Assembly (NCBI RefSeq): GCF_947581785.1
Contig: NZ_CANPVO010000013.1
Coordinates: forward strand, 124,001 to 188,000
Reading direction: 5' to 3'
DNA: 64,000 nt
Source: Candidatus Palauibacter polyketidifaciens
GTDB lineage: Bacteria > Gemmatimonadota > Gemmatimonadetes > Palauibacterales > Palauibacteraceae
The notes beneath the pieces were generated by a model. It was given only the letters and a program-made list of their open reading frames with translations. It ran no database searches and was not told the origin of the DNA. Every line of letters begins with the position of its first letter. Positions within the stretch are counted from its first letter, which is position 1. The translations under genes were made by a program, and so were the position numbers. Shown here piece after piece: positions 1-64,000 of this stretch.

Positions 1-498
1 CCGGACGACGTGGGCAGCGCCGCGTTCGGGCTCCTCTTCCAGCTCTACTTCTCGAGCGGAGCGGCGACCGGGTTCACGCCCGCGGTCGCCCGCGCGCGCT
101 GGCAGGAGGGGCTGGACGAGATTCCGAGGAGCGAATGGATCGGCCGCTACGCGCTACCCGTCCCTGAGGCCGTGGAATCGCTGCCGGAGCACACGCCGCC
201 GGACGGCGTGACCGCCTCGATCACGACGTGGGAGTACGGAACCGTCGCGGAGATCCTCCACATCGGCCGCTACGACGCCGAGCAGCCCACGATCGAGCGC
301 CTCAAGGCGTTCGTCGAGGCCGGGGGCTACGAGACGTTCGGCGGACACGAGGAGGAGTACATCGTCGGCCCGAGCATGGCCGGCCCCGGCAACCCCGACG
401 AATACCGCACGATCCTCAGATACCGCATTCGCAAAGCGGATCTGGGCCGTGGTGGTGGGCCGTCCGGTCAGAGAGGTTTGTCGGGCCGAGAGGGATAG
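1..498 (+). CDS. GyrI-like small-molecule-binding domain protein (5' truncated)
   Basis: The reading frame is open from the first base, so the true start lies outside the window. The visible 165 residues include a stretch (TWEYGTVAEILHIGRYD, then GGHEEEYIVGP and YRTILRYRI) that matches the GyrI-like/effector-binding fold: a strand of the 'G.vae.lH.G.Y' type, and a terminal region ending in 'Y.I.K'. Such proteins bind small amphipathic ligands, alone or as sensor domains of regulators. The last ~30 bases overlap the 3' end of the convergent ABC permease gene. The C-terminal tail is Gly/Arg-rich and looks like unselected extension. Ligand unknown. Confidence 0.6.
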   Translation, partial: PDDVGSAAFGLLFQLYFSSGAATGFTPAVARARWQEGLDEIPRSEWIGRYALPVPEAVESLPEHTPPDGVTASITTWEYGTVAEILHIGRYDAEQPTIERLKAFVEAGGYETFGGHEEEYIVGPSMAGPGNPDEYRTILRYRIRKADLGRGGGPSGQRGLSGREG

Positions 499-1175
499 CG
501 TGCCACGCCCCGCTGAGCGATACCGAAGGCGGCGGCGGCGAGCAACGTGAAGATGGCCAGCGTGACCACTCCAATGGCGATGAGGGCGTAGGGATGCTCC
601 AGGAATGACCGGAGTGCGGCGCCGATGCCTTCGCGTTGCAGCAGGCCGAGCGCCCACGGCGCGACCCAGGCCAGAAGGACGACCATCGCCGCGATCGACC
701 AACTGATGAGTCTCGTCAGTTCACAGGCCGCAGCGGCCGTCAGGCACCAGGCCGCAAGCGTGAGCAGCGCCCAGTACCCCAGCGCGATCTGAAACGGCGC
801 CACCCCCACAAGCACCCCCCACTCGGCGGGCGGCTCGACCAGCATGAGCGTCACGCCGGTGGCGATCACGCCGGGCAACAACCCCGCGGCCGCCGCAAGG
901 AAACGGGCCGCAACGAGATCGGCTACGGTCACCGGAAGGGACAGCAGGAACTCCAATGTCCGATCGAGCTTGTCTCGCATGACGGCGATGGGCACCGCCA
1001 CGACCAACCCCAACGTCACGCCCATGACGACCACCAGGACGTTCTCGTCGGTGGCCCGTCCGATGACGTAGAACAGGACGAGACCGGCCGCCCCGGCAAG
1101 ATACAGGCGCACCAACAGGGGCTTGGCGCGCTGGATTTCCACGCGGGTCAGGTCGCCGACATGCCGCAGGTTCAA
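468..1175 (-). CDS. ABC-2 type transporter, membrane subunit
   Basis: About 235 residues with six hydrophobic segments (for example LYLAGAAGLVLFYVIG and ALGYWALLTLAAWCLTA), the layout of an ABC-2 permease. The start is a TTG whose last bases overlap the TGA of the upstream ATPase gene (TTGA), the usual coupling for subunits of one transporter; longer in-frame extensions would run deep into the ATPase gene. With the ATPase it should form a small export or lantibiotic-resistance-like ABC transporter. The substrate is unknown. There is no neighbouring GntR regulator, which often accompanies this type. Confidence 0.75.
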   Translation of the reverse strand: MNLRHVGDLTRVEIQRAKPLLVRLYLAGAAGLVLFYVIGRATDENVLVVVMGVTLGLVVAVPIAVMRDKLDRTLEFLLSLPVTVADLVAARFLAAAAGLLPGVIATGVTLMLVEPPAEWGVLVGVAPFQIALGYWALLTLAAWCLTAAAACELTRLISWSIAAMVVLLAWVAPWALGLLQREGIGAALRSFLEHPYALIAIGVVTLAIFTLLAAAAFGIAQRGVARYPSRPDKPL

Positions 1176-1894
1176 TGGGCGTCCAGAAGGTCGTAGAGGG
1201 CATCCGCCAGCGACGCGTAGTCGGCGCGCATGTGTCGCACGGCACGGTCGGCGATCATGGTTCCGTCGACGAGGACCAGCACGCGTTCGGCCAGCCATTC
1301 GACATCCTCGAGGATGTGGGTCGAGAACAGCAGGACTCTACCCGGGTCTTCGTCCAGGCTCTCGACGACGACGTCCATTAGGCGCCGGCGCATGACCGGG
1401 TCAAGGCCGGCCGTCGGCTCGTCGAGGAGCAGGACGCGGGGTCGGCAGGCCTCCGCCGACACGAACGCAACCTTCGCCTTGGTACCGCTCGAAAGAGTTC
1501 CCAGACTCGCGGCGTCGGAAATCTCCAGGCGATCCGTCAATCGCGCCTCGTAGTCGCGATCCCAGTTGTCGTAGAAGCGTGCAAGCAGGTCGAAGTGCTG
1601 CCGAACTGTCATTCCGGCGAATCCGAGGAGTCTTTCCGGCATCACGCGAACGTGATTGTGCAAGCCGGGGAGGAGCGTGCGCGTATCGACGCCTCCGAAC
1701 CGCACGTCGCCTTCGTACTCCGGCAGCAACCCCGAGAGCGCCCGCGGGATCGTGGTCTTCCCCGCCCCGTTCGGACCGACGAGGGCCACGCGTTCACCCG
1801 CGGTCAGTTCGATGCTGAGTGGTTCAAGCTCGAACAACGGGTACTTGACCGCGAAGGAGCACAGCTCGATGTCGGGGTCTCGCGTAACGATCAT
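1172..1894 (-). CDS. ABC transporter ATP-binding protein
   Basis: 240-residue nucleotide-binding subunit. Walker A GPNGAGKTT is at about residues 40-48, the signature LSSGTK at about 134-139, Walker B VLLLDEP at about 154-160 followed by TAGLD, and the switch His in FSTHI. An Ile replaces the usual Leu after the Walker A threonines, and the signature is LSSGT rather than LSGGQ, as seen in several ABC-2 exporters. Its ATG overlaps the stop of the upstream acyltransferase (ATGA) and its stop overlaps the permease start, so these genes are translated as one unit. It powers the permease encoded just downstream. Confidence 0.9.
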   Translation of the reverse strand: MIVTRDPDIELCSFAVKYPLFELEPLSIELTAGERVALVGPNGAGKTTIPRALSGLLPEYEGDVRFGGVDTRTLLPGLHNHVRVMPERLLGFAGMTVRQHFDLLARFYDNWDRDYEARLTDRLEISDAASLGTLSSGTKAKVAFVSAEACRPRVLLLDEPTAGLDPVMRRRLMDVVVESLDEDPGRVLLFSTHILEDVEWLAERVLVLVDGTMIADRAVRHMRADYASLADALYDLLDAH

Positions 1895-3249
1895 CTCTTA
1901 TGAACCTGGCGTTCATCCATCCACTGCTCTTCCAGCTGCCGGAGGGTCTCGGTGAGTTCCGAGCGCAGTCTGGCGAACTGCTCGCGGCGATCGGGGCGGC
2001 CCTGCAGCCTCAGGAAGACGGCGGTGTCCTCTCGCACCTCGCGGGCGAGTTCCATCCACAGCATCGCCACGAAGCCGCACGCGGGGGGCACCACGGCCGC
2101 CACCGCGGCGACCGTCCATCCCCCCACGAGATAGCCCAGCACGGGCCCCAGGATCCAGGCCGCACACGTCCCGGCCAGGAGCGTCCCCAGCTTGACCGTC
2201 GCGGTGACCTCGAGCTCGGGTTTCACGAGCCTGACGACGAAGCCGGGCAGCCGGACTATGGGAGCCCAGAGCAGGGATCCGGCCACCGCGAAGGGAAGCC
2301 CAAGCGCCAGGAGCGTTCCGCGCACGACGACGTACTTCGCGACCGGGAGGAAGCTGTAGCGGGGAGGCACGTCCCCTTCCCCGGCACGGAGCTCGTCGCT
2401 CAGCCGGGCATACCGCGCCACCTTTTCCACCAGGCGGCGGTGCTCCTCGGGGTGCGCCCGGCGGATCCATTCCAGGCCCCGCGCGAAACGCTGCAGGCGG
2501 GGGAAGCGCGTCCCCAGCGGCTCCCGGGTCCGCCACGGCACCCACCGCAATTCACGGACGTAGAGCTGCTCCGCCACCTCGACGAGAATCCGGTCTCGGG
2601 GGCGGCCGAAGTTCAGCGTCTCGCGGCGCACCCCCCGCTCGATCCGCTCGGTGAGCCTGCGCCCCGCGGCGACGGGATCCTCCCGGTACGCCTCCTTCAG
2701 GTCCGCGCACCCGAACGCCTTGCCGAACCGCACGGCGACCTCGGTTCTGGCCAACTCCTTGGCGGCATAGGTGATCCCCACGGGCGCGATCGACAGCCCG
2801 AGCCCCCAGTCGGCGCCCTCCTCCGCCTGCAGCGCGATCCGCGCGGTCCCCGTGCGGAACTCCGCCAGGCGCGCCTCGGAGTGGCTCTTGCCCTCGGGAT
2901 AGATCTGGATGGCGCCGCCCCCGTGGAGCACGTCGACCGCCGACCGGAACATCTCCTCGTTGCGGTGCATTGCCTCGGGATCGTCCTCCCTGCGGTGGAC
3001 CGGTATGCCGCCCAGCGCCCGCAGCATCGGACCCAGAAGGAACCGGTCGAAGAGCGGTGCGCGACCCAGCGGCCGCGTGATCCGGTCGCTGCACCGGAAG
3101 ATCAGCATGGCATCGACAAGGCTGTTGGGATGGTTGGCCGCCACGATCAACGGACCGTCCGGGAGCGGAGGCCCATGCCGGTCCACGCGATAGAAGAGCG
3201 CGGCCGCGGTTCCGGTGATGCCGGCGATCAGCCTCGGTATCCGGTCCAG
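1891..3249 (-). CDS. PlsC-like lysophospholipid/glycerolipid acyltransferase with membrane tail (probable CTG start)
   Basis: Acyltransferase of the PlsC superfamily. The catalytic block NHPNSLVD, a second block with IYPEGKSHSEARLAEFRTG, and the spacing resemble the Sct1/Gpt2-type glycerol-3-phosphate acyltransferase branch (H-x5-D rather than H-x4-D). The C-terminal third has hydrophobic segments around VVVRGTLLALGLPFAVAG and AGTCAAWILGPVLGYLVGG, then a charged tail. The first ordinary start (GTG 3186) would leave only ~19 residues before the catalytic His. Upstream codons stay open and read like the family's N-terminal helix (IPRLIAGITGTAAALFYRV). GGAGG at 3257-3261 sits 7 bases before a CTG at 3249, which I chose. 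Overlaps the ABC ATPase by ATGA. Confidence 0.75.
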   Translation of the reverse strand: MDRIPRLIAGITGTAAALFYRVDRHGPPLPDGPLIVAANHPNSLVDAMLIFRCSDRITRPLGRAPLFDRFLLGPMLRALGGIPVHRREDDPEAMHRNEEMFRSAVDVLHGGGAIQIYPEGKSHSEARLAEFRTGTARIALQAEEGADWGLGLSIAPVGITYAAKELARTEVAVRFGKAFGCADLKEAYREDPVAAGRRLTERIERGVRRETLNFGRPRDRILVEVAEQLYVRELRWVPWRTREPLGTRFPRLQRFARGLEWIRRAHPEEHRRLVEKVARYARLSDELRAGEGDVPPRYSFLPVAKYVVVRGTLLALGLPFAVAGSLLWAPIVRLPGFVVRLVKPELEVTATVKLGTLLAGTCAAWILGPVLGYLVGGWTVAAVAAVVPPACGFVAMLWMELAREVREDTAVFLRLQGRPDRREQFARLRSELTETLRQLEEQWMDERQVHKR

Positions 3250-3304
3250 GTTTCCGCCTCCATCCCCCGTCGTGGGTCGAGTGCGGCGGCCTCTTCGCCT
3301 CCCG

Positions 3305-3586
3305 TCAGCGGCGGGCCGCGCGCAGGTAGCGTCGCCCGAGGCGAGCCATGCGCTCGTCGCCGAGTCCCTCCGCCTCGCCGATCAGATCCTCGATGTGCGG
3401 CGCCAGGGCGGGGTCGCCCCAGCCGTAGCCGGTCGCGGTCTCGGCGCTGTGCGTGTTGCCGATGTGGGCGCCCTCCAGGAGGGCCCGCGCGGCGGCCGCG
3501 TCGAAGCGCGGCGACTCACGCGGCGGGAGCGCGTAGCGCGGCTCGGGTTCGTGCGTCGCGTCTTCGTTGACGAAGGCTCTGGACAT
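3305..3586 (-). CDS. small conserved-looking protein of unknown function (93 aa)
   Basis: A 93-residue acidic/arginine-rich soluble protein with no signal peptide or membrane segment. It has a compact alternation of motifs (RYALPPRESPRFDAAAARALL, then ATGYGWGDPALAPHIEDL, then DERMARLGRRYLRAARR) that looks like a selected protein rather than a chance frame. It lies 67 bases downstream of the radical SAM gene and 55 bases upstream of the acyltransferase, in the same direction, so it is probably co-transcribed with both. I see no clear Shine-Dalgarno sequence before its ATG. I do not recognise the family. A partner or substrate-carrier role for the radical SAM enzyme is only a guess. Confidence 0.6.
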   Translation of the reverse strand: MSRAFVNEDATHEPEPRYALPPRESPRFDAAAARALLEGAHIGNTHSAETATGYGWGDPALAPHIEDLIGEAEGLGDERMARLGRRYLRAARR

Positions 3587-3653
3587 CGCGACGTGGCTCG
3601 CTTCGGGGGTCCGGCCCGGGACGGACCTCCCCGGACGCGGGACCTTTCCTCGA

Positions 3654-5222
3654 CTAGTGGACGACCGCTCCGGCCCGCGCCTGCACCGGGGCCGCGCCGC
3701 CCGTGCTCTTGATATAGGCGTAGGGGTCGTGCTCGATCGCGCCCTCCGGCAGGAACTCCCACAGCGGCCCGAGATCGTGCTTCACGCGGTCGATGTAGAA
3801 CTGCGGCAACTCCTGCGTCTCGCCCTCGAAGTAGTCCCGGAACTTCCGGTCCGACTTGAGCTTGTCGCGCACGGTCGTGTAGTAGGCGATCCTCCCGTTC
3901 CCCTCCGACGAGAGTGCGCGCACGGCGTTCAGGAGCCGTGGGATGCCGCCGCGGTTGGCCCTCAGCCGACGCCAGACCGCCCGCTTCGAGAAGCTGTACT
4001 GCGTGAGGTCGATGACGTGGTCGTAGAACTCGATCCACTCGTAGTTCTTCGGCTTGAGGTTCATCGCGTGATTGTTGTTGAGGAAGTGGAACGGGAAGCC
4101 GAGCACCCGCCCTTCCTGCTGGTATTCGAGGTTGAGGGGGGCCGCCTCTCCGAACGACGTCAGCAGGGAGTAGCCCGGGAAGGCGGCGGGCGAGGCATCC
4201 AGGAACTTCTTCGTGAGCTCGAAGGGCTCGGGGCCTTCGTCACAATCGAGACCCATCACGAAGTTGGTCTGGAGATAGGGGATGTAGCTCGTGATGAGGT
4301 TGGAATGGTCCGACACCTGGCGGACCTTCTCGAGCCCGTGACGGTTCCGGGACTTCGACTTGTTCCCCAGCATGTACCACGACTCGACGCCGGGCAGGAT
4401 CGCACGGAAGCCGGCTTTCGCGAGTCGCTTGAGCCGCGGCTCCCCGAGCAGGGAGAGGCTGCTCTCGGCGATGAACTCGATCGTGCCGGGGGGGACGGCC
4501 TCCTCGATCGCCCCCAGCACGTCATCGAAGCGGACCCCGAAGTTGGGGTCGTGCCAGCCGACGATCGGCCGCTTCATCTTCTTCGCGAGGAAGCGGAGGT
4601 CGTCCCGCATCTCGTCGAAGTCGAGCGGCTGGTAGGGAATGACCGAATCGATGCAGAAGCTGCAGGTGTACGGGCACCCGAGGCTGCCGAGCATGGGGAC
4701 GATCTTGAACAACGGTGCCTTGTTGAGCGTCGGCTCGATGAACTTCCAGCGTGCGCGCACACCGGGCAGGGACACCGGCTGCGTCTCGGCCGTCACGTGG
4801 CGGCCCAGGGGCCGCTGCGGCTGGCAGTCGTCGAGGACTCCGTTGAGCACCTCCTTGTCGGTGAAGCCGAACACGTAGTCGAAGTACTTCTGAGCGTCCT
4901 GGGGATAGCAGCGGGCGTGCGGGCCGCCGATACAGGTGACGGCCCCCCGCTGGCGGAACATCTCGCTGATCGCGTAGGCGAGTTGGGCCCCCTGGGAAAA
5001 CGCGCTCACGAAGAGCAGATCGATATCTTGCGGGAGTTCCTCGACGAGGTCCTCGAAGCCGGTGTAGCAGACGAGGCTCACATCGTGCCCGGCCTCCTCG
5101 CACCACGCGCCGAGAACCTGCGGCATGATGCTCGCGAGGTTCGCGTGCATCACCTTGGCGTACAGCGCCTTCGTGGGACCCTTCGAGACCAGGTCCACGA
5201 TACCTACGCGGAGCTTGCGCAA
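3654..5222 (-). CDS. B12-binding-domain radical SAM protein
   Basis: 522 residues. The N-terminal ~150 residues have the Rossmann-like layout of a cobalamin-binding domain (DLLFVSAFSQGAQLAYAISE, CIGGPHARCYP). The radical SAM core follows with CPYTCSFC (Cys183, Cys187, Cys190) as the [4Fe-4S]/SAM site. The C-terminal ~150 residues are a less conserved extension. The start is TTG at 5222 with GAGAGGA about 6 bases upstream; no better start exists. It heads a probable operon with a 93-residue protein, an acyltransferase and an ABC transporter, which hints at a lipid or lipid-linked substrate (inference). The precise reaction (methylation, C-C bond formation or other) cannot be told from sequence. 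Confidence 0.85.
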   Translation of the reverse strand: MRKLRVGIVDLVSKGPTKALYAKVMHANLASIMPQVLGAWCEEAGHDVSLVCYTGFEDLVEELPQDIDLLFVSAFSQGAQLAYAISEMFRQRGAVTCIGGPHARCYPQDAQKYFDYVFGFTDKEVLNGVLDDCQPQRPLGRHVTAETQPVSLPGVRARWKFIEPTLNKAPLFKIVPMLGSLGCPYTCSFCIDSVIPYQPLDFDEMRDDLRFLAKKMKRPIVGWHDPNFGVRFDDVLGAIEEAVPPGTIEFIAESSLSLLGEPRLKRLAKAGFRAILPGVESWYMLGNKSKSRNRHGLEKVRQVSDHSNLITSYIPYLQTNFVMGLDCDEGPEPFELTKKFLDASPAAFPGYSLLTSFGEAAPLNLEYQQEGRVLGFPFHFLNNNHAMNLKPKNYEWIEFYDHVIDLTQYSFSKRAVWRRLRANRGGIPRLLNAVRALSSEGNGRIAYYTTVRDKLKSDRKFRDYFEGETQELPQFYIDRVKHDLGPLWEFLPEGAIEHDPYAYIKSTGGAAPVQARAGAVVH

Positions 5223-5334
5223 CGGCGATCCTCTCGGAATGGGGGCACGCGCAGCCGGGTCGAGCGCGCAGCGGAATCGAGTAAACTAGGTTCGGGCCAC
5301 GCCCTGCGGCAATCGACCGGCGGGCGACGGCCCG

Positions 5335-5907
5335 CTAGCATGCCTCCTGGTTGACGCGCACGTACTCGCGCACGAACTCGTCCAGCATCCGGCCGACCAG
5401 ACTCGTGACGGGATCCCCATCGCGTCCGAGATAAAAGCCGATTCCCTGTTGCGGCGTTTCCCACGTCGGGGCCCAGTTCAGCCACTCCGGCGCGGCGTCG
5501 GGGGAGTCCGCCGGGCGCCCGGCCCCTCCCGGCCGGGGATCGCTCTGCTGGTCGTACACGAGCTTCAGGAGACGCAAACGGATGACGTAGACCGTCACCA
5601 CAGCGCTTGGGGAGAGTCTCTGCGCGCTGACGAAGACGGACAACTGGAGCGTGGATCCGCCCGCGCTGCCGGCGGGGGCGTCGATCCCGGCGGCTCGCAG
5701 CCGGCTCGTCGCCATGCCCTCCACGGCGGGTGTCGTGATGCCGGCGGGCCCGCCGGTGTTGGTGACGAAGACCTCCACCGGAACGGGGCGGCAGGCCGTG
5801 AACAGGGCGAACCGATCCCGGTTTGAGGGAGAGCCCTGGGCGGCCGCTTCGGCCGGGGCCCAGAGGCCGAAGACGACGGCTGGAACGAGCAGCTTCCGGG
5901 TAATCAC
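5335..5907 (-). CDS. exported protein of unknown function
   Basis: About 190 residues from a GTG at 5907. The start gives a classical signal peptide: ITRK, a hydrophobic stretch LLVPAVVFGLWAP, then AEAAAQG with a likely Ala-x-Ala cleavage site. The mature part (FVTNTGGPAGIT..., LQLSVFVSAQRLSPSAVVTVYVIRLRLL..., EFVREYVRVNQEAC) suggests a small beta-rich periplasmic protein. An upstream in-frame extension to 5970 is possible but would bury the signal peptide. It lies 112 bases upstream of the radical SAM gene on the same strand and is divergent from the SRPBCC operon. No family recognised. Confidence 0.55.
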   Translation of the reverse strand: MITRKLLVPAVVFGLWAPAEAAAQGSPSNRDRFALFTACRPVPVEVFVTNTGGPAGITTPAVEGMATSRLRAAGIDAPAGSAGGSTLQLSVFVSAQRLSPSAVVTVYVIRLRLLKLVYDQQSDPRPGGAGRPADSPDAAPEWLNWAPTWETPQQGIGFYLGRDGDPVTSLVGRMLDEFVREYVRVNQEAC

Positions 5908-6017
5908 GAACGGTTCACGATCGAGAGAGGTCCTTGCCCGACGAGTCGCCGACCATCTAGGAATGGACAACCTGATCCCGTCGGTTCCCTTTGCGCCAGA
6001 TTCGGAGGAGAATCCGG

Positions 6018-6458
6018 ATGTCCAATTCCGCAGATCGACGCTGCCGCGTCCGGAGGGTGATTCCCGCGCCCCCGGAGGCGGTGTTCCACGCCTGGACCGA
6101 ACCGGATCGCATCCGGCGGTGGTCCTGCCCTCCGGGCGGGACGATCCGCGAATCGCAGGTCGATCTCGTCCCCGGGGGATCGTACCGCCTCCTGATCGAG
6201 GCGGAGGAGGGGACGCTCCATACCGCGTTCGGAGTGTACCGCGAGGTCGACGCCCCGAACCGGCTCGTGTATACGTGGGACTGGGAGGAGCCGGAGGCCG
6301 CGGTCGGCGAGACGCTCGTCACGGTCGAGTTCCGGGCCGACGGAGCGTCGACCGAGGTCATCGTCGTGCATGAAGGCTTCCCCGCCGCCGAGGCCGCGGA
6401 GGGACACCGCCTCGGGTGGACATGGTCGCTCGAGCGCCTGGAAGATCTCCTCCGCTGA
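6018..6458 (+). CDS. SRPBCC/AHSA1-type START-domain protein
   Basis: 146 residues with the full activator-of-Hsp90-ATPase-1-like (AHSA1) pattern: VIPAPPEAVFHAWTEPDRIRRWSCPP near the N terminus, then DLVPGGSYRLLI, a beta-rich middle ending in RLVYTWDWE, VTVEFRADGASTEVIVVHEGFP, and a C-terminal helix GHRLGWTWSLERLEDLL. Proteins of this fold bind hydrophobic ligands in a deep cavity; the ligand here is unknown. The ATG at 6018 is preceded by GGAGGAG with ideal spacing and was preferred to an upstream in-frame start. The gene overlaps the next one (membrane protein), suggesting co-translation. Confidence 0.85.
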   Translation: MSNSADRRCRVRRVIPAPPEAVFHAWTEPDRIRRWSCPPGGTIRESQVDLVPGGSYRLLIEAEEGTLHTAFGVYREVDAPNRLVYTWDWEEPEAAVGETLVTVEFRADGASTEVIVVHEGFPAAEAAEGHRLGWTWSLERLEDLLR

Positions 6459-7921
6459 ACGCCTCTCCCACCCCCTCGGCCCGGGCGGCGACCGGCCTTT
6501 CCGCCCGGGGGATCTTCGCCTTCTGGGCCCCGCTGGCCGCCACATGGCTGATGATGGCGTTCGAGGGGCCCTATCTGGCGGCGGTCGTCGCGCGGCTGCC
6601 GGAGCCCACGCTGGGGCTGGCGGCCTACGGCGTCGCGATCGCGCTCGCCGTGCTGATGGAGGCGCCGGTCATCATGCTGCTGAGCGCCTCAACGGCCCTC
6701 GTGGAGGACGCCGTCTCCTACCGGCGGCTGCGGACGTTCGCGCACGGGCTGAACGCCTTCTCCACGCTGATGCTCCTCGTCGTGCTCGTGCCGCCGGTGC
6801 ACCGCGGGCTCATGCTGGGGGCGCTCGGGCTGCCGGAGGAGCTGGCGCGCCTGACGTACGGGGCGCTGTGGTGTTTCCTGCCATGGCCGGCCGCGATCGG
6901 CTATCGGCGCTTCTGGCAGGGCGTGCTCATCCGCTCCGGGCGAACGCGGCTCGTGGCGGGCGGGACGGTCGTGCGGCTCGTCTCGATGTCGGTCGGTGCG
7001 CTCATCCTCGCCATCGCCACGGATCTCCCCGGCGCCGCGGTCGGGGCCTCCGCGCTCTCGTTCGGCGTCGTGATGGAAGCGGCGGTCGCGCGCTGGATGG
7101 CCCGGGACGCCATCCGCGCCCTGCTCGCCCCGACCGGCCGGCCGGCGGAGGCGGCCGACCCGGTGACGGTCTCGTCGGACCCCCATGACATCGCCGAGAT
7201 CGGCCGCGTCGGCGTCTCGACCGCCGATCCGGCGTCGGCCGCGGGGACCGGCGGCCGCGAACTGGGCTTCGGTGAGATCGGACGCTTCTACCTGCCCCTG
7301 ATGCTCACCTCGCTGATCGGCATCGCGATCCAGCCGATGCTCACCTTCTTCATGGGTCGCGCCGCGTCGCCGGTCGAGTCGCTCGCCGTGTTTCCCGTCG
7401 TGCACTCGCTCGGGTTCATCTTCCGTTCCGTGGGTCTCAGCTTCCAGGACGCGGTCATCGCGCTCCTGGGCCGACGGAACGAGGGTTACGAGGAGATCCG
7501 CCGCTTCGCGATCGGTCTCGGCGCGACGCTCTCCGGCATCCTCGCGCTTCTCGCGTTCACCCCGCTCTCGCAGCTCTGGTTCGTCCACGTGTCCGGCCTC
7601 ACGCCCGAACTCGCCTCCTTCGCGATTCCGGCCGCCCGGGTGCTCACCCCCGTCCCCTTCCTCGGCGTCCTCCTCTCGCTCCAGCGGGGCACGCTGATCC
7701 GGCATCGGACGACGGGTCCGATCATCGTCGGGACCGCCGCGGAGATTTCGGCCGTCGCCCTCGTGTTCGTCGCGGTCGGCTGGGGGCTGGGCTGGGTCGG
7801 CGCGACCGCCGCCTTCACCGGCTTTCTGTTGGGCCGCCTGACCGCCAATATCTATCTGACGCCCAAGGTGCGGGCGGCGAGGCATGAAGCGGCAACAGCG
7901 ATCGAGGGGGCAGGGAAATGA
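6422..7921 (+). CDS. polytopic membrane protein, MATE/ANK-like (MOP superfamily)
   Basis: About 499 residues with roughly 12 hydrophobic segments. The opening FWAPLAATWLMMAFEGPYLAAVVARLP and a repeat-like second half beginning FYLPLMLTSLIGIAIQPMLTFFMGRAA suggest the two-bundle architecture of MATE/MOP flippases. The wording is closest in my judgement to the ANK/ANKH-like branch. A hydrophilic linker (about residues 235-280) joins the halves. The start is uncertain: an ATG at 6422 lies within the end of the SRPBCC gene. Its stop overlaps the next gene's start (ATGA). Substrate unknown. Confidence 0.7.
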   Translation: MVARAPGRSPPLNASPTPSARAATGLSARGIFAFWAPLAATWLMMAFEGPYLAAVVARLPEPTLGLAAYGVAIALAVLMEAPVIMLLSASTALVEDAVSYRRLRTFAHGLNAFSTLMLLVVLVPPVHRGLMLGALGLPEELARLTYGALWCFLPWPAAIGYRRFWQGVLIRSGRTRLVAGGTVVRLVSMSVGALILAIATDLPGAAVGASALSFGVVMEAAVARWMARDAIRALLAPTGRPAEAADPVTVSSDPHDIAEIGRVGVSTADPASAAGTGGRELGFGEIGRFYLPLMLTSLIGIAIQPMLTFFMGRAASPVESLAVFPVVHSLGFIFRSVGLSFQDAVIALLGRRNEGYEEIRRFAIGLGATLSGILALLAFTPLSQLWFVHVSGLTPELASFAIPAARVLTPVPFLGVLLSLQRGTLIRHRTTGPIIVGTAAEISAVALVFVAVGWGLGWVGATAAFTGFLLGRLTANIYLTPKVRAARHEAATAIEGAGK

Positions 7922-8973
7922 TCCATCGAGTTCGGGTCGCGGCGGCGGCGGCAGGGTTCGCGGCGGCGGCGACGTTCATCGGCTCCGCGGAGGCGGAGGC
8001 GCAGGACCACACCGCGTCGACCGACGTGCTCACCATCGAGGAATGGACGGTGCCCTACCCCGACAGCCGTCCGCGCGACCCGTTCGTCGGGCCGGACGGC
8101 CGCGTCTGGTTCGTGGGACAGGCCGCGCACTACGCCGCCGTGCTGGACCCCGCCACGGGGGAGTTCACGCGCTATGACATGGACGACGGCACGGGACCCC
8201 ACAACCTGATCGTCGACGATGACGGGTTGGTCTACTACGCGGGCAACCGGGCGAACCACATCGGAATCATCGATCCGGCCACGGGCGAGATCGACAAGAT
8301 CATGATGCCGGACGAGCGGGCGCGGGATCCGCACACGCTGATCTGGGACGACAACGGGGACATCTGGTTCTCCGTGCAGGGCGGGAACCTGGTCGGCTTC
8401 CTCGACAAGGCGTCGCGGGAGGTGCGGCTGGTGGAGGCGCCCGAGGTGGAGACGCGCCGCGGGATGGGCTCGAGCCGGCCCTACGGGGTCAAGCTGGACT
8501 CGGAGAACCGGCCCTGGATCGCGCACTTCAACACGAACCTGATCGGGATGGTGGAGCCGTCCTCGTTCGAACTCATCGGCTACGACCTGCCCGAGGGCGC
8601 GCGGCCGCGCCGCCTGGTCATCGACTCGAAGGACCGGATCTGGTACGTCGACTACAGCCGCGGGAAGATCGGTCTCGTCGAGGAGGGCGGCGGATTCCAG
8701 CGGGAATACGACCTGCCGGCGGGCGAGGAGTCGCGCCCGTACGGGGTGGCCATCGACAAGTACGATGTCGTCTGGCTCGTCGAGACGGGAATCCAGCCGA
8801 ACCGGTTCGTGGGCTTCGATACGGACACGGAGGAGTTCGTGGGCACGCTCGACGTGCCGAGCGGGGGCGGCACGATCCGGCACATGTACTACGATCCGGC
8901 CACGGATTCGATCTGGTTCGGGGCGGACGTGAACACGGTCGGCCGAGCGGTGGTGTCGCCGCGCTCGCGCTGA
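7918..8973 (+). CDS. secreted Vgb/streptogramin-lyase-like beta-propeller protein
   Basis: 351 residues with an Ala-rich signal peptide (residues 1-29, ending AEAEAQ). The rest consists of repeated propeller blades of the virginiamycin B lyase type: GPDGRVWFVGQ, IVDDDGLVYYAG, WDDNGDIWFS, LDSENRPWIAHFN, IDSKDRIWYVDY, IDKYDVVWLVE and YYDPATDSIWFG. True Vgb linearises streptogramin B antibiotics with conserved Glu and His residues. Most such genes in environmental bacteria are of unknown function, so I do not assign lyase activity. It overlaps the upstream transporter by ATGA and the next gene by TGATG. Confidence 0.8.
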   Translation: MIHRVRVAAAAAGFAAAATFIGSAEAEAQDHTASTDVLTIEEWTVPYPDSRPRDPFVGPDGRVWFVGQAAHYAAVLDPATGEFTRYDMDDGTGPHNLIVDDDGLVYYAGNRANHIGIIDPATGEIDKIMMPDERARDPHTLIWDDNGDIWFSVQGGNLVGFLDKASREVRLVEAPEVETRRGMGSSRPYGVKLDSENRPWIAHFNTNLIGMVEPSSFELIGYDLPEGARPRRLVIDSKDRIWYVDYSRGKIGLVEEGGGFQREYDLPAGEESRPYGVAIDKYDVVWLVETGIQPNRFVGFDTDTEEFVGTLDVPSGGGTIRHMYYDPATDSIWFGADVNTVGRAVVSPRSR

Positions 8974-9545
8974 TGTCCCCGCCGGGGCCCGCGGCCGCGC
9001 TCTGCGCCGCGGGCCTCTTCGCGCTGGTCGCGGCGCACGGCCCCCCGCACATCGAGGGGCCGCCGCCGGGCCACACGGGAGGCTTCGGGGAGCCGACCTG
9101 CGCCACCTGTCACTTCGGGGCTCCGCTCAACGAACCGGGGGCCGCGCTGCAGGTCGTCGGACTCGAGGGCGGCTACCGTCCCGGCCAGCGCCACCCGGTG
9201 ACAGTCCGTTTCGAGAGCTTCGACATGCTCTCCGCCGGTTTCCAGGGAGCGTTCCGCTTCGAAGACGGGGATCGGCGCGGCGCCGGGGCCGGCGGGATCC
9301 GGCCGCTCGACGACCGCGTCACCGTCGTGCGCGGGGAGGGCGGCGACACGGAGTACGTCCAGCACACCCGCGCGGGCTCGGCGCCGACGGACGGCGTCGC
9401 CGAGTGGACCTTCGAGTGGCGCGCTCCCGACGCCGACGCCCCGGTCGTCCTGCACCTCGCCGCAAACTCCGGAGGAGGCGACGACTCCCCCCTCGACGAC
9501 CTCGTCTACACCCTCTCGATCACGGTCCCGCCGCGCGGACGCTGA
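8973..9545 (+). CDS. exported Reeler-like protein with a single CxxCH site
   Basis: 190 residues. A short hydrophobic N terminus (AAALCAAGLFALVAA) is a probable signal peptide. It is followed by HTGGFGEPTCATCHFGAPLN, with a CATCH motif able to carry one c-type haem. The remainder (GYRPGQRHPVTVRF, FQGAFRFEDGDRRGAGAG, EWTFEWRAPDADAPVVLHLAAN) resembles Reeler/choice-of-anchor domains, which sometimes have a c-type site near the N terminus. Its ATG overlaps the stop of the Vgb-like gene, so it ends the four-gene operon. A periplasmic electron-transfer or binding role is inference. Confidence 0.7.
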   Translation: MSPPGPAAALCAAGLFALVAAHGPPHIEGPPPGHTGGFGEPTCATCHFGAPLNEPGAALQVVGLEGGYRPGQRHPVTVRFESFDMLSAGFQGAFRFEDGDRRGAGAGGIRPLDDRVTVVRGEGGDTEYVQHTRAGSAPTDGVAEWTFEWRAPDADAPVVLHLAANSGGGDDSPLDDLVYTLSITVPPRGR

Positions 9546-9555
9546 CGGCGGTCAC

Positions 9556-9625
9556 ACGTTCCCGCGGGAACGTCCCATTCGGCCAGTTCCGCCACTGGCC
9601 GGTTCCGACGTTCCCGCGGGAACGT
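9556..9625. repeat. twin 18-bp palindromes flanking a hairpin between convergent genes
   Basis: ACGTTCCCGCGGGAACGT, a perfect palindrome, occurs at 9556-9573 and again at 9608-9625. Exactly between them GGCCAGT (9581-9587) and ACTGGCC (9594-9600) form a 7-bp hairpin. The two spacers are 7 bases each, so the whole block is symmetric. It lies between the convergent Reeler-like and sixA genes. There is no T-run on either side. It could act as a bidirectional transcript end, a REP-like element or a protein-binding site. Confidence 0.7.
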
Positions 9626-9645
9626 CTCCGAACCCACTTCGGCCT

Positions 9646-10143
9646 TCAGCCGGGGGGGAGCGCCTTCGGGCGCCAGAGGCCGATCAGGCGGCTGCGGCGG
9701 GCCGAGCGCAGTTCGGTCCAGTCGTCGATGTCCAGTTCCACAGCGGCGAGGGCGGCGGTCGGCATGTACTCGCCCTCGCCCGTCAGGTGCCAGACGAGGG
9801 AGGTAATGCCCGGGTTGTGACCGACGAGCATGAGGCGCTCCGCCGTTCCCCCCATCGCCTCCGCGACCTCGATGTAGCCGTCGGGAGAGGCGCCGTAGAG
9901 GTCGTACGTCGTCTCGATCTCCACATCCGCGCCGAACTCCGCCGCCGCGAGTTCCGCCGTGGTGCGCGCGCGGACGGCGGTCGAACTCACGATGCGGTCG
10001 GGCACGAGGTCCTGCTCCGCCATGAACCGGCCCAAGCGGGGCGCGTCGCGGCGGCCGCGGGGGTTGAGGGGGCGGTCGTGGTCGCGGAGGCCGGGATGGT
10101 CCCAGGAGGACTTCGCGTGCCGGAGGATGAGCAGGGTCTTCAT
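9646..10143 (-). CDS. sixA: phosphohistidine phosphatase SixA-like protein
   Basis: 165 residues, the usual SixA length. The catalytic RHG-type motif LLILRHAKSSWD puts the phosphorylated His at residue 9; conserved DRPLNPRG, the arginine-bearing SSTAVRARTTAE and the second catalytic His in LMLVGHNPG all fit the histidine-phosphatase branch. SixA dephosphorylates phosphohistidine on HPt domains or the PTS component NPr; the target here is unknown. It follows the AtoE-like gene by 40 bases, a spacer made of 9-bp tandem repeats, and has no evident Shine-Dalgarno sequence. Confidence 0.85.
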   Translation of the reverse strand: MKTLLILRHAKSSWDHPGLRDHDRPLNPRGRRDAPRLGRFMAEQDLVPDRIVSSTAVRARTTAELAAAEFGADVEIETTYDLYGASPDGYIEVAEAMGGTAERLMLVGHNPGITSLVWHLTGEGEYMPTAALAAVELDIDDWTELRSARRSRLIGLWRPKALPPG

Positions 10144-10148
10144 GTGAT

Positions 10149-10184
10149 CACGGGAGTCACGTGCGTCGCGTGCGTCACGGGCGT
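10149..10184. repeat. four tandem imperfect 9-bp repeats
   Basis: On the plus strand the units are CACGGGAGT, CACGTGCGT, CGCGTGCGT and CACGGGCGT, back to back. They fill the spacer between the stop of the AtoE-like gene and the start of sixA, where a ribosome-binding site would normally be. Whether they have a function is unknown; they may simply be a slippage product. Confidence 0.7.
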
Positions 10185-11575
10185 CACCAGCGGATCGGGA
10201 TCACGAGCATGGTCGCGACTCCGAGGAGGATCGTCGCCAGCCAGAGCAGGAAGGCGTAGCCGAGGATCTCCCCGAAGCGGCGCCGCGTCACCGCGAGGAT
10301 GGGGAGCGCCCAGAACGGGTGGATGAGGTTGAAGGCGGAATCTCCGTACGCGTAGGCGAGGAGCACGGTCATGACGGACACATCGAGCGCCTCTCCGGCG
10401 GGGATCACGTACGGCGCCTCGATCATCCACTTGGAGCCCGCCGAGGGGATGAACATGCTCATTATCCCCGAATAGACGTAGACCACGAGGGGATAGAGCC
10501 GCGTCGTGGCGACCGCGGCGAACTGCTCGCCGAGCCAGCTTCCCAGGTTCGTGTTCTGGATGACCCCGAAGATGCCGGCGTAGAACGGGAACTGAAGGAT
10601 GATTCCCCACGCCGAGGTCACTCCGTGGCGGCAGGCCCGCAGAAACGACGTCGGCCGGCCGTGGAGGAGGAGCGCCACGGCGAGGAAGACCGTGTTGTAC
10701 GCGTTGATCGTCCAGCTCGCGCCGAAACCGCGGGTGACGATCGAGTGGATGAGGGGATACGCGAGCAGGACGGCGGCGAGCAGCGTCCAGCCGCGGAAGC
10801 GGTCGAGGCGCTCGGCCGGCGTCGTGCCCGCGCGCGCCGGCGGCGGGGGCGCGGGGAGGATCTCGTCGACCTCCGCCTCCGTGAGGGTGACGGCGTCGCG
10901 GTGCGGGTGGAGCGCCATCGCGGCCACGAGACCCACCAGCAGCATGACGGCGGCGTAGCCGAGGTTGAAGGGATGAAAGAGCGTCTCGGTGACCGGATAG
11001 AGACGGTCCACGACGGGAGCGCCGGCGCCGGGCTCGAGCAGGGGGTTGCCGGGCGTGGCCATGATGAGCGGGGCGGAGCTGGAGAGGCCGCTCTGCCATA
11101 CGGTCCCGATGCCCATGTAGGCCGCGGCGATGACGAGGCGCACGTCGGCCCGCGGGTTGCGCTTGAGGATGAACGGGACGAAGAGCGCGGACCCTACGAG
11201 CCCGAATGCCCAGTTGAGATAGCCGGCCACCATCGAGAATCCGGCGGCGAGGGCCACCGCCTGCACGGGGCGTTCGGGGTTCGGGAGGCCGGCGAGGCGG
11301 TCGAGCATCCGGTACATCGGGGGGGACGAGGCACACGCGTGGGCCGCCACCATGATGATCGAGAACTGCATCGCCAGTTCGAGCAGCGTCCAGACGCCCG
11401 CGCCCCACGCCAGCCCCGCCTCCGGGATCGAGGCGCCGCCCCCCGTGACCGCGAGGAGGAGCGCGACCACGGTGAGCGACATGAGGATCACCCACGCGTC
11501 CGGCACCCAGCGTTCCGTGACGCGGGAGAGCGCCGCGCCGCTCTCGCGCAGCCGGTCGAGCGGACTCCCGCTCAT
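10184..11575 (-). CDS. AtoE-like short-chain fatty acid transporter
   Basis: 463 residues with about 11-12 hydrophobic segments. Family-typical stretches are WVPDAWVILMSLTVVALLLA, SSPPMYRMLDRLAGLPNPERPVQAVALAAGFSMVAGYLNWAFGLV, GIGTVWQSGLSSSAPLIMATPGN and YVYSGIMSMFIPSAGSKWMIEAPYV. The AtoE/TIGR00366 family imports short-chain fatty acids such as butyrate. It starts 18 bases after the AI-2E-family gene in a long same-strand run. The sequence match to the family is strong, but the actual substrate is not shown. Confidence 0.85.
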   Translation of the reverse strand: MSGSPLDRLRESGAALSRVTERWVPDAWVILMSLTVVALLLAVTGGGASIPEAGLAWGAGVWTLLELAMQFSIIMVAAHACASSPPMYRMLDRLAGLPNPERPVQAVALAAGFSMVAGYLNWAFGLVGSALFVPFILKRNPRADVRLVIAAAYMGIGTVWQSGLSSSAPLIMATPGNPLLEPGAGAPVVDRLYPVTETLFHPFNLGYAAVMLLVGLVAAMALHPHRDAVTLTEAEVDEILPAPPPPARAGTTPAERLDRFRGWTLLAAVLLAYPLIHSIVTRGFGASWTINAYNTVFLAVALLLHGRPTSFLRACRHGVTSAWGIILQFPFYAGIFGVIQNTNLGSWLGEQFAAVATTRLYPLVVYVYSGIMSMFIPSAGSKWMIEAPYVIPAGEALDVSVMTVLLAYAYGDSAFNLIHPFWALPILAVTRRRFGEILGYAFLLWLATILLGVATMLVIPIRW

Positions 11576-11593
11576 GCCGTTCGGCGGATCGGG

Positions 11594-12841
11594 CTACTCC
11601 CGGGGCGGAGAGGCGTCCGGCGGAGAGGCCTTCGCCGGGGAGGCGTCCTGAGCAGGGGCTTCGGCCGTGGCGGCTTCCGGCGCGGGCGAAGCGTCGGCTT
11701 CCGGCGCGGGCACCGCGACAGCGGCATCCGCGGGCGGCGACGCGCCGAAGGCCGTGGCCGGCAGCACCTCCCGGAAGGACTCGCCGTAGAGTTCCCACAC
11801 GGTGATGAAGAGCGCCGCGACGATGGGGCCGATGAGCACGCCAGCCATGCCGAAGGCGATGAGCCCGCCGAGGGTGCCGAGCAGGATCATCAGATCCGGC
11901 ATCCGGGTGTCGCGCCCGACGAGCCAGGGGCGCATGAGGTTGTCCAGCGTCCCCACGACGAGGCCGCACCACAGAATCAGCCCGACGCCGCCCCCGATCC
12001 GGTCCGCGGCGATGAGGTAGATCGCGGCGGGCAGCCACACGAGCGCGGACCCGATCCCCGGCACGATCGAGAGGACCGCCATGACCGTGCCCCAGAAAGC
12101 GGCGGACGGAATCCCGACCACCCAGAAGGCGAGCCCGGCCAGCGCGCCCTGCACGATGCCGATGAGAAACGTCCCCTTCACCATCGCCCGCGTCACCGAG
12201 ACGAAGCGGTCGAGCATGCGGCGCTCGTCTTCGTCGGAGAGCGGGAGGTAGTAGAGGACCTTGTGCAGCACGACGCGGCCGTCCTTCAGGAAGAAGAACA
12301 TGGCGTACAGCATCAGCAGCAGGAGGAAGACGACCCGCACGGTGGCCGTCGTGACGCCGGCGAGCCAGTCGACCACCAGGCCGCCGACGGATCCCGCGAC
12401 TTCGCCCAGCTTCTGGAGGAGCTGCTCCTGGTACGGTCGCAGCGAGTCCAGCCAGGGAATCCGGTCGAGCAGTTCGTCGACCCCGCCCGGCTGCCGCAGC
12501 TGGGCCTGCATGTCTTCGATCCAGGGGCCGGCCGACTGCGTGACCTGCACGGCCTGGTTCGCGACGATGCCGAGGAACGCCGTGACCGGCCCGATGAGGA
12601 GGATCACGAACAGTCCGACCGCGGCGAAGGAGGCCAGCCCCTCCCTTCCGCCGAACCACCGGCAGAGGGTGCGGTAGGCCGGGTACATGAGGCCGCTGAG
12701 GATCGCCCCCAGGAAGAGCGCCGTGAGGAACGTCCGGATCATCTGGAGGAAGAGGAGGCTGATCCCGACGACGAGCAGGAGAAGGAAGATGGCCCGGAAA
12801 CGTCCCGGATGAAGGGGCGGGCTCCCGCCCGCGTCACCCAT
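11594..12841 (-). CDS. AI-2E transporter family (PerM-like) membrane protein
   Basis: 415 residues. It has the AI-2E family pattern: two N-terminal hydrophobic segments (FRAIFLLLLVVGISLLFLQMI; FLTALFLGAILSGLMYPAYR), an amphipathic middle, and a C-terminal membrane block with VLSIVPGIGSALVWLPAAIYLI and GTLGGLIAFGMAGVLIGPIVAALFITVWELY. The last ~55 residues are a low-complexity Ala/Pro/Ser/Asp tail. The ATG at 12841 overlaps the TorD-like gene's stop by 8 bases. Family members export diverse small molecules or act as ion antiporters; function here is undefined. Confidence 0.85.
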   Translation of the reverse strand: MGDAGGSPPLHPGRFRAIFLLLLVVGISLLFLQMIRTFLTALFLGAILSGLMYPAYRTLCRWFGGREGLASFAAVGLFVILLIGPVTAFLGIVANQAVQVTQSAGPWIEDMQAQLRQPGGVDELLDRIPWLDSLRPYQEQLLQKLGEVAGSVGGLVVDWLAGVTTATVRVVFLLLLMLYAMFFFLKDGRVVLHKVLYYLPLSDEDERRMLDRFVSVTRAMVKGTFLIGIVQGALAGLAFWVVGIPSAAFWGTVMAVLSIVPGIGSALVWLPAAIYLIAADRIGGGVGLILWCGLVVGTLDNLMRPWLVGRDTRMPDLMILLGTLGGLIAFGMAGVLIGPIVAALFITVWELYGESFREVLPATAFGASPPADAAVAVPAPEADASPAPEAATAEAPAQDASPAKASPPDASPPRE

Positions 12842-13739
12842 TATGGGCGTCGGCACTGAGGTCGGCGCTGATGTTCGCGGTGGCGTCGGAGTCGATGTCG
12901 GCGCTGAGGTCGCTGAGGAGGCGGCCCGTCGCGGCCGCGCGCTGCGTCCAGAAATCCGCGACTTCCGGCGCCGTGGTCCCCCCGCGGTCGTGGAGACGCG
13001 TCCAGTCCCGCGCCTCGCACGCGAGCCAGTCCAGGGTCGCGCGCGGGCCCTGCGACATCATGCACCGGAGAATGTAGGCGCGCTCACCTACGCGGAGACC
13101 GAGACCGAGGTCGCGCGCGGCTCTCGCGAGGTCCGCGCGCGTGAGGACGAGTCCGCTGCGGACCGGGCTCAGGAGGGCGTTGAAGAAGCTGTCCCCATCC
13201 GTCCGGCGCGGGTCGGGCACCGGTTTCGCCTCGCGCAGCGCGAGCGGGCGTCGCGTCGGCGGCCCGAGGCGAGCCGATTCGCCGAAGAGGAGGGCCTCGA
13301 GCGTGTCGGCCCACTCCCGATAGAACGGGGGCGCGATCTGCCGCAGCTTGGTGAGGAAGGGGAGGACCCACGAGAGGAGGTGCTCCCAGAGGAAGGCGTG
13401 CCGCGCATCATGGCAGGCCTGCGCCGTCTTTCCGTTCCCGCTCTGCTGAGCTTCCACGAGCCAGGCGTAGCCTCCGAGCAGCGCCCGGAGGTGGTCCGGA
13501 TCCTCCGGGGGCGTCGTCCCGAGCGCGCGCCAGAACCCGGCGACGCGGTCGCGCGCCTCCCCGCCCATGTGGCCGTCGGTGCCCAGAAAGGCGGAGGCGT
13601 ACGGATAGAGCTGGAAGAGGAACAGGTCGTTGTGCGTGGGCTCGTCCGGCACCGGGCCCAGCTCGAGGAGGTGGCCAATGAGCCGATTCTCCCCGCAGGG
13701 GCCATCGAGAAGCGCGCCGAGGGCGCGAAAAAGCTCCAT
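12834..13739 (-). CDS. TorD/DmsD-family chaperone for a molybdoenzyme
   Basis: 301 residues, all-helical in appearance. The family pattern is visible: LGPVPDEPTHNDLFLFQLYPYASAFLG, the HAFLWEHLLSWVLPFL segment, and a following helix YREWADTLEALL. These chaperones bind the apo catalytic subunit and help insert the molybdenum cofactor. That fits its place 92 bases downstream of the molybdopterin oxidoreductase gene. The C-terminal half is longer than in classical TorD, and the last ~25 residues are a degenerate Leu-Ser-Ala-Asp repeat (SDLSADIDSDATANISADL), reflecting an internal DNA repeat at about 12850-12915. Confidence 0.8.
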   Translation of the reverse strand: MELFRALGALLDGPCGENRLIGHLLELGPVPDEPTHNDLFLFQLYPYASAFLGTDGHMGGEARDRVAGFWRALGTTPPEDPDHLRALLGGYAWLVEAQQSGNGKTAQACHDARHAFLWEHLLSWVLPFLTKLRQIAPPFYREWADTLEALLFGESARLGPPTRRPLALREAKPVPDPRRTDGDSFFNALLSPVRSGLVLTRADLARAARDLGLGLRVGERAYILRCMMSQGPRATLDWLACEARDWTRLHDRGGTTAPEVADFWTQRAAATGRLLSDLSADIDSDATANISADLSADAHNG

Positions 13740-13831
13740 GGCCTAGCTGTCCGTGGTATGTCCCGCGCCGGCGGCGCGTGCGGCACTGTGCACTTTCACC
13801 TTATGAAGTAGATGGGGGCCTCGATTTGCTG

Positions 13832-16800
13832 TCAAGTTGCGTCCGAATCGGTATTCCCCGACTCCGGGTCGGGCGACTTCGAGCCCTGCGGTTCCGGGAG
13901 GTCGTAGGCCGTGCGCACGGGACGCACGGGCCGGATGAGCCAGTGCGGCCGGCGCGTCCCGTCGGGAGAATGCCGCCGGGCTCCGCGCGTCTTGTCTAGC
14001 CAGCGCCGATACACCTCGTGCGACCGCTCCGTGTCGACGTGAATGTCCCCGTGGCAGTCGCGCCGCGACGCCTTGACCACGCGCACCGCCTGGTGCCAGC
14101 AGTGCATGCCGGACACGGGATCGGGGTGCACCGGGAAGGTGAGGTTCTGATGGACGCCCACATCCGTCCACCAGATCCGCGACGTGTCCGGATCGTCGGT
14201 CTTGTACGGCGCCGCGCCCTGCCTGCGCGACAGCTTCCAGTCGCCGTCTTTCCCGCTGAGGGAAACCGTCGCCATGAGTTGCCGCTGACCGGCGACGCGT
14301 TCCCGCTCGCCGCGCCCGGCCGTACCGGGTTCGCCCCCGTTCGGGCCCGCTGCACCGGCGTCCGCCAGCTTCCAGCGCCCCATGTGGTGGCTGCACGCGA
14401 CGACGCCCGGCTTGATCCCCTCGGTCACCCACGCCTTGAGGACGAAATGGCCGATCTCGGTCTCGACCCGCACGAGATCACCCGTCTTCACCCCCTTCCG
14501 CGCCGCGTCGGACGGGTGGAGCCAGAGCGGATTCGTGTGGGCGATCTCGTCCAGCCACTTGGAATTGGCTGAACGCGTGTGGATCTGCACCGGGAGCCGG
14601 AAGGTGGAGATGAGACACATCTGGTCCGGCTCCATCGCGGCCGGGTGCACGTGGCTCCTGATGTAGGCGGGAACGGCGTACTCGGGCCAACCCCAGCGGA
14701 CGAGCGTCGGGGAGTAGAACTCCAGCTTGCCGCTCGGGGTCGGGAATCCGCGGCGAATCGTGTCTTCCACGCGAACCCCCACCGGGCGCCGCCCCTCCGG
14801 GTCGGAGTCGGGCGCACCCATGGGCGCCAGGTTCACCGCGGCGGAGGCGGGGGCCCGCGTGTAGATGCGGCCGAACTCGTCTTCCCGCGCGTCGTCTAGC
14901 TCCTCGGCCGGAACGGGCCGCTCGTGAAGCGGGCCGATGTCGCGCGCGACCTCGAAGGCGCCGTAGCGGCGCATGTAGTCCAGCGGCGAGATCCCCTCCG
15001 CGGCGGCCGCCTCCGGCAGGCCGGGCACGGAGTGTTCGAACATCCAGGCGTAGTACTCGTCCACCGTGAGGCGCTGCCCGGGATTCTCCTTCGACTCCAC
15101 GAACTCGCGGATGCCGCGGCTCCCGTCGGGGTCGATGCGCCAGGAGAGTTCGAGCCAGAACTCGTTCTCCTCCCACACCTCGCCCGGGTTCGTGTGGCGC
15201 GTGTCCGCCACCCGCTCGCCGAGGCGCTCGCGCGCGGAGCGGAGGACAGGCTGCCGGAAGCCGATCCACTGTCCGTCGTGGGTCTCGTAGGAGTGGAGGT
15301 CGTGCCGCTCGGGTCCGTGCCCCATCGGAAGGACGTAGTCCGCGAAGTAGGCGGACTCGTTCCAGGTCGGCGTGAGCGCGACGTGGAGTCCGAGCTTCTC
15401 CTCATCCGTCAGGGCCTCGATCCACGCGAACCCGTCCGGGTTCGTCCACACCGGGTTGTACACGCGCGTGAAATAGACGTCGAGCTTGCCGCGTCCCTCC
15501 CTGAGGAGGTGGGGGAGGAGGAAGGAAACCTCGTACATCGCCAGCGGATACTCCTCGGGCCACGTGAGTTCGTTCCAGTGCTCGGGGTGCCGGGGCATCC
15601 GGATCGGCTTCGGGATGAACTTGTTCCACGTGCTCGGATAGGTGCCACCGGGGGTCGCGACGGAACCCGTGAGGGCGTTGAGGAAGAACAGGGTCCGGGC
15701 CACCTGCCAGCCACCCTCGTTGCCCGACGCGGCGCTCCGCCAGTTGTGCGTGGAGAGGCGCGAACCGGCGCGGGCCACGAGTTCGGCGACCTCGCGGATC
15801 TGCTCCGCATCCACACCGGACTCCTCCGCCGCCCACTCGAAGGTGCACGCTTCGTACAGCTCGCGGAGGACGGCCTCGAACGATTCGAAGGTGCGGGGGA
15901 GATTCGGCTTCTCGGCGGCGAGATACTCCTCCCAGTTGAACCAGCGCCGGACGAAGTCGCGGTCCCAGGCCCCCGTTGCGATCAGGTGATTCGCGATCGC
16001 GAGGAGGACGGCGGCCTCGGAGCCGGGCTGCGTGGGGAGCCAGTGGTCGGCGTGCGTCGCCGTGTTCGACAGGCGCGTGTCGAAGACGATGAGCCGCGCC
16101 CCCTTCTTGACCCCGTCCAGGATGCGCTGGGCGTGGGGGTTGAAGTAGTGCCCCGCCTCAAGGTGCGAACTCACGAGAAGGATGACGTCCGCGCGGGCGT
16201 GGTCGGGGCTGGGGCGGTCCATGCCGAGCCAGAACTGGTAACCGGCGCGCGCGCTGGAGGAGCAGATGTTCGTGTGCGAGTTGTGGCCGTCGACGCCCCA
16301 CGCGGCGAGCAGCCGTTCCGTGAACCCGTCCTCGCCCGGCCGCCCCACGTGGTACATGACCTCGCGCTGGCGACCCTCGTCGATCGCCTTGCGGATCCGC
16401 GTGGCGATGTCGTTGAGCGCCTCCTCCCACGAGACGCGCACCCACTTCCCCTCCCCGCGCTCGCCGGCGCGTTTGAGCGGGTAGAGGACGCGGTCGGGAT
16501 CAACGATCTGGTTCAGCGTGGCCGGGCCCTTGGCGCAGTTCCGGCCGCGGGAGCCCGGATGCTCCGGGTTCCCCTCGAACTTCCGCACCTGCAGGGTGTC
16601 GCGGTCCACGTAGGCGAGGAGCCCGCACGCGGACTCGCAGTTGAAGCAGGTCGTGGGCACGAGCATGTAGCGCCGTTCGCGCTTTTCCGGCCACGCTTTC
16701 GAGTCGAGTTCGACCCAGTCGTCCCAGCGTTCCCGCGGGGGGAAGGCGGCGAGCTGGGCGCGGCTGGGGCCGGGATAGAAGGTCTCGCCGCGACTTTCGG

Positions 16801-16924
16801 TCTCGGAGCGCGCCGCGCTCACGCGCTCGCTGAGTTCGCGGAGCCGCCGCGAAACGTCGTCCGGGCCCGAGCCGTTGCCGCCCGCGCCGGAGCCGTTGCG
16901 GCCCGGGCCGCCCGGATCGCTCAT
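13832..16924 (-). CDS. molybdopterin oxidoreductase catalytic subunit (CISM/DMSO-reductase family)
   Basis: 1030 residues. An N-terminal [4Fe-4S] site is formed by Cys93, Cys96, Cys100 and Cys130 (CFNCESACG ... GRNCAKGPATLNQI). The first molybdopterin-binding block contains NICSSSARAGYQFW, where Cys221 is the candidate metal ligand. The C-terminal dinucleotide-binding domain includes ANSKWLDEIAHTNPLWLHPSDAARKGVKTGDLVRVETEIG. There is no twin-arginine signal, so the subunit should stay in the cytoplasm, as in sulfite dehydrogenase SoeABC. The ATG overlaps the stop of the upstream FeS/NrfD gene (ATGA). The substrate is not identifiable; a sulfur-oxyanion or polysulfide substrate is possible. 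Confidence 0.85.
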   Translation of the reverse strand: MSDPGGPGRNGSGAGGNGSGPDDVSRRLRELSERVSAARSETESRGETFYPGPSRAQLAAFPPRERWDDWVELDSKAWPEKRERRYMLVPTTCFNCESACGLLAYVDRDTLQVRKFEGNPEHPGSRGRNCAKGPATLNQIVDPDRVLYPLKRAGERGEGKWVRVSWEEALNDIATRIRKAIDEGRQREVMYHVGRPGEDGFTERLLAAWGVDGHNSHTNICSSSARAGYQFWLGMDRPSPDHARADVILLVSSHLEAGHYFNPHAQRILDGVKKGARLIVFDTRLSNTATHADHWLPTQPGSEAAVLLAIANHLIATGAWDRDFVRRWFNWEEYLAAEKPNLPRTFESFEAVLRELYEACTFEWAAEESGVDAEQIREVAELVARAGSRLSTHNWRSAASGNEGGWQVARTLFFLNALTGSVATPGGTYPSTWNKFIPKPIRMPRHPEHWNELTWPEEYPLAMYEVSFLLPHLLREGRGKLDVYFTRVYNPVWTNPDGFAWIEALTDEEKLGLHVALTPTWNESAYFADYVLPMGHGPERHDLHSYETHDGQWIGFRQPVLRSARERLGERVADTRHTNPGEVWEENEFWLELSWRIDPDGSRGIREFVESKENPGQRLTVDEYYAWMFEHSVPGLPEAAAAEGISPLDYMRRYGAFEVARDIGPLHERPVPAEELDDAREDEFGRIYTRAPASAAVNLAPMGAPDSDPEGRRPVGVRVEDTIRRGFPTPSGKLEFYSPTLVRWGWPEYAVPAYIRSHVHPAAMEPDQMCLISTFRLPVQIHTRSANSKWLDEIAHTNPLWLHPSDAARKGVKTGDLVRVETEIGHFVLKAWVTEGIKPGVVACSHHMGRWKLADAGAAGPNGGEPGTAGRGERERVAGQRQLMATVSLSGKDGDWKLSRRQGAAPYKTDDPDTSRIWWTDVGVHQNLTFPVHPDPVSGMHCWHQAVRVVKASRRDCHGDIHVDTERSHEVYRRWLDKTRGARRHSPDGTRRPHWLIRPVRPVRTAYDLPEPQGSKSPDPESGNTDSDAT

Positions 16925-18498
16925 GCGAGGGGCACGGACTGGCCGGCCTGCACGTACGCGTGCTCGTGCGCGAGAAGCCCCGCGAGGGCAGCGATGCCGA
17001 TCAGCGGGGCGACCCAGGCGCCGCCGAGCGGGCTCACGGTGAGCGCGGCCGCCAGCGTCACGAGCACGATGCCGCCCCAGAACCACGGAGCGTAGCGGCC
17101 GCGCACCATGTTCCGGGCGGCGAGCGCGGCATGGGCCGTCGCGTGCGTGAGGGTGAGTTCGGCGAGCACGAGCAGGAGGTGCGCGACGGCCGTGAGCCCC
17201 ACGAGCCGGCCCAGCGCGGCGGACCCGCCGAGCGACGGGACGAGCATCAGGGCCGCGCCGCCGGCCAGCACCGCCTGTACGAGAAAGTGCGGCGGCAGGA
17301 GCGGATTCTGCCACAGATCGCGCGCCCTCGCCTGCGCGAAGAGGTAGGCCGTGTAGACCGCGGTCATGCCGGCCAGCGGCGCCCCCGCCCACGCCATCCA
17401 GCGCGTCGTCTCCGCGGCGCCGGCGCCGCCGACCAGCGCCGCCCCGAGGTGCGCGGTCAGGGCCAGGCCGTAACCCGCGATCACGAACGCCCCGCGCACG
17501 AGCCAACTCTTCATGTGCGGTCTCGTGAAGATGAGGAAGAAGCGCTTCGGATGCTCGAGGTCCCAGATCAGCAGCCCGCCGGTGAGCGCGAGGGCGGCGA
17601 GACCGAGAAGCGGCGTGAGGGTGAGCCAGGCCCCGCTCTGCCACGCGAGCCCGCCCAGCAGGCAGAGGAGGAGCACCGCGAGATACACGCCGGCGGAGAC
17701 CCCCTTGGTGAGCGTGTACAGGCTCACGCGCCAATCCCACGGCGCGGTGTGCGAGACATCGTAGGAGAGAATCGCGGCGGCCGAGGAGTTCGGGCCGTGC
17801 CGTCCGTCCGTTCCCATCGGGTGCGGTTGGCCCGAGCCGACCTCGTGCGAGCCCGCGGGCTGCTCGCTCCACATGTACAGCCCGCCGCCGGGACGGACGG
17901 CGGCCAGCGGATCGAGCGTCGCCTGGTGAGCCCCCTTGTAGAACAGCTTCGGGTGTGTCTCCTTCTCCGGCCGCCGGACGCTCACCGGGTCACGCCCCAC
18001 GTACTGCGAGACCTTCGATTCGGGGTCGTCGAGGTCGCCGACGATGATCGCCTCCGTCGGGCACACCGTGACGCAGGCCGGCTCCAGCCCCATGTCGATG
18101 CGGTGAGCGCAGAAGTTGCACTTCTCCGCCGAATGGTCGTCCGGGTTGATGAAGATCGCATCGTAGGGACAGGCGGCGATGCACGCCTTGCAGCCGATGC
18201 AGATCGACTTGTCGAAGTCCACGATCCCGTCGGGACGGCGGAACATGGCCTGGGTAGGGCACGCGGTCGTGCACGGCGCGTCGTCGCACTGGTTGCAACG
18301 CGTGACCTGGAAGGCTCGTCGCGCGGCGGGGAACGTCCCTACGTCGGCGTACTTCACGTAGGTGCGGGTGACGCCGAGCGGGACTTCGTTCTCCGACTTG
18401 CAGGCCGTCGTGCAGGCGTGGCAGCCGATACACCGAGTGTGATCGATGACCTTCGCCCAGCGGGCCGTCTCGGTCCCTGTCTCTGAGGACTCCGGCAT
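16921..18498 (-). CDS. fused ferredoxin-type FeS subunit and NrfD/PsrC-type membrane subunit
   Basis: 525 residues. The first ~200 contain four cysteine groups of a four-[4Fe-4S] ferredoxin subunit (CIGCHACTTAC from Cys23; CNQCDDAPCTTACP; CIGCKACIAACP; CNFCAHRI with CVTVCPTEA). After a linker, the last ~280 residues hold eight or so hydrophobic segments of the NrfD/PsrC quinone-reactive family (VSLYTLTKGVSAGVYLAVLL, LIWDLEHPKRFFLIFTRPHMKSWLVRG). In most complexes these are separate proteins. It would pass electrons between the cytoplasmic molybdoenzyme encoded next and the quinone pool. The start ATG 18498 follows GGGAG. Confidence 0.9.
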   Translation of the reverse strand: MPESSETGTETARWAKVIDHTRCIGCHACTTACKSENEVPLGVTRTYVKYADVGTFPAARRAFQVTRCNQCDDAPCTTACPTQAMFRRPDGIVDFDKSICIGCKACIAACPYDAIFINPDDHSAEKCNFCAHRIDMGLEPACVTVCPTEAIIVGDLDDPESKVSQYVGRDPVSVRRPEKETHPKLFYKGAHQATLDPLAAVRPGGGLYMWSEQPAGSHEVGSGQPHPMGTDGRHGPNSSAAAILSYDVSHTAPWDWRVSLYTLTKGVSAGVYLAVLLLCLLGGLAWQSGAWLTLTPLLGLAALALTGGLLIWDLEHPKRFFLIFTRPHMKSWLVRGAFVIAGYGLALTAHLGAALVGGAGAAETTRWMAWAGAPLAGMTAVYTAYLFAQARARDLWQNPLLPPHFLVQAVLAGGAALMLVPSLGGSAALGRLVGLTAVAHLLLVLAELTLTHATAHAALAARNMVRGRYAPWFWGGIVLVTLAAALTVSPLGGAWVAPLIGIAALAGLLAHEHAYVQAGQSVPLA

Positions 18499-18607
18499 GC
18501 GTGCTCCCCGTGGGAGGTTCGGTGCGGTCGCGACGGCGCTCGCGCGTGGGCCGGCGGTCACATGGCGCTGCTATGTTCCATCGTGGCGCCGAACCGGGCA
18601 AGCCCGT

Positions 18608-19453
18608 TCACCTGGTGAGCACGATTTCCATGCCGGGGAGGTCCACGCCCGCTGCTTCCACACGCCACCGCTCGCCGGGGGACAGCGGCTCCAGGGCGGT
18701 CATCGTCCCGGTGCTCACGACACCGCCGGCAGGCGAGTCCTCCTGCCCGGCGAAGCGCGGGAGGAGACGCGGCACGAATTCCAGCGCCGCCAGCGGATGC
18801 CCGAGGACATCGCTCCCGCGTCCGCGGGCGACCGGCGTCTCGTTCCGGAAGAGGCGGACCTCCAGGTCGTCGAGGCGGGCCACCCGTTCGTCGAATCCGG
18901 GTTGGCGGACGTTCACCGGCCGGCCGACGACGAGCGCCCCATGAAGCCCGAAGTCCGCGACGGAATCCGCCGGCGTGAGGTGCCACTCGGGGTAGTGGCA
19001 ATCGACGATCTCGAACCCGAGCGCCACCCATTCCGGACGCCCCTCGTCCGCCACCTCCTGCGCGAATCCGAACACGACCTCCACTTCAATCATCGGAGCG
19101 TGGAACATCCCGATCGGGATTTCGGCCGTCGGCCCGGCGAGCCGCAGGGTACGGTCGTAGACCGGGGCCAGGATCGGTTCATCCAGCCCGAAGCGGGGCC
19201 AGATTGCCCGGTTCGTGAACCCGACCTTGCAGCCGATCGGATGGTATCCGCGCCGCCGGAGCCGGCGGTCGAGCGCTGCGCCGACACGATAGGCCTGATC
19301 CAGCCCGAACCCTTCCGCCCGCGTTGTCGGCGGCTGTGTCGTCCCGCGCCCGTCACGAGCGGACATGAGGTCCCGCGCGAGATCCGCTTCGAAACGCGCC
19401 GCGGCGGCGGTGCTCTCGTCGTCGGCGACGATTTCGGTCTCGGCTCTGGTCAT
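18608..19453 (-). CDS. MhpD-like 2-oxopent-4-enoate hydratase / 4-oxalocrotonate decarboxylase family protein
   Basis: 281 residues from ATG 19453 (GGAG about 7 bases upstream; an in-frame alternative at 19495 adds 14 residues). The family pattern is clear: GFGLDQAYRVGAALDRRLRRRGYHPIGCKVGFTN, then PMIEVEVVFGFAQEV with metal-ligand acidic residues, EIVDCHYPEWHLTPADSVADFGLHGALVVG, and VLGHPLAALEFVPRLL near the end. Members act in meta-cleavage pathways of aromatic degradation. The divergent neighbour is a semialdehyde dehydrogenase, consistent with a catabolic pair sharing the promoter region at 19454-19548. Confidence 0.85.
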   Translation of the reverse strand: MTRAETEIVADDESTAAAARFEADLARDLMSARDGRGTTQPPTTRAEGFGLDQAYRVGAALDRRLRRRGYHPIGCKVGFTNRAIWPRFGLDEPILAPVYDRTLRLAGPTAEIPIGMFHAPMIEVEVVFGFAQEVADEGRPEWVALGFEIVDCHYPEWHLTPADSVADFGLHGALVVGRPVNVRQPGFDERVARLDDLEVRLFRNETPVARGRGSDVLGHPLAALEFVPRLLPRFAGQEDSPAGGVVSTGTMTALEPLSPGERWRVEAAGVDLPGMEIVLTR

Positions 19454-19548
19454 GCGCGGCTCCGGGTCGAGGTCCGGCCGGGGCTTGCGGCCCAAGCTTC
19501 AAAACCGGACGATTTTGCTAATCGTAACGTCTCGTGAGAGAGGACGAG

Positions 19549-20916
19549 ATGCCCTTTGAGAGCATAGATCCGACCACGGAGGAACGGCTCGCCTCGTTCC
19601 CCGCCCTCGATGCCGCCGGGATCGACGCGGCGCTCGGGCGGGCGCGGGACGCGTTCGAGGTGTGGAGGCGGGTGCCGGTGGCCGAGAGGGCCGAACGTCT
19701 TCTCGCGCTGGCGGAACTCGTGGAGCGGGGTAAGGCGGCGTACGGCCTGCTGATGACGCGCGAGATGGGCAAGCCGCTGGCCAGCGCGGTCGCCGAGGCG
19801 GAAAAATGCGCCTGGGTGTGCCGCTACTACGCGGAGCACGGGGCCGCGCACCTGGCGCCGGAGCGCTTTGAATCCACCGGCACGCACTGCTGGGTGGAGT
19901 ACCACCCCCTGGGCGCGGTGCTCGGAATCATGCCGTGGAACTTCCCGTTCTGGCAGGCCATGCGCTCCGCAGTGCCGACGGTGCTGGCGGGCAACGTCTT
20001 CCTGCTCAAGCACTCTCCCAACGTGCCGCAGTGCGCGGTCGCGCTCGAGGGACTGTTCTCGCGCGCCGGATTCCCGGAGGGCGTGTTCCAGAACGTCTTC
20101 GTCGAGGTCGAGGACATCCCCCGCGTGCTCGACGACCCGACCGTGCAGGCCGCCTCTCTCACGGGCTCCGTCGCCGCCGGCTCCGCGCTCGCGGCCGAGG
20201 CGGGACGCCGCATCAAGACGACCGTGCTCGAACTCGGCGGCAGCGATCCCTTCATCGTCATGGAGAGCGCGGACATGGATCGAGCGGTCGCGACCGCCGT
20301 CGACGCCCGCATGTGGAACAACGGCCAGTCGTGCATCGCCGCCAAGCGGATGCTCGTCCAGAGTTCGATCGTCGACGAGTTCACCGAGCGGCTCGTCGAA
20401 CGCGTGGCGGCGCTCCACGTCGGCGACCCGAAGGAGGCCGAAGTCGAAATCGGACCGCTGGCCCGCCGCGACCTGCGGGACGCGGTCGCGGAGCAGGTGG
20501 AGGCCACCGTGGCGGCCGGTGCCCGCGTGGCCACGGGCGGGCGCGTACCCGACCGGCACGGATGGTTCTACGAGCCGACCGTGCTCACGGACGTCCCGGA
20601 CGGGTCCCCGGCCACGGATGACGAGATCTTCGGTCCGGTCGCCAGCATCTTCGCGGTCGCCGACATCGACGAGGCCATCGAGCGCGCGAACGCGACCGAC
20701 TTCGGCCTCTGCTCCGCCATCTGGACGAACGACCCCGAGGAGCGGGCCCGGGCCGTCCGCGACCTGGAGGCCGGCGGCGTATTTATCAATGGGATGTCCG
20801 CCTCCGATCCCCGCGTCCCCTTCGGCGGCGTCAAACGCTCGGGCTACGGGCGCGAACTCGGCCCCCACGCGATCCGCGAGTTCGTGAACGTGAAGACGGT
20901 GTGGGTCGGCGACTGA
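19549..20916 (+). CDS. NAD(P)-dependent (succinate-)semialdehyde dehydrogenase
   Basis: 455 residues, aldehyde dehydrogenase superfamily. The catalytic Glu228 is in LELGGSDPF and the nucleophile Cys262 in NNGQSCIAAKR. The cofactor region IMPWNFPFWQ and the end motif PFGGVKRSGYGRELG are intact. The absence of an N-terminal extension and the short length match the SAD/Sad-like succinate-semialdehyde dehydrogenase subgroup. The ATG 19549 has GAGAGGA just upstream; an upstream in-frame GTG at 19534 is less likely. It is convergent with swfB and divergent from the MhpD-like gene. The specific aldehyde is inferred only at subgroup level. Confidence 0.9.
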   Translation: MPFESIDPTTEERLASFPALDAAGIDAALGRARDAFEVWRRVPVAERAERLLALAELVERGKAAYGLLMTREMGKPLASAVAEAEKCAWVCRYYAEHGAAHLAPERFESTGTHCWVEYHPLGAVLGIMPWNFPFWQAMRSAVPTVLAGNVFLLKHSPNVPQCAVALEGLFSRAGFPEGVFQNVFVEVEDIPRVLDDPTVQAASLTGSVAAGSALAAEAGRRIKTTVLELGGSDPFIVMESADMDRAVATAVDARMWNNGQSCIAAKRMLVQSSIVDEFTERLVERVAALHVGDPKEAEVEIGPLARRDLRDAVAEQVEATVAAGARVATGGRVPDRHGWFYEPTVLTDVPDGSPATDDEIFGPVASIFAVADIDEAIERANATDFGLCSAIWTNDPEERARAVRDLEAGGVFINGMSASDPRVPFGGVKRSGYGRELGPHAIREFVNVKTVWVGD

Positions 20917-20943
20917 CGCGTCCCGATTGCACGAGGCCGGTCC

Positions 20944-23454
20944 TCACGGAGTCAGCGGCGACCGGTACCCTTCGCGGGAGAGGAAATCCAGATAGCCGGA
21001 GAAGGCCGCGTCGACCTTGTCCCGCGTCAGACCGAAGTCGACAAGATCGTACTTGTGCCGTTTTTCGCTTCGCCGCTGTTCGGCCTGTACCTCGAGCCAT
21101 GCATCCATGGCGGCCACGGCCTCTTCCTCCAGCGGCCAGCCGAAACGGTCGTAGATGCGGGCCAACATGGCCATCGGGTCCTCTACGAAATCGTAGAAAC
21201 TGACGTCCATCCACCGGTCTTCGAGTTCGGGGTGGCGAGTACGAAACTCCACTGCGCAATCGAGTATGCGACTCATGAATTCGAGTTGTTCCGCCCCGAG
21301 ATCTGCGGGCGGTCGCGGCGGGGCGGAGAGGTTGCGGACCCTCTCTACGAGACTGTTCCAGGATCCCATGAACTGCGCGGGTTCGCGATGGGTCTGAATG
21401 AAGAGGGCGTCGGGGTACGTTTTGATGAGCGCTTCCAGTTCAAGGAGGTGGAAGGGCATCTTGAGCAGCCACTGACCATCGCGGCCGTTTCGCCGCTGTC
21501 GCCGTTGATGGGTATAGCTCTGCATCGCGCGCCGGTGGAAGGCATAGCTCTCGCCCGCATCCCTGCCGGCGAGCCAGCCCGCGAAGCCCGGGATGTGGAA
21601 CCGCACGGTGGTGCTCCAGGCCGCAAATCCCATCCTGAGGAGTCCCAGATCCTCTTCCGGCTCGTTCACGTCAAAGTGATGCACGCCCTTGAACATGTCG
21701 ACGATCCCCGACGCGTTCAGAAGTTCCTCCGCGAAGGCCCGCCGCGGATCGTTGGCCGAGCCGGTCAGGTTGGCGTAATCGCCGCCTGCAAGGACCGGCT
21801 CGACATACTCGTAGCCGCGTAGCGTCCAGAACCTCGGGTCACGAGCCATCAGGCGGTGCAGAAAGGTCGTGCCGGTGCGGTTGATTCCGACGATGAAGAC
21901 CGGCTGCCTGACCTCCCGTTCCGCGATCTCCGGATAACGCTCACGCTCGGCCGCCAACGCCGCGTTGTTGCGCAACAGGCGCATAAAATCGAAGACGATG
22001 TCACCGTACCGTTCGGTCCGGACCCCGGCCCCCGGATCCGTAACCGCCTGCACGAGGCGTTCAAGTCCGTGGAGCTTCCAAGCGGGAAACGCCACGTCGA
22101 AGGAGACACCGTACTCCCGCGCGCACGATTCGGCTCTGCGCACGAGGTGGTCGTAGTCGAGGCGGCTCTCGGGTATGCGGTACGGCCATCGCTCGCGATG
22201 AGCCCGCAGCCAGTCGCCGGAACGCCGGAGCATGGTGTACGCGCTCGGCCACTGAATCGGGTCCGGACAATCGGCCCGCACGGCGCGGTCGCAGACTCGA
22301 AGAGACGGCGCGGTCGCGTTCCCGCTGAACCAATACGGCGCCCCGTGATCGATCAGGCTCCAGAATCCGTGGAGGGGTGACTGTTCTCCCCGCGCCAGAC
22401 AGGCCCGCTTGAACGCTTCGTACGAGACGGTCTCGTAGTACAGTCCGAAGTCGGCGAGCTGCACGTCGTGTCCCAGGGACGGATCTTCGGAATAGTGATA
22501 GATCGTGAAGCGCCGGTCGGGATTCAGCGAAATCGCCGCCATGGTGTCGGCCACGACATCGGCCGCCGCCTGGCTCCACTGCAATGTGAACCCCTCCGGC
22601 ATCCATTCCACATCCACGACCGAGGCCACCAGCCGTACGACGACATCGTCGGCATTGCCGAAGCCGGTGCTGGAGGCGTTCGCGTGCGGCAGGCGGAAGA
22701 GGGCCACGGGCACCCCGGCTCGGGCCGCGTGGAGCAGGGCCTGTTCGACCACCAGCTTGGTCCAGGGGTACCCAAGCAGGCCAAGCGGAAAAGCGCGTTT
22801 CATCGTCGCGATGTCCGGTTGCATTTGGTGCGTGATGCGACGTCCGGAATACTCGTTCGCGAAGGCGCAGAAGTACTCGGGGAAAATCCCCATGGTCGAC
22901 GTGAAGAAGATGGGCTTCAGGCGCGTCGTCAAACACAGGTCGAGCACGGCGCGGATGCTGAACGTGTTGGTCCTGCGCAGAGCGGCGTAGGAAGTGGACA
23001 GGCTCAGGCTCGCGGCAAGGTGGTAGACGGCATCGATCCGCTGGCAGAGATCCGCGAATTGGGGCGGCTCCAGGCCGAAACGCGGAAGATGGATGTCTCC
23101 CGCCAGCGCACGGATGCGCGGCGCGAGCGCGTCATCCTCGATTCCCGCCTCTTCCAGGGCTGCCCGGATGCGCGCCAGCGCGTGGTCGGAATCATCCGCG
23201 CGCACGATGCAGGTCACGGCCAGGTTCGGGTTCCGCCGCAGGAGGTCTCTCAGTAGAAAACGGCCGAGGAAGCCGGTCGCTCCGGTCAGCAGCACCTCTC
23301 GGAAGTCGGCTGGACCGGCCGGCGCGCCTGCCGCGGAACGACTGGATGCCTCGTCGATGAATCGGCGCAGCGCATCGAGATCGTGCCGGCATTGAGGCGG
23401 GAGGGTTCCCGTGAGCGTGGGAACCTCGCTGCGCAGAGTGTCCGCTTCAGGCAC
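20944..23454 (-). CDS. swfB: SwfB-like fusion: NAD(P)-dependent thioester reductase plus sulfotransferase
   Basis: 836 residues. The N-terminal half is a Male-sterility/NAD_binding_4 thioester reductase: TGATGFLG at 57-64, FFTSTMGIFPE, and catalytic GYPWTK with Tyr229 and Lys233. The C-terminal third is a Sulfotransfer_3-type domain: PAPS 5'-phosphosulfate loop PVFIVGINRTGTTFLH at 518-533, LKMPFHLLELEALIKTYPDALFIQTHREP from about 664, and the 3'-phosphate-binding serine near 698. The predicted job is to release the SwfA-bound acyl chain as aldehyde or alcohol and to sulfate it (order and substrate inferred). The GTG start overlaps swfC by 8 bases and has GGAG 6 bases upstream. Symbol follows the sponge swf cluster as I recall it. 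Confidence 0.85.
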   Translation of the reverse strand: MPEADTLRSEVPTLTGTLPPQCRHDLDALRRFIDEASSRSAAGAPAGPADFREVLLTGATGFLGRFLLRDLLRRNPNLAVTCIVRADDSDHALARIRAALEEAGIEDDALAPRIRALAGDIHLPRFGLEPPQFADLCQRIDAVYHLAASLSLSTSYAALRRTNTFSIRAVLDLCLTTRLKPIFFTSTMGIFPEYFCAFANEYSGRRITHQMQPDIATMKRAFPLGLLGYPWTKLVVEQALLHAARAGVPVALFRLPHANASSTGFGNADDVVVRLVASVVDVEWMPEGFTLQWSQAAADVVADTMAAISLNPDRRFTIYHYSEDPSLGHDVQLADFGLYYETVSYEAFKRACLARGEQSPLHGFWSLIDHGAPYWFSGNATAPSLRVCDRAVRADCPDPIQWPSAYTMLRRSGDWLRAHRERWPYRIPESRLDYDHLVRRAESCAREYGVSFDVAFPAWKLHGLERLVQAVTDPGAGVRTERYGDIVFDFMRLLRNNAALAAERERYPEIAEREVRQPVFIVGINRTGTTFLHRLMARDPRFWTLRGYEYVEPVLAGGDYANLTGSANDPRRAFAEELLNASGIVDMFKGVHHFDVNEPEEDLGLLRMGFAAWSTTVRFHIPGFAGWLAGRDAGESYAFHRRAMQSYTHQRRQRRNGRDGQWLLKMPFHLLELEALIKTYPDALFIQTHREPAQFMGSWNSLVERVRNLSAPPRPPADLGAEQLEFMSRILDCAVEFRTRHPELEDRWMDVSFYDFVEDPMAMLARIYDRFGWPLEEEAVAAMDAWLEVQAEQRRSEKRHKYDLVDFGLTRDKVDAAFSGYLDFLSREGYRSPLTP

Positions 23455-25237
23455 GTGCCGCTCCGCCGGGATCCCGGGTTTCGCCCACGAGCGGCAGGCT
23501 TCCGCGGGTCACGGGGGCCGGGTGGACCTCGGGATCCAGCGCGAGTTGAAAGGCCGCGAGGGCTTCGGAGATGCCGTCTCCGGCGTAGCGAAATTCCTCC
23601 GGGATGGCCCTCCGCCGTGCATCGGCCCGGTCGAGCGCCGCCTGCCTGATCCCGTCCTCCGCGCCCGGCGTGGGAGTCGGCTCCGGCCGGGTATGGCGGA
23701 CGGTCGCCAACTCCGAGTCCAGATATTTCTTGAATTCGCGGATCACGGTCTGCTGGCGCGTGAACTTCTCGCAGTGATGACCAGTCGCGGCAAGTCGAAT
23801 CGCCAGGGGCATCATGCGGGGATGGTCTTTGGAGACCTTCGCGACGTAGCGCGAGAACGCCGGAAGCTGGTCCTCGGTCAGGCGTCGTCGGATCCCCATG
23901 ATCCCCGCATAGAGTGCGTGCTCGCTCACGGACTTGTGGATGTGCGGCACGGGGTTGAGGTGCTCGAGCAGCGTCAGGCAGCGCTCGAAGTAGTTCTCGA
24001 GCGTCGAATCGTAGATCGTCCCGATGACCCGCAGATATCCCTCCACCAGCGTGGCCGGGTCCATCTGCGGCCTGAAGTTCAGCGAGGTGGCGTTGATCTC
24101 GATGGGCTTGTCCAGCAATCGGCCCTCCTGCTCGAGACGCGCCCACAGGTTGGTGTCCTTGAGCGCGGTCAGCAGGCCGACCAGCGCGATCGGGATCCCG
24201 GTTTCCTGAATGAAGTCGATCTGGGCGTCGAACGCGGTCTCGTCATCCTCATCGAGACCGAGAATGAAGCCGCCCTGCACCTGCATCCCCTTCTGCTGGA
24301 TCTTGCGGACGGCGGTGAACAGGTAGTTGTCGTCGCGCACGTTGATGTTCTGAGGCTTCTTCATCTTCTTGAGAGCCTTCGGATTGGGCGTCTCGATACC
24401 CAGGAAGACGGTGTCGAAGCCGGCCTCGATCATGACGTCCATCAGGTCGTTCATGCGGACGAGGTTCACGCTGGCCTCGGTAGACAGCGTAAACGGATAT
24501 CCGCGCTCCTTCTGCCACTCGGCGATCGCCGGCAGGAGACGCGTCACCTCGCGCTTGTTGCCGATGAAGTTGTCATCGACGAGGAAGAGCGGGCCGCGCC
24601 ACCCCAGTTCGTGGAGATGATCGAACTCGGCCACCATCTGCTCGGGCGTCTTCGTGCGCGACACGCGGCCGTACAGCTTGGTGATGTCGCAGAACTCGCA
24701 GTCGAAGGGACAGCCTCGCGAGAACTGGAGGCACATGGAGTAGTAGTCGCTCATGTCGATGAGGTCGAAGCGCGGAAGCGGCGTGACGGTCACATCCGGC
24801 TTTCTCGGCGCTCGATAGACCTCCTTCGCGGTGCCGTCCTCCAGGTCCTGCAGGAAGGTGGGGAAGGTCTCCTCGACCTCATCGAGGACGAAGTGGTCGA
24901 TTCCCTCCATCTCGCGGTGGAAGGTGGTGGGGTGAGGGCCGCCGGCGACGACCGGAATCCCGGCCCGGTTGCAGCGCTCGACGACCTGCTCGAGCGACGG
25001 GCGCTGGACGATCATGGTCGACGTGAAGGCGAGATCCGCCCACTCCAGATCGCGGTCCTCGAGCGAGGTGACGTTGAGGTCGACCACGCGGAGGTTGTAC
25101 CGGGGCGGGAACATCGCCGCGACGGTGAGCAGGCCGAGAGGCGGAAAGGCGGCTCGGATGCCCAGAAGGTCCAGGGCGAAGTTGTTGCCCCAGTAGGTGG
25201 GAGGGTGCCTGGGGTAGAGGAGGAGCGCATTCGGCAT
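23447..25237 (-). CDS. swfC: SwfC-like radical SAM protein with B12-type N-terminal domain
   Basis: 596 residues. The N-terminal ~150 residues resemble a cobalamin-binding Rossmann domain (VVDLNVTSLEDRDLEWADLAFTSTM, VVAGGPHPTT), though the D-x-H-x-x-G cobalamin ligand motif is absent. The radical SAM core has CPFDCEFC (Cys176, Cys180, Cys183), VDDNFIGNK and a DUF4070-like region (GGFILGLDEDD, LLTALKDTNLWARLEQEGRL). Relatives include hopanoid C-methylases and other lipid-modifying enzymes, so modification of the SwfA acyl chain is plausible but unproven. ATG starts 3 bases after the swfA stop and the end overlaps swfB, so the three genes form one translational unit. Confidence 0.85.
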   Translation of the reverse strand: MPNALLLYPRHPPTYWGNNFALDLLGIRAAFPPLGLLTVAAMFPPRYNLRVVDLNVTSLEDRDLEWADLAFTSTMIVQRPSLEQVVERCNRAGIPVVAGGPHPTTFHREMEGIDHFVLDEVEETFPTFLQDLEDGTAKEVYRAPRKPDVTVTPLPRFDLIDMSDYYSMCLQFSRGCPFDCEFCDITKLYGRVSRTKTPEQMVAEFDHLHELGWRGPLFLVDDNFIGNKREVTRLLPAIAEWQKERGYPFTLSTEASVNLVRMNDLMDVMIEAGFDTVFLGIETPNPKALKKMKKPQNINVRDDNYLFTAVRKIQQKGMQVQGGFILGLDEDDETAFDAQIDFIQETGIPIALVGLLTALKDTNLWARLEQEGRLLDKPIEINATSLNFRPQMDPATLVEGYLRVIGTIYDSTLENYFERCLTLLEHLNPVPHIHKSVSEHALYAGIMGIRRRLTEDQLPAFSRYVAKVSKDHPRMMPLAIRLAATGHHCEKFTRQQTVIREFKKYLDSELATVRHTRPEPTPTPGAEDGIRQAALDRADARRRAIPEEFRYAGDGISEALAAFQLALDPEVHPAPVTRGSLPLVGETRDPGGAARA

Positions 25238-25240
25238 GGC

Positions 25241-28200
25241 TCAGGCCGCCCCTTCCGGGAAGTGATCCTCCGGGGCGTTCGCGAACGCGGACGGGGTGCG
25301 GCGGGCCCGTGGCCGGGAGACCTCGGCGGTGCCGCCGGATCCGCCGCCGTCCGTCTCGGCCTCGTCCTCGCCGGCGGCTTCCTTGCCATGAATGATGCCC
25401 TCCGCCAGCGACAGGGACGAGGCGGTGGTCATGAGCTCGAGCGCGCTGACGCGGTAGTTGAACTCGGCCTGGATGAACGTCCCGAGTTCGGCCACGGAGA
25501 TGGAGGTCAATCCGAAACTCGACAGCGGTTCGTCCACCTCGCCGTCTTCGTGGCCGCAGAGCTCGGCGACCTTCGCGGCAATCTGCTCCACGACGCTCTC
25601 GAGCGTGAGTTCTCCGCCGGAGCCCGCCTCGAAGGCATCGTGATTGTGCATCACCCGCCCGATCCGCATGTAGTCCGGGAAGTCGACGGTCCACGCCGGA
25701 CGCTCGAAGAGCGAAGTGATCAGGTGGGGTCGGTCGGAAAGCGCACGCAATGCGTAGTCGAGGTTCGCGATGGCGAGGTCGGAGCTCACCGGCGGCATCC
25801 CCGCGGCGCGCATCATGCGCAGCACCGGAAGACTGCGGGCGGCCATGCCCGCGTCCGCCACGGCGGGCATGTTGTAGGCCAGGCAGGGCAGGCCCTGCCG
25901 GTGTCGGGCCGCGGCCAGCCCGTCCAGGAAGCCGTTGGCCCCGCTGTAGTTGATCTGTCCCGGATTGCCCAGCATCGAGGCGGTGGACGAGAACAGCACG
26001 AAGTGGTCGAGATCGTGACCCATGGTGGCCGTGTGAAGATGAAGCGCGCCGGAGGCCTTGGGCGCGAACACCCTCTGCAGCGACTCCATCGACATGTCGT
26101 CAAGCAGGCGATCGTCCAGTGCGCCGGCGAGGTGGAACACGCCCTTGAGCGGCCGCTCGAGTTGCTGGACGCAGCGTTGAACGTCGGCTTCCACAGCCAC
26201 GTCGCCGGGCACGATGTCGATTTCGGCTTCGGCCTCCATGTAGACGAGCGCACTCGCGCGCCGGACCCACTCGGCGTCCCGGCGACGCTGGGGATCGCGG
26301 TCCATCAGCGTGAGGTGCCGCGCGCCCGACGCGACCAGGTAGGGGATCAGACGCAGCCCGAAACCGCCCAGACCGCCCGTCACGAGATAGGTGGCGTCGG
26401 GGTCGAAGAGAGGGCGGATATCGGCGATCGGGAATCCGGTATCCGTGGCGTCGTGCGGCGCCTTGAGCACCAGCTTGCCCTGATGCCCGCCCGTCGTCAT
26501 CAAACGCAGCGCCTTGCCGTAGTCCCGGTAGGAGAACACGGTGACAGGGAGCGGCGGCAGCGCACCCCGCCCCAGCAGATCCATGCACGTCTGGGAGATC
26601 TCGCGCGTCAGGTCGGGATCGTCCAGCATCAGACGGTCCACGTCGATGGCCGCGAAGCGGAGATTCTTCCGGAAGATCCGCAGCCCGAGGTCGTTGTCGG
26701 CGTAGATGTCGATCTTTCCGATTTCGCAGTGCCAGCCGCCCGGACGGAGCGCCCGTAGACAAAGTTCGATGTGCCGCCCGGCCAGGGAGTTCAGCACGAC
26801 ATCCACTCCATCGCCCCCGGTCGCCGCCAGCAGGTCGTCGTACCAGTCGTAGCTGTGCGAATCGAAGGCGCCGCGCACCCCCATCGCCAGGAGTTGCTCA
26901 CGCTTGCTTGCGCTGCCGGCCGTCGCGTAGATCTCGGCGCCCACGTGCCTTGCAAGGGCGATCGCGGCCTGCCCCACCCCACCCATCGCGGAGTGTATCA
27001 GGACGCGCTGGCCCTTCCGGAGGCGGGCCAGGTGAATCAGGGAGTAGTACGCCGTGACGTAGACCGACAGGGTCGACGCGGCCTCCTCCATGCTGAGCCG
27101 GTCCGGCTTGGCGAAGACGAGGTACTCGGGGACGACCGCGCGGTTGGCGATGCAACCGCCGGCGATGAACGCGACCCGGTCGCCGACGGTACAGTGCCGC
27201 ACCTTCGAGCCGATCCGCGTCACCGTTCCGCTCCCCTCCATCCCCACCTCGCGGCCGAGTGCCGAACGCTCGTAGGCAAGGGCGGGCAGCAGCCCCAGCG
27301 TGACCATCACGTCGCGGAAGTTGAGCGCCGCGGCTTCGACGTCGATGTGCACATCGTTCGGCCCGACGGGAGGGAGTTCGTACGTCTTCATCTGGAGGCC
27401 GGCGATCTGGCCCGGGTTGTCCAGCGTCAGCCGATACTCCGCATCGTCGCCCGCGGCCACCTGGGAGTACCGCTTCCTGATGCTGGAAATGCGCGGCGCC
27501 CACAGCCGGTTCTCCCGCACGGCCAACTCCCGCTCGCGCAGGTCGCGCCGTGCCAGCCGGGCGAGCGTCCGGAGATCATCCGCGTCGCCAAGGTCCACCA
27601 GACGAAAATCGAGCTTCGCTTCGTCGCCGACCTCCATGGCCATGCTGCGCACGGCGCCCCACAGCGCACTGCCCCGCGGGTGTTCCACGTCGAAGGCCGC
27701 GCGGCAGGTGACCACGCTGAGACGACAGACATGATTCGCGTCCGCCCGACGGGCGGACACGAGCGCCTGAACGAACCCGATGAAGTGTGCGGCCGCCCTC
27801 TCGCCGGTCGGATCATCGGGATCGGCACCGCAGAAGTAGTCGATCGCACGCAAGTCGGCCGCCTGCGACCAGGCCTCGAGCGACTCGAAGTGTCCGCTGA
27901 CGACCGCCCCGTGAGGAATGGGTCGCACGGTGTCGGGGGCGTCCAGCAGCGCGATCCAGCCGGAGGCCCAGCTTGACGGCTCCCCCAGCACCCAGCGTGG
28001 TCCCGGAAGCGGGCGGTCCGCGGTTTCGGCGTCGTGGACGTGCGGAGCCTGCAACAGCGTGGTACGCCGACCGGCCCTGACGATCGTCCACCCCTCACCG
28101 GGCTCGATGCTGTCGCCGTCGCTGTGGCGGACCAGGGCCAACCCTCCCTCGACGCTCAGGCGTTCCAGGAACTGCCAGCCATCCGAGCCGGGGAAGTCGT

Positions 28201-31200
28201 CCGATCCGTGCAGGAACATGATCTCGACGCTGCCGGGGCGAAGGAGCCCCTCGTCCGTTGAAGGCTCGGACGCCGGGTCGAGGCACTGGAAGCGCAGCGC
28301 GGCGTCCCGCTGGTTGAAGGCGTCATAGTAGCCCCGGGCCGTCTCCTCGCTGTCGCCGAGGAGCCAGAACTCGGACCGGGCTTCCGGGCGCGTCAGGTGG
28401 TCCAGACAGTCGGCCAGAATAGTCCGGTCGGGTTCCCTGGATCCGGCAAACTCAACCACATGAGCGCTGTACCCTCCGTCTCCAGCCACCCGTTCAAGCG
28501 CCGCAATCAAGGCGGCGGGCTCGATCTCCCCATCAGGCAGCCGGTCCTTGAGCGCCCTGCCTCCGGGAACGAACTTCGATTGCCAAACGACTTCGTGCTT
28601 GCTCTTCGGCAGATCGTTCCAGCGCGGATTCGAAGTAAAATACGTGTACTGTCCGATGTGGGCGATGAGATGTCCGGTGTCGCTGTCGTAGAAGCTGATC
28701 GCGCCGGCGGCTCGCTCGCCGCGCTGGACCGAGTACTGACCGCGCTCGTTCGCGTCCATCCAGTCTTCGCTGGGCCTGGTCACGTGGCACGTGATCCGCG
28801 GACCGGTGGGCGGGCGCAGGAACGTCGCCCGTTCGGCGCGCTGAGGGATGGCGAAGAGGTGGGAAGCGGTCAGGAGGTGCGACAGGAAGATCTGAAGCCC
28901 TCCATCGAGCAGCGGCGGGCACCCGACGTAACCCTCCTCCCGGCCCGTCGCCCAGAGTTCTTCGTCCATCTCGATGTCGACGATCAGTGCCCTGGATTCA
29001 GGGTCGAGTTCGAACAGCCGGATGGTCTGGAAATAGGGACCGTATTGGAAGGTCTCGCTGAGAACCGCCTCGATCCGTTCGTAGAAGTCGCTCCGCTTGG
29101 CGAAGACCGTCTCGCACGAGGAGCGGTCGATGTCCTCGAGGCGGGCCGGCACCCCGGTCGGGTGCTCGGCCTCGATCAGGGTCACACGGCCGCGGCAGTG
29201 AACCTCGCTCGTGGCGTCCACATCGTACGACCGGGACGAAATCGTGAAAGTGAACTCGTCGGACGCGGTGGGAACCGGATGCAGGGCGGTCTGCAGTCGT
29301 ACCGGCTTCCCGGGCACCGGGCACGGCTGCAGGAACTCGAGAACGTCGAAGTGAACGGGAACGCCCCCCAGTGCCTGAAGAACGAGCTCGATGTAGCCCG
29401 CCGCCGGCATGATCGCGGCGTGGTGCACGCGATGGTCCGTCAGCCAGGGAAAGTCCTTCTCCGAGAGCCGCGCCTCGAAGAGCAGGTGGTCGCTCGGCAC
29501 CCGGTGGCCCACCAGGGGGCCGTGAGAGTACTGGCCCCGCCGGACGAAAAACTCGTCGTCGGTCAGGGGATCGATCAGCGCCTGCTCGTCGCGCGGATGG
29601 CCGGGAAGGAGGTGGGCGATCGGGCGCGGCCGCGGATACTGAGCCGCAAAATCCAGGGCGACGCCGGACCTGAATAGCGAGGCAAGAGCCTGCTGAAAAC
29701 CCAGCCGGTCGTCCGAGTCCCGCTGGAGGCTCGGAATGCTGGCCGGCGTCGGCGAGGTCCGTTCAAGACACTGGGCCACCGCGGACTGGAGCGCGCTGTG
29801 AGGGGCGATTTCCAGGAACAGATCCGGACGGAATTCGCGCACGATCGTGTCGATCGCGCGCGCGAACTGCACGGGTTCGCGGATGTTCGTCCACCAGTAG
29901 GCGCCATCGAGGCGTTCCGTCCGGTCGCCGGTCACGGAGGAAACGAAGGGGACCCCGGCGTCGAATACGCAGTCATCCAGGAACGCCAGGGCTTCGCCAG
30001 CGTCGTTGTGGATGGGATCCATGGCGGAGGAATGGAACGCGATGTTCCCGGCGAGCAGCTGGTTCTGCACGTTGCGGCGGTCCAGCTCCGCCATGACCGG
30101 CCTCAACTCCGCCTCCCGACCGCAGACGACGACGCTGGCCGGTGCGTTTTCGCAGGCAATCTCCACCTGCGTCGGACGGTCCCCGCCGGGCCGAAAAGCG
30201 ACATCGAGCGAGTCGAGCACTTCCACCACGCCCGGGAGGTCGAGGCCGATCGCAAGCATCCTCCCTGACCCGGCCCTGCGCTGCTGCAGCGTCGCGCGGT
30301 GGTAGACCAGCCGCGTCGCCTCCGCGAGCGGCAGGGCCCCGGAGGCGTAGGCGGCCGCGACCTCCCCCGAACTGTGCCCGACGACGCATTCCGGATGCAC
30401 GCCCCAGGTCTTGAAGAGTTCGAAGAGGGCGCACTGGATCATGAAGATCGCGGGCTGCGCGAGCCGGACCTCGTTGAGCTCCTCCTGCGAAGCGTTGAAG
30501 CAGGCGTCGCGCAGCGAAGTGTCGGAGTGTGTCCGCCAGTGGTCTTCGACGGCGTCGACCGCCCTGCGGAAGACGGGATCGGCGTCGTAGAGCCCGCGGC
30601 CGCAACCCGCCCATTGGGTGCCCTGACCCGCGAACACCATCGCGATTCGGCGTTCACCATCGTCGGTCGTGTTGACGTTCGAGGGGTTTTCGGCGAATTC
30701 GTCGAGCGACGCGAGCAACTCCTCCCGATCTCGCACCGCGAAGGCGGTCCGGGTGGCGAAGTGCGTGCGACGGCGGCTGAGGTTGCCCGCTACCGTGTCG
30801 AGGTCGGACCCGTTCTCGGCCAGCTGTTTCCGCAGCCGCCGGGCGCCCCGCGCCAAGGCACTGGCGGTGCGCGCCGAAAGCGGGATCATGAACCCGCCCC
30901 GTGAGGCGGGATGCGACGACCAGACGCGCGGCTGCGAGGGCTGGTATTCCCGGACCACGCAATGTCCGTTGGCGCCGCCGAAGCCGAAGGAATTGATGCC
31001 GACCACCACCGGCCGGTCCGGGAACGGTTCGCATTCCGTCTGCACCTGCATCCGGCCGCCGTCGAAGTCGATCTCCGGATTCGGGACGACGAAGTTCTTC
31101 GAAGTGGGCGCGAAGGTGCGCCGCTGCATCATCAGAATCACCTTCAGCAGCGCACAGTGGAATGCCGCCGCTTCCATGTGCCCCAGATTGCTCTTCACGC

Positions 31201-32260
31201 TGGAGACCCGCAGCGGCACGTCGCGGTCGGCCGCCCCGAAGGCCTCCATGATCGCGTTGCCCTCGATGCGATCTCCGACCACGGTGCCCGTCGCGTGCGC
31301 CTCGACGTAGTCGAAGTCCTCCGGTGCGCACCCGGCGCGCGCGCAGGCCGTCCGCATCAGGTCTACCTGCGCGTGGCGGGTGGGGGCGGTGATGTAGCGG
31401 CCCTGCGCGAGCCCGGAGCTCCCGTCGGCTGCACCGGCCGCGTTGACGGCAGTCCCCTCGATGACCGCGTGGATGTGATCCCCGTCGCTCTCGGCCGCCG
31501 CCAATGGCTTGAGCGCGAAGGTGAACGCCCCCTCCGAACGGATGTAGCCGTTGGCGTCGGCGTCGAAGGAATGGCACTTGCCATCGGGACTGATAACGCC
31601 CAAGGCATTGAATGACGCGCTGAGCCGCGAAGTGCCGAGGTAGTTCACCGACCCCACGACGGCCTGTTCGCAATCGCCGCAGCGGAGCGCGGTCATGGCC
31701 GAATGGAGGGCGGTCAGGCTCGCCGAGCAGGCCGTGCAGTACGTAATCGACGGCCCCATGAGGTTGAAGTGGTACGACACCCGGTTGGCCAGCATGGCCA
31801 GGCTGATCGTCGTGACATCGAACGGACCCGCACCGTGCATGGGGCGCCAACTGGCCACGGCCGGGACCTGCGCCCCGATGAAGACGCCGGTCGAACTGTT
31901 GCGCAGTGAGTGAAAGTCCCAGCCGACGCGCTCGAAGGTCTCCCAGGAGCAATTCAGCAACATGCGCACCTGCGGATCCATCGAAAGCACCTCGTCCTGC
32001 GACAGGCCGAAGAGCTTGGGATCGATCAGCTTCTCGCCGTCCTCACGGATCAGACCTTCATGGGGACTCGCGAATCGTCCCGGACCGGAGAAACGGCCAA
32101 CCGGCCGATAGCCTCTGCCGTACCTTTCGGTCACGGGCTCCTGGACGATCTCGCGTTCACGCAGCAATCGCCAGAAGTCGGAATCCGTCAGGATCCCGCC
32201 CGGCATTCGATAGCTGTACCCCACAACCGCGACGGGGGACTCGCGCGACACGGCGGTCAT
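25241..32260 (-). CDS. swfA: SwfA-like mono-modular type I PKS/FAS (KS-AT-DH-ER-KR-ACP)
   Basis: 2339 residues. KS about 8-440 with Cys178 (CTACSAS), His322 (EAHATG), His361 (NLGH). AT about 535-850 with Ser630 (GHSSG) and AFH at 741-743, the malonyl-type motif. DH about 905-1200 with His943 and Asp1119 (LLDGGLQ); the Gly of HxxxGxxxxP is His. About 1210-1600 is a structural/pseudo-KR region without a methyltransferase SAM motif. ER about 1605-1935 with HSAMGGVGQA. KR about 1955-2180 with GGLGGFG, Tyr2105, Asn2109. ACP about 2215-2285, Ser2253. No thioesterase. It should make a fully reduced chain, released by SwfB. ATG 32260 has only a weak ribosome-binding site. Confidence 0.9.
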   Translation of the reverse strand: MTAVSRESPVAVVGYSYRMPGGILTDSDFWRLLREREIVQEPVTERYGRGYRPVGRFSGPGRFASPHEGLIREDGEKLIDPKLFGLSQDEVLSMDPQVRMLLNCSWETFERVGWDFHSLRNSSTGVFIGAQVPAVASWRPMHGAGPFDVTTISLAMLANRVSYHFNLMGPSITYCTACSASLTALHSAMTALRCGDCEQAVVGSVNYLGTSRLSASFNALGVISPDGKCHSFDADANGYIRSEGAFTFALKPLAAAESDGDHIHAVIEGTAVNAAGAADGSSGLAQGRYITAPTRHAQVDLMRTACARAGCAPEDFDYVEAHATGTVVGDRIEGNAIMEAFGAADRDVPLRVSSVKSNLGHMEAAAFHCALLKVILMMQRRTFAPTSKNFVVPNPEIDFDGGRMQVQTECEPFPDRPVVVGINSFGFGGANGHCVVREYQPSQPRVWSSHPASRGGFMIPLSARTASALARGARRLRKQLAENGSDLDTVAGNLSRRRTHFATRTAFAVRDREELLASLDEFAENPSNVNTTDDGERRIAMVFAGQGTQWAGCGRGLYDADPVFRRAVDAVEDHWRTHSDTSLRDACFNASQEELNEVRLAQPAIFMIQCALFELFKTWGVHPECVVGHSSGEVAAAYASGALPLAEATRLVYHRATLQQRRAGSGRMLAIGLDLPGVVEVLDSLDVAFRPGGDRPTQVEIACENAPASVVVCGREAELRPVMAELDRRNVQNQLLAGNIAFHSSAMDPIHNDAGEALAFLDDCVFDAGVPFVSSVTGDRTERLDGAYWWTNIREPVQFARAIDTIVREFRPDLFLEIAPHSALQSAVAQCLERTSPTPASIPSLQRDSDDRLGFQQALASLFRSGVALDFAAQYPRPRPIAHLLPGHPRDEQALIDPLTDDEFFVRRGQYSHGPLVGHRVPSDHLLFEARLSEKDFPWLTDHRVHHAAIMPAAGYIELVLQALGGVPVHFDVLEFLQPCPVPGKPVRLQTALHPVPTASDEFTFTISSRSYDVDATSEVHCRGRVTLIEAEHPTGVPARLEDIDRSSCETVFAKRSDFYERIEAVLSETFQYGPYFQTIRLFELDPESRALIVDIEMDEELWATGREEGYVGCPPLLDGGLQIFLSHLLTASHLFAIPQRAERATFLRPPTGPRITCHVTRPSEDWMDANERGQYSVQRGERAAGAISFYDSDTGHLIAHIGQYTYFTSNPRWNDLPKSKHEVVWQSKFVPGGRALKDRLPDGEIEPAALIAALERVAGDGGYSAHVVEFAGSREPDRTILADCLDHLTRPEARSEFWLLGDSEETARGYYDAFNQRDAALRFQCLDPASEPSTDEGLLRPGSVEIMFLHGSDDFPGSDGWQFLERLSVEGGLALVRHSDGDSIEPGEGWTIVRAGRRTTLLQAPHVHDAETADRPLPGPRWVLGEPSSWASGWIALLDAPDTVRPIPHGAVVSGHFESLEAWSQAADLRAIDYFCGADPDDPTGERAAAHFIGFVQALVSARRADANHVCRLSVVTCRAAFDVEHPRGSALWGAVRSMAMEVGDEAKLDFRLVDLGDADDLRTLARLARRDLRERELAVRENRLWAPRISSIRKRYSQVAAGDDAEYRLTLDNPGQIAGLQMKTYELPPVGPNDVHIDVEAAALNFRDVMVTLGLLPALAYERSALGREVGMEGSGTVTRIGSKVRHCTVGDRVAFIAGGCIANRAVVPEYLVFAKPDRLSMEEAASTLSVYVTAYYSLIHLARLRKGQRVLIHSAMGGVGQAAIALARHVGAEIYATAGSASKREQLLAMGVRGAFDSHSYDWYDDLLAATGGDGVDVVLNSLAGRHIELCLRALRPGGWHCEIGKIDIYADNDLGLRIFRKNLRFAAIDVDRLMLDDPDLTREISQTCMDLLGRGALPPLPVTVFSYRDYGKALRLMTTGGHQGKLVLKAPHDATDTGFPIADIRPLFDPDATYLVTGGLGGFGLRLIPYLVASGARHLTLMDRDPQRRRDAEWVRRASALVYMEAEAEIDIVPGDVAVEADVQRCVQQLERPLKGVFHLAGALDDRLLDDMSMESLQRVFAPKASGALHLHTATMGHDLDHFVLFSSTASMLGNPGQINYSGANGFLDGLAAARHRQGLPCLAYNMPAVADAGMAARSLPVLRMMRAAGMPPVSSDLAIANLDYALRALSDRPHLITSLFERPAWTVDFPDYMRIGRVMHNHDAFEAGSGGELTLESVVEQIAAKVAELCGHEDGEVDEPLSSFGLTSISVAELGTFIQAEFNYRVSALELMTTASSLSLAEGIIHGKEAAGEDEAETDGGGSGGTAEVSRPRARRTPSAFANAPEDHFPEGAA

Positions 32261-32339
32261 TCTACGGCCGCGACGGCTTCGGGCAGCGCCGGGCCAAGCC
32301 TGCCTTGTGCATGGATTTCATCCGCCGACCGCCGGGTGC

Positions 32340-32364
32340 AAAAAAATGCCGGGAACGACCCGGC
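32340..32364 (-). terminator. intrinsic terminator (or attenuator) upstream of swfA
   Basis: On the minus strand GCCGGG (32364-32359), loop TCGTT and CCCGGC (32353-32348) form a perfect 6-bp GC stem. After one A comes a run of seven T residues (32346-32340). It lies about 60 bases after the 91-residue gene and 80 bases before swfA. It therefore ends or attenuates transcription coming from the PAPS/efflux genes, so swfA probably has a promoter of its own or depends on read-through. No convincing -35/-10 pair is visible in 32261-32339. Confidence 0.75.
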
Positions 32365-32377
32365 CCCCCTGGGGGCC
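32362..32377 (-). promoter_or_regulatory. hairpin overlapping the swfA upstream terminator stem
   Basis: GGCCCCC and GGGGGCC (32362-32368 and 32371-32377) form a 7-bp stem with a two-base loop. On the minus-strand RNA it would form just before the terminator and shares three bases (32362-32364) with the terminator's first arm. The two stems compete at that edge, a layout sometimes seen in attenuators. A two-base loop is tight, so the real stem may be shorter. Regulatory meaning is inference. Confidence 0.35.
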
Positions 32378-32424
32378 TGTGACGGGCCGTTACGCGGGCT
32401 CCGGAACCGGATTTTGCCGCCGAA

Positions 32425-32700
32425 TCAGGAGCCTTCGGCGGACTTCCGCACGACCTGGTCGGCGGCGTCGAACAGCTTCTTGCGCCATTCCTTTCGCCGA
32501 TTCCGGAACGCTTTCACCATCTCCCACAGCGCGTCGCGGACCTGCTCCACGATTTCCTCGCGCGACTCCTCCGACAGCGTCGTGCCGCTCGTGAACTCGT
32601 ACTTCTCAATCGCGAAATCAGCGATGTCGAGAATGTTGTCTCCGACGACGGCGAAATCGACCGCGTTCCTCATGGCGGGGGCTTCGCGTGGTTCGTTCAT
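32425..32700 (-). CDS. small helical protein of unknown function between permease and swfA
   Basis: 91 residues from the ATG at 32700 (AGGA about 8 bases upstream favours it over the ATG at 32709, which has none). The protein is charged and mainly helical: FAVVGDNILDIADFAIEKYEF, then LSEESREEIVEQVRDALWEMVKAFRNRRKEWRKKLFDAADQVVRKS. It has no signal peptide or membrane segment. It lies 75 bases after the permease gene and just before the terminator, so it ends the upstream transcription unit. I do not recognise it. Location suggests a role linked to the sulfation/efflux genes, but nothing in the sequence proves this. Confidence 0.6.
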   Translation of the reverse strand: MNEPREAPAMRNAVDFAVVGDNILDIADFAIEKYEFTSGTTLSEESREEIVEQVRDALWEMVKAFRNRRKEWRKKLFDAADQVVRKSAEGS

Positions 32701-32775
32701 CCGCTTCATCCTCGTGGAAGGGGTGGTTGGGGGTTGCTGATCCTCCTGCCACAGAATGAATGGTCGCGGGCGGAC

Positions 32776-34557
32776 TTAGTCAACCGTCTTCACGTCACCC
32801 TGGCGCTGAGTCCAGGCGCGGTTCACGTGCACGGTCAGGACATCGGCGTTGTGGTACTGGTGGTGCTTGACCGATGAGGCGTGATGCCGCAGCAGCGCCA
32901 GCGACAGGTCCCGTTCGCTCGTCGGGTCGGGACGGTCCCCGAGCACGGCCAGCTGGTTCTCCAGGTTGCCCTCGTGCGTCGCCGCGGTGAGCTCCAGCCC
33001 GGCGCCGAAGCGGAGGTTCCGGGCCACGACGCGCAGTCGTCGCTCCCTGGGGGCGGGGGCCTGTTCCTCCGTCTCCTGGGGCAGGAGGCTCAGGAGCGCC
33101 TCCTCTGCCGCCGCCCGCAGGCGGTCCGTGGCCTTGCCGCTCCACTTGTACCGGTCCGCAAAGTCCTGGAGGAACCTGTCGAGTTCCGGGAGGTTCTCCG
33201 GGCGCAGCGCCACCTCGATCCTGTGGCGGCGGGGTCCGGTCACGTCGAGGAACAGGTTCAGCAGCAGGATGGACAGCCCGCCCACGGTGAGACCGTTCGC
33301 CAGCATGCGGCCCATTGGCGTGGCGAGGTAGGCGGGGAAGATCGCCTGGAACTGGACTCCGGCCCCGATCCAGAACGCCAGGCCCGCGATCAGCGAATAC
33401 TGCCGGTCGATCCCCTCCTGAAAGAGGATCCGCATGCCCTGTACGAAGATGAGACCGAAGACGACCATAATGTAGGCGCCGAGCACCGGCGCCGGGATCG
33501 ACAGGATGACGGCGGTGATCTTCGGCACGAAGGCGAGGGCGATGAAGCCGGCCCCGATGACGACGCCGACTCTCCGGGCGGCGACGCCGATGCCGCTCGC
33601 GAGCGCGATTCCGGCGATGTACGGCCACGGCGGCAGCACGCCGGCGAAGCCGGACAGGAGCGTGCCCGCCCCGCAGGCGGCGACGGACCCCTGGACCCGG
33701 CGGAAATCGACCGCCCGCGGCTCGCGCCGGGAGAGGTGCTGCATGCGGACGTTGTCGCTGACCTGCCGGATCGTGATCACGAAGGACACGAAGAGAAACC
33801 CGGGCAGGAGCAGCCAGAAACTCGCGTCGAAGCTCAGATCGAGACCGAAGGCCGGGGGAGTGGGGATCCCGATCCAGCGGGCCTCCGCCACGCGTCCGAA
33901 GTCGAGAATCCCGAAGATGGCGGCGGTCACGCAGCCGGCGGCGATCCCGATGACGGCGTTCCAGGCCCGCACCCACCGTTTCCCCCGGAGCAGAAGGCCG
34001 ACGACGCACAGCATGGTGACCGCCGCGACGGTGGGGGCCGCGGCCGGCGGCGCGTTCTCCGGCACCCGCGTGAGCATGGCGAACGCCAGCGGCATGATCG
34101 TCACCGCCACGAGCGCCGTCAGCGTGCCCGACACGACCGGCGTGATGATGCGCCGGAGCAGCGCCAGGCGGGACGCCAGGACGAGTTGGCACAACCCCGC
34201 GACGAGCACGAGCACCCCCAGCAGCGCCGGGCCACCCGCGACGAGCGCGAGCGCGCCGACCCCGATCGAAGCCCCCGAGGCGCCCATGACGGTCAGCGTT
34301 CCTCCGCCGATGCCGGCGACACGCCTGGACTGGACGATCGTGAGCAGGCCGCCGATCACCATGCTCGCGAAGATCGCCCAGCGCAGGTAGTCGGGGCTCT
34401 GGTCCGCGACGCGCGCGACGATCGTCGTGACCACCACCAGGGGCAGGCAGACGAGGATTGCCGTCTGCGCGCCGATCACGAGGCTCATCGCGCGCGGCGG
34501 GCGTTCGTCGGCCGCGAACCGCAGCTTCGCGACGTCCGAGAGGGGTCCGTTCGCCAT
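32776..34557 (-). CDS. NCS2 (xanthine/uracil permease-like) transporter with C-terminal cytoplasmic domain
   Basis: 593 residues. The first ~450 hold about 12-14 hydrophobic segments with NCS2-like order (AMSLVIGAQTAILVCLPLVVVT near the start; ITPVVSGTLTALVAVTIMPLAF; LSGFAGVLPPWPYIAGIALASGIGV; VLGAYIMVVFGLIFVQGM). The last ~135 residues are soluble, with RPENLPELDRFLQDFADRYKWSGKATDRLRAAAEEALLSLL followed by a beta/alpha region, reminiscent of an RsbW/HATPase_c_2-like fold. It lies 13 bases after cysNC, so import of sulfate (NCS2 shares its fold with SulP) is tempting, but nucleobases or other anions are equally possible. Confidence 0.75.
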   Translation of the reverse strand: MANGPLSDVAKLRFAADERPPRAMSLVIGAQTAILVCLPLVVVTTIVARVADQSPDYLRWAIFASMVIGGLLTIVQSRRVAGIGGGTLTVMGASGASIGVGALALVAGGPALLGVLVLVAGLCQLVLASRLALLRRIITPVVSGTLTALVAVTIMPLAFAMLTRVPENAPPAAAPTVAAVTMLCVVGLLLRGKRWVRAWNAVIGIAAGCVTAAIFGILDFGRVAEARWIGIPTPPAFGLDLSFDASFWLLLPGFLFVSFVITIRQVSDNVRMQHLSRREPRAVDFRRVQGSVAACGAGTLLSGFAGVLPPWPYIAGIALASGIGVAARRVGVVIGAGFIALAFVPKITAVILSIPAPVLGAYIMVVFGLIFVQGMRILFQEGIDRQYSLIAGLAFWIGAGVQFQAIFPAYLATPMGRMLANGLTVGGLSILLLNLFLDVTGPRRHRIEVALRPENLPELDRFLQDFADRYKWSGKATDRLRAAAEEALLSLLPQETEEQAPAPRERRLRVVARNLRFGAGLELTAATHEGNLENQLAVLGDRPDPTSERDLSLALLRHHASSVKHHQYHNADVLTVHVNRAWTQRQGDVKTVD

Positions 34558-34570
34558 CAGCGATCCTCCG

Positions 34571-36427
34571 TTACGGGAGTCGGGAGAGCTTGTCCGTCAG
34601 CAGCTCCACGCATTCTTCCGGGGAGAGCGTCTCCGTGTCCAGGCGGAGGTCGGGGCGTTCGGGCCGTTCGTAGGGACTGTCGACTCCCGTGAAGTTCCGG
34701 ATCTCGCCCCTGAGCGCCTTGGCGTAGAGGCCCTTCGGGTCGCGTTCCGCACACGCCTCAAGCGATGCGTCCACATGAACTTCCATGAATTCGCCGGGCT
34801 CGAACAGGCTGCGGGCATAGTCGCGTTCCGACCGGAAGGGGCTGATGAAGGCAACGATCACGATCAGGCCCGCGTCGACCATGAGGCGGGCGACCTCCGC
34901 TACCCGCCGGATGTTCTCCACCCGGTCCGCTTCGGTGAAACCCAGATCGCGGCACAGGCCATGGCGCACGTTGTCGCCGTCCAGAAGGTACGTATGCCGC
35001 CCCTCGATGGTCAGGCGGCGGTCGAGCAGGTTGGCGATGGTCGACTTGCCCGAAGCGGACATCCCGGTCAGCCACACGCATTGCGCGCGCTGGAGCTTGA
35101 GCCGCGAGCGGACCTCCTTCGACACGTCCAGATGCTGCCATTTCACATTCGCCGCCCGCATGAGCGGGAAGAGGATCGTGCCGGCCGCGGCGGTCGCGTT
35201 CGTGGCCCGGTCGATCAGGATGAAGCCGCCCAGCGCGCGTGACTCGTCGAAGGGCGCGAAGGGGACGGCACGGTTGGTCGCGAGGTTCACGGTGCCGAGG
35301 TCATTTGATTTCAGGACGGAGGCGGCCAACTGGTTGCCGTTGGATACGTCCAGCCGGTGCCTGATCCGGGTGACGGCGGCGCCGACTTCCCGTGAGTGGA
35401 GCTTCATCACGTACGGCCGACCCACGGCGAGAGGCTCGTCGTGCATCCAGACGAGGCGCGCCTGGAACTGGTCCGCCACCCCCACGGGTTCGTCGGCGTC
35501 CACGACGACGTCGCCCCGCGTGACATCGACGTCGGGAGCCAGCGTCAACGTCACGGCGTCGCCGCGGCCGGCGCGGTCGCGGGTTCGGTTCCCCACGAGG
35601 ATCGACGCCACGCGGCTCTCGGTTCCGGCGGGCGAGATGCCGACGGCATCGCCGACCGCCACCGTGCCGCCGGCCACCCGTCCGCAGTATCCGCGAAAGT
35701 CGGCATGCGGCCGATTCACATACTGGACCGGCATCCGGAAGGGCCGGCCGGCGGGGGATTCCTCGACGTCCACGGTCTCGAGATGGGCGAGCAGCGTCGG
35801 ACCCGCATACCAGGGCGCCGACGCGCCGTTTCGAGTGAGGTTGGCCCCGGTCAGCGCCGAAACCGGAATCGCCTCGACCGCAGCGAGACCGATCTCGTCG
35901 GCGATCGCGCGGTAGGAGGTCCGGATCGACTCGAAGATGCCCCGGTCCCATTCGACGAGATCCATCTTGTTCACGGCGAGAACGACGCGGCGGACGCCGA
36001 ACATGGCCACGATCCGCGTGTGCCGCGCCGTTTGGGGCAGCACGCCCTTGCGGGCATCCACTAGGACGACGGCCAGGTCCGCGGTCGAGGCGCCCGTCGC
36101 CATGTTGCGCGTGTACTGCTCGTGGCCGGGCGCGTCGGCCACGATGAACCGGCGGCTCGGCGTCTCGAAGCTCCGGTACGCGACATCGATCGTGATGCCC
36201 TGTTCGCGCTCGTCCCGCAGTCCGTCGACGAGCAGGGCGAGATCGGTTTCCGTCCCCTGCGTGCCGTAGCGGACCGAATCCCGTTCGAGGCGCCTCAGTT
36301 CGTCCGAAAAGACCTGCCGGCAGTCGTACAGCAGTCGGCCGATGAGGGTGCTCTTGCCGTCGTCGACGCTGCCGCAGAGCACGAAGCGAAGGGTCGCCGG
36401 CACCGGCGGCGGCATCGGCGGCGGCAT
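34571..36427 (-). CDS. cysNC: sulfate adenylyltransferase GTPase subunit fused to adenylylsulfate kinase (CysN/CysC)
   Basis: 618 residues. The N-terminal part is the CysN GTPase: G1 GSVDDGKST, GITIDVAYRSF, DAPGHEQYTRN, NKMDLV, then the EF-Tu-like beta domains (PVQYVNRPHADFRGYCGRV). The C-terminal ~165 residues are APS kinase: P-loop GMSASGKST at about 455-463, DGDNVRHGLCRDLGF, and FISPFR at about 528-533 with the catalytic serine. With CysD it converts sulfate and ATP to APS and then PAPS, the sulfuryl donor for sulfotransferases. Its ATG overlaps the cysD stop (TGATG). The fused form is typical where PAPS is used for sulfation. Confidence 0.93.
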   Translation of the reverse strand: MPPPMPPPVPATLRFVLCGSVDDGKSTLIGRLLYDCRQVFSDELRRLERDSVRYGTQGTETDLALLVDGLRDEREQGITIDVAYRSFETPSRRFIVADAPGHEQYTRNMATGASTADLAVVLVDARKGVLPQTARHTRIVAMFGVRRVVLAVNKMDLVEWDRGIFESIRTSYRAIADEIGLAAVEAIPVSALTGANLTRNGASAPWYAGPTLLAHLETVDVEESPAGRPFRMPVQYVNRPHADFRGYCGRVAGGTVAVGDAVGISPAGTESRVASILVGNRTRDRAGRGDAVTLTLAPDVDVTRGDVVVDADEPVGVADQFQARLVWMHDEPLAVGRPYVMKLHSREVGAAVTRIRHRLDVSNGNQLAASVLKSNDLGTVNLATNRAVPFAPFDESRALGGFILIDRATNATAAAGTILFPLMRAANVKWQHLDVSKEVRSRLKLQRAQCVWLTGMSASGKSTIANLLDRRLTIEGRHTYLLDGDNVRHGLCRDLGFTEADRVENIRRVAEVARLMVDAGLIVIVAFISPFRSERDYARSLFEPGEFMEVHVDASLEACAERDPKGLYAKALRGEIRNFTGVDSPYERPERPDLRLDTETLSPEECVELLTDKLSRLP

Positions 36428-37335
36428 CAGAAATAGCCCTGCTTCTTCTTGAGTTCCATCGAACCGTCGCGGTCGTGGTCGATGAGACGCCCCTCGCGTT
36501 CGGAGCGATCCGTGCCGAGCGTCTCGGCGATGACCGCGTCGAGCGTATCCGCGTCACTCTCGACCGCGGCCGTCAGCGGGTAGCAGCCCAGCGTCCGGAA
36601 GCGGACGCGCCGTTGCTGCGACTCCTCGCCCGGGAGCAGCGGCATCCGGTCGTCGTCGACCATGATCCACCGTCCATCCCGCTCGACGACGGGACGTTCG
36701 GCGGCGTAGTAGAGCGGTACGATCGGGATCTCCTCCGCGCGGATGTACCGCCAGACGTCCGCCTCGGTCCAGTTGGAGAGCGGCGACACGCGCAGGGATT
36801 CTCCGGGCCCCAGGCGCGTGTTGTACAGGTTCCACGGCTCCGGACGCTGCGCCTTCGGGTCCCATTGGTGGGCCGCGTCGCGCAGGGAAAACACGCGTTC
36901 CTTGGCGCGCGACTTCTCCTCGTCCCGCCGCGCCCCGACGAAGATGATGTCGTGCCTGCCCTCGTCGAGCGCCTGCCGCAGCGCCGCCGTCTTCATGACA
37001 TCGGTGTAGCGTTCCGATCCGTGATCGAACGGATTGACGCCCTCACGCAGCCCGTCCTCGTTGGTGTGAACCCGGAGTTCCACGCCCGCTTCCGCCGCCG
37101 TCCGGTCCCGGAAGTCAATCATCTCACGGAACTTCCATGTCGTGTCGATGTGCAGCAGGGGGAACGGCGGCGCGGCCGGCCAGAAGGCCTTCCGGGCGAG
37201 GTGCAGGAGCACCGACGAGTCCTTCCCGATCGAATACAGCATCACGGACCGCGACGACGCCGCGAGCCCCTCCCGGAGGATTTCGATGGCTTCGGACTCC
37301 AGCGACGCCAGCCAGGCGCCCGAGAGATCGTTCAG
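36427..37335 (-). CDS. cysD: sulfate adenylyltransferase subunit 2 (CTG start, overlaps RND stop)
   Basis: 302 residues when started at the CTG at 37335, exactly the usual CysD length. The N terminus then reads [18 protein letters not shown]...[13 protein letters not shown], aligning with the conserved CysD opening; PP-loop SIGKDSS is at about 35-41. The first ordinary start (GTG 37245) would delete 30 conserved residues. GGGAGGG (37344-37350) precedes the CTG by 8 bases, and the CTG overlaps the TGA of the RND pump gene (CTGA). C-terminal features [17 protein letters not shown] and [11 protein letters not shown] are intact. It makes APS with CysN. Confidence 0.92.
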
Positions 37336-40300
37336 CGCTCGATCCCTCCCGCAGCCAGACCCAGTTTCGGCTTCCGCCGCCAGCGAACGAAGGCCCGCTT
37401 CGCCCGCACCGTGAACGTGTAGTTCATCATCGCCAGAGCCGGCACGGCGAGCATGATGATGAAGGTCGCGAACAGAATCCCGAACCCGAGGCTCACCGCC
37501 ATGGGCGAGAGGAACTGCGCCTGCGTGCTGCGCTCCAGGATGATCGGCGAGACCCCCAGGAAGGTGGTCACGGAGGTCAGCATGATGGGCCGGAAGCGGA
37601 CCTTCGCCCCCTGCACGATGGCCTCGGACATGGGAAGCCCCGAGCGGTGCCGTTCGTTGATGAAATCGATGAGGACGAGCGAGTCGTTCACGACCACGCC
37701 CGACAGGCCCACGAGCCCGAACATGGAGAGCATGCCGAGATCCAGGCCCATGATCAGGTGCCCGATCGCGGCGCCGACGAGCCCCAGCGGAATCGAGGCC
37801 ATGACGACGAGCGGCTGCAGGTACGAGCGGAAGGGGATGGCGAGGAGCGCGTAGATCGCGAGCAGGGCAAGCAGGAAACCGCGGGCGATCCCCTCGAACG
37901 CCAGCGTCTGCTGGCGCTGCTCTCCGCCGAACCCGTAGCGAAGGCCCGGATACCGGGCCTGCAGTTCCGGCAGGATCGCGGAGGTGATCTCCGTGTTGAC
38001 CTCCTGCCCCGTGATCACGGCCGCGTCCACATCCGCCGTGACCGTCACGATGCGGCGCCCGTCGATCCGGTTGATGGTCGATGAGGCGACCCCGAACGAC
38101 ACATCCGCGACCTCCGACAGCGGCGCCTCGCCGCCCGTCGGCGTGCGGATCCGGTAGTCCTGCAGATCGGCGAGCGTGTTCCGCTCCGACTCGGGAAGCC
38201 GGACGTAGACGCGCACTTCGTCGCGGCCCCGCTGCAGGCGGTAGACCTCGTTCCCGAAGAACGCCCCGCGCACCTGGCGCGCCAGGTCGTCGAGCGTGAT
38301 CCCGAGGGTGCGGGCGGCGGGCCTGAGTTCCAGCTCCAGCTCGCGCTTGCCCTGGCCCCGGTCGTCACGCACCTCCGTCACGCCCGCGATGCGCACTAGG
38401 CGGTCCGTGAACGCCGGCACCGCCGCGTTCAGCACCGCCGTGTCCGGATGGGAAAGTTCCACCTGCACCGGCGATCCCAGATCGATGAGGATGGAACTGA
38501 ACGTGAGTTCCCGCGCGCCCGCGACCGGCCCGACGCGCTCCCGCCAGGCCCGCTCCACCTCGATGGCCGGCAGGTCCCGGATCTCCGGGTCGGTCAGCCG
38601 CAGACTCACCTCGGCGATGTTCGAGCGGACGAAGCTCGCTTCGGCGCTCATGCCGGGGCCTCCGGCCTGCGAGGGACGCTGCCCGATGCTCGTGAACACC
38701 GCCTCGACCAGCGGCGGCTCGTCATCCGGCAACTGCGCTTCCAGTTCCGCGATCGCCGCGTATCCCTGCCCCTCCACGTAGCGCGCGACTTCCGCGGTGC
38801 GCTCGCTGGTCGTACCCTCGGACATCTCGATGTACGCGACGACCTCCTCGCCCTCGATCACGGGCAGAAGGCTGAACCGGAGATGCCGTCCCGCCACCAG
38901 CCCCCCCACGATCATCAGGGAGGAGACGGCCCCGAGCACGGTCAGGCCCGGCCGCCGCACGGCGAAGCGCACGGAGCGCTCCAGCGGCCCGTCGATGAAG
39001 CGCTGCAGGCTTGTCTGGACGAGCGCCTGCAGGCGGTAGACGGGCCCCAGCCAGCCTCCCTTCCCGCGGCTCGCGCCCGGGGCCGGGAGGTGCGAAAGGT
39101 GATACGGGAGGATGAACAGGACCTCGACGAGCGAAAGCAGCAGCACGGAGATCACGATCGCGGGGATCACGTAGAGGAACTTCCCAAGGCTGCCGGGCAC
39201 GAAGAGGAGCGGGGTGAACGCCGCGACGGTCGTGAGCACGGCGAAGATCACGGGCACGGAGACGCGTCTCGTGCCCTTGATTGCCGCCCGCAGGGCGGCC
39301 GTTCCTTTCTCCCGTTCGGCGAAGATGTTCTCCCCCACCACGATCGCGTCGTCCACCACGATCCCGATCGCGAGGATGAAGCCGAACAGCGCCATCATGT
39401 TGATGGAGATACCGGCCCACGCCATCACCGCGAACACGCCCGCGAAGGAGAGGAAGATCCCGACCGCGGTCCAGAACGCCAGGCGCAGGTCGAGGAAGAG
39501 GGCAAGGGCGATGAGAACCAGGATCAGACCCAGCCGGCCGTTCTTGATGAGGAGGTCGATGCGGCTCTGCAGGTATGAGGCTTCACTGCGCCAGATGCTG
39601 TAGTCGACGCCTCGCGGGAGCGCGAGGGCCAACTCCTCTTCCAGGTAGCGCTCGACTTCGTCCGAGATCTCCAGGACGCGCTCGTCTCCCGTCCGCATGA
39701 CCTGGACGAAGGCCGTCGGTTGCCCGTTGTAGGCGTTGATGAGGTCGACGTCCTCGAAACCGTCCCGGATGTCCGCGACGTCGGAGAGGCGGAGCATCGA
39801 CCCGTCGACGTTCGCCCGCACGACGATGTCCGCGAAGTCCGCCCGGGTGTAGTTCTGGCCGCGGATGTGAACGAGGATCTCCTCGCGGTCGGTCTCGACG
39901 CTGCCGCCGGGAAGGTCGAGGCTGCCCCGCCGCACCGCCGCGGACACCTCGTCGAGGGTCAGGCCATGCGCGCGCAGGGCCGCCTTCGACACTTCGATCG
40001 AGATCTCGTACTGCCGGACGCCGGAGACGCGGACGAGGGAGATGGTCGGCAGCGAAGTGAGGTCATCCTTGACCCGGTTCGCGATCTCCTTGAGCGTCCG
40101 CTCGGGAGCGTCGCCGAAGATCGCGATCTCCATGACGCGGCCCTGCGCGCTCAGCGCGACGACCTCCGGCTCTTCCGCGTCGACCGGGAAGCTCGTGATC
40201 CGGTCGATGGCGGACTTGATCTCGTCCAGCGTCTTCGACTCGTCCGTGCCCAGCGACAGTTCGGCGAGCACGATGCCGACACCCTCCGAAGCGGCGCCCG

Positions 40301-40544
40301 TCACGCGGTCGACGCCCTGGATGCCCGTGATCCGCTCCTCGACCCGCCGCACGATCGCCTGTTCGACTTCGTCGGGCGACGCTCCGGGGTACTGGACCTG
40401 TACCTGGATCGTGTCGAGGGAGATCTCGGGGAACGTCTCCTGGGGCAGGCTGATGAGGCTCACGAATCCCGCCAGGATGATCAGCACCATCAGCAGGTTC
40501 GCGGCGACTCCATGCTTGGCCATCCACCCGATCGCCCGCCTCAT
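37332..40544 (-). CDS. RND-family efflux pump, inner-membrane subunit
   Basis: 1070 residues, standard length for AcrB/MexB-type pumps. It starts [30 protein letters not shown], contains [19 protein letters not shown], the mid-protein membrane bundle ([54 protein letters not shown] with the proton-relay aspartates DD), and the second-half counterpart [21 protein letters not shown]. The ATG at 40544 overlaps the adaptor stop (ATGA), and its own stop overlaps the cysD start. It should drive proton-linked export with the adaptor and outer-membrane protein; the substrate is unknown, but its coupling to sulfation genes is notable. Confidence 0.93.
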
Positions 40545-41860
40545 GAGCCGTCTCCTTCCCGCTCGTCGCCGCCAGCGCCCCGCTCCCACGGCTCCGCGCT
40601 CTCCAGCAACTGAACCGGCCGCACCGTCATGCCCTCTGTGACGAAGAGGAGCATCGAAACGATGACCGGGGTGCCGTCCGGGATCGGTCCGAGCACGACG
40701 GCTTGATCGTCCACTTCCTGGATCGGCTCGACCGGCGTCATCACGAGCAGGGTGTCGTCCGCCACCGTCCAGAGGACATCGCCGTCGCGGACGGCGGCGG
40801 CCGGGACGACGGCGTATTCCTCGAAGCTCGTGCCTTCGATGTCCACCGTGGCGTAGCTGCCGAGCAGGAGAGGCGGTCGCCGGGGATCGTCCTCCGGGGG
40901 GGTGAACGGCTCGGGGACGGTGACGACCACGTCGACCGTTCGCGTCTGCTCGTCGAGCGCGGCCTCCGCCCGGTCCACGTATCCCGACCACGCGTACTCG
41001 ACCCCGCCGTACTCGGACACGATGTCCACCGGGATGCGGGTCGCGGCATCGCCGGCGCGCGCACTCCACAGACGCTCGATCAGCGCCGCCTCGTTGTCGC
41101 TCAGGGGCACGACGATTTCCACGGCGTCCGTCGCGTACAGGCGGCCGACGGCCTGGCCGGCCGCGACGAACTGCCCTGGATCGACCGTCTCCTCGCGCAC
41201 GATCCCGTTGAACGGGGCTCGAATCCAGGTCCGTTCAAGCGCCAGGCGCGCGTCCTCCAGCCTGGCCCTGGCGCTCCTGAGGGCCGCCGCCGCCGCATCG
41301 AGTTGCGGCTGCCGCGTGACGAGCGCGTTCGGCGGCGTCGGGTCGAGGTTCTCGCGGGCGGCGAGCCGCCTCCATTCGTCGAGCGCGAGGCGCGCGTTCT
41401 CCTCGGCTTCCAGCAACGCCACCTCGCGCTGGGCGACGTCCGCCTCCGCGGCCTCGACGGCGTTCTCGTAGTCCGCCGGGTCTACCCGCAGGAGCGGCTC
41501 GTCCGCGACGAAGCGCCCGCCGCTCACCAGGGCGGCCGAGGTCCAGATCACGCGCCCGCCGACCTGCGACGCGATCGTAACTTCCGCGCTGGGACGGACC
41601 GTGCCGCCGCCCCGCACCTTGATCGCGCCCTGCGTCACGCGGGCGGGCACCGTGCTGACCGTGGGGATCACGCGCGGAGGCTCCACCTCCGCCGGTGCGG
41701 CGCGCATGCCGAACAGCAGCGCGAAGCCGAACACGCCCACGCCGATAACGATCGCCCCCTGTACCAACCGCTTCGTGAACGCGGGCAGGGCGACGGGCGC
41801 CCTCGTGTCCCCGGCCTCGTGCGGCGTGTGCGGCGTGTGCCGCGATCCGTCTTCCATCAT
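40541..41860 (-). CDS. RND efflux periplasmic adaptor (membrane fusion protein)
   Basis: 439 residues. One N-terminal membrane anchor (LVQGAIVIGVGVFGFALLFGM), a lipoyl/barrel-sandwich half (GTVRPSAEVTIASQVGGRVIWTSAALVSGGRFVADEPLLRVDPADYE), a helical hairpin of about 100 residues (EAAEADVAQREVALLEAEENARLALDEWRRLAAREN...), the second lipoyl half (TWIRAPFNGIVREETVDPGQFVAAGQAVGRL), and beta-barrel and membrane-proximal domains. It bridges the RND pump and the outer-membrane channel. It starts 6 bases after the outer-membrane gene's stop and overlaps the RND gene by ATGA. Confidence 0.92.
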   Translation of the reverse strand: MMEDGSRHTPHTPHEAGDTRAPVALPAFTKRLVQGAIVIGVGVFGFALLFGMRAAPAEVEPPRVIPTVSTVPARVTQGAIKVRGGGTVRPSAEVTIASQVGGRVIWTSAALVSGGRFVADEPLLRVDPADYENAVEAAEADVAQREVALLEAEENARLALDEWRRLAARENLDPTPPNALVTRQPQLDAAAAALRSARARLEDARLALERTWIRAPFNGIVREETVDPGQFVAAGQAVGRLYATDAVEIVVPLSDNEAALIERLWSARAGDAATRIPVDIVSEYGGVEYAWSGYVDRAEAALDEQTRTVDVVVTVPEPFTPPEDDPRRPPLLLGSYATVDIEGTSFEEYAVVPAAAVRDGDVLWTVADDTLLVMTPVEPIQEVDDQAVVLGPIPDGTPVIVSMLLFVTEGMTVRPVQLLESAEPWERGAGGDEREGDGS

Positions 41861-41866
41861 TCCGCC

Positions 41867-43438
41867 CTATCTCCGATCAGGGAGCGACGCCGCGTCCCCC
41901 GTGTCTTCATTAATCTCGACGTCCTCTACATCCTCGACATCCTCCGCCACCCACGCGCCGCCCAGGGCGCGGTGCACGGCGAGCCGCGCCTCCCCGATGC
42001 CGCGTTCGGCGAGCACCCGGGTGGTTTCGGCGCCGTTCAGATTGACCCGCGCGTCGAGGTACTCGACATAATCCCCCACTCCGCTCTGGTAGCGCTCCAA
42101 CTGGTTCTCCAGCGAGGCGCGGGCGTCGGCGACCTGTTCCATGACCTGCGCGTACCGCTCCCGCTCGTTCTCGAACTGACGCAGGCTCGTCCGCACCTCC
42201 CGGTAGGCTCCCAGCACCGTGCGCGCGTAGGCGATCAGCGCCTGGTCGTACTGCGCCCAGGCCGCCCCGAGGTTGGCCCGCAGGCGACCGCCCTGGAAGA
42301 TCGGCGCGACGAGGCCGCCGATCAGGTTCGTGAACCACTGGTCGACGAACCGCAGGTCTCCGAGTTCGCCCGCCTGGCGCCCGGCGGCCCCGTTCAGTGA
42401 GATCGTGGGGAGCAGCTCGGCCCGGCGCGCCCCGACCCTGCGGCGCGCCGCCTCGACGCGCTCGAACGCGGCCATGACGTCGGGCCGGTCCTCGAGCAGC
42501 GACACCGGCAGTCCACCCGGAATCGGGGTCGTATCGATCGCCGGATCGAGTGTCGGCGGTAGAAGATCTTCGATCATCCCCGCGTACCGTCCGACGAGGA
42601 GGGCCAGGCGACCCTCGGCGTCGTCCACGGCCGTGCGCAGCCCCGGCAGGTTCGACTCGGCGGTCCGGTACTGCTGCCGGATCGCGTAGAGTTCGAAGGT
42701 GTTCGTGACGCCCGCCTGATACCGCTCCCGGGTGAGTTCGGCGCGCTCCCGCAGCAGGTCGACGTTGTCCTCGGCGACCGCGAGCTGCCCTCGCGCCGAG
42801 ACGACCTCGAGATACGTCGAGATGGTGGACGCGATCACCGTGAGCCGTACGGTCTCCGCGTCCGCCCGGGAAGCCAGGAAGTCGCGGACCGCCGCCCCGG
42901 ATTCGTTGCGCAGCCGGCCCCAGAAATCCAGTTCGTAGGCGAAGCCCAGCGAGGCCGAGTACGTCGTGAACTCGAACCGGTCGGGGAAATCGAAGCTGAA
43001 CCCCGGGATCGGGCTCTCGCCGCCATCGTCGCCCCCGAACTGCGACCCGAGGCCCGTGTTGGCGGGGGTGCTGGACCGGTTGCCGTTCGCGTCGAGCGTC
43101 AGCGCCGGGAAGAGCGGCGCGCGCGCGATCCGGTACCGGTGCCGCAATTCCTCAAGCCGCGCGACGGCCTCGTGCAGGTCGAGGTTGGCGACGAGCGCGG
43201 TCTCGATCAGGCGGTCCAGCGTCGCGTCGTCGAACGCACGCCACCAGTCGCGGGCTTCAGGCGCCTCCTCGGCCGCGGGAGCTTCCGCATCGTACGCCGC
43301 GGGCAGTTCGGCGACCGTGGCCGGGAGCCGGGGGCCCGGCGCGAACGAACACGCGCCCACCGCCGCGAGCAGGAGAAACCCGCCCGTTCGCAGGAAACCG
43401 CGCGCCCCGACCCCGGAGACCGTCGTCGCGGCGCTCAC
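41867..43438 (-). CDS. TolC/OprM-type outer-membrane efflux lipoprotein
   Basis: 523 residues from a GTG that overlaps the TetR stop (GTGA). A lipoprotein signal (GFLLLAAVGAC, lipobox Cys) is followed by the NodT/OprM pattern: DWWRAFDDATLDRLIETALVANLDLHEAVARLEE, AYELDFWGRLRNESGAAVRDFLASRAD, and the second repeat VSLLEDRPDVMAAFERVEAARRRVGARRAELLPTISLNG. Long coiled helices form the periplasmic tunnel. It supplies the outer-membrane exit for the RND system encoded downstream. The C-terminal ~15 residues (EDVEDVEDVEINEDTGDAA) are an acidic repeat. Confidence 0.9.
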   Translation of the reverse strand: MSAATTVSGVGARGFLRTGGFLLLAAVGACSFAPGPRLPATVAELPAAYDAEAPAAEEAPEARDWWRAFDDATLDRLIETALVANLDLHEAVARLEELRHRYRIARAPLFPALTLDANGNRSSTPANTGLGSQFGGDDGGESPIPGFSFDFPDRFEFTTYSASLGFAYELDFWGRLRNESGAAVRDFLASRADAETVRLTVIASTISTYLEVVSARGQLAVAEDNVDLLRERAELTRERYQAGVTNTFELYAIRQQYRTAESNLPGLRTAVDDAEGRLALLVGRYAGMIEDLLPPTLDPAIDTTPIPGGLPVSLLEDRPDVMAAFERVEAARRRVGARRAELLPTISLNGAAGRQAGELGDLRFVDQWFTNLIGGLVAPIFQGGRLRANLGAAWAQYDQALIAYARTVLGAYREVRTSLRQFENERERYAQVMEQVADARASLENQLERYQSGVGDYVEYLDARVNLNGAETTRVLAERGIGEARLAVHRALGGAWVAEDVEDVEDVEINEDTGDAASLPDRR

Positions 43439-44124
43439 GCGTGTGCCTCCCCCCGGACGCCTTCGGTCGGTCGCAGACCCGCCAGCAGGAGATCGACGAT
43501 GTGCGCCTTCCGTTCCTGCAGGAAGCGATCGAAGTCCTCCACGGCCCTGGAGTGGAAGAGGCGCACTGTCGGGAGGGCGACGAACGGAAACAGGCAGGCC
43601 GACACGATCGTGAGCAGCGTGTGCCGGAGGTCGACATCGCGGATCTCGCCGGCACCGAGGGCCGCGCGCAACCGGTCCTCGAGCAGGAGCCCCGGCACCT
43701 CGTCGCGCGCCTCGATCGCGGCGGCGAAGTGCCGCTCCAGGATGCCGCCGCCGCACAGGCATTCGTTCAGCATCAGGCGGGCCATGTCCTGGTGCTCGTA
43801 GATGTAGTCGATGTAACCGTACACGAACGCGCGCAGGCTGTCCTCGACCCCCTCCTCCGCCCGCAGCGACTGGCTGAGCCCGGTCATGAACTGCCGGCAC
43901 CCGTGCTCGAACACGGCCTCGTAGAGCTGCTCCTTGGTGCGAAAATAGTAGTGCAGCAGCGCGCGATTGATCCCGGCGTGATCCGCGATCTCCTGCAATC
44001 GGGCGCCGTCCCGTCCCTTGCGGGCGAACACCGTGAGCGCGGCGTCGAAGATCCTCTGCTCGGTATCCGGCGGTCGTTGTTCGGTGTCCGGCGGTCGTGT
44101 GGCGACCGGAGCTTGCGGCACCAT
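43435..44124 (-). CDS. TetR-family transcriptional regulator of the efflux/sulfation operon
   Basis: 229 residues from ATG 44124. The N-terminal helix-turn-helix is canonical: RIFDAALTVFARKGRDGARLQEIADHAGINRALLHYYFRTKEQLYEAVFEHG. The C-terminal ligand-binding/dimer domain includes a TetR_C-like VYGYIDYIYEHQDMARLMLNECL. It is first in the operon, and its stop overlaps the outer-membrane gene start, so it likely controls its own operon as a ligand-responsive repressor. The upstream region 44125-44180 is AT-richer than its surroundings and has TTGACA (44166-44161, minus strand) as a possible -35, but no good -10, so I do not call a promoter. Confidence 0.88.
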   Translation of the reverse strand: MVPQAPVATRPPDTEQRPPDTEQRIFDAALTVFARKGRDGARLQEIADHAGINRALLHYYFRTKEQLYEAVFEHGCRQFMTGLSQSLRAEEGVEDSLRAFVYGYIDYIYEHQDMARLMLNECLCGGGILERHFAAAIEARDEVPGLLLEDRLRAALGAGEIRDVDLRHTLLTIVSACLFPFVALPTVRLFHSRAVEDFDRFLQERKAHIVDLLLAGLRPTEGVRGEAHA

Positions 44125-44307
44125 CGCGGTCCTCGCGTTGTCCAAATCGTTTAACAGTCTTGTCAAGAGGACCCGGACCCTAGTCACGGCTCGTACCGCA
44201 CGCAAGTTTCCCGCCGGCGAGATACATCGCGCGAGGTGCATCGCCGCCCCAATTCGGCAGGGCCTGGGCCACGGGCTGCCGGGGACCGCAACACCGACGG
44301 AGGATCC

Positions 44308-46044
44308 ATGAAGCCAGGCATCCGGATGTACGGCACGACCGTTCTCGCGATACTCGCGTTCGCGGCGGTGCCGCTGCGGCTGGACGCGCAGAGTGCGCCT
44401 CAGGTCGCGCGCTCGGCGGACGGGGTCGTCGTCGCGGCGCAGCCGCTGGCCGCGGCCGCGGGCGCGCGGATGCTGGAACTCGGGGGGAACGCCGCCGATG
44501 CGGCCGTCGCCGCCGCGTTCGCGATCTCCGTCGTGGAGCCGAGCATGAACAGCATCGGGGGGCGCAACCAGATCCTGATCCGGACGCCCGACGGCGGGGT
44601 CACGGGCATCGACGGGACCACGTCGGTCCCGCTCGGTTACGATCCGGCCACGGCACCCCGCGCCGCCTATGGCTATCCGACCGTCGGCGTACCAGGGTCG
44701 GTCGCGGGCCTCATGCGCCTGCACGAGGAATACGGGTCCCTCCCGCTGACCACGATCATGGCCCCGGCGATCGATTACGCGGCGCACGGGTTCCGGCTGC
44801 TTCCGGGAGAGGCGCGCCGCCAGGCGGGATCGCGCGACCAGGTGGCGGAATCCGAAGGCGCCCGGCGCTACTACCTGAAGGCCGACGGGTCGCCCTACCG
44901 CCCCGGCGACCGGCTCGTGCAGTCCGACATGGCCGAGACGCTGAGGACGATTTCCCTCGGCGGCGGCGACGCCTTCTACCGGGGAGAGATTGCCGGCCGC
45001 ATCGCCGACGACATGGCGGCGAACGGCGGCTTCCTGACCCGCGAAGCGCTGGCGGCCTACGAAGCGGAGGACTCGCGCATCGTGCGCGGATCCTACCGGG
45101 GGTTCGAGATCGTCGGTTCCGACATCCCGGCCTCCGGCGCGATCGCGATCCTCGCCCTCCAGGTCGCCGAAGTCTTCGATCCCGGCAGCATGAGCGACGA
45201 GGCGTGGGCGTCCGTCGTCGCCCAGTCCCTCGCTGTCGCCATGACCGAATACCGCCGGCCGAGTTCGGACTCCTCCGCCGCGCGCGTGACGTCGAAGGCG
45301 TTCGCCCGCCAGCTCGCGGAGCAGGTCCGGGTGCCCGTGGAGGCCGCCATCGAATCCGGCACGGAGTCCTGGGCCGCGTCGGGGGCCGCGTCACGGGCCG
45401 AAGGTCCATGGTTGGCGGTCGGCGCTCCGGTGCCGGGACTGCCGCCGGAGGACGGCCACACGACGCATCTCTCCGCTGCCGACGGGAACGGCATGGCCAT
45501 CGCGCTCACGCAGACCATCGGCCCCGGCATGGGAGCGAAGGTCGCCACTCCCGGACTCGGGTTCCTCTACGCCGTGACGCTGGGCGGTTACCTGGGAATC
45601 AGCGAGCCGGGAGAGCGGGCGCGGTCCGGCATCACGCCCTTCATGGTCCTCGACGACGGCGAACCGTTCCTCGTCCTGGGCGCCGCAGGCGGCATCCGGA
45701 TCATCTCGGCGGTTGTCCAGGCCGTGACCCGGGTCATCGATGACGGACTGGCGCTACCCGCCGCGCTCGCGGCCCCCCGCGTGCATCCCGACATGGGGCC
45801 CGACGGGCTCGCGGGCTTCTCCGTGGAAGCGGGCCCCGAGGACGGCTGGTCCGGGGCTTCGGTGGAGGAATTCCGGGAGATGGGATTCGAGATCACGCCC
45901 ACGCCGCGGCAGGGCGCGTTCGGGCGCATCCACGGCCTGCAGTACGACGCCGCCACCCGCACCTGGATCGGTGCCGCCGACCCCGACTGGGAGGGCGCCG
46001 CTGTGGCGCCCCGCCCCGCCGGGCCGACAGGAGGTCGAGACTAG
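44308..46044 (+). CDS. ggt: gamma-glutamyltransferase family protein, exported
   Basis: 578 residues from ATG 44308 (GGAGGA just upstream). A signal peptide (TTVLAILAFAAVPLRLDAQS) points to the periplasm. The family's N-terminal block (SADGVVVAAQPLAAAAGARMLELGGNAADAAVAAAFAISVVEPSMNSIGG) is clear. The autoprocessing and nucleophilic threonine is Thr385 in GHTTHLSAADGNGMAIALTQT. Gamma-glutamyltransferases cleave glutathione and other gamma-glutamyl compounds and are made as a precursor cut at this Thr. The residue after TTH-x-S differs from the classic VVD (AAD). It is divergent from the TetR operon. Confidence 0.88.
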   Translation: MKPGIRMYGTTVLAILAFAAVPLRLDAQSAPQVARSADGVVVAAQPLAAAAGARMLELGGNAADAAVAAAFAISVVEPSMNSIGGRNQILIRTPDGGVTGIDGTTSVPLGYDPATAPRAAYGYPTVGVPGSVAGLMRLHEEYGSLPLTTIMAPAIDYAAHGFRLLPGEARRQAGSRDQVAESEGARRYYLKADGSPYRPGDRLVQSDMAETLRTISLGGGDAFYRGEIAGRIADDMAANGGFLTREALAAYEAEDSRIVRGSYRGFEIVGSDIPASGAIAILALQVAEVFDPGSMSDEAWASVVAQSLAVAMTEYRRPSSDSSAARVTSKAFARQLAEQVRVPVEAAIESGTESWAASGAASRAEGPWLAVGAPVPGLPPEDGHTTHLSAADGNGMAIALTQTIGPGMGAKVATPGLGFLYAVTLGGYLGISEPGERARSGITPFMVLDDGEPFLVLGAAGGIRIISAVVQAVTRVIDDGLALPAALAAPRVHPDMGPDGLAGFSVEAGPEDGWSGASVEEFREMGFEITPTPRQGAFGRIHGLQYDAATRTWIGAADPDWEGAAVAPRPAGPTGGRD

Positions 46045-46047
46045 CCG

Positions 46048-46070
46048 GAGGCCGGTTGGCCGGCGGCCTC
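46048..46070. terminator. possible bidirectional terminator hairpin between ggt and coxM-like gene
   Basis: GAGGCCG (46048-46054) and CGGCCTC (46064-46070) form a perfect 7-bp stem with a 9-base loop, directly between the stops of two convergent genes; the stem's right end touches the stop of the minus-strand gene. There is no T-run, so a Rho-independent role is only suggested by position and symmetry. Confidence 0.4.
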
Positions 46071-46939
46071 TAGCCTCGCTGCATTCCCGGACAGCCGGCG
46101 GCCTCGGCCACGGCGCGCGCGATCAGCACCTGCGCGAGGTGGACGCGGTACTCCGAACTCGCGTTCTCATCCGACGGAGGTGTCTCGACTTCCGACACCT
46201 TCGACGCGGCAGCGAGGATCTGTGCCTTCTCGGATGCGCCGGTCAGGGCCGCTTCGACCCCGGGCGCGCGCAGCGGCGTGCCACCCATGTTCGTGAGCCC
46301 GATCGCGGCGCCCGCGATTCCGGAGTCCGTCCAGTTCACGACCGCGGCCACGCCGACGATCGCCCAGTCCTGCGCGCGGCGCTGGAACTTCTGATAGGCA
46401 CTGCCCCACCCTTCCCGCTTCGGCACCCGGACGCCGGTCACGATCTCTCCATCGGCCGCGGCCGACATGAACGGGCCGACGAAGAAGTCCGCCGCCGCCA
46501 CCGAGCGCGTGCCATCGCGGCCCGCGAGTGTGACCTCGGCATCGAGCGCCAGGAGCGCCGCCGGCAGATCCGAGGCCGGGTCCGCGTGTGCTACGGAACC
46601 CCCGAGCGTGCCGCGATGCCGCACCTGCGGATCGCCGATCCCCTCCGCCACCTTCGCCAGAAGGCCGCTCCCGCCCGTGAGTTCGGACGCGCCGGCCACT
46701 TCGTGATGCGTCGTCAGGGCCCCGATGACGACCGAGTCGCCGTCGTCGTGTACGCCGCGCAGTTCGTCGAGACCGCCGATATCGACGAGCAGGGAGGGCC
46801 GCGCAAGGCGCAGCCGCATGAGCGGAAGGAGCGAATGTCCGCCGGCCAGCGGCCGCGCGTCCTCGCCGCCCGCCGCGAGCAGGCTCAGCGCCTCATCGAG
46901 AGACGACGCGCGCTCGTAGTCGAAAGACGCGGGGATCAT
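46070..46939 (-). CDS. FAD-binding subunit of a CoxMLS-type molybdenum hydroxylase
   Basis: 289 residues, the usual length for CoxM/CutM subunits. The FAD-binding motifs are AGGHSLLPLMRLRLARPSLLVDIGGL (N-terminal) and RGTLGGSVAHADPASDLPAALLAL. The C-terminal CO-dehydrogenase flavoprotein domain follows (PVPKREGW...YQKFQRRAQDWAIVGVAA, GGTPLRAPGVEAALTG). It passes electrons from the iron-sulfur subunit to an acceptor. It overlaps the large subunit gene by ATGA. Gene order S-L-M differs from the M-S-L order of true aerobic CO dehydrogenases. Confidence 0.88.
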   Translation of the reverse strand: MIPASFDYERASSLDEALSLLAAGGEDARPLAGGHSLLPLMRLRLARPSLLVDIGGLDELRGVHDDGDSVVIGALTTHHEVAGASELTGGSGLLAKVAEGIGDPQVRHRGTLGGSVAHADPASDLPAALLALDAEVTLAGRDGTRSVAAADFFVGPFMSAAADGEIVTGVRVPKREGWGSAYQKFQRRAQDWAIVGVAAVVNWTDSGIAGAAIGLTNMGGTPLRAPGVEAALTGASEKAQILAAASKVSEVETPPSDENASSEYRVHLAQVLIARAVAEAAGCPGMQRG

Positions 46940-49302
46940 GCCTCACCTCCCTGGGCCGCCTGAATCGCTCGCCACACCCGTTCCGGACTCGCCGGCATCG
47001 GGACGTCCGTCACGCCGAGATGCGAGAGCGCATCCACGATCGCGTTGATCACCGCCGGCGCGGACCCGATCGTCCCCGCTTCGCCGATCCCCTTCACTCC
47101 CATGGGATTCGACGTGCTCGGCGTCACCGTCCGATCCGTCTCGAAGGACGGGAACTCCGCCGCGGAGGGCACGAGATAGTTGACCATCGACGAGGTCTCG
47201 AGCGTCCCGTCCTCTGCGTACGTCGCTTCCTCGTACAGCGCGGCCGCGATCCCCTGCGCCACGCCGCCGTGCACCTGGCCGTCCACGATGACGGGGTTGA
47301 TCACCGGCCCGCAGTCGTCCACCGCGATGTAGCGGACGAGATCCACGGCGCCCGTCTCCGTATCCACCTCGACGACGGCCACGTGCGTCCCGAAGGGGAA
47401 GGTGAAGTTCGGCGGATCGTACACGCAGCTCGCCTCAAGCCCGGGCTCGGAGTCCTCCGGCAGGCTGTGGGCCGTCCACGCCGCGAAGGCGAGTTCCGGC
47501 ATCGACTTCGTGCGGTCCGGGACCCCTTTCACCGAGAAGGTCCCCGCCTCGTACTCGAGGTCCTCCGGCGCCACCTCGAGCAGGTGCGCCGCGAGTCCCC
47601 TCGCCTTGTCCACCACCCGGTCGCACGCGTTGTGCACGGCGACCCCGGCCACCGCGAGGCTGCGGCTGCCGTAGGTGTTCATCCCGTGCGGCGCCACGTG
47701 CGTGTCCCCGTGGAGGACCGTGACGTCCTCGTACGGAATCCCGAGCGCGTCCGCCGTGATCTGCGACCAGGAGGTCACGTGCCCCTGCCCGTGCGGCGAA
47801 CTGCCCGTCACGACTTCCGCCTTTCCGGTCGGCAGCATGCGCACCGTGGCCGCATCCCAGCCGCCGGCTGCGTACTTCAGCGAAGCCAGCACCTGCGAGG
47901 GCGCGAGCCCGCAGATCTCCACGTAGGAGGAGAACCCGACCCCGATCTGCCTGCTGCCCCCTCCCTCCCTGCGCTCCGCCTGGTCGCTCCGGAACCCGTC
48001 GTAGTCGAGCAGTTCCAGCGCCCGGTCGAGCGCGGGCTCGTAGTCGGCCGAATCGAAGGCGAGCCCGCCCGGGCTCTGCACCATGTCGCCGGCCGGGAGG
48101 AAGTTGCGGCGCCGGATCTCCGCCGGGTCCACGCCGACTTCCCGCGCGAGCGAGTCGATCGCCCGCTCGATGGCGTAGGTCGCCTCGGGCCGACCCGCGC
48201 CCCGGTAGGCGTCCGTCGGGGTCGTGTTCGTGAACACGCCCGTGCACTCGAAGTGGTACGCCTCACCGCCGTAGCAGCCGCAGTAGAGGAAGGCGCCCAG
48301 GAGCGGCACACCCGGCGCCACGAGCTGCAGGTAGGCGCCCATGGCCGCGAGGATGTGGACGCGGTATCCGAGGATGTCGCCGTCGGAGGTCGCCGCGATC
48401 TCGATCTCCTGGACCTGGTCCCGGCCGTGAATCGTGGCGAGGTATCCCTCGCTGCGGCCAGCGACCCACTTGACCGGCTTCCCCAGGCGGCGCGCGAGGG
48501 CGATGCAGAGCGCCTCCTCCGCGTACACGTTCAGCTTCGAGCCGAAGCCGCCGCCCACGTCGGAGGGCGCGATGACGCGGATCTGCGACTCGGGGATTCC
48601 GAGGGTGAGCGCGAACAGCACCTTCGCGACGTGGGGAATCTGCGTCGTGGACCACACGGTGAAGTCGCCCGTCGAGGGGACGGACTGCGCGACGACCGCG
48701 CGCGGCTCCATCGCGTTCGGGATGAGCCGCGGCTGCGTGTAGCGCTCCTTGACGACGACATCCGCCTTCGCGAACGCCTCATCCACCTCGCCGTTCGTCA
48801 GCGCCCAGGTGTAGCTCTTGTTGTCGTCGAACGACTCGTGTACGCGCGGCGCGCCATCGGCCACCGCCGCCTCCACGTCCACGACCGCGTCGAGCACCTC
48901 GTAGTCGACCTCGACGAGTTCCGCCGCGTCGAGCGCCGCGTTGCGGCTCGTGGCGACCACGACCGCCACCGCGTCGCCCACGTACCGCGCCACATCCTGC
49001 GCCACCGGCCAGTGGTCGGGGATCCGGATGTCGTCCGTCACGGGCCACGCCATGGGCAGCCCCGCCGCCCATTCACCGGCGAGGTCGGCCCCGCTGTACG
49101 CCGCGACCACGCCCTCCGCGGCCGCGGCGGCGGAGACGTCCACCGAGTTGATGCGCGCAGACCCGTGCGGGCTCCGCACGAGCGCCGCATGAAGCATGCC
49201 GGGCAGCGTGAGGCCTTCCAGGAACTGGCCCTGCCCCGTGAGAAGCTTGGGATCCTCTTTCCGTGGGACCCCGCCGCCAACGTATTTCTCAGCCGTCGCC
49301 AT
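46936..49302 (-). CDS. molybdopterin large subunit, form II CoxL-like (xanthine dehydrogenase family)
   Basis: 788 residues. The active-site loop reads AYRGAGR (365-371), the form II signature, not the AYxCSFR of proven CO dehydrogenases. Molybdopterin contacts include GGGFGSK (about 250-256) and the base catalyst region GVKGIGEAG near the C terminus. It is cytoplasmic, with no signal sequence. Form II enzymes oxidise varied aldehydes, purines or aromatic compounds; CO oxidation should not be assumed. It starts 15 bases after the small subunit gene and overlaps the FAD subunit gene. Confidence 0.9.
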   Translation of the reverse strand: MATAEKYVGGGVPRKEDPKLLTGQGQFLEGLTLPGMLHAALVRSPHGSARINSVDVSAAAAAEGVVAAYSGADLAGEWAAGLPMAWPVTDDIRIPDHWPVAQDVARYVGDAVAVVVATSRNAALDAAELVEVDYEVLDAVVDVEAAVADGAPRVHESFDDNKSYTWALTNGEVDEAFAKADVVVKERYTQPRLIPNAMEPRAVVAQSVPSTGDFTVWSTTQIPHVAKVLFALTLGIPESQIRVIAPSDVGGGFGSKLNVYAEEALCIALARRLGKPVKWVAGRSEGYLATIHGRDQVQEIEIAATSDGDILGYRVHILAAMGAYLQLVAPGVPLLGAFLYCGCYGGEAYHFECTGVFTNTTPTDAYRGAGRPEATYAIERAIDSLAREVGVDPAEIRRRNFLPAGDMVQSPGGLAFDSADYEPALDRALELLDYDGFRSDQAERREGGGSRQIGVGFSSYVEICGLAPSQVLASLKYAAGGWDAATVRMLPTGKAEVVTGSSPHGQGHVTSWSQITADALGIPYEDVTVLHGDTHVAPHGMNTYGSRSLAVAGVAVHNACDRVVDKARGLAAHLLEVAPEDLEYEAGTFSVKGVPDRTKSMPELAFAAWTAHSLPEDSEPGLEASCVYDPPNFTFPFGTHVAVVEVDTETGAVDLVRYIAVDDCGPVINPVIVDGQVHGGVAQGIAAALYEEATYAEDGTLETSSMVNYLVPSAAEFPSFETDRTVTPSTSNPMGVKGIGEAGTIGSAPAVINAIVDALSHLGVTDVPMPASPERVWRAIQAAQGGEA

Positions 49303-49317
49303 GTTCTCTCTCCTCGC

Positions 49318-49785
49318 CTAAGAGCCCATGTCGTCGGCGGCCGCGAGCACCGCCTTGACGATGTTGTGGTAGCCGGTGCACCGGCAGAGGTTGCCCTCCA
49401 GCGCGAGCCGGACTTCGTCTTCCGTGGGCGCGGGGTTCTCATCCAGATATCCCACCGCGGCCATCATCATGCCCGGCGTGCAGAACCCGCACTGCAGGCC
49501 GTGGTTCTCGTGGAACGCCTTCTGGACCGGGTGCCAGTCGCCGTTGCTCGCGAGCCCCTCGACGGTGGTCACGTCCGCGCCGTCCGCCTGGACGGCGAGC
49601 ACGGTACACGACTTCACCGACTGACCATTCATCAGAATCGTGCAGGCGCCGCACGAGGACGTGTCGCAGCCCACGTTGGTGCCGGTCAGTTCGAGTTGTT
49701 CGCGGACGAAATGAACGAGGAGGGTGCGGGGTTCGACGTCCGCCTCGTGCCGAACCCCGTTCACGGTCATGGAGATGCGCTTCAT
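49318..49785 (-). CDS. [2Fe-2S] small subunit of the CoxMLS-type hydroxylase
   Basis: 155 residues. The plant-ferredoxin-like cluster site is [21 protein letters not shown], and the second cluster is bound by [10 protein letters not shown] and [13 protein letters not shown]. Length and motifs are standard for CoxS/XdhC-type small subunits. The ATG at 49785 follows AGGAG at 7 bases. It is the first gene of the three-gene operon; 149 bases separate it from the FGE-fold lipoprotein gene upstream on the same strand, enough for its own promoter, though I see no clear one. Confidence 0.92.
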
Positions 49786-49934
49786 GCGGCCACTCCTGAT
49801 CCTGTGCCGGCGGGAGCGCCGGCGGAGCTCCCGGAACGGGACTCATCCGGCCGCCCGTCGGCCGGGGGGATTCAGTCTAGAACGGGCTGCGGGGCCGGGG
49901 CAACCGGGCCGGGCCCGGGAGTCGGCGGGAGTGG

Positions 49935-52103
49935 TTAGCGGGCCGGGTCCGGGGTCGGCGCGTCGAACGTGAGGGCGACGCGGAAGCCGGTGCCGCCGCC
50001 GACCTGCGGATGGGCGTGGCGCGCTTCGGCGGTGGCCAGAATGCTGCCGCCGCTGCGCCACGCCGAGCGTACGGTCCAGCGGAAGTGGTAGAAGGCGCCG
50101 CCCCGCCAGGTGGGACGCAGGCAGCGGCCTTCGCTCCAGTGATGGGACGCTTCGCGGACGGGTGAGCCGTCGGTGGGCACCTCGTCGTAGGTGGCCGTCC
50201 AGCAGTCGGCCGCGAGTTCGGACACGTTGCCCAGCATGTCGTGGAGTCCCCACGGGTTCGGCGGCAGCGATCCCGTGGGCGCGGTGGACCCCACCTCCCA
50301 GTCGAGGCCGCACTCGTCGCACACCGCGTGTCCGCTCCCGACCTCGTCTCCCCACCAGCGGGCGGTCGTCGTCCCGGCGCGGGCCGCGTATTCCCACTCG
50401 GCGCTGCTCGGCAGCCGGTACGGGCGGCCGGTCTCCTCCGCCAGCCAGGCCAGGTACATCTCGGCGTCGAGGTAGGAGACGTGGATCACGGGACGGTCGC
50501 CCCGCCCCCATCCCCTGTCCTCGGGCCGGTAGTCGCATCCTCCCGCTGCCACGCAGCGGTCCCACTCGTCGAACGTCACCTCGTACTTGCCGATGGCGAA
50601 CCGGTGTCCGAACTCGATCCGCACGCGGGGACGCTCCCGCTCCCGGCTGAACTCCGGCCGGTCCGGCTCCCGGTCGAGCCCCAGGCGCCGGTCTTCTCCC
50701 TCGGCCCGCCCCGTCACGAACCCTCCCGGCGGCATTTCCACCATGACCGGACAGAGGTCGCAGTCCCTGAACTCGCGCAGGCCCGCCGGGTTGGGCTCCG
50801 AGGGGCGCCGGGGCGGGGCCGACGCCGCGGCGGAGGACGATTGTCTGGACCCGCCGCGCAGTACCGACCCGATCCGAGCGGGCGGGCTCCCGGCGGCGGG
50901 CCCGCGGCCATCGCGGGCGCCCGATCCGCCGGCCGCCGCGGCGTCCGTCCCGATTTCGTACAGCGACACCCGGATCTCCCCCGTCTCCGGCACCGGCCGC
51001 ACGGCGACCAGCCGCAACGGCGACACGAACCCGACGGGGATGGCGGGGATGTCGAGCGTCCCCAGGTATCCGCCTCCGGGTCCCATCACATCGATGACCT
51101 CGGGGATGAGACCACGCACCCGCCGCGACACCCACAGCCCGCCCGTCGGATCGAGCGTGAAGCCGACGATGGGAGACAGCACCTCCTCGTATCCGGTGGC
51201 GTCGACCACTTCCGCGGCCGTCACGCCGCACTGCCGCATGAGGCCCCCGTACGGGCCCGGGCCGAACGAAAGCGACGCCATCGCCATCGCTCGCGTGACG
51301 GGGATCGCCGGCGCCGCCGCCCGCCGCACGCTGGCGAAGACCTCTCCCCGCGCGTAGCCGTCGATCCGGAACCCGTCCCCGTTCACGAACCAGAGCGTGT
51401 CGCCGCGGCTCGCCCACACCGCGTCCGGCGCGAACACCTTCGGGGCGGGCATGGACACGCACGGCAGTTCCATGAGCGACAGTTCCCGCCTCACGACGTG
51501 GACCGGTTCCGCTCCGCGGGGCGTATGGACCGCCAGCGTCTGGTCCATCGACATGTCCGCCGTCGTGGAACCCACGGTCGCGAACCATTCCGCCGCCGCG
51601 CCCTCGCCCACCGCAAAGCCGGGGCCCCAGTAGCTTGCGGGGAGCCGCTCCTCCCCCGCGAACTCTCCGTCCCGCGACCAGCGGCTGAGCACGCCCCGCC
51701 TCGCATCGAGCGCGACGAGCGTCCCCCCCGGCCCCAGCGTCAGCGCGGACACGCCCCGGAACTCGCCCGGACCCTCTCCCGCCCGTCCCACTGCCTCCAC
51801 GAAGGCCCCCGCGCCGTCGAACACGGCGACCCGGGCGCCCGTCACGTCCGCGACGTAGACCCGCTCGGCCGTCGGATCCGCGGCCACTCCCCAGGGGAGC
51901 GCCGTGAGCGCGCTGTCCGGCGTCATGAGGTCCGCCATGTGCACCGCCCCGCCCGCGAACGGCGCGTCGGCGGACTCGTTGTCGGAAATCGCTACTCCGA
52001 CCGAGTCGCGCGGCGACAGGCCCCCGAGACCTTCCTCCGGCCCCGGGGCGCAGGCGCCGACCGCAAGGACGACACCGGCTGCGACGAGCGTCGGGCGCCG
52101 CAT
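49935..52103 (-). CDS. lipoprotein: beta-propeller fused to FGE/sulfatase-modifying-factor-type domain
   Basis: 722 residues from ATG 52103 (AAGG 5 bases upstream; an in-frame ATG at 52121 overlaps the previous gene). A lipoprotein signal ends VLAVGAC. Residues ~40-380 are six-bladed-propeller-like (WGVAADPTAERVYVADVTGARVAVFDGAG, GEGPGEFRGVSALTLGPGGTLVALD, GFTLDPTGGLWVSRRV). A Pro/Ser/Ala linker leads to an FGE-sulfatase fold from about 455: MVEMPPGGFVTG, FAIGKYEVTFDEWDRCV, PVIHVSYLDAEMYLAWLAEETGRPYRLPSSAEWEYAARAG, NPWGLHDMLGNVSELAAD, and a final TGFRVAL. The paired catalytic cysteines of true formylglycine enzymes are not evident, so it is more likely a binding module. Last gene of the PadR operon. 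Confidence 0.75.
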   Translation of the reverse strand: MRRPTLVAAGVVLAVGACAPGPEEGLGGLSPRDSVGVAISDNESADAPFAGGAVHMADLMTPDSALTALPWGVAADPTAERVYVADVTGARVAVFDGAGAFVEAVGRAGEGPGEFRGVSALTLGPGGTLVALDARRGVLSRWSRDGEFAGEERLPASYWGPGFAVGEGAAAEWFATVGSTTADMSMDQTLAVHTPRGAEPVHVVRRELSLMELPCVSMPAPKVFAPDAVWASRGDTLWFVNGDGFRIDGYARGEVFASVRRAAAPAIPVTRAMAMASLSFGPGPYGGLMRQCGVTAAEVVDATGYEEVLSPIVGFTLDPTGGLWVSRRVRGLIPEVIDVMGPGGGYLGTLDIPAIPVGFVSPLRLVAVRPVPETGEIRVSLYEIGTDAAAAGGSGARDGRGPAAGSPPARIGSVLRGGSRQSSSAAASAPPRRPSEPNPAGLREFRDCDLCPVMVEMPPGGFVTGRAEGEDRRLGLDREPDRPEFSRERERPRVRIEFGHRFAIGKYEVTFDEWDRCVAAGGCDYRPEDRGWGRGDRPVIHVSYLDAEMYLAWLAEETGRPYRLPSSAEWEYAARAGTTTARWWGDEVGSGHAVCDECGLDWEVGSTAPTGSLPPNPWGLHDMLGNVSELAADCWTATYDEVPTDGSPVREASHHWSEGRCLRPTWRGGAFYHFRWTVRSAWRSGGSILATAEARHAHPQVGGGTGFRVALTFDAPTPDPAR

Positions 52104-52110
52104 CGGCGCC

Positions 52111-52482
52111 TTACGCCGCATCCCGGCGCCCGCCCGCGTACTGCAGGGCGAGCCAGGCGATCGACGCCACGCCGAGGATGAGGAAACCGACGATGGACGA
52201 GCCCAGGGCGACCTGGATCCCGCCCCACGCCAGCCCCGCGTTTACCTCCCCAGCCCGCGAGATAGCCTCTGCGGCCAGCCAGACGCCGACGAGGGATCCG
52301 AGCACCCCGAGGCACGCGGCGAGGGCGCCGAGAACCAGGATGGAATGGATGCGCAGCCCCGCCGGCGGGGCTCCGGAGGACCGAAACCGGTCGGCCGTCG
52401 CGCGTCCGATCTGTACCAGCATCAGGATCAGGACGATCCAGATCGGATACTGGATGAATCCGAGTGATTCGATGAAGGACAT
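52111..52482 (-). CDS. small membrane protein resembling MotA/TolQ/ExbB channel proteins
   Basis: 123 residues from ATG 52482 with GGAGGT 5-6 bases upstream. Three hydrophobic segments are visible: IQYPIWIVLILMLVQIG, ILVLGALAACLGVLGSLVGVWLAAEAI and GSSIVGFLILGVASIAWLAL. The motif LGVLGSLVGVWLAAEAI followed by GGIQVALGSSIVGFLIL resembles the TolQ/ExbB core (LGLLGTVxG ... I..AL.TT..GL). The protein is shorter than classical members. It starts two bases after the preceding gene's stop. The resemblance is by eye only. Confidence 0.6.
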   Translation of the reverse strand: MSFIESLGFIQYPIWIVLILMLVQIGRATADRFRSSGAPPAGLRIHSILVLGALAACLGVLGSLVGVWLAAEAISRAGEVNAGLAWGGIQVALGSSIVGFLILGVASIAWLALQYAGGRRDAA

Positions 52483-52484
52483 CG

Positions 52485-53249
52485 CTACCTCCGCCTTGAT
52501 GGGGTGGTTGGGAGCCGCGAGGCGAAGAACGCCGATATGCGGTGCTCCATGGTTTCGTCGTCGATCAGGCGCGGGGTGAGCGCGAGCCAGCCGAAGAGTC
52601 CGAAGATGGCCGCGCTCAGCCCGAGCGCGGCGAAGGAAACGACGCGGCCGACTGCGTCCCACATGGCCGGCGGCGCAAAGCCCTCGGCTTCGAGCGCTCC
52701 GAAGGCGCCCCAGACCTCCCGGGCAGCGCCCAGCGCCCCGAGGGCGACCGCGAGGACGATGAGGCCGATCTGCCGCTCCCACAGCCGGCGCCGCAGTTCC
52801 GGCCGCAGATCGCCGTCGATCCAGAGATGCTTGGCGGCCCGGGTCCAGTTCGCGGCGAGAAGGGCGACGACGATGACCTGGGGCCAGGCCAGCACGGCCG
52901 CGGAGCCGAGGGCGCCCGTCCCGAGAATCGTGATGCACGCCACCGCCCCGGCCAGCGCCGTGGCCACGACGATCCCGAGGCGTTCCGCCCGATCGATCCA
53001 TCCCGCGCCCCGCGCCCAGCGGCCCAGAGGCGGCGCGTGCTGCGCCTCGAGTTGCGCGAGCGTATCCGTGCCCGGCACGACCCGGCGGAGGGCGGCGCGG
53101 CGCGCCTGCGCCGGCCCGTATCCGCGACGTTCCAGTTCCGCCTGCAGCGCCTCCGCGTCGGCGTCGACTTCCTCCAGCAGGTCGAGGCGGCGTCGCGGCG
53201 GCACCACGAGACTCCGTTCGACGTCGGCCAGGGGGTGGTCAGGCCGCAT
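52485..53249 (-). CDS. membrane protein of unknown function in PadR operon (permease-prefix-like N terminus)
   Basis: 254 residues. The N-terminal ~75 residues are soluble and helical (LDLLEEVDADAEALQAELERRGYGPAQARRAALRRVV), similar in feel to the permease-prefix/DUF1700-like domains that accompany PadR regulators. After that come about six hydrophobic segments (LGIVVATALAGAVACITILG, AAVLAWPQVIVVALLAANW, QIGLIVLAVALGALGA, SFAALGLSAAIFGLFGWLAL). It overlaps the PadR gene by 11 bases, so expression should be coupled to the regulator. Function unknown. Confidence 0.65.
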   Translation of the reverse strand: MRPDHPLADVERSLVVPPRRRLDLLEEVDADAEALQAELERRGYGPAQARRAALRRVVPGTDTLAQLEAQHAPPLGRWARGAGWIDRAERLGIVVATALAGAVACITILGTGALGSAAVLAWPQVIVVALLAANWTRAAKHLWIDGDLRPELRRRLWERQIGLIVLAVALGALGAAREVWGAFGALEAEGFAPPAMWDAVGRVVSFAALGLSAAIFGLFGWLALTPRLIDDETMEHRISAFFASRLPTTPSRRR

Positions 53250-53565
53250 GGGTGCCCCCGAAGAGTTCCAGCAGCACCCGAAACTGCCGTTCGAGTTGCG
53301 CGGCCCCCGCCGCGAGTTCGGCCCGGCCTGCGTCGGTGAGTTCGTAAGTCTTCCGCCGCCGGCCCTTCCCGCCCCAAGTGCCGCGCACGTGCCCGTCCGT
53401 CTCGAGCCGGTGCAGGATCGGGTAGAGCGTCCCGTGCTGAAACGAAAATGCGCCCCCCGTCCGTTCCTCCACGGAGAGCGCGATCTGGTATCCGTGCGCG
53501 GGTCCCCGCTCCAGGACCGCGAGCACGAGCAGCTCGTTGATTCGCTTCGAGAGAGTGGCCTGCAA
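53239..53565 (-). CDS. PadR-family transcriptional regulator
   Basis: 108 residues, typical of the short PadR-s2 subgroup. The winged helix is complete: LVLAVLERGPAHGYQIALSVEERTGGAFSFQHGTLYPILHRLETDGHVRGTWGGKGRRRKTYELTDAGRAEL, followed by a dimerisation helix. The start is TTG with GAGGT 5 bases upstream. A palindromic operator sits between the -35 and -10 of the promoter just upstream (53632-53660), so it most likely represses its own operon, which includes two membrane proteins and the propeller/FGE lipoprotein. The inducer is unknown. Confidence 0.9.
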   Translation of the reverse strand: MQATLSKRINELLVLAVLERGPAHGYQIALSVEERTGGAFSFQHGTLYPILHRLETDGHVRGTWGGKGRRRKTYELTDAGRAELAAGAAQLERQFRVLLELFGGTHAA

Positions 53566-53631
53566 GCGGCACCTCGTTTCGACCGTTCCACGTTCAGCTC
53601 GGCGCCCGGCTCGCCCAGGAGCCTCTCAAGC

Positions 53632-53660
53632 ATGATATAAAGATTATCTTTATATCGCAA
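53632..53660 (-). promoter_or_regulatory. promoter and PadR operator
   Basis: Minus strand: TTGCGA (-35, 53660-53655), 17-base spacer, TATCAT (-10, 53637-53632). A perfect inverted repeat with 11-base arms, GATATAAAGAT (53634-53644) and ATCTTTATATC (53646-53656), centred on T53645, fills the spacer and touches both boxes. It is an AT-rich island in GC-rich DNA, about 70 bases upstream of the PadR gene. Binding by PadR would block RNA polymerase directly. Confidence 0.75.
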
Positions 53661-53784
53661 ATCTGTATACGGAAGAGATTCCGGACGGGGCGCGCCACGC
53701 GCGGCGGTGGATGTTACGGGAGGCGATGAAGCGGGGGCCGTCGCGGGTATCCCCGGCCGGAACAGTCCGCGACATTGGAGGCGC

Positions 53785-54909
53785 ATGTATACGACCTGCA
53801 TCTTTTGCCACGGCGACCTCGGCCGGAACGAGGCCATCGAGGAGTTCCCGGTGGGGCGCCGCCTCGCCTTCGACGGGGCGAAGGGACGGCTGTGGGTCGT
53901 GTGCCGGCGCTGCGAGCGCTGGAACCTGTCGCCGCTGGAGACGCGCTGGGAGGCGATCGAAGCGTGCGAACGCGCCTTCGAGACCACCCGCATGCGGGTC
54001 GCCTCCGACAACATCGGCCTCGCGAAGCTCAAGGAGGGCCTCGAACTCGTCCGCGTCGGCGACCCCGTTCGGCAGGAGTTCGCGGCCTGGCGCTACGGCG
54101 ACCAGTTCGGCCGGCGCCGCCGCCGCGCCGCGCTCATCACGGGGGGCGTCGGGGCGGCGGCGGGCGCGGTCGTCGTGGGCGGCACGCTCGCCGGGTTCGC
54201 GATGGGCGGGGTCTTCCCGGGGCTCTTTCAGGCGGCGCAAGCCTGGTATCGGGACCGCGTCCTTCTCCGCCTCAGGGATGAGCACGGCGATCCCATCCGA
54301 ATACAACGGAAACACCTCTACACGTCTCGCCTGATACCCAGCCCTGATGCATCGGGATGGGACCTCCGCGTTGATCACATCACGGGTTGGGACAAGTGGG
54401 GGAAGACCCGCAAGCGCAAGAACCGGCGACATACGATGATCGTGCACGGCAGCGAGGCGATCGGCCTCGCAGGCCAGCTCATGGCCCACGCCAATCGGAG
54501 TGGCGGGGCCCGGAAGGCGATCCGCGCCGCGGTCGAGCGGATCGAGGAGGCCGGACATCCGGAGGCTTTCCTGCCGGAGGCGGCTCGCCGCGCCATGAGC
54601 GACTTCTCCAGTTCGGGAAAGGCGGATCTCCCCCCGAAGAAGGTCGAGAATCTCATGAAGCCGCTTCCCGGCACCCTGGCGGGTCTCAAGGTGGACGTGC
54701 GGCTGGCGGTCGAGATGGCGACGCACGAGCAGGCGGAGCGCGAGGCGCTGGAGGGGGAACTGAAGGAACTGGAGGCGCGGTGGCGCGAGGCGGAGGAGAT
54801 CGCCCGCATCGCCGACAGCCTCCTCGTTCCCGAGAGCGTGGACAGCTTCATCGCCGGCGAACGTTCGCAGATCGACGACGACCCCGCGAAGGGAGCCCGA
54901 ACCGGCTGA
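53785..54909 (+). CDS. zinc-ribbon and coiled-coil protein of unknown function
   Basis: 374 residues from ATG 53785 with GGAGG 3-7 bases upstream. Two CxxC knuckles at the N terminus (CIFCHGDL and CRRCERW) suggest a structural zinc ribbon. A hydrophobic Gly/Ala-rich stretch (ITGGVGAAAGAVVVGGTLAGFAMGGVFPGLF, about 140-170) may be one membrane hairpin. The C-terminal ~150 residues are strongly charged, with a likely coiled coil (EQAEREALEGELKELEARWREAEEIARIAD). It is divergent from the PadR operon. I do not recognise the family; it looks like a genuine conserved-type gene by codon usage and ribosome-binding site. Confidence 0.65.
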   Translation: MYTTCIFCHGDLGRNEAIEEFPVGRRLAFDGAKGRLWVVCRRCERWNLSPLETRWEAIEACERAFETTRMRVASDNIGLAKLKEGLELVRVGDPVRQEFAAWRYGDQFGRRRRRAALITGGVGAAAGAVVVGGTLAGFAMGGVFPGLFQAAQAWYRDRVLLRLRDEHGDPIRIQRKHLYTSRLIPSPDASGWDLRVDHITGWDKWGKTRKRKNRRHTMIVHGSEAIGLAGQLMAHANRSGGARKAIRAAVERIEEAGHPEAFLPEAARRAMSDFSSSGKADLPPKKVENLMKPLPGTLAGLKVDVRLAVEMATHEQAEREALEGELKELEARWREAEEIARIADSLLVPESVDSFIAGERSQIDDDPAKGARTG

Positions 54910-54983
54910 AAGCCCGGGCCGGCTGAAAGCCCGCACCGGCCGGTCAGCCTGTCCGGCGCCGCCCCAGTTCCCTATCCTGCCGC

Positions 54984-55382
54984 ATGAGCGAGAAGAGACT
55001 CATCGTCGTCGGCGACCGCGTGCTCATCGAGCCCCTGGAGGGTGAGGAGCGCACGGATGTCGGCCTCTACCTCCCCCCCACCGCGATCGACAAGCAGGCA
55101 GTGCAGGCGGGGACGGTCGTCGCCGTCGGCCCCGGGACTCCGGTCGGGCCGCCCGCCGAACTCGACGACGAACCGTGGAAGATCGGCGCCACCGAAGCCC
55201 GCTATCTCCCGATGCAGGCGCGACCGGGAGACTACGCGCTCTTCTTCCGGAAGGCCGCGGTGGAGATCACCTTCGAGGGCACGCAGTACCTCGTCGCACC
55301 GCAGGGCGCGATTCTCACCCTCGTCCGCGAGGAGGGTGAGGGAGAAGAAGCCGCCGAGGGCTTCGACCCCTCCTTTCTCTAG
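54984..55382 (+). CDS. stand-alone GroES/Cpn10-like co-chaperonin
   Basis: 132 residues, longer than classical GroES (~97). Recognisable Cpn10 motifs: VVGDRVLIEPLEGEERTDVGLYLPPTA at the start, VQAGTVVAVGPG, and the C-terminal half GDYALFFRKAAVEITFEGTQYLVAPQGAILTLVRE. The middle contains an insert (LDDEPWKIGATEARYLPMQ) near the roof/loop region. The mobile-loop region is shortened and lacks the usual GGI(V/L) anchor. No GroEL gene is adjacent, so it may be a paralogue with a separate role. A 15-base direct repeat (54902-54916 and 54919-54933) lies just upstream. Confidence 0.8.
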   Translation: MSEKRLIVVGDRVLIEPLEGEERTDVGLYLPPTAIDKQAVQAGTVVAVGPGTPVGPPAELDDEPWKIGATEARYLPMQARPGDYALFFRKAAVEITFEGTQYLVAPQGAILTLVREEGEGEEAAEGFDPSFL

Positions 55383-55400
55383 CCGCCCGCGCGCAGCGGG

Positions 55401-55940
55401 TTAGCGGTCGACGGGGCCGATCCGGTTGGGCCGCAGGGAGTGACAGTTCACCTCCCAGGAGGTCGCCCGGGCCTGAACCGGGGCGTCGCCCGTCGCGGAC
55501 GCGGCGGCCGCCTGCCCCCGAAGCCGCGCCACCGCCCGTCCGACCATGTCCCCGCGGCTGCGACGCAGCGCCACGGCCCCCCGCACCTCGGGAGTCGACC
55601 ATACGACCCACAGCGTGTCGGCCCGTGTGAACCAGCGCGTCTCCGTGCCGGAAAGGTCTCCGTCACCCTCGAGCGCGACGGCCTTGTAGGCGGTCATCTC
55701 TCTCCCGTACGCGTCGACGGAGTCGGCGAACAGCATGACCGACCGCACCGTGGGCGGATCGGTTTCGGGATCTTCCCCACCGTTGTCCGCGAGCCAGGTG
55801 TCGAACCGGAGGTGCCGGCAGCCGAGGAAGTCCCACAGGCGGAGATCGGCGGGTTCGGGCGGGGGTGGAGGCTCGACCTCCCGGAAGCGGAACCAGATCG
55901 AGACCCAGACGAAGACGGCCGACAGTCCCACGGCCACCAT
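55401..55940 (-). CDS. membrane-anchored or exported protein of unknown function
   Basis: About 179 residues from ATG 55940, with one N-terminal hydrophobic segment (MVAVGLSAVFVWVSIWF), then a proline-rich linker (EVEPPPPPEPADL) and a soluble domain (LWDFLGCRHLRFDTWL..., VRSVMLFADSVDAYGREMTAYKAVAL, TRADTLWVVW). GGAGGT at 55964-55969 is too far from this ATG (23 bases) but sits 5 bases before an in-frame CTG at 55958, which would add six residues including the positively charged KTKR needed before a signal anchor; the true start may be that CTG or the TTG at 55943. Function unknown. Confidence 0.55.
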   Translation of the reverse strand: MVAVGLSAVFVWVSIWFRFREVEPPPPPEPADLRLWDFLGCRHLRFDTWLADNGGEDPETDPPTVRSVMLFADSVDAYGREMTAYKAVALEGDGDLSGTETRWFTRADTLWVVWSTPEVRGAVALRRSRGDMVGRAVARLRGQAAAASATGDAPVQARATSWEVNCHSLRPNRIGPVDR

Positions 55941-56113
55941 CAATCGCTTGGTCTTCAGTTCCCACCTCCGCTCGTGCCGGAATCGCCGCGGCCAACCTAG
56001 TGTGGCCCTCGTCGCCGCGCACAGCTTTTGGTGCGGGGCCCGCGACCGTAGGATATCCTCGCGATTCCCCGCCGTTTCCCCCCAACCACGCGTACGCGGA
56101 AGTCGAGGTCTGT

Positions 56114-57979
56114 TTGGCACCCCCGCCCGGGAAGATCCGGAACATTGCGATCATCGCCCACGTCGATCACGGGAAGACGACGCTCGTCGACCACATGCTG
56201 CGGCAGGCCGGCGCCTTCCAGTCGCACGAGCGGGTCGAGGAACGGGTCATGGACTCGAACCCGCTGGAGCGCGAGCGCGGCATCACGATCCTGTCGAAGA
56301 ATACCGCCGTGCGCTGGGGTGAGACGAGGATCAACATCGTCGACACACCGGGTCACGCGGACTTCGGCGGCGAGGTCGAGCGCATCCTTCGGATGGTGGA
56401 CGGCGTGCTCCTCCTGGTGGACGCGGCCGAGGGACCGATGCCGCAGACGCGCTTCGTCACGCGGAAGGCGCTCGCGCTCGGCCTCGCGCCCATCGTCGCG
56501 ATCAACAAGGTGGACCGGCCCGAGCAGCGCGCGGCGGAGGTCCACGACGAGGTGCTGGAACTGTTCCTGGAACTCGATGCGACCGAGGCCCAGCTCGATG
56601 CCCCCTTCCTGTACGCGAGCGGGCGCGACGGCTGGGCGTCGCCCGATATCGAGGCGCGAGCCGGAGACCTGGAGCCGCTGTTCGAGACGATCGTCGCGGG
56701 CGTCCCCTCCCCCGCCGGCGACCCCGGAGGACCGTTCCAGATGCTGGCCTCCACGCTGGATCACTCCAGCTACGTGGGGCGCATCGCGATCGGCCGCATC
56801 GAACGGGGCACCGTGACGGAGGCGGATCGCGTGGTGCTGCTGCCGCTCGGGGAGCCCGGACCTGTGTCCGCCGACGAGGCCATCCCGGCCCGCGTGCTCA
56901 AGATCTACGGCTTCGACGGGCTGAAGCGCATTGAAACGCCCCGCGCGAGCGCCGGCGACATCGTGGCGCTGGCCGGACTCGAGGGAGTGGAGATCGGCCA
57001 GACCATCGTCGACCCGGACCACAGGGAGCGTCTCCGCGGGATCGCGGTCGAACGACCCACCCTCGCGGTGGACTTCCGGGTCAACGACGCCCCCTTCGCC
57101 GGGCGGACGGGCAAGTACGTCACGACCCGGCAACTGCGCCAGCGCCTCCTCCGCGAACTGGAGCGGAACGTCGCCCTTCGCGTCGAGCCGACGGACTCGC
57201 CCGACACCTTCTCCGTTTCGGGGCGAGGGGAACTCCATCTCACGATCCTCATGGAAACCATGCGCCGGGAGGGGTACGAGTTCTCCGTCTCGCGGCCGCG
57301 CGTCCTCCTGCGCCAGGGGCCCGACGGGGAGATCCTGGAGCCCTACGAAGAGGCGGTGATCGAAGTCCCGGCGGAGATGGTCGGCGTGGTGATGGAGAAG
57401 ATGGGGAGCCGGCGGGCCGAACTCCTCTCGATGCGGCCGACAGACCAGGGTCCGGTGCGCCTGGATTTCAGGCTCCCGTCGCGCGGGCTGTTCGGATACC
57501 GCTCCGAGTTCCTCACGGACACGCGCGGCGAGGGCCAGTTGCACCACCGCTTCCTCGAATACGGACCCCGGGCCGGACACCTGGAACACCGGCGGAAGGG
57601 AGTGCTCGTCGCCGACCGCCCGGGTACCTCCGTCGCCTTTGCCCTCTTCAACCTCCAGGAGCGGGCCGAGATGCTGATCGGCCCCGGCATCGAGGTCTAC
57701 AGCGGGATGATCGTGGGCGAGAACGTCCGCCCCGGCGACCTCGAGGTCAACGTGTCGAAGGGCAAGAAGCTCACGAACATGCGCGCCGCCGCCGCGGACG
57801 AGAACGTGCGCCTGGAGCCGCCGCGCGAACTCACGCTGGAACTCGCCCTCGAGTTCATCAACGACGACGAGTTGATCGAGGTCACGCCCGACGCGATCCG
57901 CCTCCGCAAGCGCAGCCTCGACCCGATCGAACGAAAAAAGGCGATGCGCCGCGCCGCCGCCGAGGCCCGCGAAGCCTGA
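56114..57979 (+). CDS. typA: TypA/BipA ribosome-associated GTPase
   Basis: 621 residues from TTG 56114 with GAGG 5 bases upstream; the conserved N terminus [24 protein letters not shown] begins 8 residues in, so earlier in-frame starts are unlikely. G motifs: [40 protein letters not shown]. The EF-G-like domains and the TypA-specific C terminus ([69 protein letters not shown]) are complete. TypA binds the ribosome and supports assembly and translation under stress or low temperature. Confidence 0.95.
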
Positions 57980-57988
57980 CGCCGGCCG

Positions 57989-59857
57989 CTACGTGGTTCC
58001 GCGTGCCCTCCGGGCGTTCCGGGCGTGGAGGGCGAACACGGCGCTGCCCAGCAGCACTCCGGCGATCCGCACCGGATCGTTCGGGACCAGGATGAGGGCT
58101 CCGGCCACGGCGAACAGGGCGCGCTCGGCGGCGCTGCACGCGGCCACCGCAAACCCCTCGATCGCGTATGCGACGGCCGACACGAGCGCGACCGTGCAGA
58201 CGATGGCGAAGATGAACGCCGTCACGGCGGTGCCCTCCACGAGGATCAGCGCCGAATAGGCCATCATCGCGGGCACGATGAAGAAGCCGAGGGACAGCTT
58301 CACGGCCTGGGTCGCCGTCCGCATGGGCGCCGAGCCCGCGACCCCCGCCCCCGCAAAGGCGGCGAGGGCGATCGGCGGCGTCACGTTCGACGTCTGCGAA
58401 AGCCAGAAGATGATCATGTGGGCGACGAGGAGGGAGAGGCCGAGTCCTTCCAGCGCGGGCGCGGCCATGACGGAGATCACGATGTAGGCCGCGGTCACGG
58501 GCAGTCCCATGCCGAGGACGAGCGCGGCGATCGCGATAAAGATGAGCGCGAGCCAGAGCAGCCCGCCGGCCGCCTGCACGACGGACTCCGTGAACTGGAG
58601 GCCGATCCCGGTCTGGCCGATCACGCCCACGACGATCCCGGCGGTCGCGCACGCGAGAGAGATCGGCAGCGCCAGCACCGCGCCCGTCCGCAGCCCCTCG
58701 AGGATGGTGCGCCACCCCACCCGCGTCCGTTTCCGCGCCATCCCCGTGACGACGACGGCGAGGCTGCCCACGGCCCCGACGAGCGGCGGCGAGTAGTTGA
58801 GGAGGAGGAGCGCGACGACGAGTCCGAGCGGAAGCAGGAAGTGGACGCCCTCGCGCAGCGTGCGCCGCACCGGCGGCGGGTTCTTCATCCCCCGCAATCC
58901 CAGTTTCAGGGCCATGAGGTGGACGAAGAGCAGCGTGCACCCGAAGTAGAGGATGGCGGGCGCGATGGAGAGCGCCACGATCTCCCGGTACGGCGTGTTC
59001 GTGAAGTCCGCCATGATGAAGGCGCCGGCGCCCATGATCGGCGGCATGATCTGGCCGCCGGTGGAGGCCGCCGCCTCGATCCCGCCCGCCTGTTCCGGGC
59101 GGTAGCCGAGCTTCTTCATCATCGGGATCGTGAGCGCGCCCGTCGTCACCGTGTTCGCGATCGCCGAGCCCGAGATCGACCCCATGGCCGCGGAGGCGAT
59201 GACGCTCGCCTTGGCCGGCCCGCCTCGGAACCGGCCCGCGGCGGCAAACGCGAGGTCGATGAAGAAGCGCCCCGCGCCCGTCACCTCGAGGAACGCGCCG
59301 AAGAGGACGAAGATGAACACGGTCCCCGCCGCGATCCCGAGCGGCGTCCCGAACAGGCCCGCCCCCGTGAAGATCTGGAAGCGCAGGATGCGCTCGATCG
59401 TGAAGCCGCGATTCGCGATCACGTCCGGCAGCAGGTCCCCGAACCCCGCGTAGAGGAGGAAGACGAGGCCCACGGCGACCATCACCCAGCCCACGGCGCG
59501 CCGCGTCGCCTCGAAGAGGAGGATCACGAACACCAGGCCCGCAATCAGGTCGTGCGTCGTGAGCCCGTACAGGATGTGGTCGACCCCGCGGTAGTCGAAG
59601 CCCACGATGACCCACCCGCAGTAGAGGGCGACGAGCGCCAGGGCGGCGTCGAGCCACAGGCTCCAGCGGGGCGCGGGGCCCTCCCCCGTCCACGAGGGCT
59701 TGGCGAGGAAGGTGAGGACGACGACCCAGGCGAGGTGGATGGGCCGGCCGAGCGTGGCCGAGAGCGTGCCGGTCGTGCTCTGCCAGAGCTGGAAGAGGGA
59801 GAGCCCCACCGCGAGGGCGAAGAGGATGCGCCGCCACGGCGGCCGCGGAGCCGTCAA
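57989..59857 (-). CDS. TRAP transporter fused 4TM/12TM permease
   Basis: 622 residues from a TTG that lies 8 bases after the TAXI gene stop; there is no ATG near. Hydrophobic segments run throughout, with the DctQ-like part in the first ~170 residues and the DctM-like part after (GTPLGIAAGTVFIFVLFGAFLEVTGAGRFFIDLAFAAAGRFRGGPAKASVIASAAMGSISGSAIANTVTTG). LGMGLPVTAAYIV and FWLSQTSNVTPPIALAAFAGAGVAGSAPMRTATQA are typical of the fused TRAP family. It works with the TAXI binding protein upstream for sodium-driven uptake of an organic acid or similar solute. Confidence 0.93.
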   Translation of the reverse strand: MTAPRPPWRRILFALAVGLSLFQLWQSTTGTLSATLGRPIHLAWVVVLTFLAKPSWTGEGPAPRWSLWLDAALALVALYCGWVIVGFDYRGVDHILYGLTTHDLIAGLVFVILLFEATRRAVGWVMVAVGLVFLLYAGFGDLLPDVIANRGFTIERILRFQIFTGAGLFGTPLGIAAGTVFIFVLFGAFLEVTGAGRFFIDLAFAAAGRFRGGPAKASVIASAAMGSISGSAIANTVTTGALTIPMMKKLGYRPEQAGGIEAAASTGGQIMPPIMGAGAFIMADFTNTPYREIVALSIAPAILYFGCTLLFVHLMALKLGLRGMKNPPPVRRTLREGVHFLLPLGLVVALLLLNYSPPLVGAVGSLAVVVTGMARKRTRVGWRTILEGLRTGAVLALPISLACATAGIVVGVIGQTGIGLQFTESVVQAAGGLLWLALIFIAIAALVLGMGLPVTAAYIVISVMAAPALEGLGLSLLVAHMIIFWLSQTSNVTPPIALAAFAGAGVAGSAPMRTATQAVKLSLGFFIVPAMMAYSALILVEGTAVTAFIFAIVCTVALVSAVAYAIEGFAVAACSAAERALFAVAGALILVPNDPVRIAGVLLGSAVFALHARNARRARGTT

Positions 59858-59864
59858 CGCGCCG

Positions 59865-60854
59865 TCAAGGCGCCCCCGACCCGGGCTGCCCGAGGATCTC
59901 GTCGAAGTAGCGCCGGGCGCCGGGGTGGAGGGGGAAGTCGCCCACGTCGCGCGCGGAGGGCGGTGTGATGAAGCTCGCCACGCTGGAGATGTTCTCAAGA
60001 TCCGCGCGGCGTTCGAGCATCGTGCGCGTGAGATCGTAGGCGAGTCCCTCCTCCATCGCACCGGAGACGACGAGGAGGTTCCAAAGCGTGGGCGTGAGCA
60101 CCGGCTCATCGACGCCGCGGTAGACCCCGGGCGGCACGCGGAAGCCGCTGTACGCGGGCTCCGACCCGACGATCGTCGCGATCTCGTCCTCGGAGAAGGG
60201 GACGAGGACCATGTCCCGGGAGACGCCGATCTCGACCACGGCGGGCATGCCCACGCCGCCCGCGATGAAGCCGGCGTCCAGCGTCCCGTCCTTGAGTCCG
60301 TTCGACATCTGGGCGTAGTTGAGCTGCCGGACGGTGAAGTCGGACTCCCCGATCCCCATGGCCTCGAGCACGTTCCAGGCGGTGACCGCGTTCCCGGACC
60401 CCGGCGGGCCGACGGACACGCGGCGCCCGCGGAGATCGTGTACGGATTCGATCCCCGTGCTCCGGATCGTCACGAGGTGCACGACGTTGGGATAGAGCTT
60501 GCCGAGGGAGGCGAGCGGCATGGGCTCCGGGAAGCGCCCGCGGCCGGCCAGCGCCGCCGCGAGCGCGTCCGCCTGCGTGAAGCCGACCTCGCTCTCCCCC
60601 TTGGCGACCTGGATGAGGTTCGTGACGGAGCCGGCGGTCGTCTCCGCCTTCATGTTCACGCCGTCGACGTGCCGCGACCAGATCGACGCCAGGCCGCCCC
60701 CGAGCGGGTAGTAGAGCCCGTTCGTGTTCCCCGTCGCGATCGAGAGCGTCCGCTGCCCGCCACCCCCGCAACCCGCCGCGGCAAGGACCCCCAGGGCGCC
60801 GAGGCCCCCGACGACGCCCATCACGAGGCGGCGCAGCGCGATCCCGCGTCGCAT
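59865..60854 (-). CDS. TAXI-family TRAP solute-binding lipoprotein
   Basis: 329 residues. A lipoprotein signal (GGLGALGVLAAAGCG) anchors it in the membrane. The TAXI pattern is clear: LSIATGNTNGLYYPLGGGLASIWSRHV, AETTAGSVTNLIQVAKGESEVGFTQADALAAA, HDLRGRRVSVGPPGSGNAVTAWNVLEAMG, and DAGFIAGGVGMPAVVEI. Such proteins capture the solute for a fused TRAP permease, here encoded 8 bases downstream. The ligand is unknown; glutamate or 2-oxoglutarate are common for the family. Confidence 0.92.
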   Translation of the reverse strand: MRRGIALRRLVMGVVGGLGALGVLAAAGCGGGGQRTLSIATGNTNGLYYPLGGGLASIWSRHVDGVNMKAETTAGSVTNLIQVAKGESEVGFTQADALAAALAGRGRFPEPMPLASLGKLYPNVVHLVTIRSTGIESVHDLRGRRVSVGPPGSGNAVTAWNVLEAMGIGESDFTVRQLNYAQMSNGLKDGTLDAGFIAGGVGMPAVVEIGVSRDMVLVPFSEDEIATIVGSEPAYSGFRVPPGVYRGVDEPVLTPTLWNLLVVSGAMEEGLAYDLTRTMLERRADLENISSVASFITPPSARDVGDFPLHPGARRYFDEILGQPGSGAP

Positions 60855-61058
60855 CAACCGGTTCCCACAGCCACTGGCACGCGCATCCGCCGCTCCCCTC
60901 AGTGTTGCCCCTCGATCCCAAGGCGCTGCTATGCTCTCCCCGTCGCGCCTTCCGAGGCAAGCGCCTACCCGCCCGGCCCCCGCCGTTCCGTGTCCGAGCG
61001 AAGCCTCGCGCGATCTGCGAACCTTGTAAATTCGGCATTGAATTCCTAAAATCCAAGC

Positions 61059-62273
61059 ATGAACAGTGCGATGATCCCCCGGTTGCTGGGGCCGCAGGTG
61101 GAAGAGCACCTCTCGATCTTCCCGGCGGTCGGACTCCTCGGTCCCCGCCAGGTCGGGAAGACGACGTTGGCGCGAGCTATCGCGGATTCCCGGGAGGAGG
61201 GCGCCCACGGGGAGCCCGGCCGGGCGGCCGGCGGTCTGTACCTGGATCTGGAGAATCCCGCGGACCTCGCGCGTCTGGCCGAGGGATCGGGGTATCTCAA
61301 GGGAGTGACGGACCGACTCGTCGTACTCGACGAGATCCAGCGGGCGCCCGAACTGTTCCGTGAACTGCGCGGGATCATCGACCGGAGGATCTGGCGGGGC
61401 GAGCAGGCCGGACAATTCCTGATCCTCGGGCCCGCCTCGCTCGATCTGCTGCGCCAGTCCGGCGAGAGCCTCGCGGGCCGTATCGGCTATCTCGAACTCG
61501 GTCCCCTGGATGTGCGGGAGCTCGAAGAGAACCGGCTCCTGCGCCTGTGGAGCCGCGGCGGCTTCCCGCCGAGCTTTCTCGCCCCGTCGGACGAGGCGAG
61601 CGCGCTGTGGCGGGAGAACTTCATTCGGACCTATCTCGAACGCGACATCCCTCAACTGGGACCGCGCATCCCGGCCGAAACGCTACGTCGCTTCTGGACC
61701 ATGCTCGCGCACTCCCAGGGCGGACTGTGGAACGCGTCGACCTTCGCCCGGAGTCTGGGCGTGGACGGGAAGACGATCGCGCGCTACGCGGACCTGCTCG
61801 TCGACCTTCTCCTCGTACGCCGACTGCAGCCGATTCACGTGAACGTCCGCAAACGGCTCGCCAAATCGCCGCGCCTCTACCTGCGGGATAGCGGGGTCCT
61901 GCACGCGCTGCTCGGGATACCGGACCTCGACTACCTGCTCGGTCACCCCGTCGCGGGCCCCAGTTGGGAGGGTTTCGCGATCGAGACGCTGATCCGGGCG
62001 GCGCCGGACCGGCTCACTCCACCGGGCTTCTACCGGACGGCGACCGGCGTGGAGATCGACCTGATCCTGGAAGTGCCGGGACCGCGAAGGTGGGCCATCG
62101 AGATCAAGCGCGGACTCGCACCACGGATCGGAAAGGGGTTCCGCATCGCACTCGAGGACGTGCGGCCCGACCGCGCGTTCGTCGTGTACGGCGGAGACGA
62201 CCGCTATCCCGTGAGAGGCGGAGTCGAGGTCATCGGACTGCGCGAGTTGGCGCTGGAACTGGCAGCTCTTTAG
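61059..62273 (+). CDS. AAA ATPase of the AAA_14/DUF4143 family
   Basis: 404 residues. Walker A GPRQVGKTT at about 28-36 and Walker B RLVVLDEIQ, followed by an arginine-rich sensor region LGPASLDLLRQSGESLAGRIGYLELGPL, match AAA_14. The C-terminal DUF4143 part contains ENFIRTYLERDIPQLG and a nuclease-like core with TATGVEIDLILEVPG...RWAIEIKRG (D-x-E-V...E-I-K resembles a PD-(D/E)xK motif). These ATPases are widespread, often mobile, and of uncertain function. It stands alone, convergent with the symporter gene and divergent from the TAXI gene. Confidence 0.88.
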   Translation: MNSAMIPRLLGPQVEEHLSIFPAVGLLGPRQVGKTTLARAIADSREEGAHGEPGRAAGGLYLDLENPADLARLAEGSGYLKGVTDRLVVLDEIQRAPELFRELRGIIDRRIWRGEQAGQFLILGPASLDLLRQSGESLAGRIGYLELGPLDVRELEENRLLRLWSRGGFPPSFLAPSDEASALWRENFIRTYLERDIPQLGPRIPAETLRRFWTMLAHSQGGLWNASTFARSLGVDGKTIARYADLLVDLLLVRRLQPIHVNVRKRLAKSPRLYLRDSGVLHALLGIPDLDYLLGHPVAGPSWEGFAIETLIRAAPDRLTPPGFYRTATGVEIDLILEVPGPRRWAIEIKRGLAPRIGKGFRIALEDVRPDRAFVVYGGDDRYPVRGGVEVIGLRELALELAAL

Positions 62274-62292
62274 TCCCGTCCGCCCGACGCGG

Positions 62293-63693
62293 TCAGTTCC
62301 GTCGGAATTGCGCGCGGAGCAGCGCGACGAGGGCGAAGGCGGCGGCGGAGACGATGAGGCCAATGAGCGTGCGGTCGAGCAGGGCGGGCGCGTCGGCGGG
62401 GGCGAAGATGTGCACGGCGCCCAGCGCCGCGAGCCCGGCGCCGATGGCGGCGAGGGCCTCCGGCACGCCGGCGCGCCGCGAGTGGAGCCCGGCGGCCACC
62501 GGGATGAACAAGCTCACGCTCAGGATCGAATAGAAGATCGTGAGCGAGGCGATCACGCTCTCGAGCCAGAGGGCGAGCAGCACGCCCAGCGTCCCTCCGG
62601 CGATCGCGGCGCCCCGCGCCACCCGCAGCACCTGCCGGCTCGTCGCCTCGGGTCTCAGGAAGCCCTTGTAGAGATCCTTCGAGAGAGAGGTCGAGAGCAT
62701 GAACAGCCCGGCGTCGGCCGAACTCACCTCGGCGGAGAACACGGCGGCGAGGCCGAGCAGCCCGAGCGCGGGCGGCAGCGCGGTGGCGAGGAGCATGGGC
62801 AGGGCCTGCTCACGGCTCGCGAGCGCGGGGTCGTACACGCGGGCGATCATCCCGAGCAGCGTCGGCGCGAAAGCGAACAGCACGAGCCCGACACCGGCGG
62901 CGAGGAGCCCGATCCGGATCGCCCGCGGACCCGTCGCTCCGTAGACCTTCTGCACCAACCCGGGCGAGATGATGAAGGCCGGCGCAAGGAGCGCGATATA
63001 GACCCACCCGGAGCCCCCGCCCTGCCACGGATTCAGGTAATCAGGCGACGTGCGGGCGGCGGTCGCTTCGATGGCGGCCCAGCCGCCGATGTCGGACAGC
63101 GCCCACGGGATCGCGACGGCGAACCCGGCGAGCAGCACGACGAGCTGGACCAGGTTGACCCAGGCCGATGCCACGAGGCCGCCGGCGCTGAAGTAGGCGA
63201 TGACAACGATCCCGCCGACGAGCGCGCCGATCCAGCGCGGGGTACCGGCGACGACCGCGACGATCTCCGCCATGGCGATGAGCTGCCCGGACACGATGGT
63301 GAGCGTGGCGAACCAGAGCAGGACGGCGATCAGCAGCCGCACCGAGCGACCGTAGCGCAGGTCCAGGTAGTCGCCCATGGTGAGGAGTCCGTGACGCGCG
63401 GCCACCTTCCAGATCCGCGGCCCGACCCAGAGGGCGAGCAGGATCGTCCCGATGCCGGCCGAGCCGACCCACCACCACGCGCTGAGCCCATCCCGGTAGC
63501 CGAGCCCCGCCGCGCCGACGGTCGTGCCCGCCCCGAGGTTCGCGGCCAACACGGTGGCGAAGAGCAGCACCGGCCCGAGCTTTCGGTCCGCCACAAAAAA
63601 ACTCCCCGCCCGACCAACCCGCCGCCCGATCCAGGCCCCCAGCGCAACGAGCCCCGCAGCATACGCGAGAAGCACCCACAAACCGGTCGTCAT
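62293..63693 (-). CDS. sodium:solute symporter (SSS) family protein
   Basis: 466 residues, about 13 hydrophobic segments. Family-typical features: FFVADRKLGPVLLFATVLAANLGAGTTVGAAGLGYRDGLSAWWWVGSAGIG near the N terminus, LLTMGDYLDLRYGRSVRLL, and the second-half AVFSAEVSSADAGLFMLSTSLSKDLYKGFLRP with the Ser pair that binds sodium in this fold. Start ATG 63693. The substrate (sugar, amino acid, or carboxylate) cannot be inferred. It is 19 bases downstream of the P1 peptidase gene on the same strand, suggesting uptake and peptide/amide hydrolysis may be linked. Confidence 0.92.
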   Translation of the reverse strand: MTTGLWVLLAYAAGLVALGAWIGRRVGRAGSFFVADRKLGPVLLFATVLAANLGAGTTVGAAGLGYRDGLSAWWWVGSAGIGTILLALWVGPRIWKVAARHGLLTMGDYLDLRYGRSVRLLIAVLLWFATLTIVSGQLIAMAEIVAVVAGTPRWIGALVGGIVVIAYFSAGGLVASAWVNLVQLVVLLAGFAVAIPWALSDIGGWAAIEATAARTSPDYLNPWQGGGSGWVYIALLAPAFIISPGLVQKVYGATGPRAIRIGLLAAGVGLVLFAFAPTLLGMIARVYDPALASREQALPMLLATALPPALGLLGLAAVFSAEVSSADAGLFMLSTSLSKDLYKGFLRPEATSRQVLRVARGAAIAGGTLGVLLALWLESVIASLTIFYSILSVSLFIPVAAGLHSRRAGVPEALAAIGAGLAALGAVHIFAPADAPALLDRTLIGLIVSAAAFALVALLRAQFRRN

Positions 63694-63712
63694 GGGCCCG
63701 CGGGCGGCACGA

Positions 63713-64000
63713 TCAGCGGCCGGTGCCCGTCAAGTCGGTGACCGAGGGGAGGCCGGGGAGGCCGGTGGCGGCACGGACGGCGCGCAGGATCGCTTCGGCG
63801 ACCATGTCCGCAGCGAGCGCGCCGATCCGCGACAGGCCTGCCTCGTCCTCGTGCGTGCCGGTGGCGAGGCCGAACAGAGTGTCGCCGTCGCTGGGGGTGT
63901 GGGCCGGGTAGACGGCCCGGGCGAGTCCGTCGTGCGCCATCTGCGCGACCTTCGTGATCTCGGCCTTCGAGAGGCGGGCGTTCGTCGCCACGACGCCGAT
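63713..64000 (-). CDS. P1/S58 family peptidase (DmpA-like), C-terminal end only
   Basis: The frame is open to the window edge; only the last 95 residues are here. They contain the family's end pattern: IGVVATNARLSKAEITKVAQMAHDGLARAVYPAHTPSDGDTLFGLATG, then a helix and short tail. P1 family enzymes (DmpA, BapA) are N-terminal-nucleophile aminopeptidases that cut themselves before a serine; that serine lies outside the window. It is followed closely by the sodium:solute symporter gene. Confidence 0.85.
   Translation of the reverse strand: MGVVATNARLSKAEITKVAQMAHDGLARAVYPAHTPSDGDTLFGLATGTHEDEAGLSRIGALAADMVAEAILRAVRAATGLPGLPSVTDLTGTGR

Follow-up and report, generated by a model that had tools for sequence, protein, structure and literature searches.

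The published swf loci PS11G3, PSA11D7, and POR_0547-0550 are marked by the motifs HATGT, DPQ[IV]R, IAFH, and GHSSGE, by a QCALVEL-like motif, and by the fusion of a reductase with a sulfotransferase (R-ST) (PMC3908369). The R-ST fusion is carried by SwfB, and a radical SAM protein, SwfC, accompanies it except in PSA11D7. PS11G3 has a POR_0546-like small gene and a permease upstream, and a SupE-like permease has been reported beside its swfA gene (PMC3908369). An alkyl sulfate product, including methylation by SwfC, was proposed by Della Sala in 2013, and heterologous expression of swfABC in E. coli produced nothing new (PMC3908369). A poribacterial source of swf, which the original prediction for the present locus still named, was withdrawn in 2014 (PMC4245539); swf has been recorded in Nitrospirota, Latescibacterota, and Acidobacteriota in a 2022 study (PMC9426513) and in 'Thalassonella' in a 2023 study (PMC10227082). 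The sup system (supA) resembles swf, by description, as a mono-modular PKS widespread in sponge symbionts, and the swf papers treat sup and swf as separate KS groups (PMC3908369, PMC4245539). In Cryptosporidium parvum, CpFAS1 is a type I FAS/PKS whose chain is released by a C-terminal thioester reductase, as proposed for swf. The R domain of CpFAS1 prefers C20-C26 acyl-CoA, which provides a functional precedent for a type I FAS reductase (PMC2995488), and R and ST domains are contiguous in two coccidian proteins (PMC3908369). Unlike SwfA, CpFAS1 is multimodular and eukaryotic, and it is likened to the swf system by description rather than by alignment. No characterized swf product or bacterial alkyl-sulfate R-ST system was found in the open-access literature.

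The locus examined here lies in a window (the whole stretch of DNA that was analyzed) of 64,000 nucleotides. The source genome (3.2 Mb, 97% complete) belongs to a Gemmatimonadota genus, and its nearest named relatives are Gemmatimonadales SB0661_bin_41 (L003) and Candidatus Palauibacter denitrificans (L006). On the minus strand, the order of transcription is cysD, cysNC, an NCS2-type permease gene, a small-protein gene, swfA, swfC, and swfB (Table 1). The gaps between successive genes are -1, 13, 66, 167, 3, and -8 bp, and the seven genes form one tight operon (~20944-37335). The original prediction had placed a complete swf locus at 20944-32260; swfA, swfC, and swfB are intact there, but the true unit is larger and extends upstream to cysD. 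The gene order A-C-B was read correctly (gaps of 3 bp for A-C and -8 bp for C-B). As a special feature of the window, on the other hand, that order does not stand, since POR_0547-0550 has the same arrangement; neither it nor the alkyl sulfate idea is new, as both are in the 2013 paper (PMC3908369). What separates the window from the published loci is its Gemmatimonadota host and the presence of cysD and cysNC in the operon, neither of which is listed for the published loci.

Table 1. Features of the swf cassette and its flanks, in window coordinates
Feature	Position	Strand	Description
Aldehyde dehydrogenase (ALDH)	19534..20916	+	Convergent; cassette border, core gene
swfB	20944..23454	-	836 aa, GTG start; thioester reductase (~50-350) and PAPS sulfotransferase (~500-836)
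swfC	23447..25237	-	596 aa; B12-binding radical SAM protein with DUF4070
swfA	25241..32260	-	2339 aa; one-module type I PKS/FAS, KS-AT-DH-ER-KR-ACP, from Pfam and motifs
Small two-helix protein, fourth swf gene	32425..32709	-	~94 aa; POR_0546 / ORF19 counterpart by position
NCS2/UraA-fold permease	32776..34557	-	Conserved soluble C-terminal domain
cysNC	34571..36427	-	Fusion of ATP sulfurylase subunit 1 and APS kinase, PAPS-making; NF004035 904 bits, cut-off 715
cysD	36427..37335	-	ATP sulfurylase subunit 2
RND (AcrB-type) efflux pump	37332..40544	-	Upstream flanking core gene
Membrane fusion protein of RND pump	40541-41860	-	Flanking core gene
Outer-membrane efflux protein of RND pump	41867-43900	-	Flanking core gene

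The upstream start of cysD is likely a CTG codon that overlaps the RND stop, and the mechanical list of open reading frames begins the gene at a GTG (37245). The RND pump gene was considered as a cassette member, as it lies on the same strand and overlaps cysD, yet it is also present in swf-negative congeners and was assigned to the core. Farther out, genes for a molybdopterin oxidoreductase, Fe-S/NrfD, and nitrate-reductase-delta-like proteins (12837-19498) and, on the opposite flank of the cassette, CO-dehydrogenase-type genes (46073-49842) show conserved synteny.

According to Pfam, SwfA comprises, in order, KS, AT, DH, ADH-type ER, KR, and PP-binding domains, and has neither a thioesterase nor a methyltransferase domain. 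The KS domain contains DPQVR (95), TACSAS (176), HATGT (322), and SNLGH (357), and the AT domain contains QCALFEL (609), GHSSGE (628), and IAFH (740). These are followed by LLDGGLQ (1117), GGVG in the ER (1760), TGGLGGFG (1961) and YSGAN (2105) in the KR, which is intact by these motifs, and GLTSI (2250) in the ACP. Every published swf mark is present in the window, with one residue changed where QCALFEL replaces QCALVEL, and the domain order of SwfA is that of PS11G3, PSA11D7, and POR_0547-0550. HATGT rather than HGTGT is found in 23/23 swf KS rows, whereas the other type I KS rows with a readable motif have HGTGT and never HATGT; the window KS likewise has DPQVR in contrast to the usual DPQQR. 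Among 298 Gemmatimonadota genomes, a swf KS occurs in 34 at 70-100% identity (and as one further fragment), and all remaining type I KS domains are at most 42% identical.

A KS tree places the 23 swf rows, drawn from Gemmatimonadota, Alphaproteobacteria, Acidobacteriota, Verrucomicrobiota, and one MAG labelled Rhodothermaceae, on one side of a branch with SH-aLRT support of 100 and a stem of 1.17. The published swf and supA sequences were left out of this tree, the link to PS11G3, PSA11D7, and POR being made by the published motifs and gene layout. Full-length homologues of the swf proteins, at ~50-100% identity, occur in many genomes, and the locus is therefore not a product of chance. Judged by its sequence, the window holds a genuine swf locus. 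The original prediction had assigned the KS-AT-DH-ER-KR-ACP protein, the R-ST fusion, and the radical SAM protein to the swf family and had proposed KS phylogeny as a check; HATGT/DPQVR agree with the assignment, and the window KS falls inside the fully supported swf clade with its published signatures. In one locus of the family (L007, from the MAG labelled Rhodothermaceae), assembly error or decay has left swfA and swfC in several separate frames, and swfB is nearly intact. The source genome also encodes a separate PKS (L123, G000:C2:1-20000) with at least three KS domains in open reading frames of ~1540 and 3470 aa, and this PKS has relatives across the swf-positive families.

SwfB contains an NAD_binding_4 domain and a Sulfotransfer_3 domain (E-value 2.3e-33), which are contiguous by Pfam, by alignment, and in the predicted fold, a model of moderate quality (mean pLDDT 68). 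Residues were compared in 13 homologous loci from five nominal phyla, down to 50% identity. In the reductase, the NADPH loop T57-G64 (TGATGFLG), S186/T187, Y229, and K233 are invariant, and SwfB has both the TGxTGFxG loop and the Ser/Thr-Tyr-Lys set of MxaA-like thioester reductases. In the sulfotransferase, R526, G528, T529, T530, H592, R690, and S698 are invariant; they include the 5'-phosphosulfate loop (RTGTT) and the Arg/Ser pair for the 3'-phosphate (R690, S698). The original prediction of an intact reductase and PAPS loop thus held, with Tyr229, Lys233, TGATGFLG, and RTGTT in the stated places and invariant or nearly so in the 13 loci, and the PAPS residues whose alignment it had offered as a check (the R526-TGTT loop, R690, and S698) do align and are conserved. 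The solved structure closest to the R domain is the terminal reductase of MxaA from the myxalamid system (~26% identity; sequence E-value 1.9e-34, fold E-value 3e-17), which is the last domain of a PKS-NRPS and has no sulfotransferase fused to it. The ST domain is closest to the mycobacterial STF1 (2zq5; sequence E-value 1.7e-40, fold E-value 6e-13), with STF9 (2z6v) also among its closest solved structures, both standalone proteins with substrates that are not comparable by sequence. Within the window, swfB (21300-23700) has 79-91% nucleotide identity to the conspecific L003 and its flanks have 94-100%; it looks like a recently imported allele.

From these features a pathway can be proposed in which SwfA would build and largely reduce an acyl chain, iteratively, on its own ACP, with extension from malonyl-CoA suggested by the IAFH motif. 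The R domain of SwfB would use NADPH to convert the ACP-bound chain to an aldehyde and then to a primary alcohol, and the ST domain would sulfate the released hydroxyl with PAPS, which CysD and CysNC would make from sulfate. SwfC would introduce a radical, cobalamin-dependent change in the chain, most likely a methylation, as an optional step, and the permease would most likely transport sulfate or another anion. The pathway would end in a long-chain alkyl sulfate, which may be branched. We give a probability of roughly 0.6 to the reading that the seven-gene cassette makes an alkyl sulfate by reductive release to an alcohol followed by PAPS-dependent sulfation. The alkyl sulfate reading of the original prediction gains support from the KS clade, the PAPS residues, and the cysD and cysNC genes of the operon, the chemical step itself being presumed. 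We infer the pattern of reduction, the length of the chain, the substrate of the sulfotransferase, and release as the alcohol rather than the aldehyde; a different hydroxyl along the chain, or some other acceptor, could also receive the sulfate.

One such hydroxyl would be internal. Sulfation is an established activation step in the biosynthesis of curacin A and was raised for swf by its discoverers (PMC3908369), and the intact KR of SwfA implies that beta-hydroxyl intermediates exist. The sulfotransferase would then modify an internal (beta) hydroxyl while the chain is bound to the ACP, the sulfate acting as a leaving group or being retained, and the R domain would release an aldehyde or alcohol with an internal sulfate or an alkene. 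However, with its DH and ER domains SwfA is expected to make a reduced chain, and the ST domain resembles STF1/STF9, with no CurM/OLS-type chain among its PDB sequence matches at an E-value of 0.001. The CurM/olefin-synthase ST-TE system also needs a thioesterase, and, as the original prediction had noted, none is detected by Pfam in SwfA, SwfB, or the operon, which leaves decarboxylative elimination without its partner. Sulfation of an internal hydroxyl is thus considered unlikely.

A second alternative concerns the fate of the product. The closest solved structure to SwfA is mycocerosic acid synthase (9d2y, E-value 4e-225) and its best NCBIfam profile is the sulfolipid-1 synthase Pks2, both of them lipid builders, and the strong conservation and spread of swf across phyla would fit a structural or interaction lipid. 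The product could accordingly be a structural sulfolipid, in which the sulfated part is built into a bigger membrane lipid or a capsule, instead of a free alkyl sulfate. Yet the cassette contains no acyltransferase, glycosyltransferase, or similar assembly gene, and release by the R domain would give an alcohol and not an acyl donor, so that incorporation into a larger structure seems quite improbable.

SwfC has B12-binding, Radical_SAM, and DUF4070 domains by Pfam and a CPFDCEFC cluster motif (176) that is kept in its homologues. A B12 enzyme needs added cobalamin when it is produced in E. coli. SwfC was not found in the swf-positive genomes G071 and G075 and is therefore optional, not essential to the core chemistry. 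The small-protein gene lies directly upstream of swfA in 13/15 database loci with enough upstream DNA, the two alphaproteobacterial loci L013 and L016 being without it; the 2013 tables list its counterpart, POR_0546/ORF19, but do not comment on it (PMC3908369). It is present three times in the Verrucomicrobiae locus L019, and in L015 and L079 it appears to be joined to a STAS-like domain, while apparent N-terminal fusions in L008, L009, and L062 were rejected as open-frame noise. The predicted model is a two-helix hairpin, for which Foldseek gave no fold match better than an E-value of 1.7, and it is a guess that the small protein is a partner or regulator of the permease.

The permease was also considered as a SulP sulfate transporter, but its profile match is to NCS2 and not to SulP. 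The residues that align with Glu241 and Glu290 of UraA are Arg and Ala, and from these substitutions sulfate or another anion is the most likely cargo. The permease gene adjoins cysNC even where swf is located elsewhere (L063, L070, L072). Its soluble C-terminal domain is possibly RsbW/HATPase-like. Neighboring genes have STAS-fused relatives, which hints that transport may be under STAS-type control.

In the source genome (G000), CysNC is encoded nowhere but in the operon, and the operon CysD is the sole protein of the PAPS_reduct family (PF01507). CysD is present in 11/11 swf-positive members of the genus vs. 1/5 of those without swf, and cysNC adjoins swf in the congeners examined. In the census of 298 Gemmatimonadota genomes, APS kinase occurs in 33/34 swf-positive genomes and ~90/264 others (Fisher p = 3e-13, with kinship ignored and genome counts that are not independent). 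Sulfite reductase (PF01077) was absent from the 17 genomes tested, which include G000 and the whole genus sample, in a search that matched 11/14 control genomes; across the phylum, 1/34 swf-positive genomes (G152) has it. With no sulfite reductase and PF01507 only as CysD, the source genome does not qualify for assimilatory sulfate reduction.

The site of the cassette can be followed in congeners that lack swf. In G003, G005, G013, and G015, the RND gene adjoins the convergent ALDH gene, and cysD, cysNC, the permease, the small gene, and the swf genes are all missing between them. G015 has a clean deletion scar, in which the last RND codons are gone and the remainder is joined to the ALDH stop, and the junctions of G003, G005, and G013 hold 300-600 bp of other sequence. 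The seven-gene cassette has thus been gained or lost as one unit. G274, from another family (f6), has all seven genes within 16.4 kb but in a different order and orientation (cysD+ cysNC+ small+ facing swfC- swfB- swfA- permease-). Outside the source genus and G274, cysDNC is mostly unlinked, on another contig, or 7-31 kb from swf. In the source genus, PAPS synthesis belongs to the swf unit, and real sulfation is supported because cysD and cysNC sit in the swf operon, come and go with swf, and do so in a genome without sulfite reductase. Within this clade, PAPS is not reserved for swf, since G013 and G015, which lack swf, encode a standalone APS kinase. That cysD-cysNC instead serve sulfur assimilation or a general PAPS supply, their linkage to swf being incidental, would suit the looser arrangement elsewhere and the other sulfotransferases of several congeners, but it is very unlikely given 0/17 genomes with sulfite reductase, CysD as the sole PAPS-reductase-family protein, the absence of the cassette as a unit, and the rearranged but complete gene set of G274.

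Other sulfation genes are found in the genus. A standalone Sulfotransfer_3 protein of the source genome (L076, G000:C15:257591-258499) is 30% identical to the ST domain of SwfB, adjoins DUF1214, SDR, and Polyketide_cyc2 genes, and is present in most congeners; it may share PAPS with SwfB. Two further loci (L064, G011:C90; L065, G012:C31) combine cysDNC and sulfotransferases with MPAB/Lcp-type oxygenases; one of them has a P450-sulfotransferase fusion, and L064 is near an NCS2-type permease (42% identical).

At the site occupied in the window, congeners carry swf either in the order A-C-B (the window type, with SwfA ~95% identical) or in the order C-A-B (SwfA ~64%), between flanks of 88-98% identity. 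The swf of the window type is more similar to that of a different genus (G061/G062), with SwfA at 88% and CysNC at 71-73%. A single clade for the genus (G010 included) is rejected for SwfC (p-AU 1e-46). The CysNC tree, on the other hand, holds the genus together (support 94/96). These trees indicate that swf is exchanged horizontally among sponge symbionts while the sulfate genes stay.

As far as the open literature shows, the linkage to PAPS synthesis, the empty sites, the missing sulfite reductase, the conserved fourth gene, and the exchange of swf cassettes inside a single Gemmatimonadota genus are new; the 2023 paper on Palauibacterales makes no mention of sulfate, PAPS, or sulfotransferases (PMC10469786). 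The swf family is one of the two PKS families that dominate sponge metagenomes, its product has been elusive since 2013, and withdrawal of the poribacterial assignment reopened the question of its source organism. Sponges also yield aliphatic sulfates, which are bioactive but rare and for which no ecological role has been proposed (PMC6780655). Tentatively, the unit of selection may be an entire pathway to a sulfated lipid that brings its own sulfate activation, perhaps together with sulfate uptake and a control of the permease by STAS or the small protein. The core of this pathway would be reshuffled among phyla of sponge symbionts, and its product class, bacterial long-chain alkyl sulfates, would explain part of the sponge aliphatic sulfates. 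The genes for the small protein and the permease, cysD, and cysNC are four cassette genes beyond the swfABC set whose expression failed. With the complete swf operon now located in a Gemmatimonadota genome that is 97% complete, where it includes PAPS synthesis and where sulfite reductase is absent, the alkyl sulfate proposal becomes a sharply defined, testable prediction.
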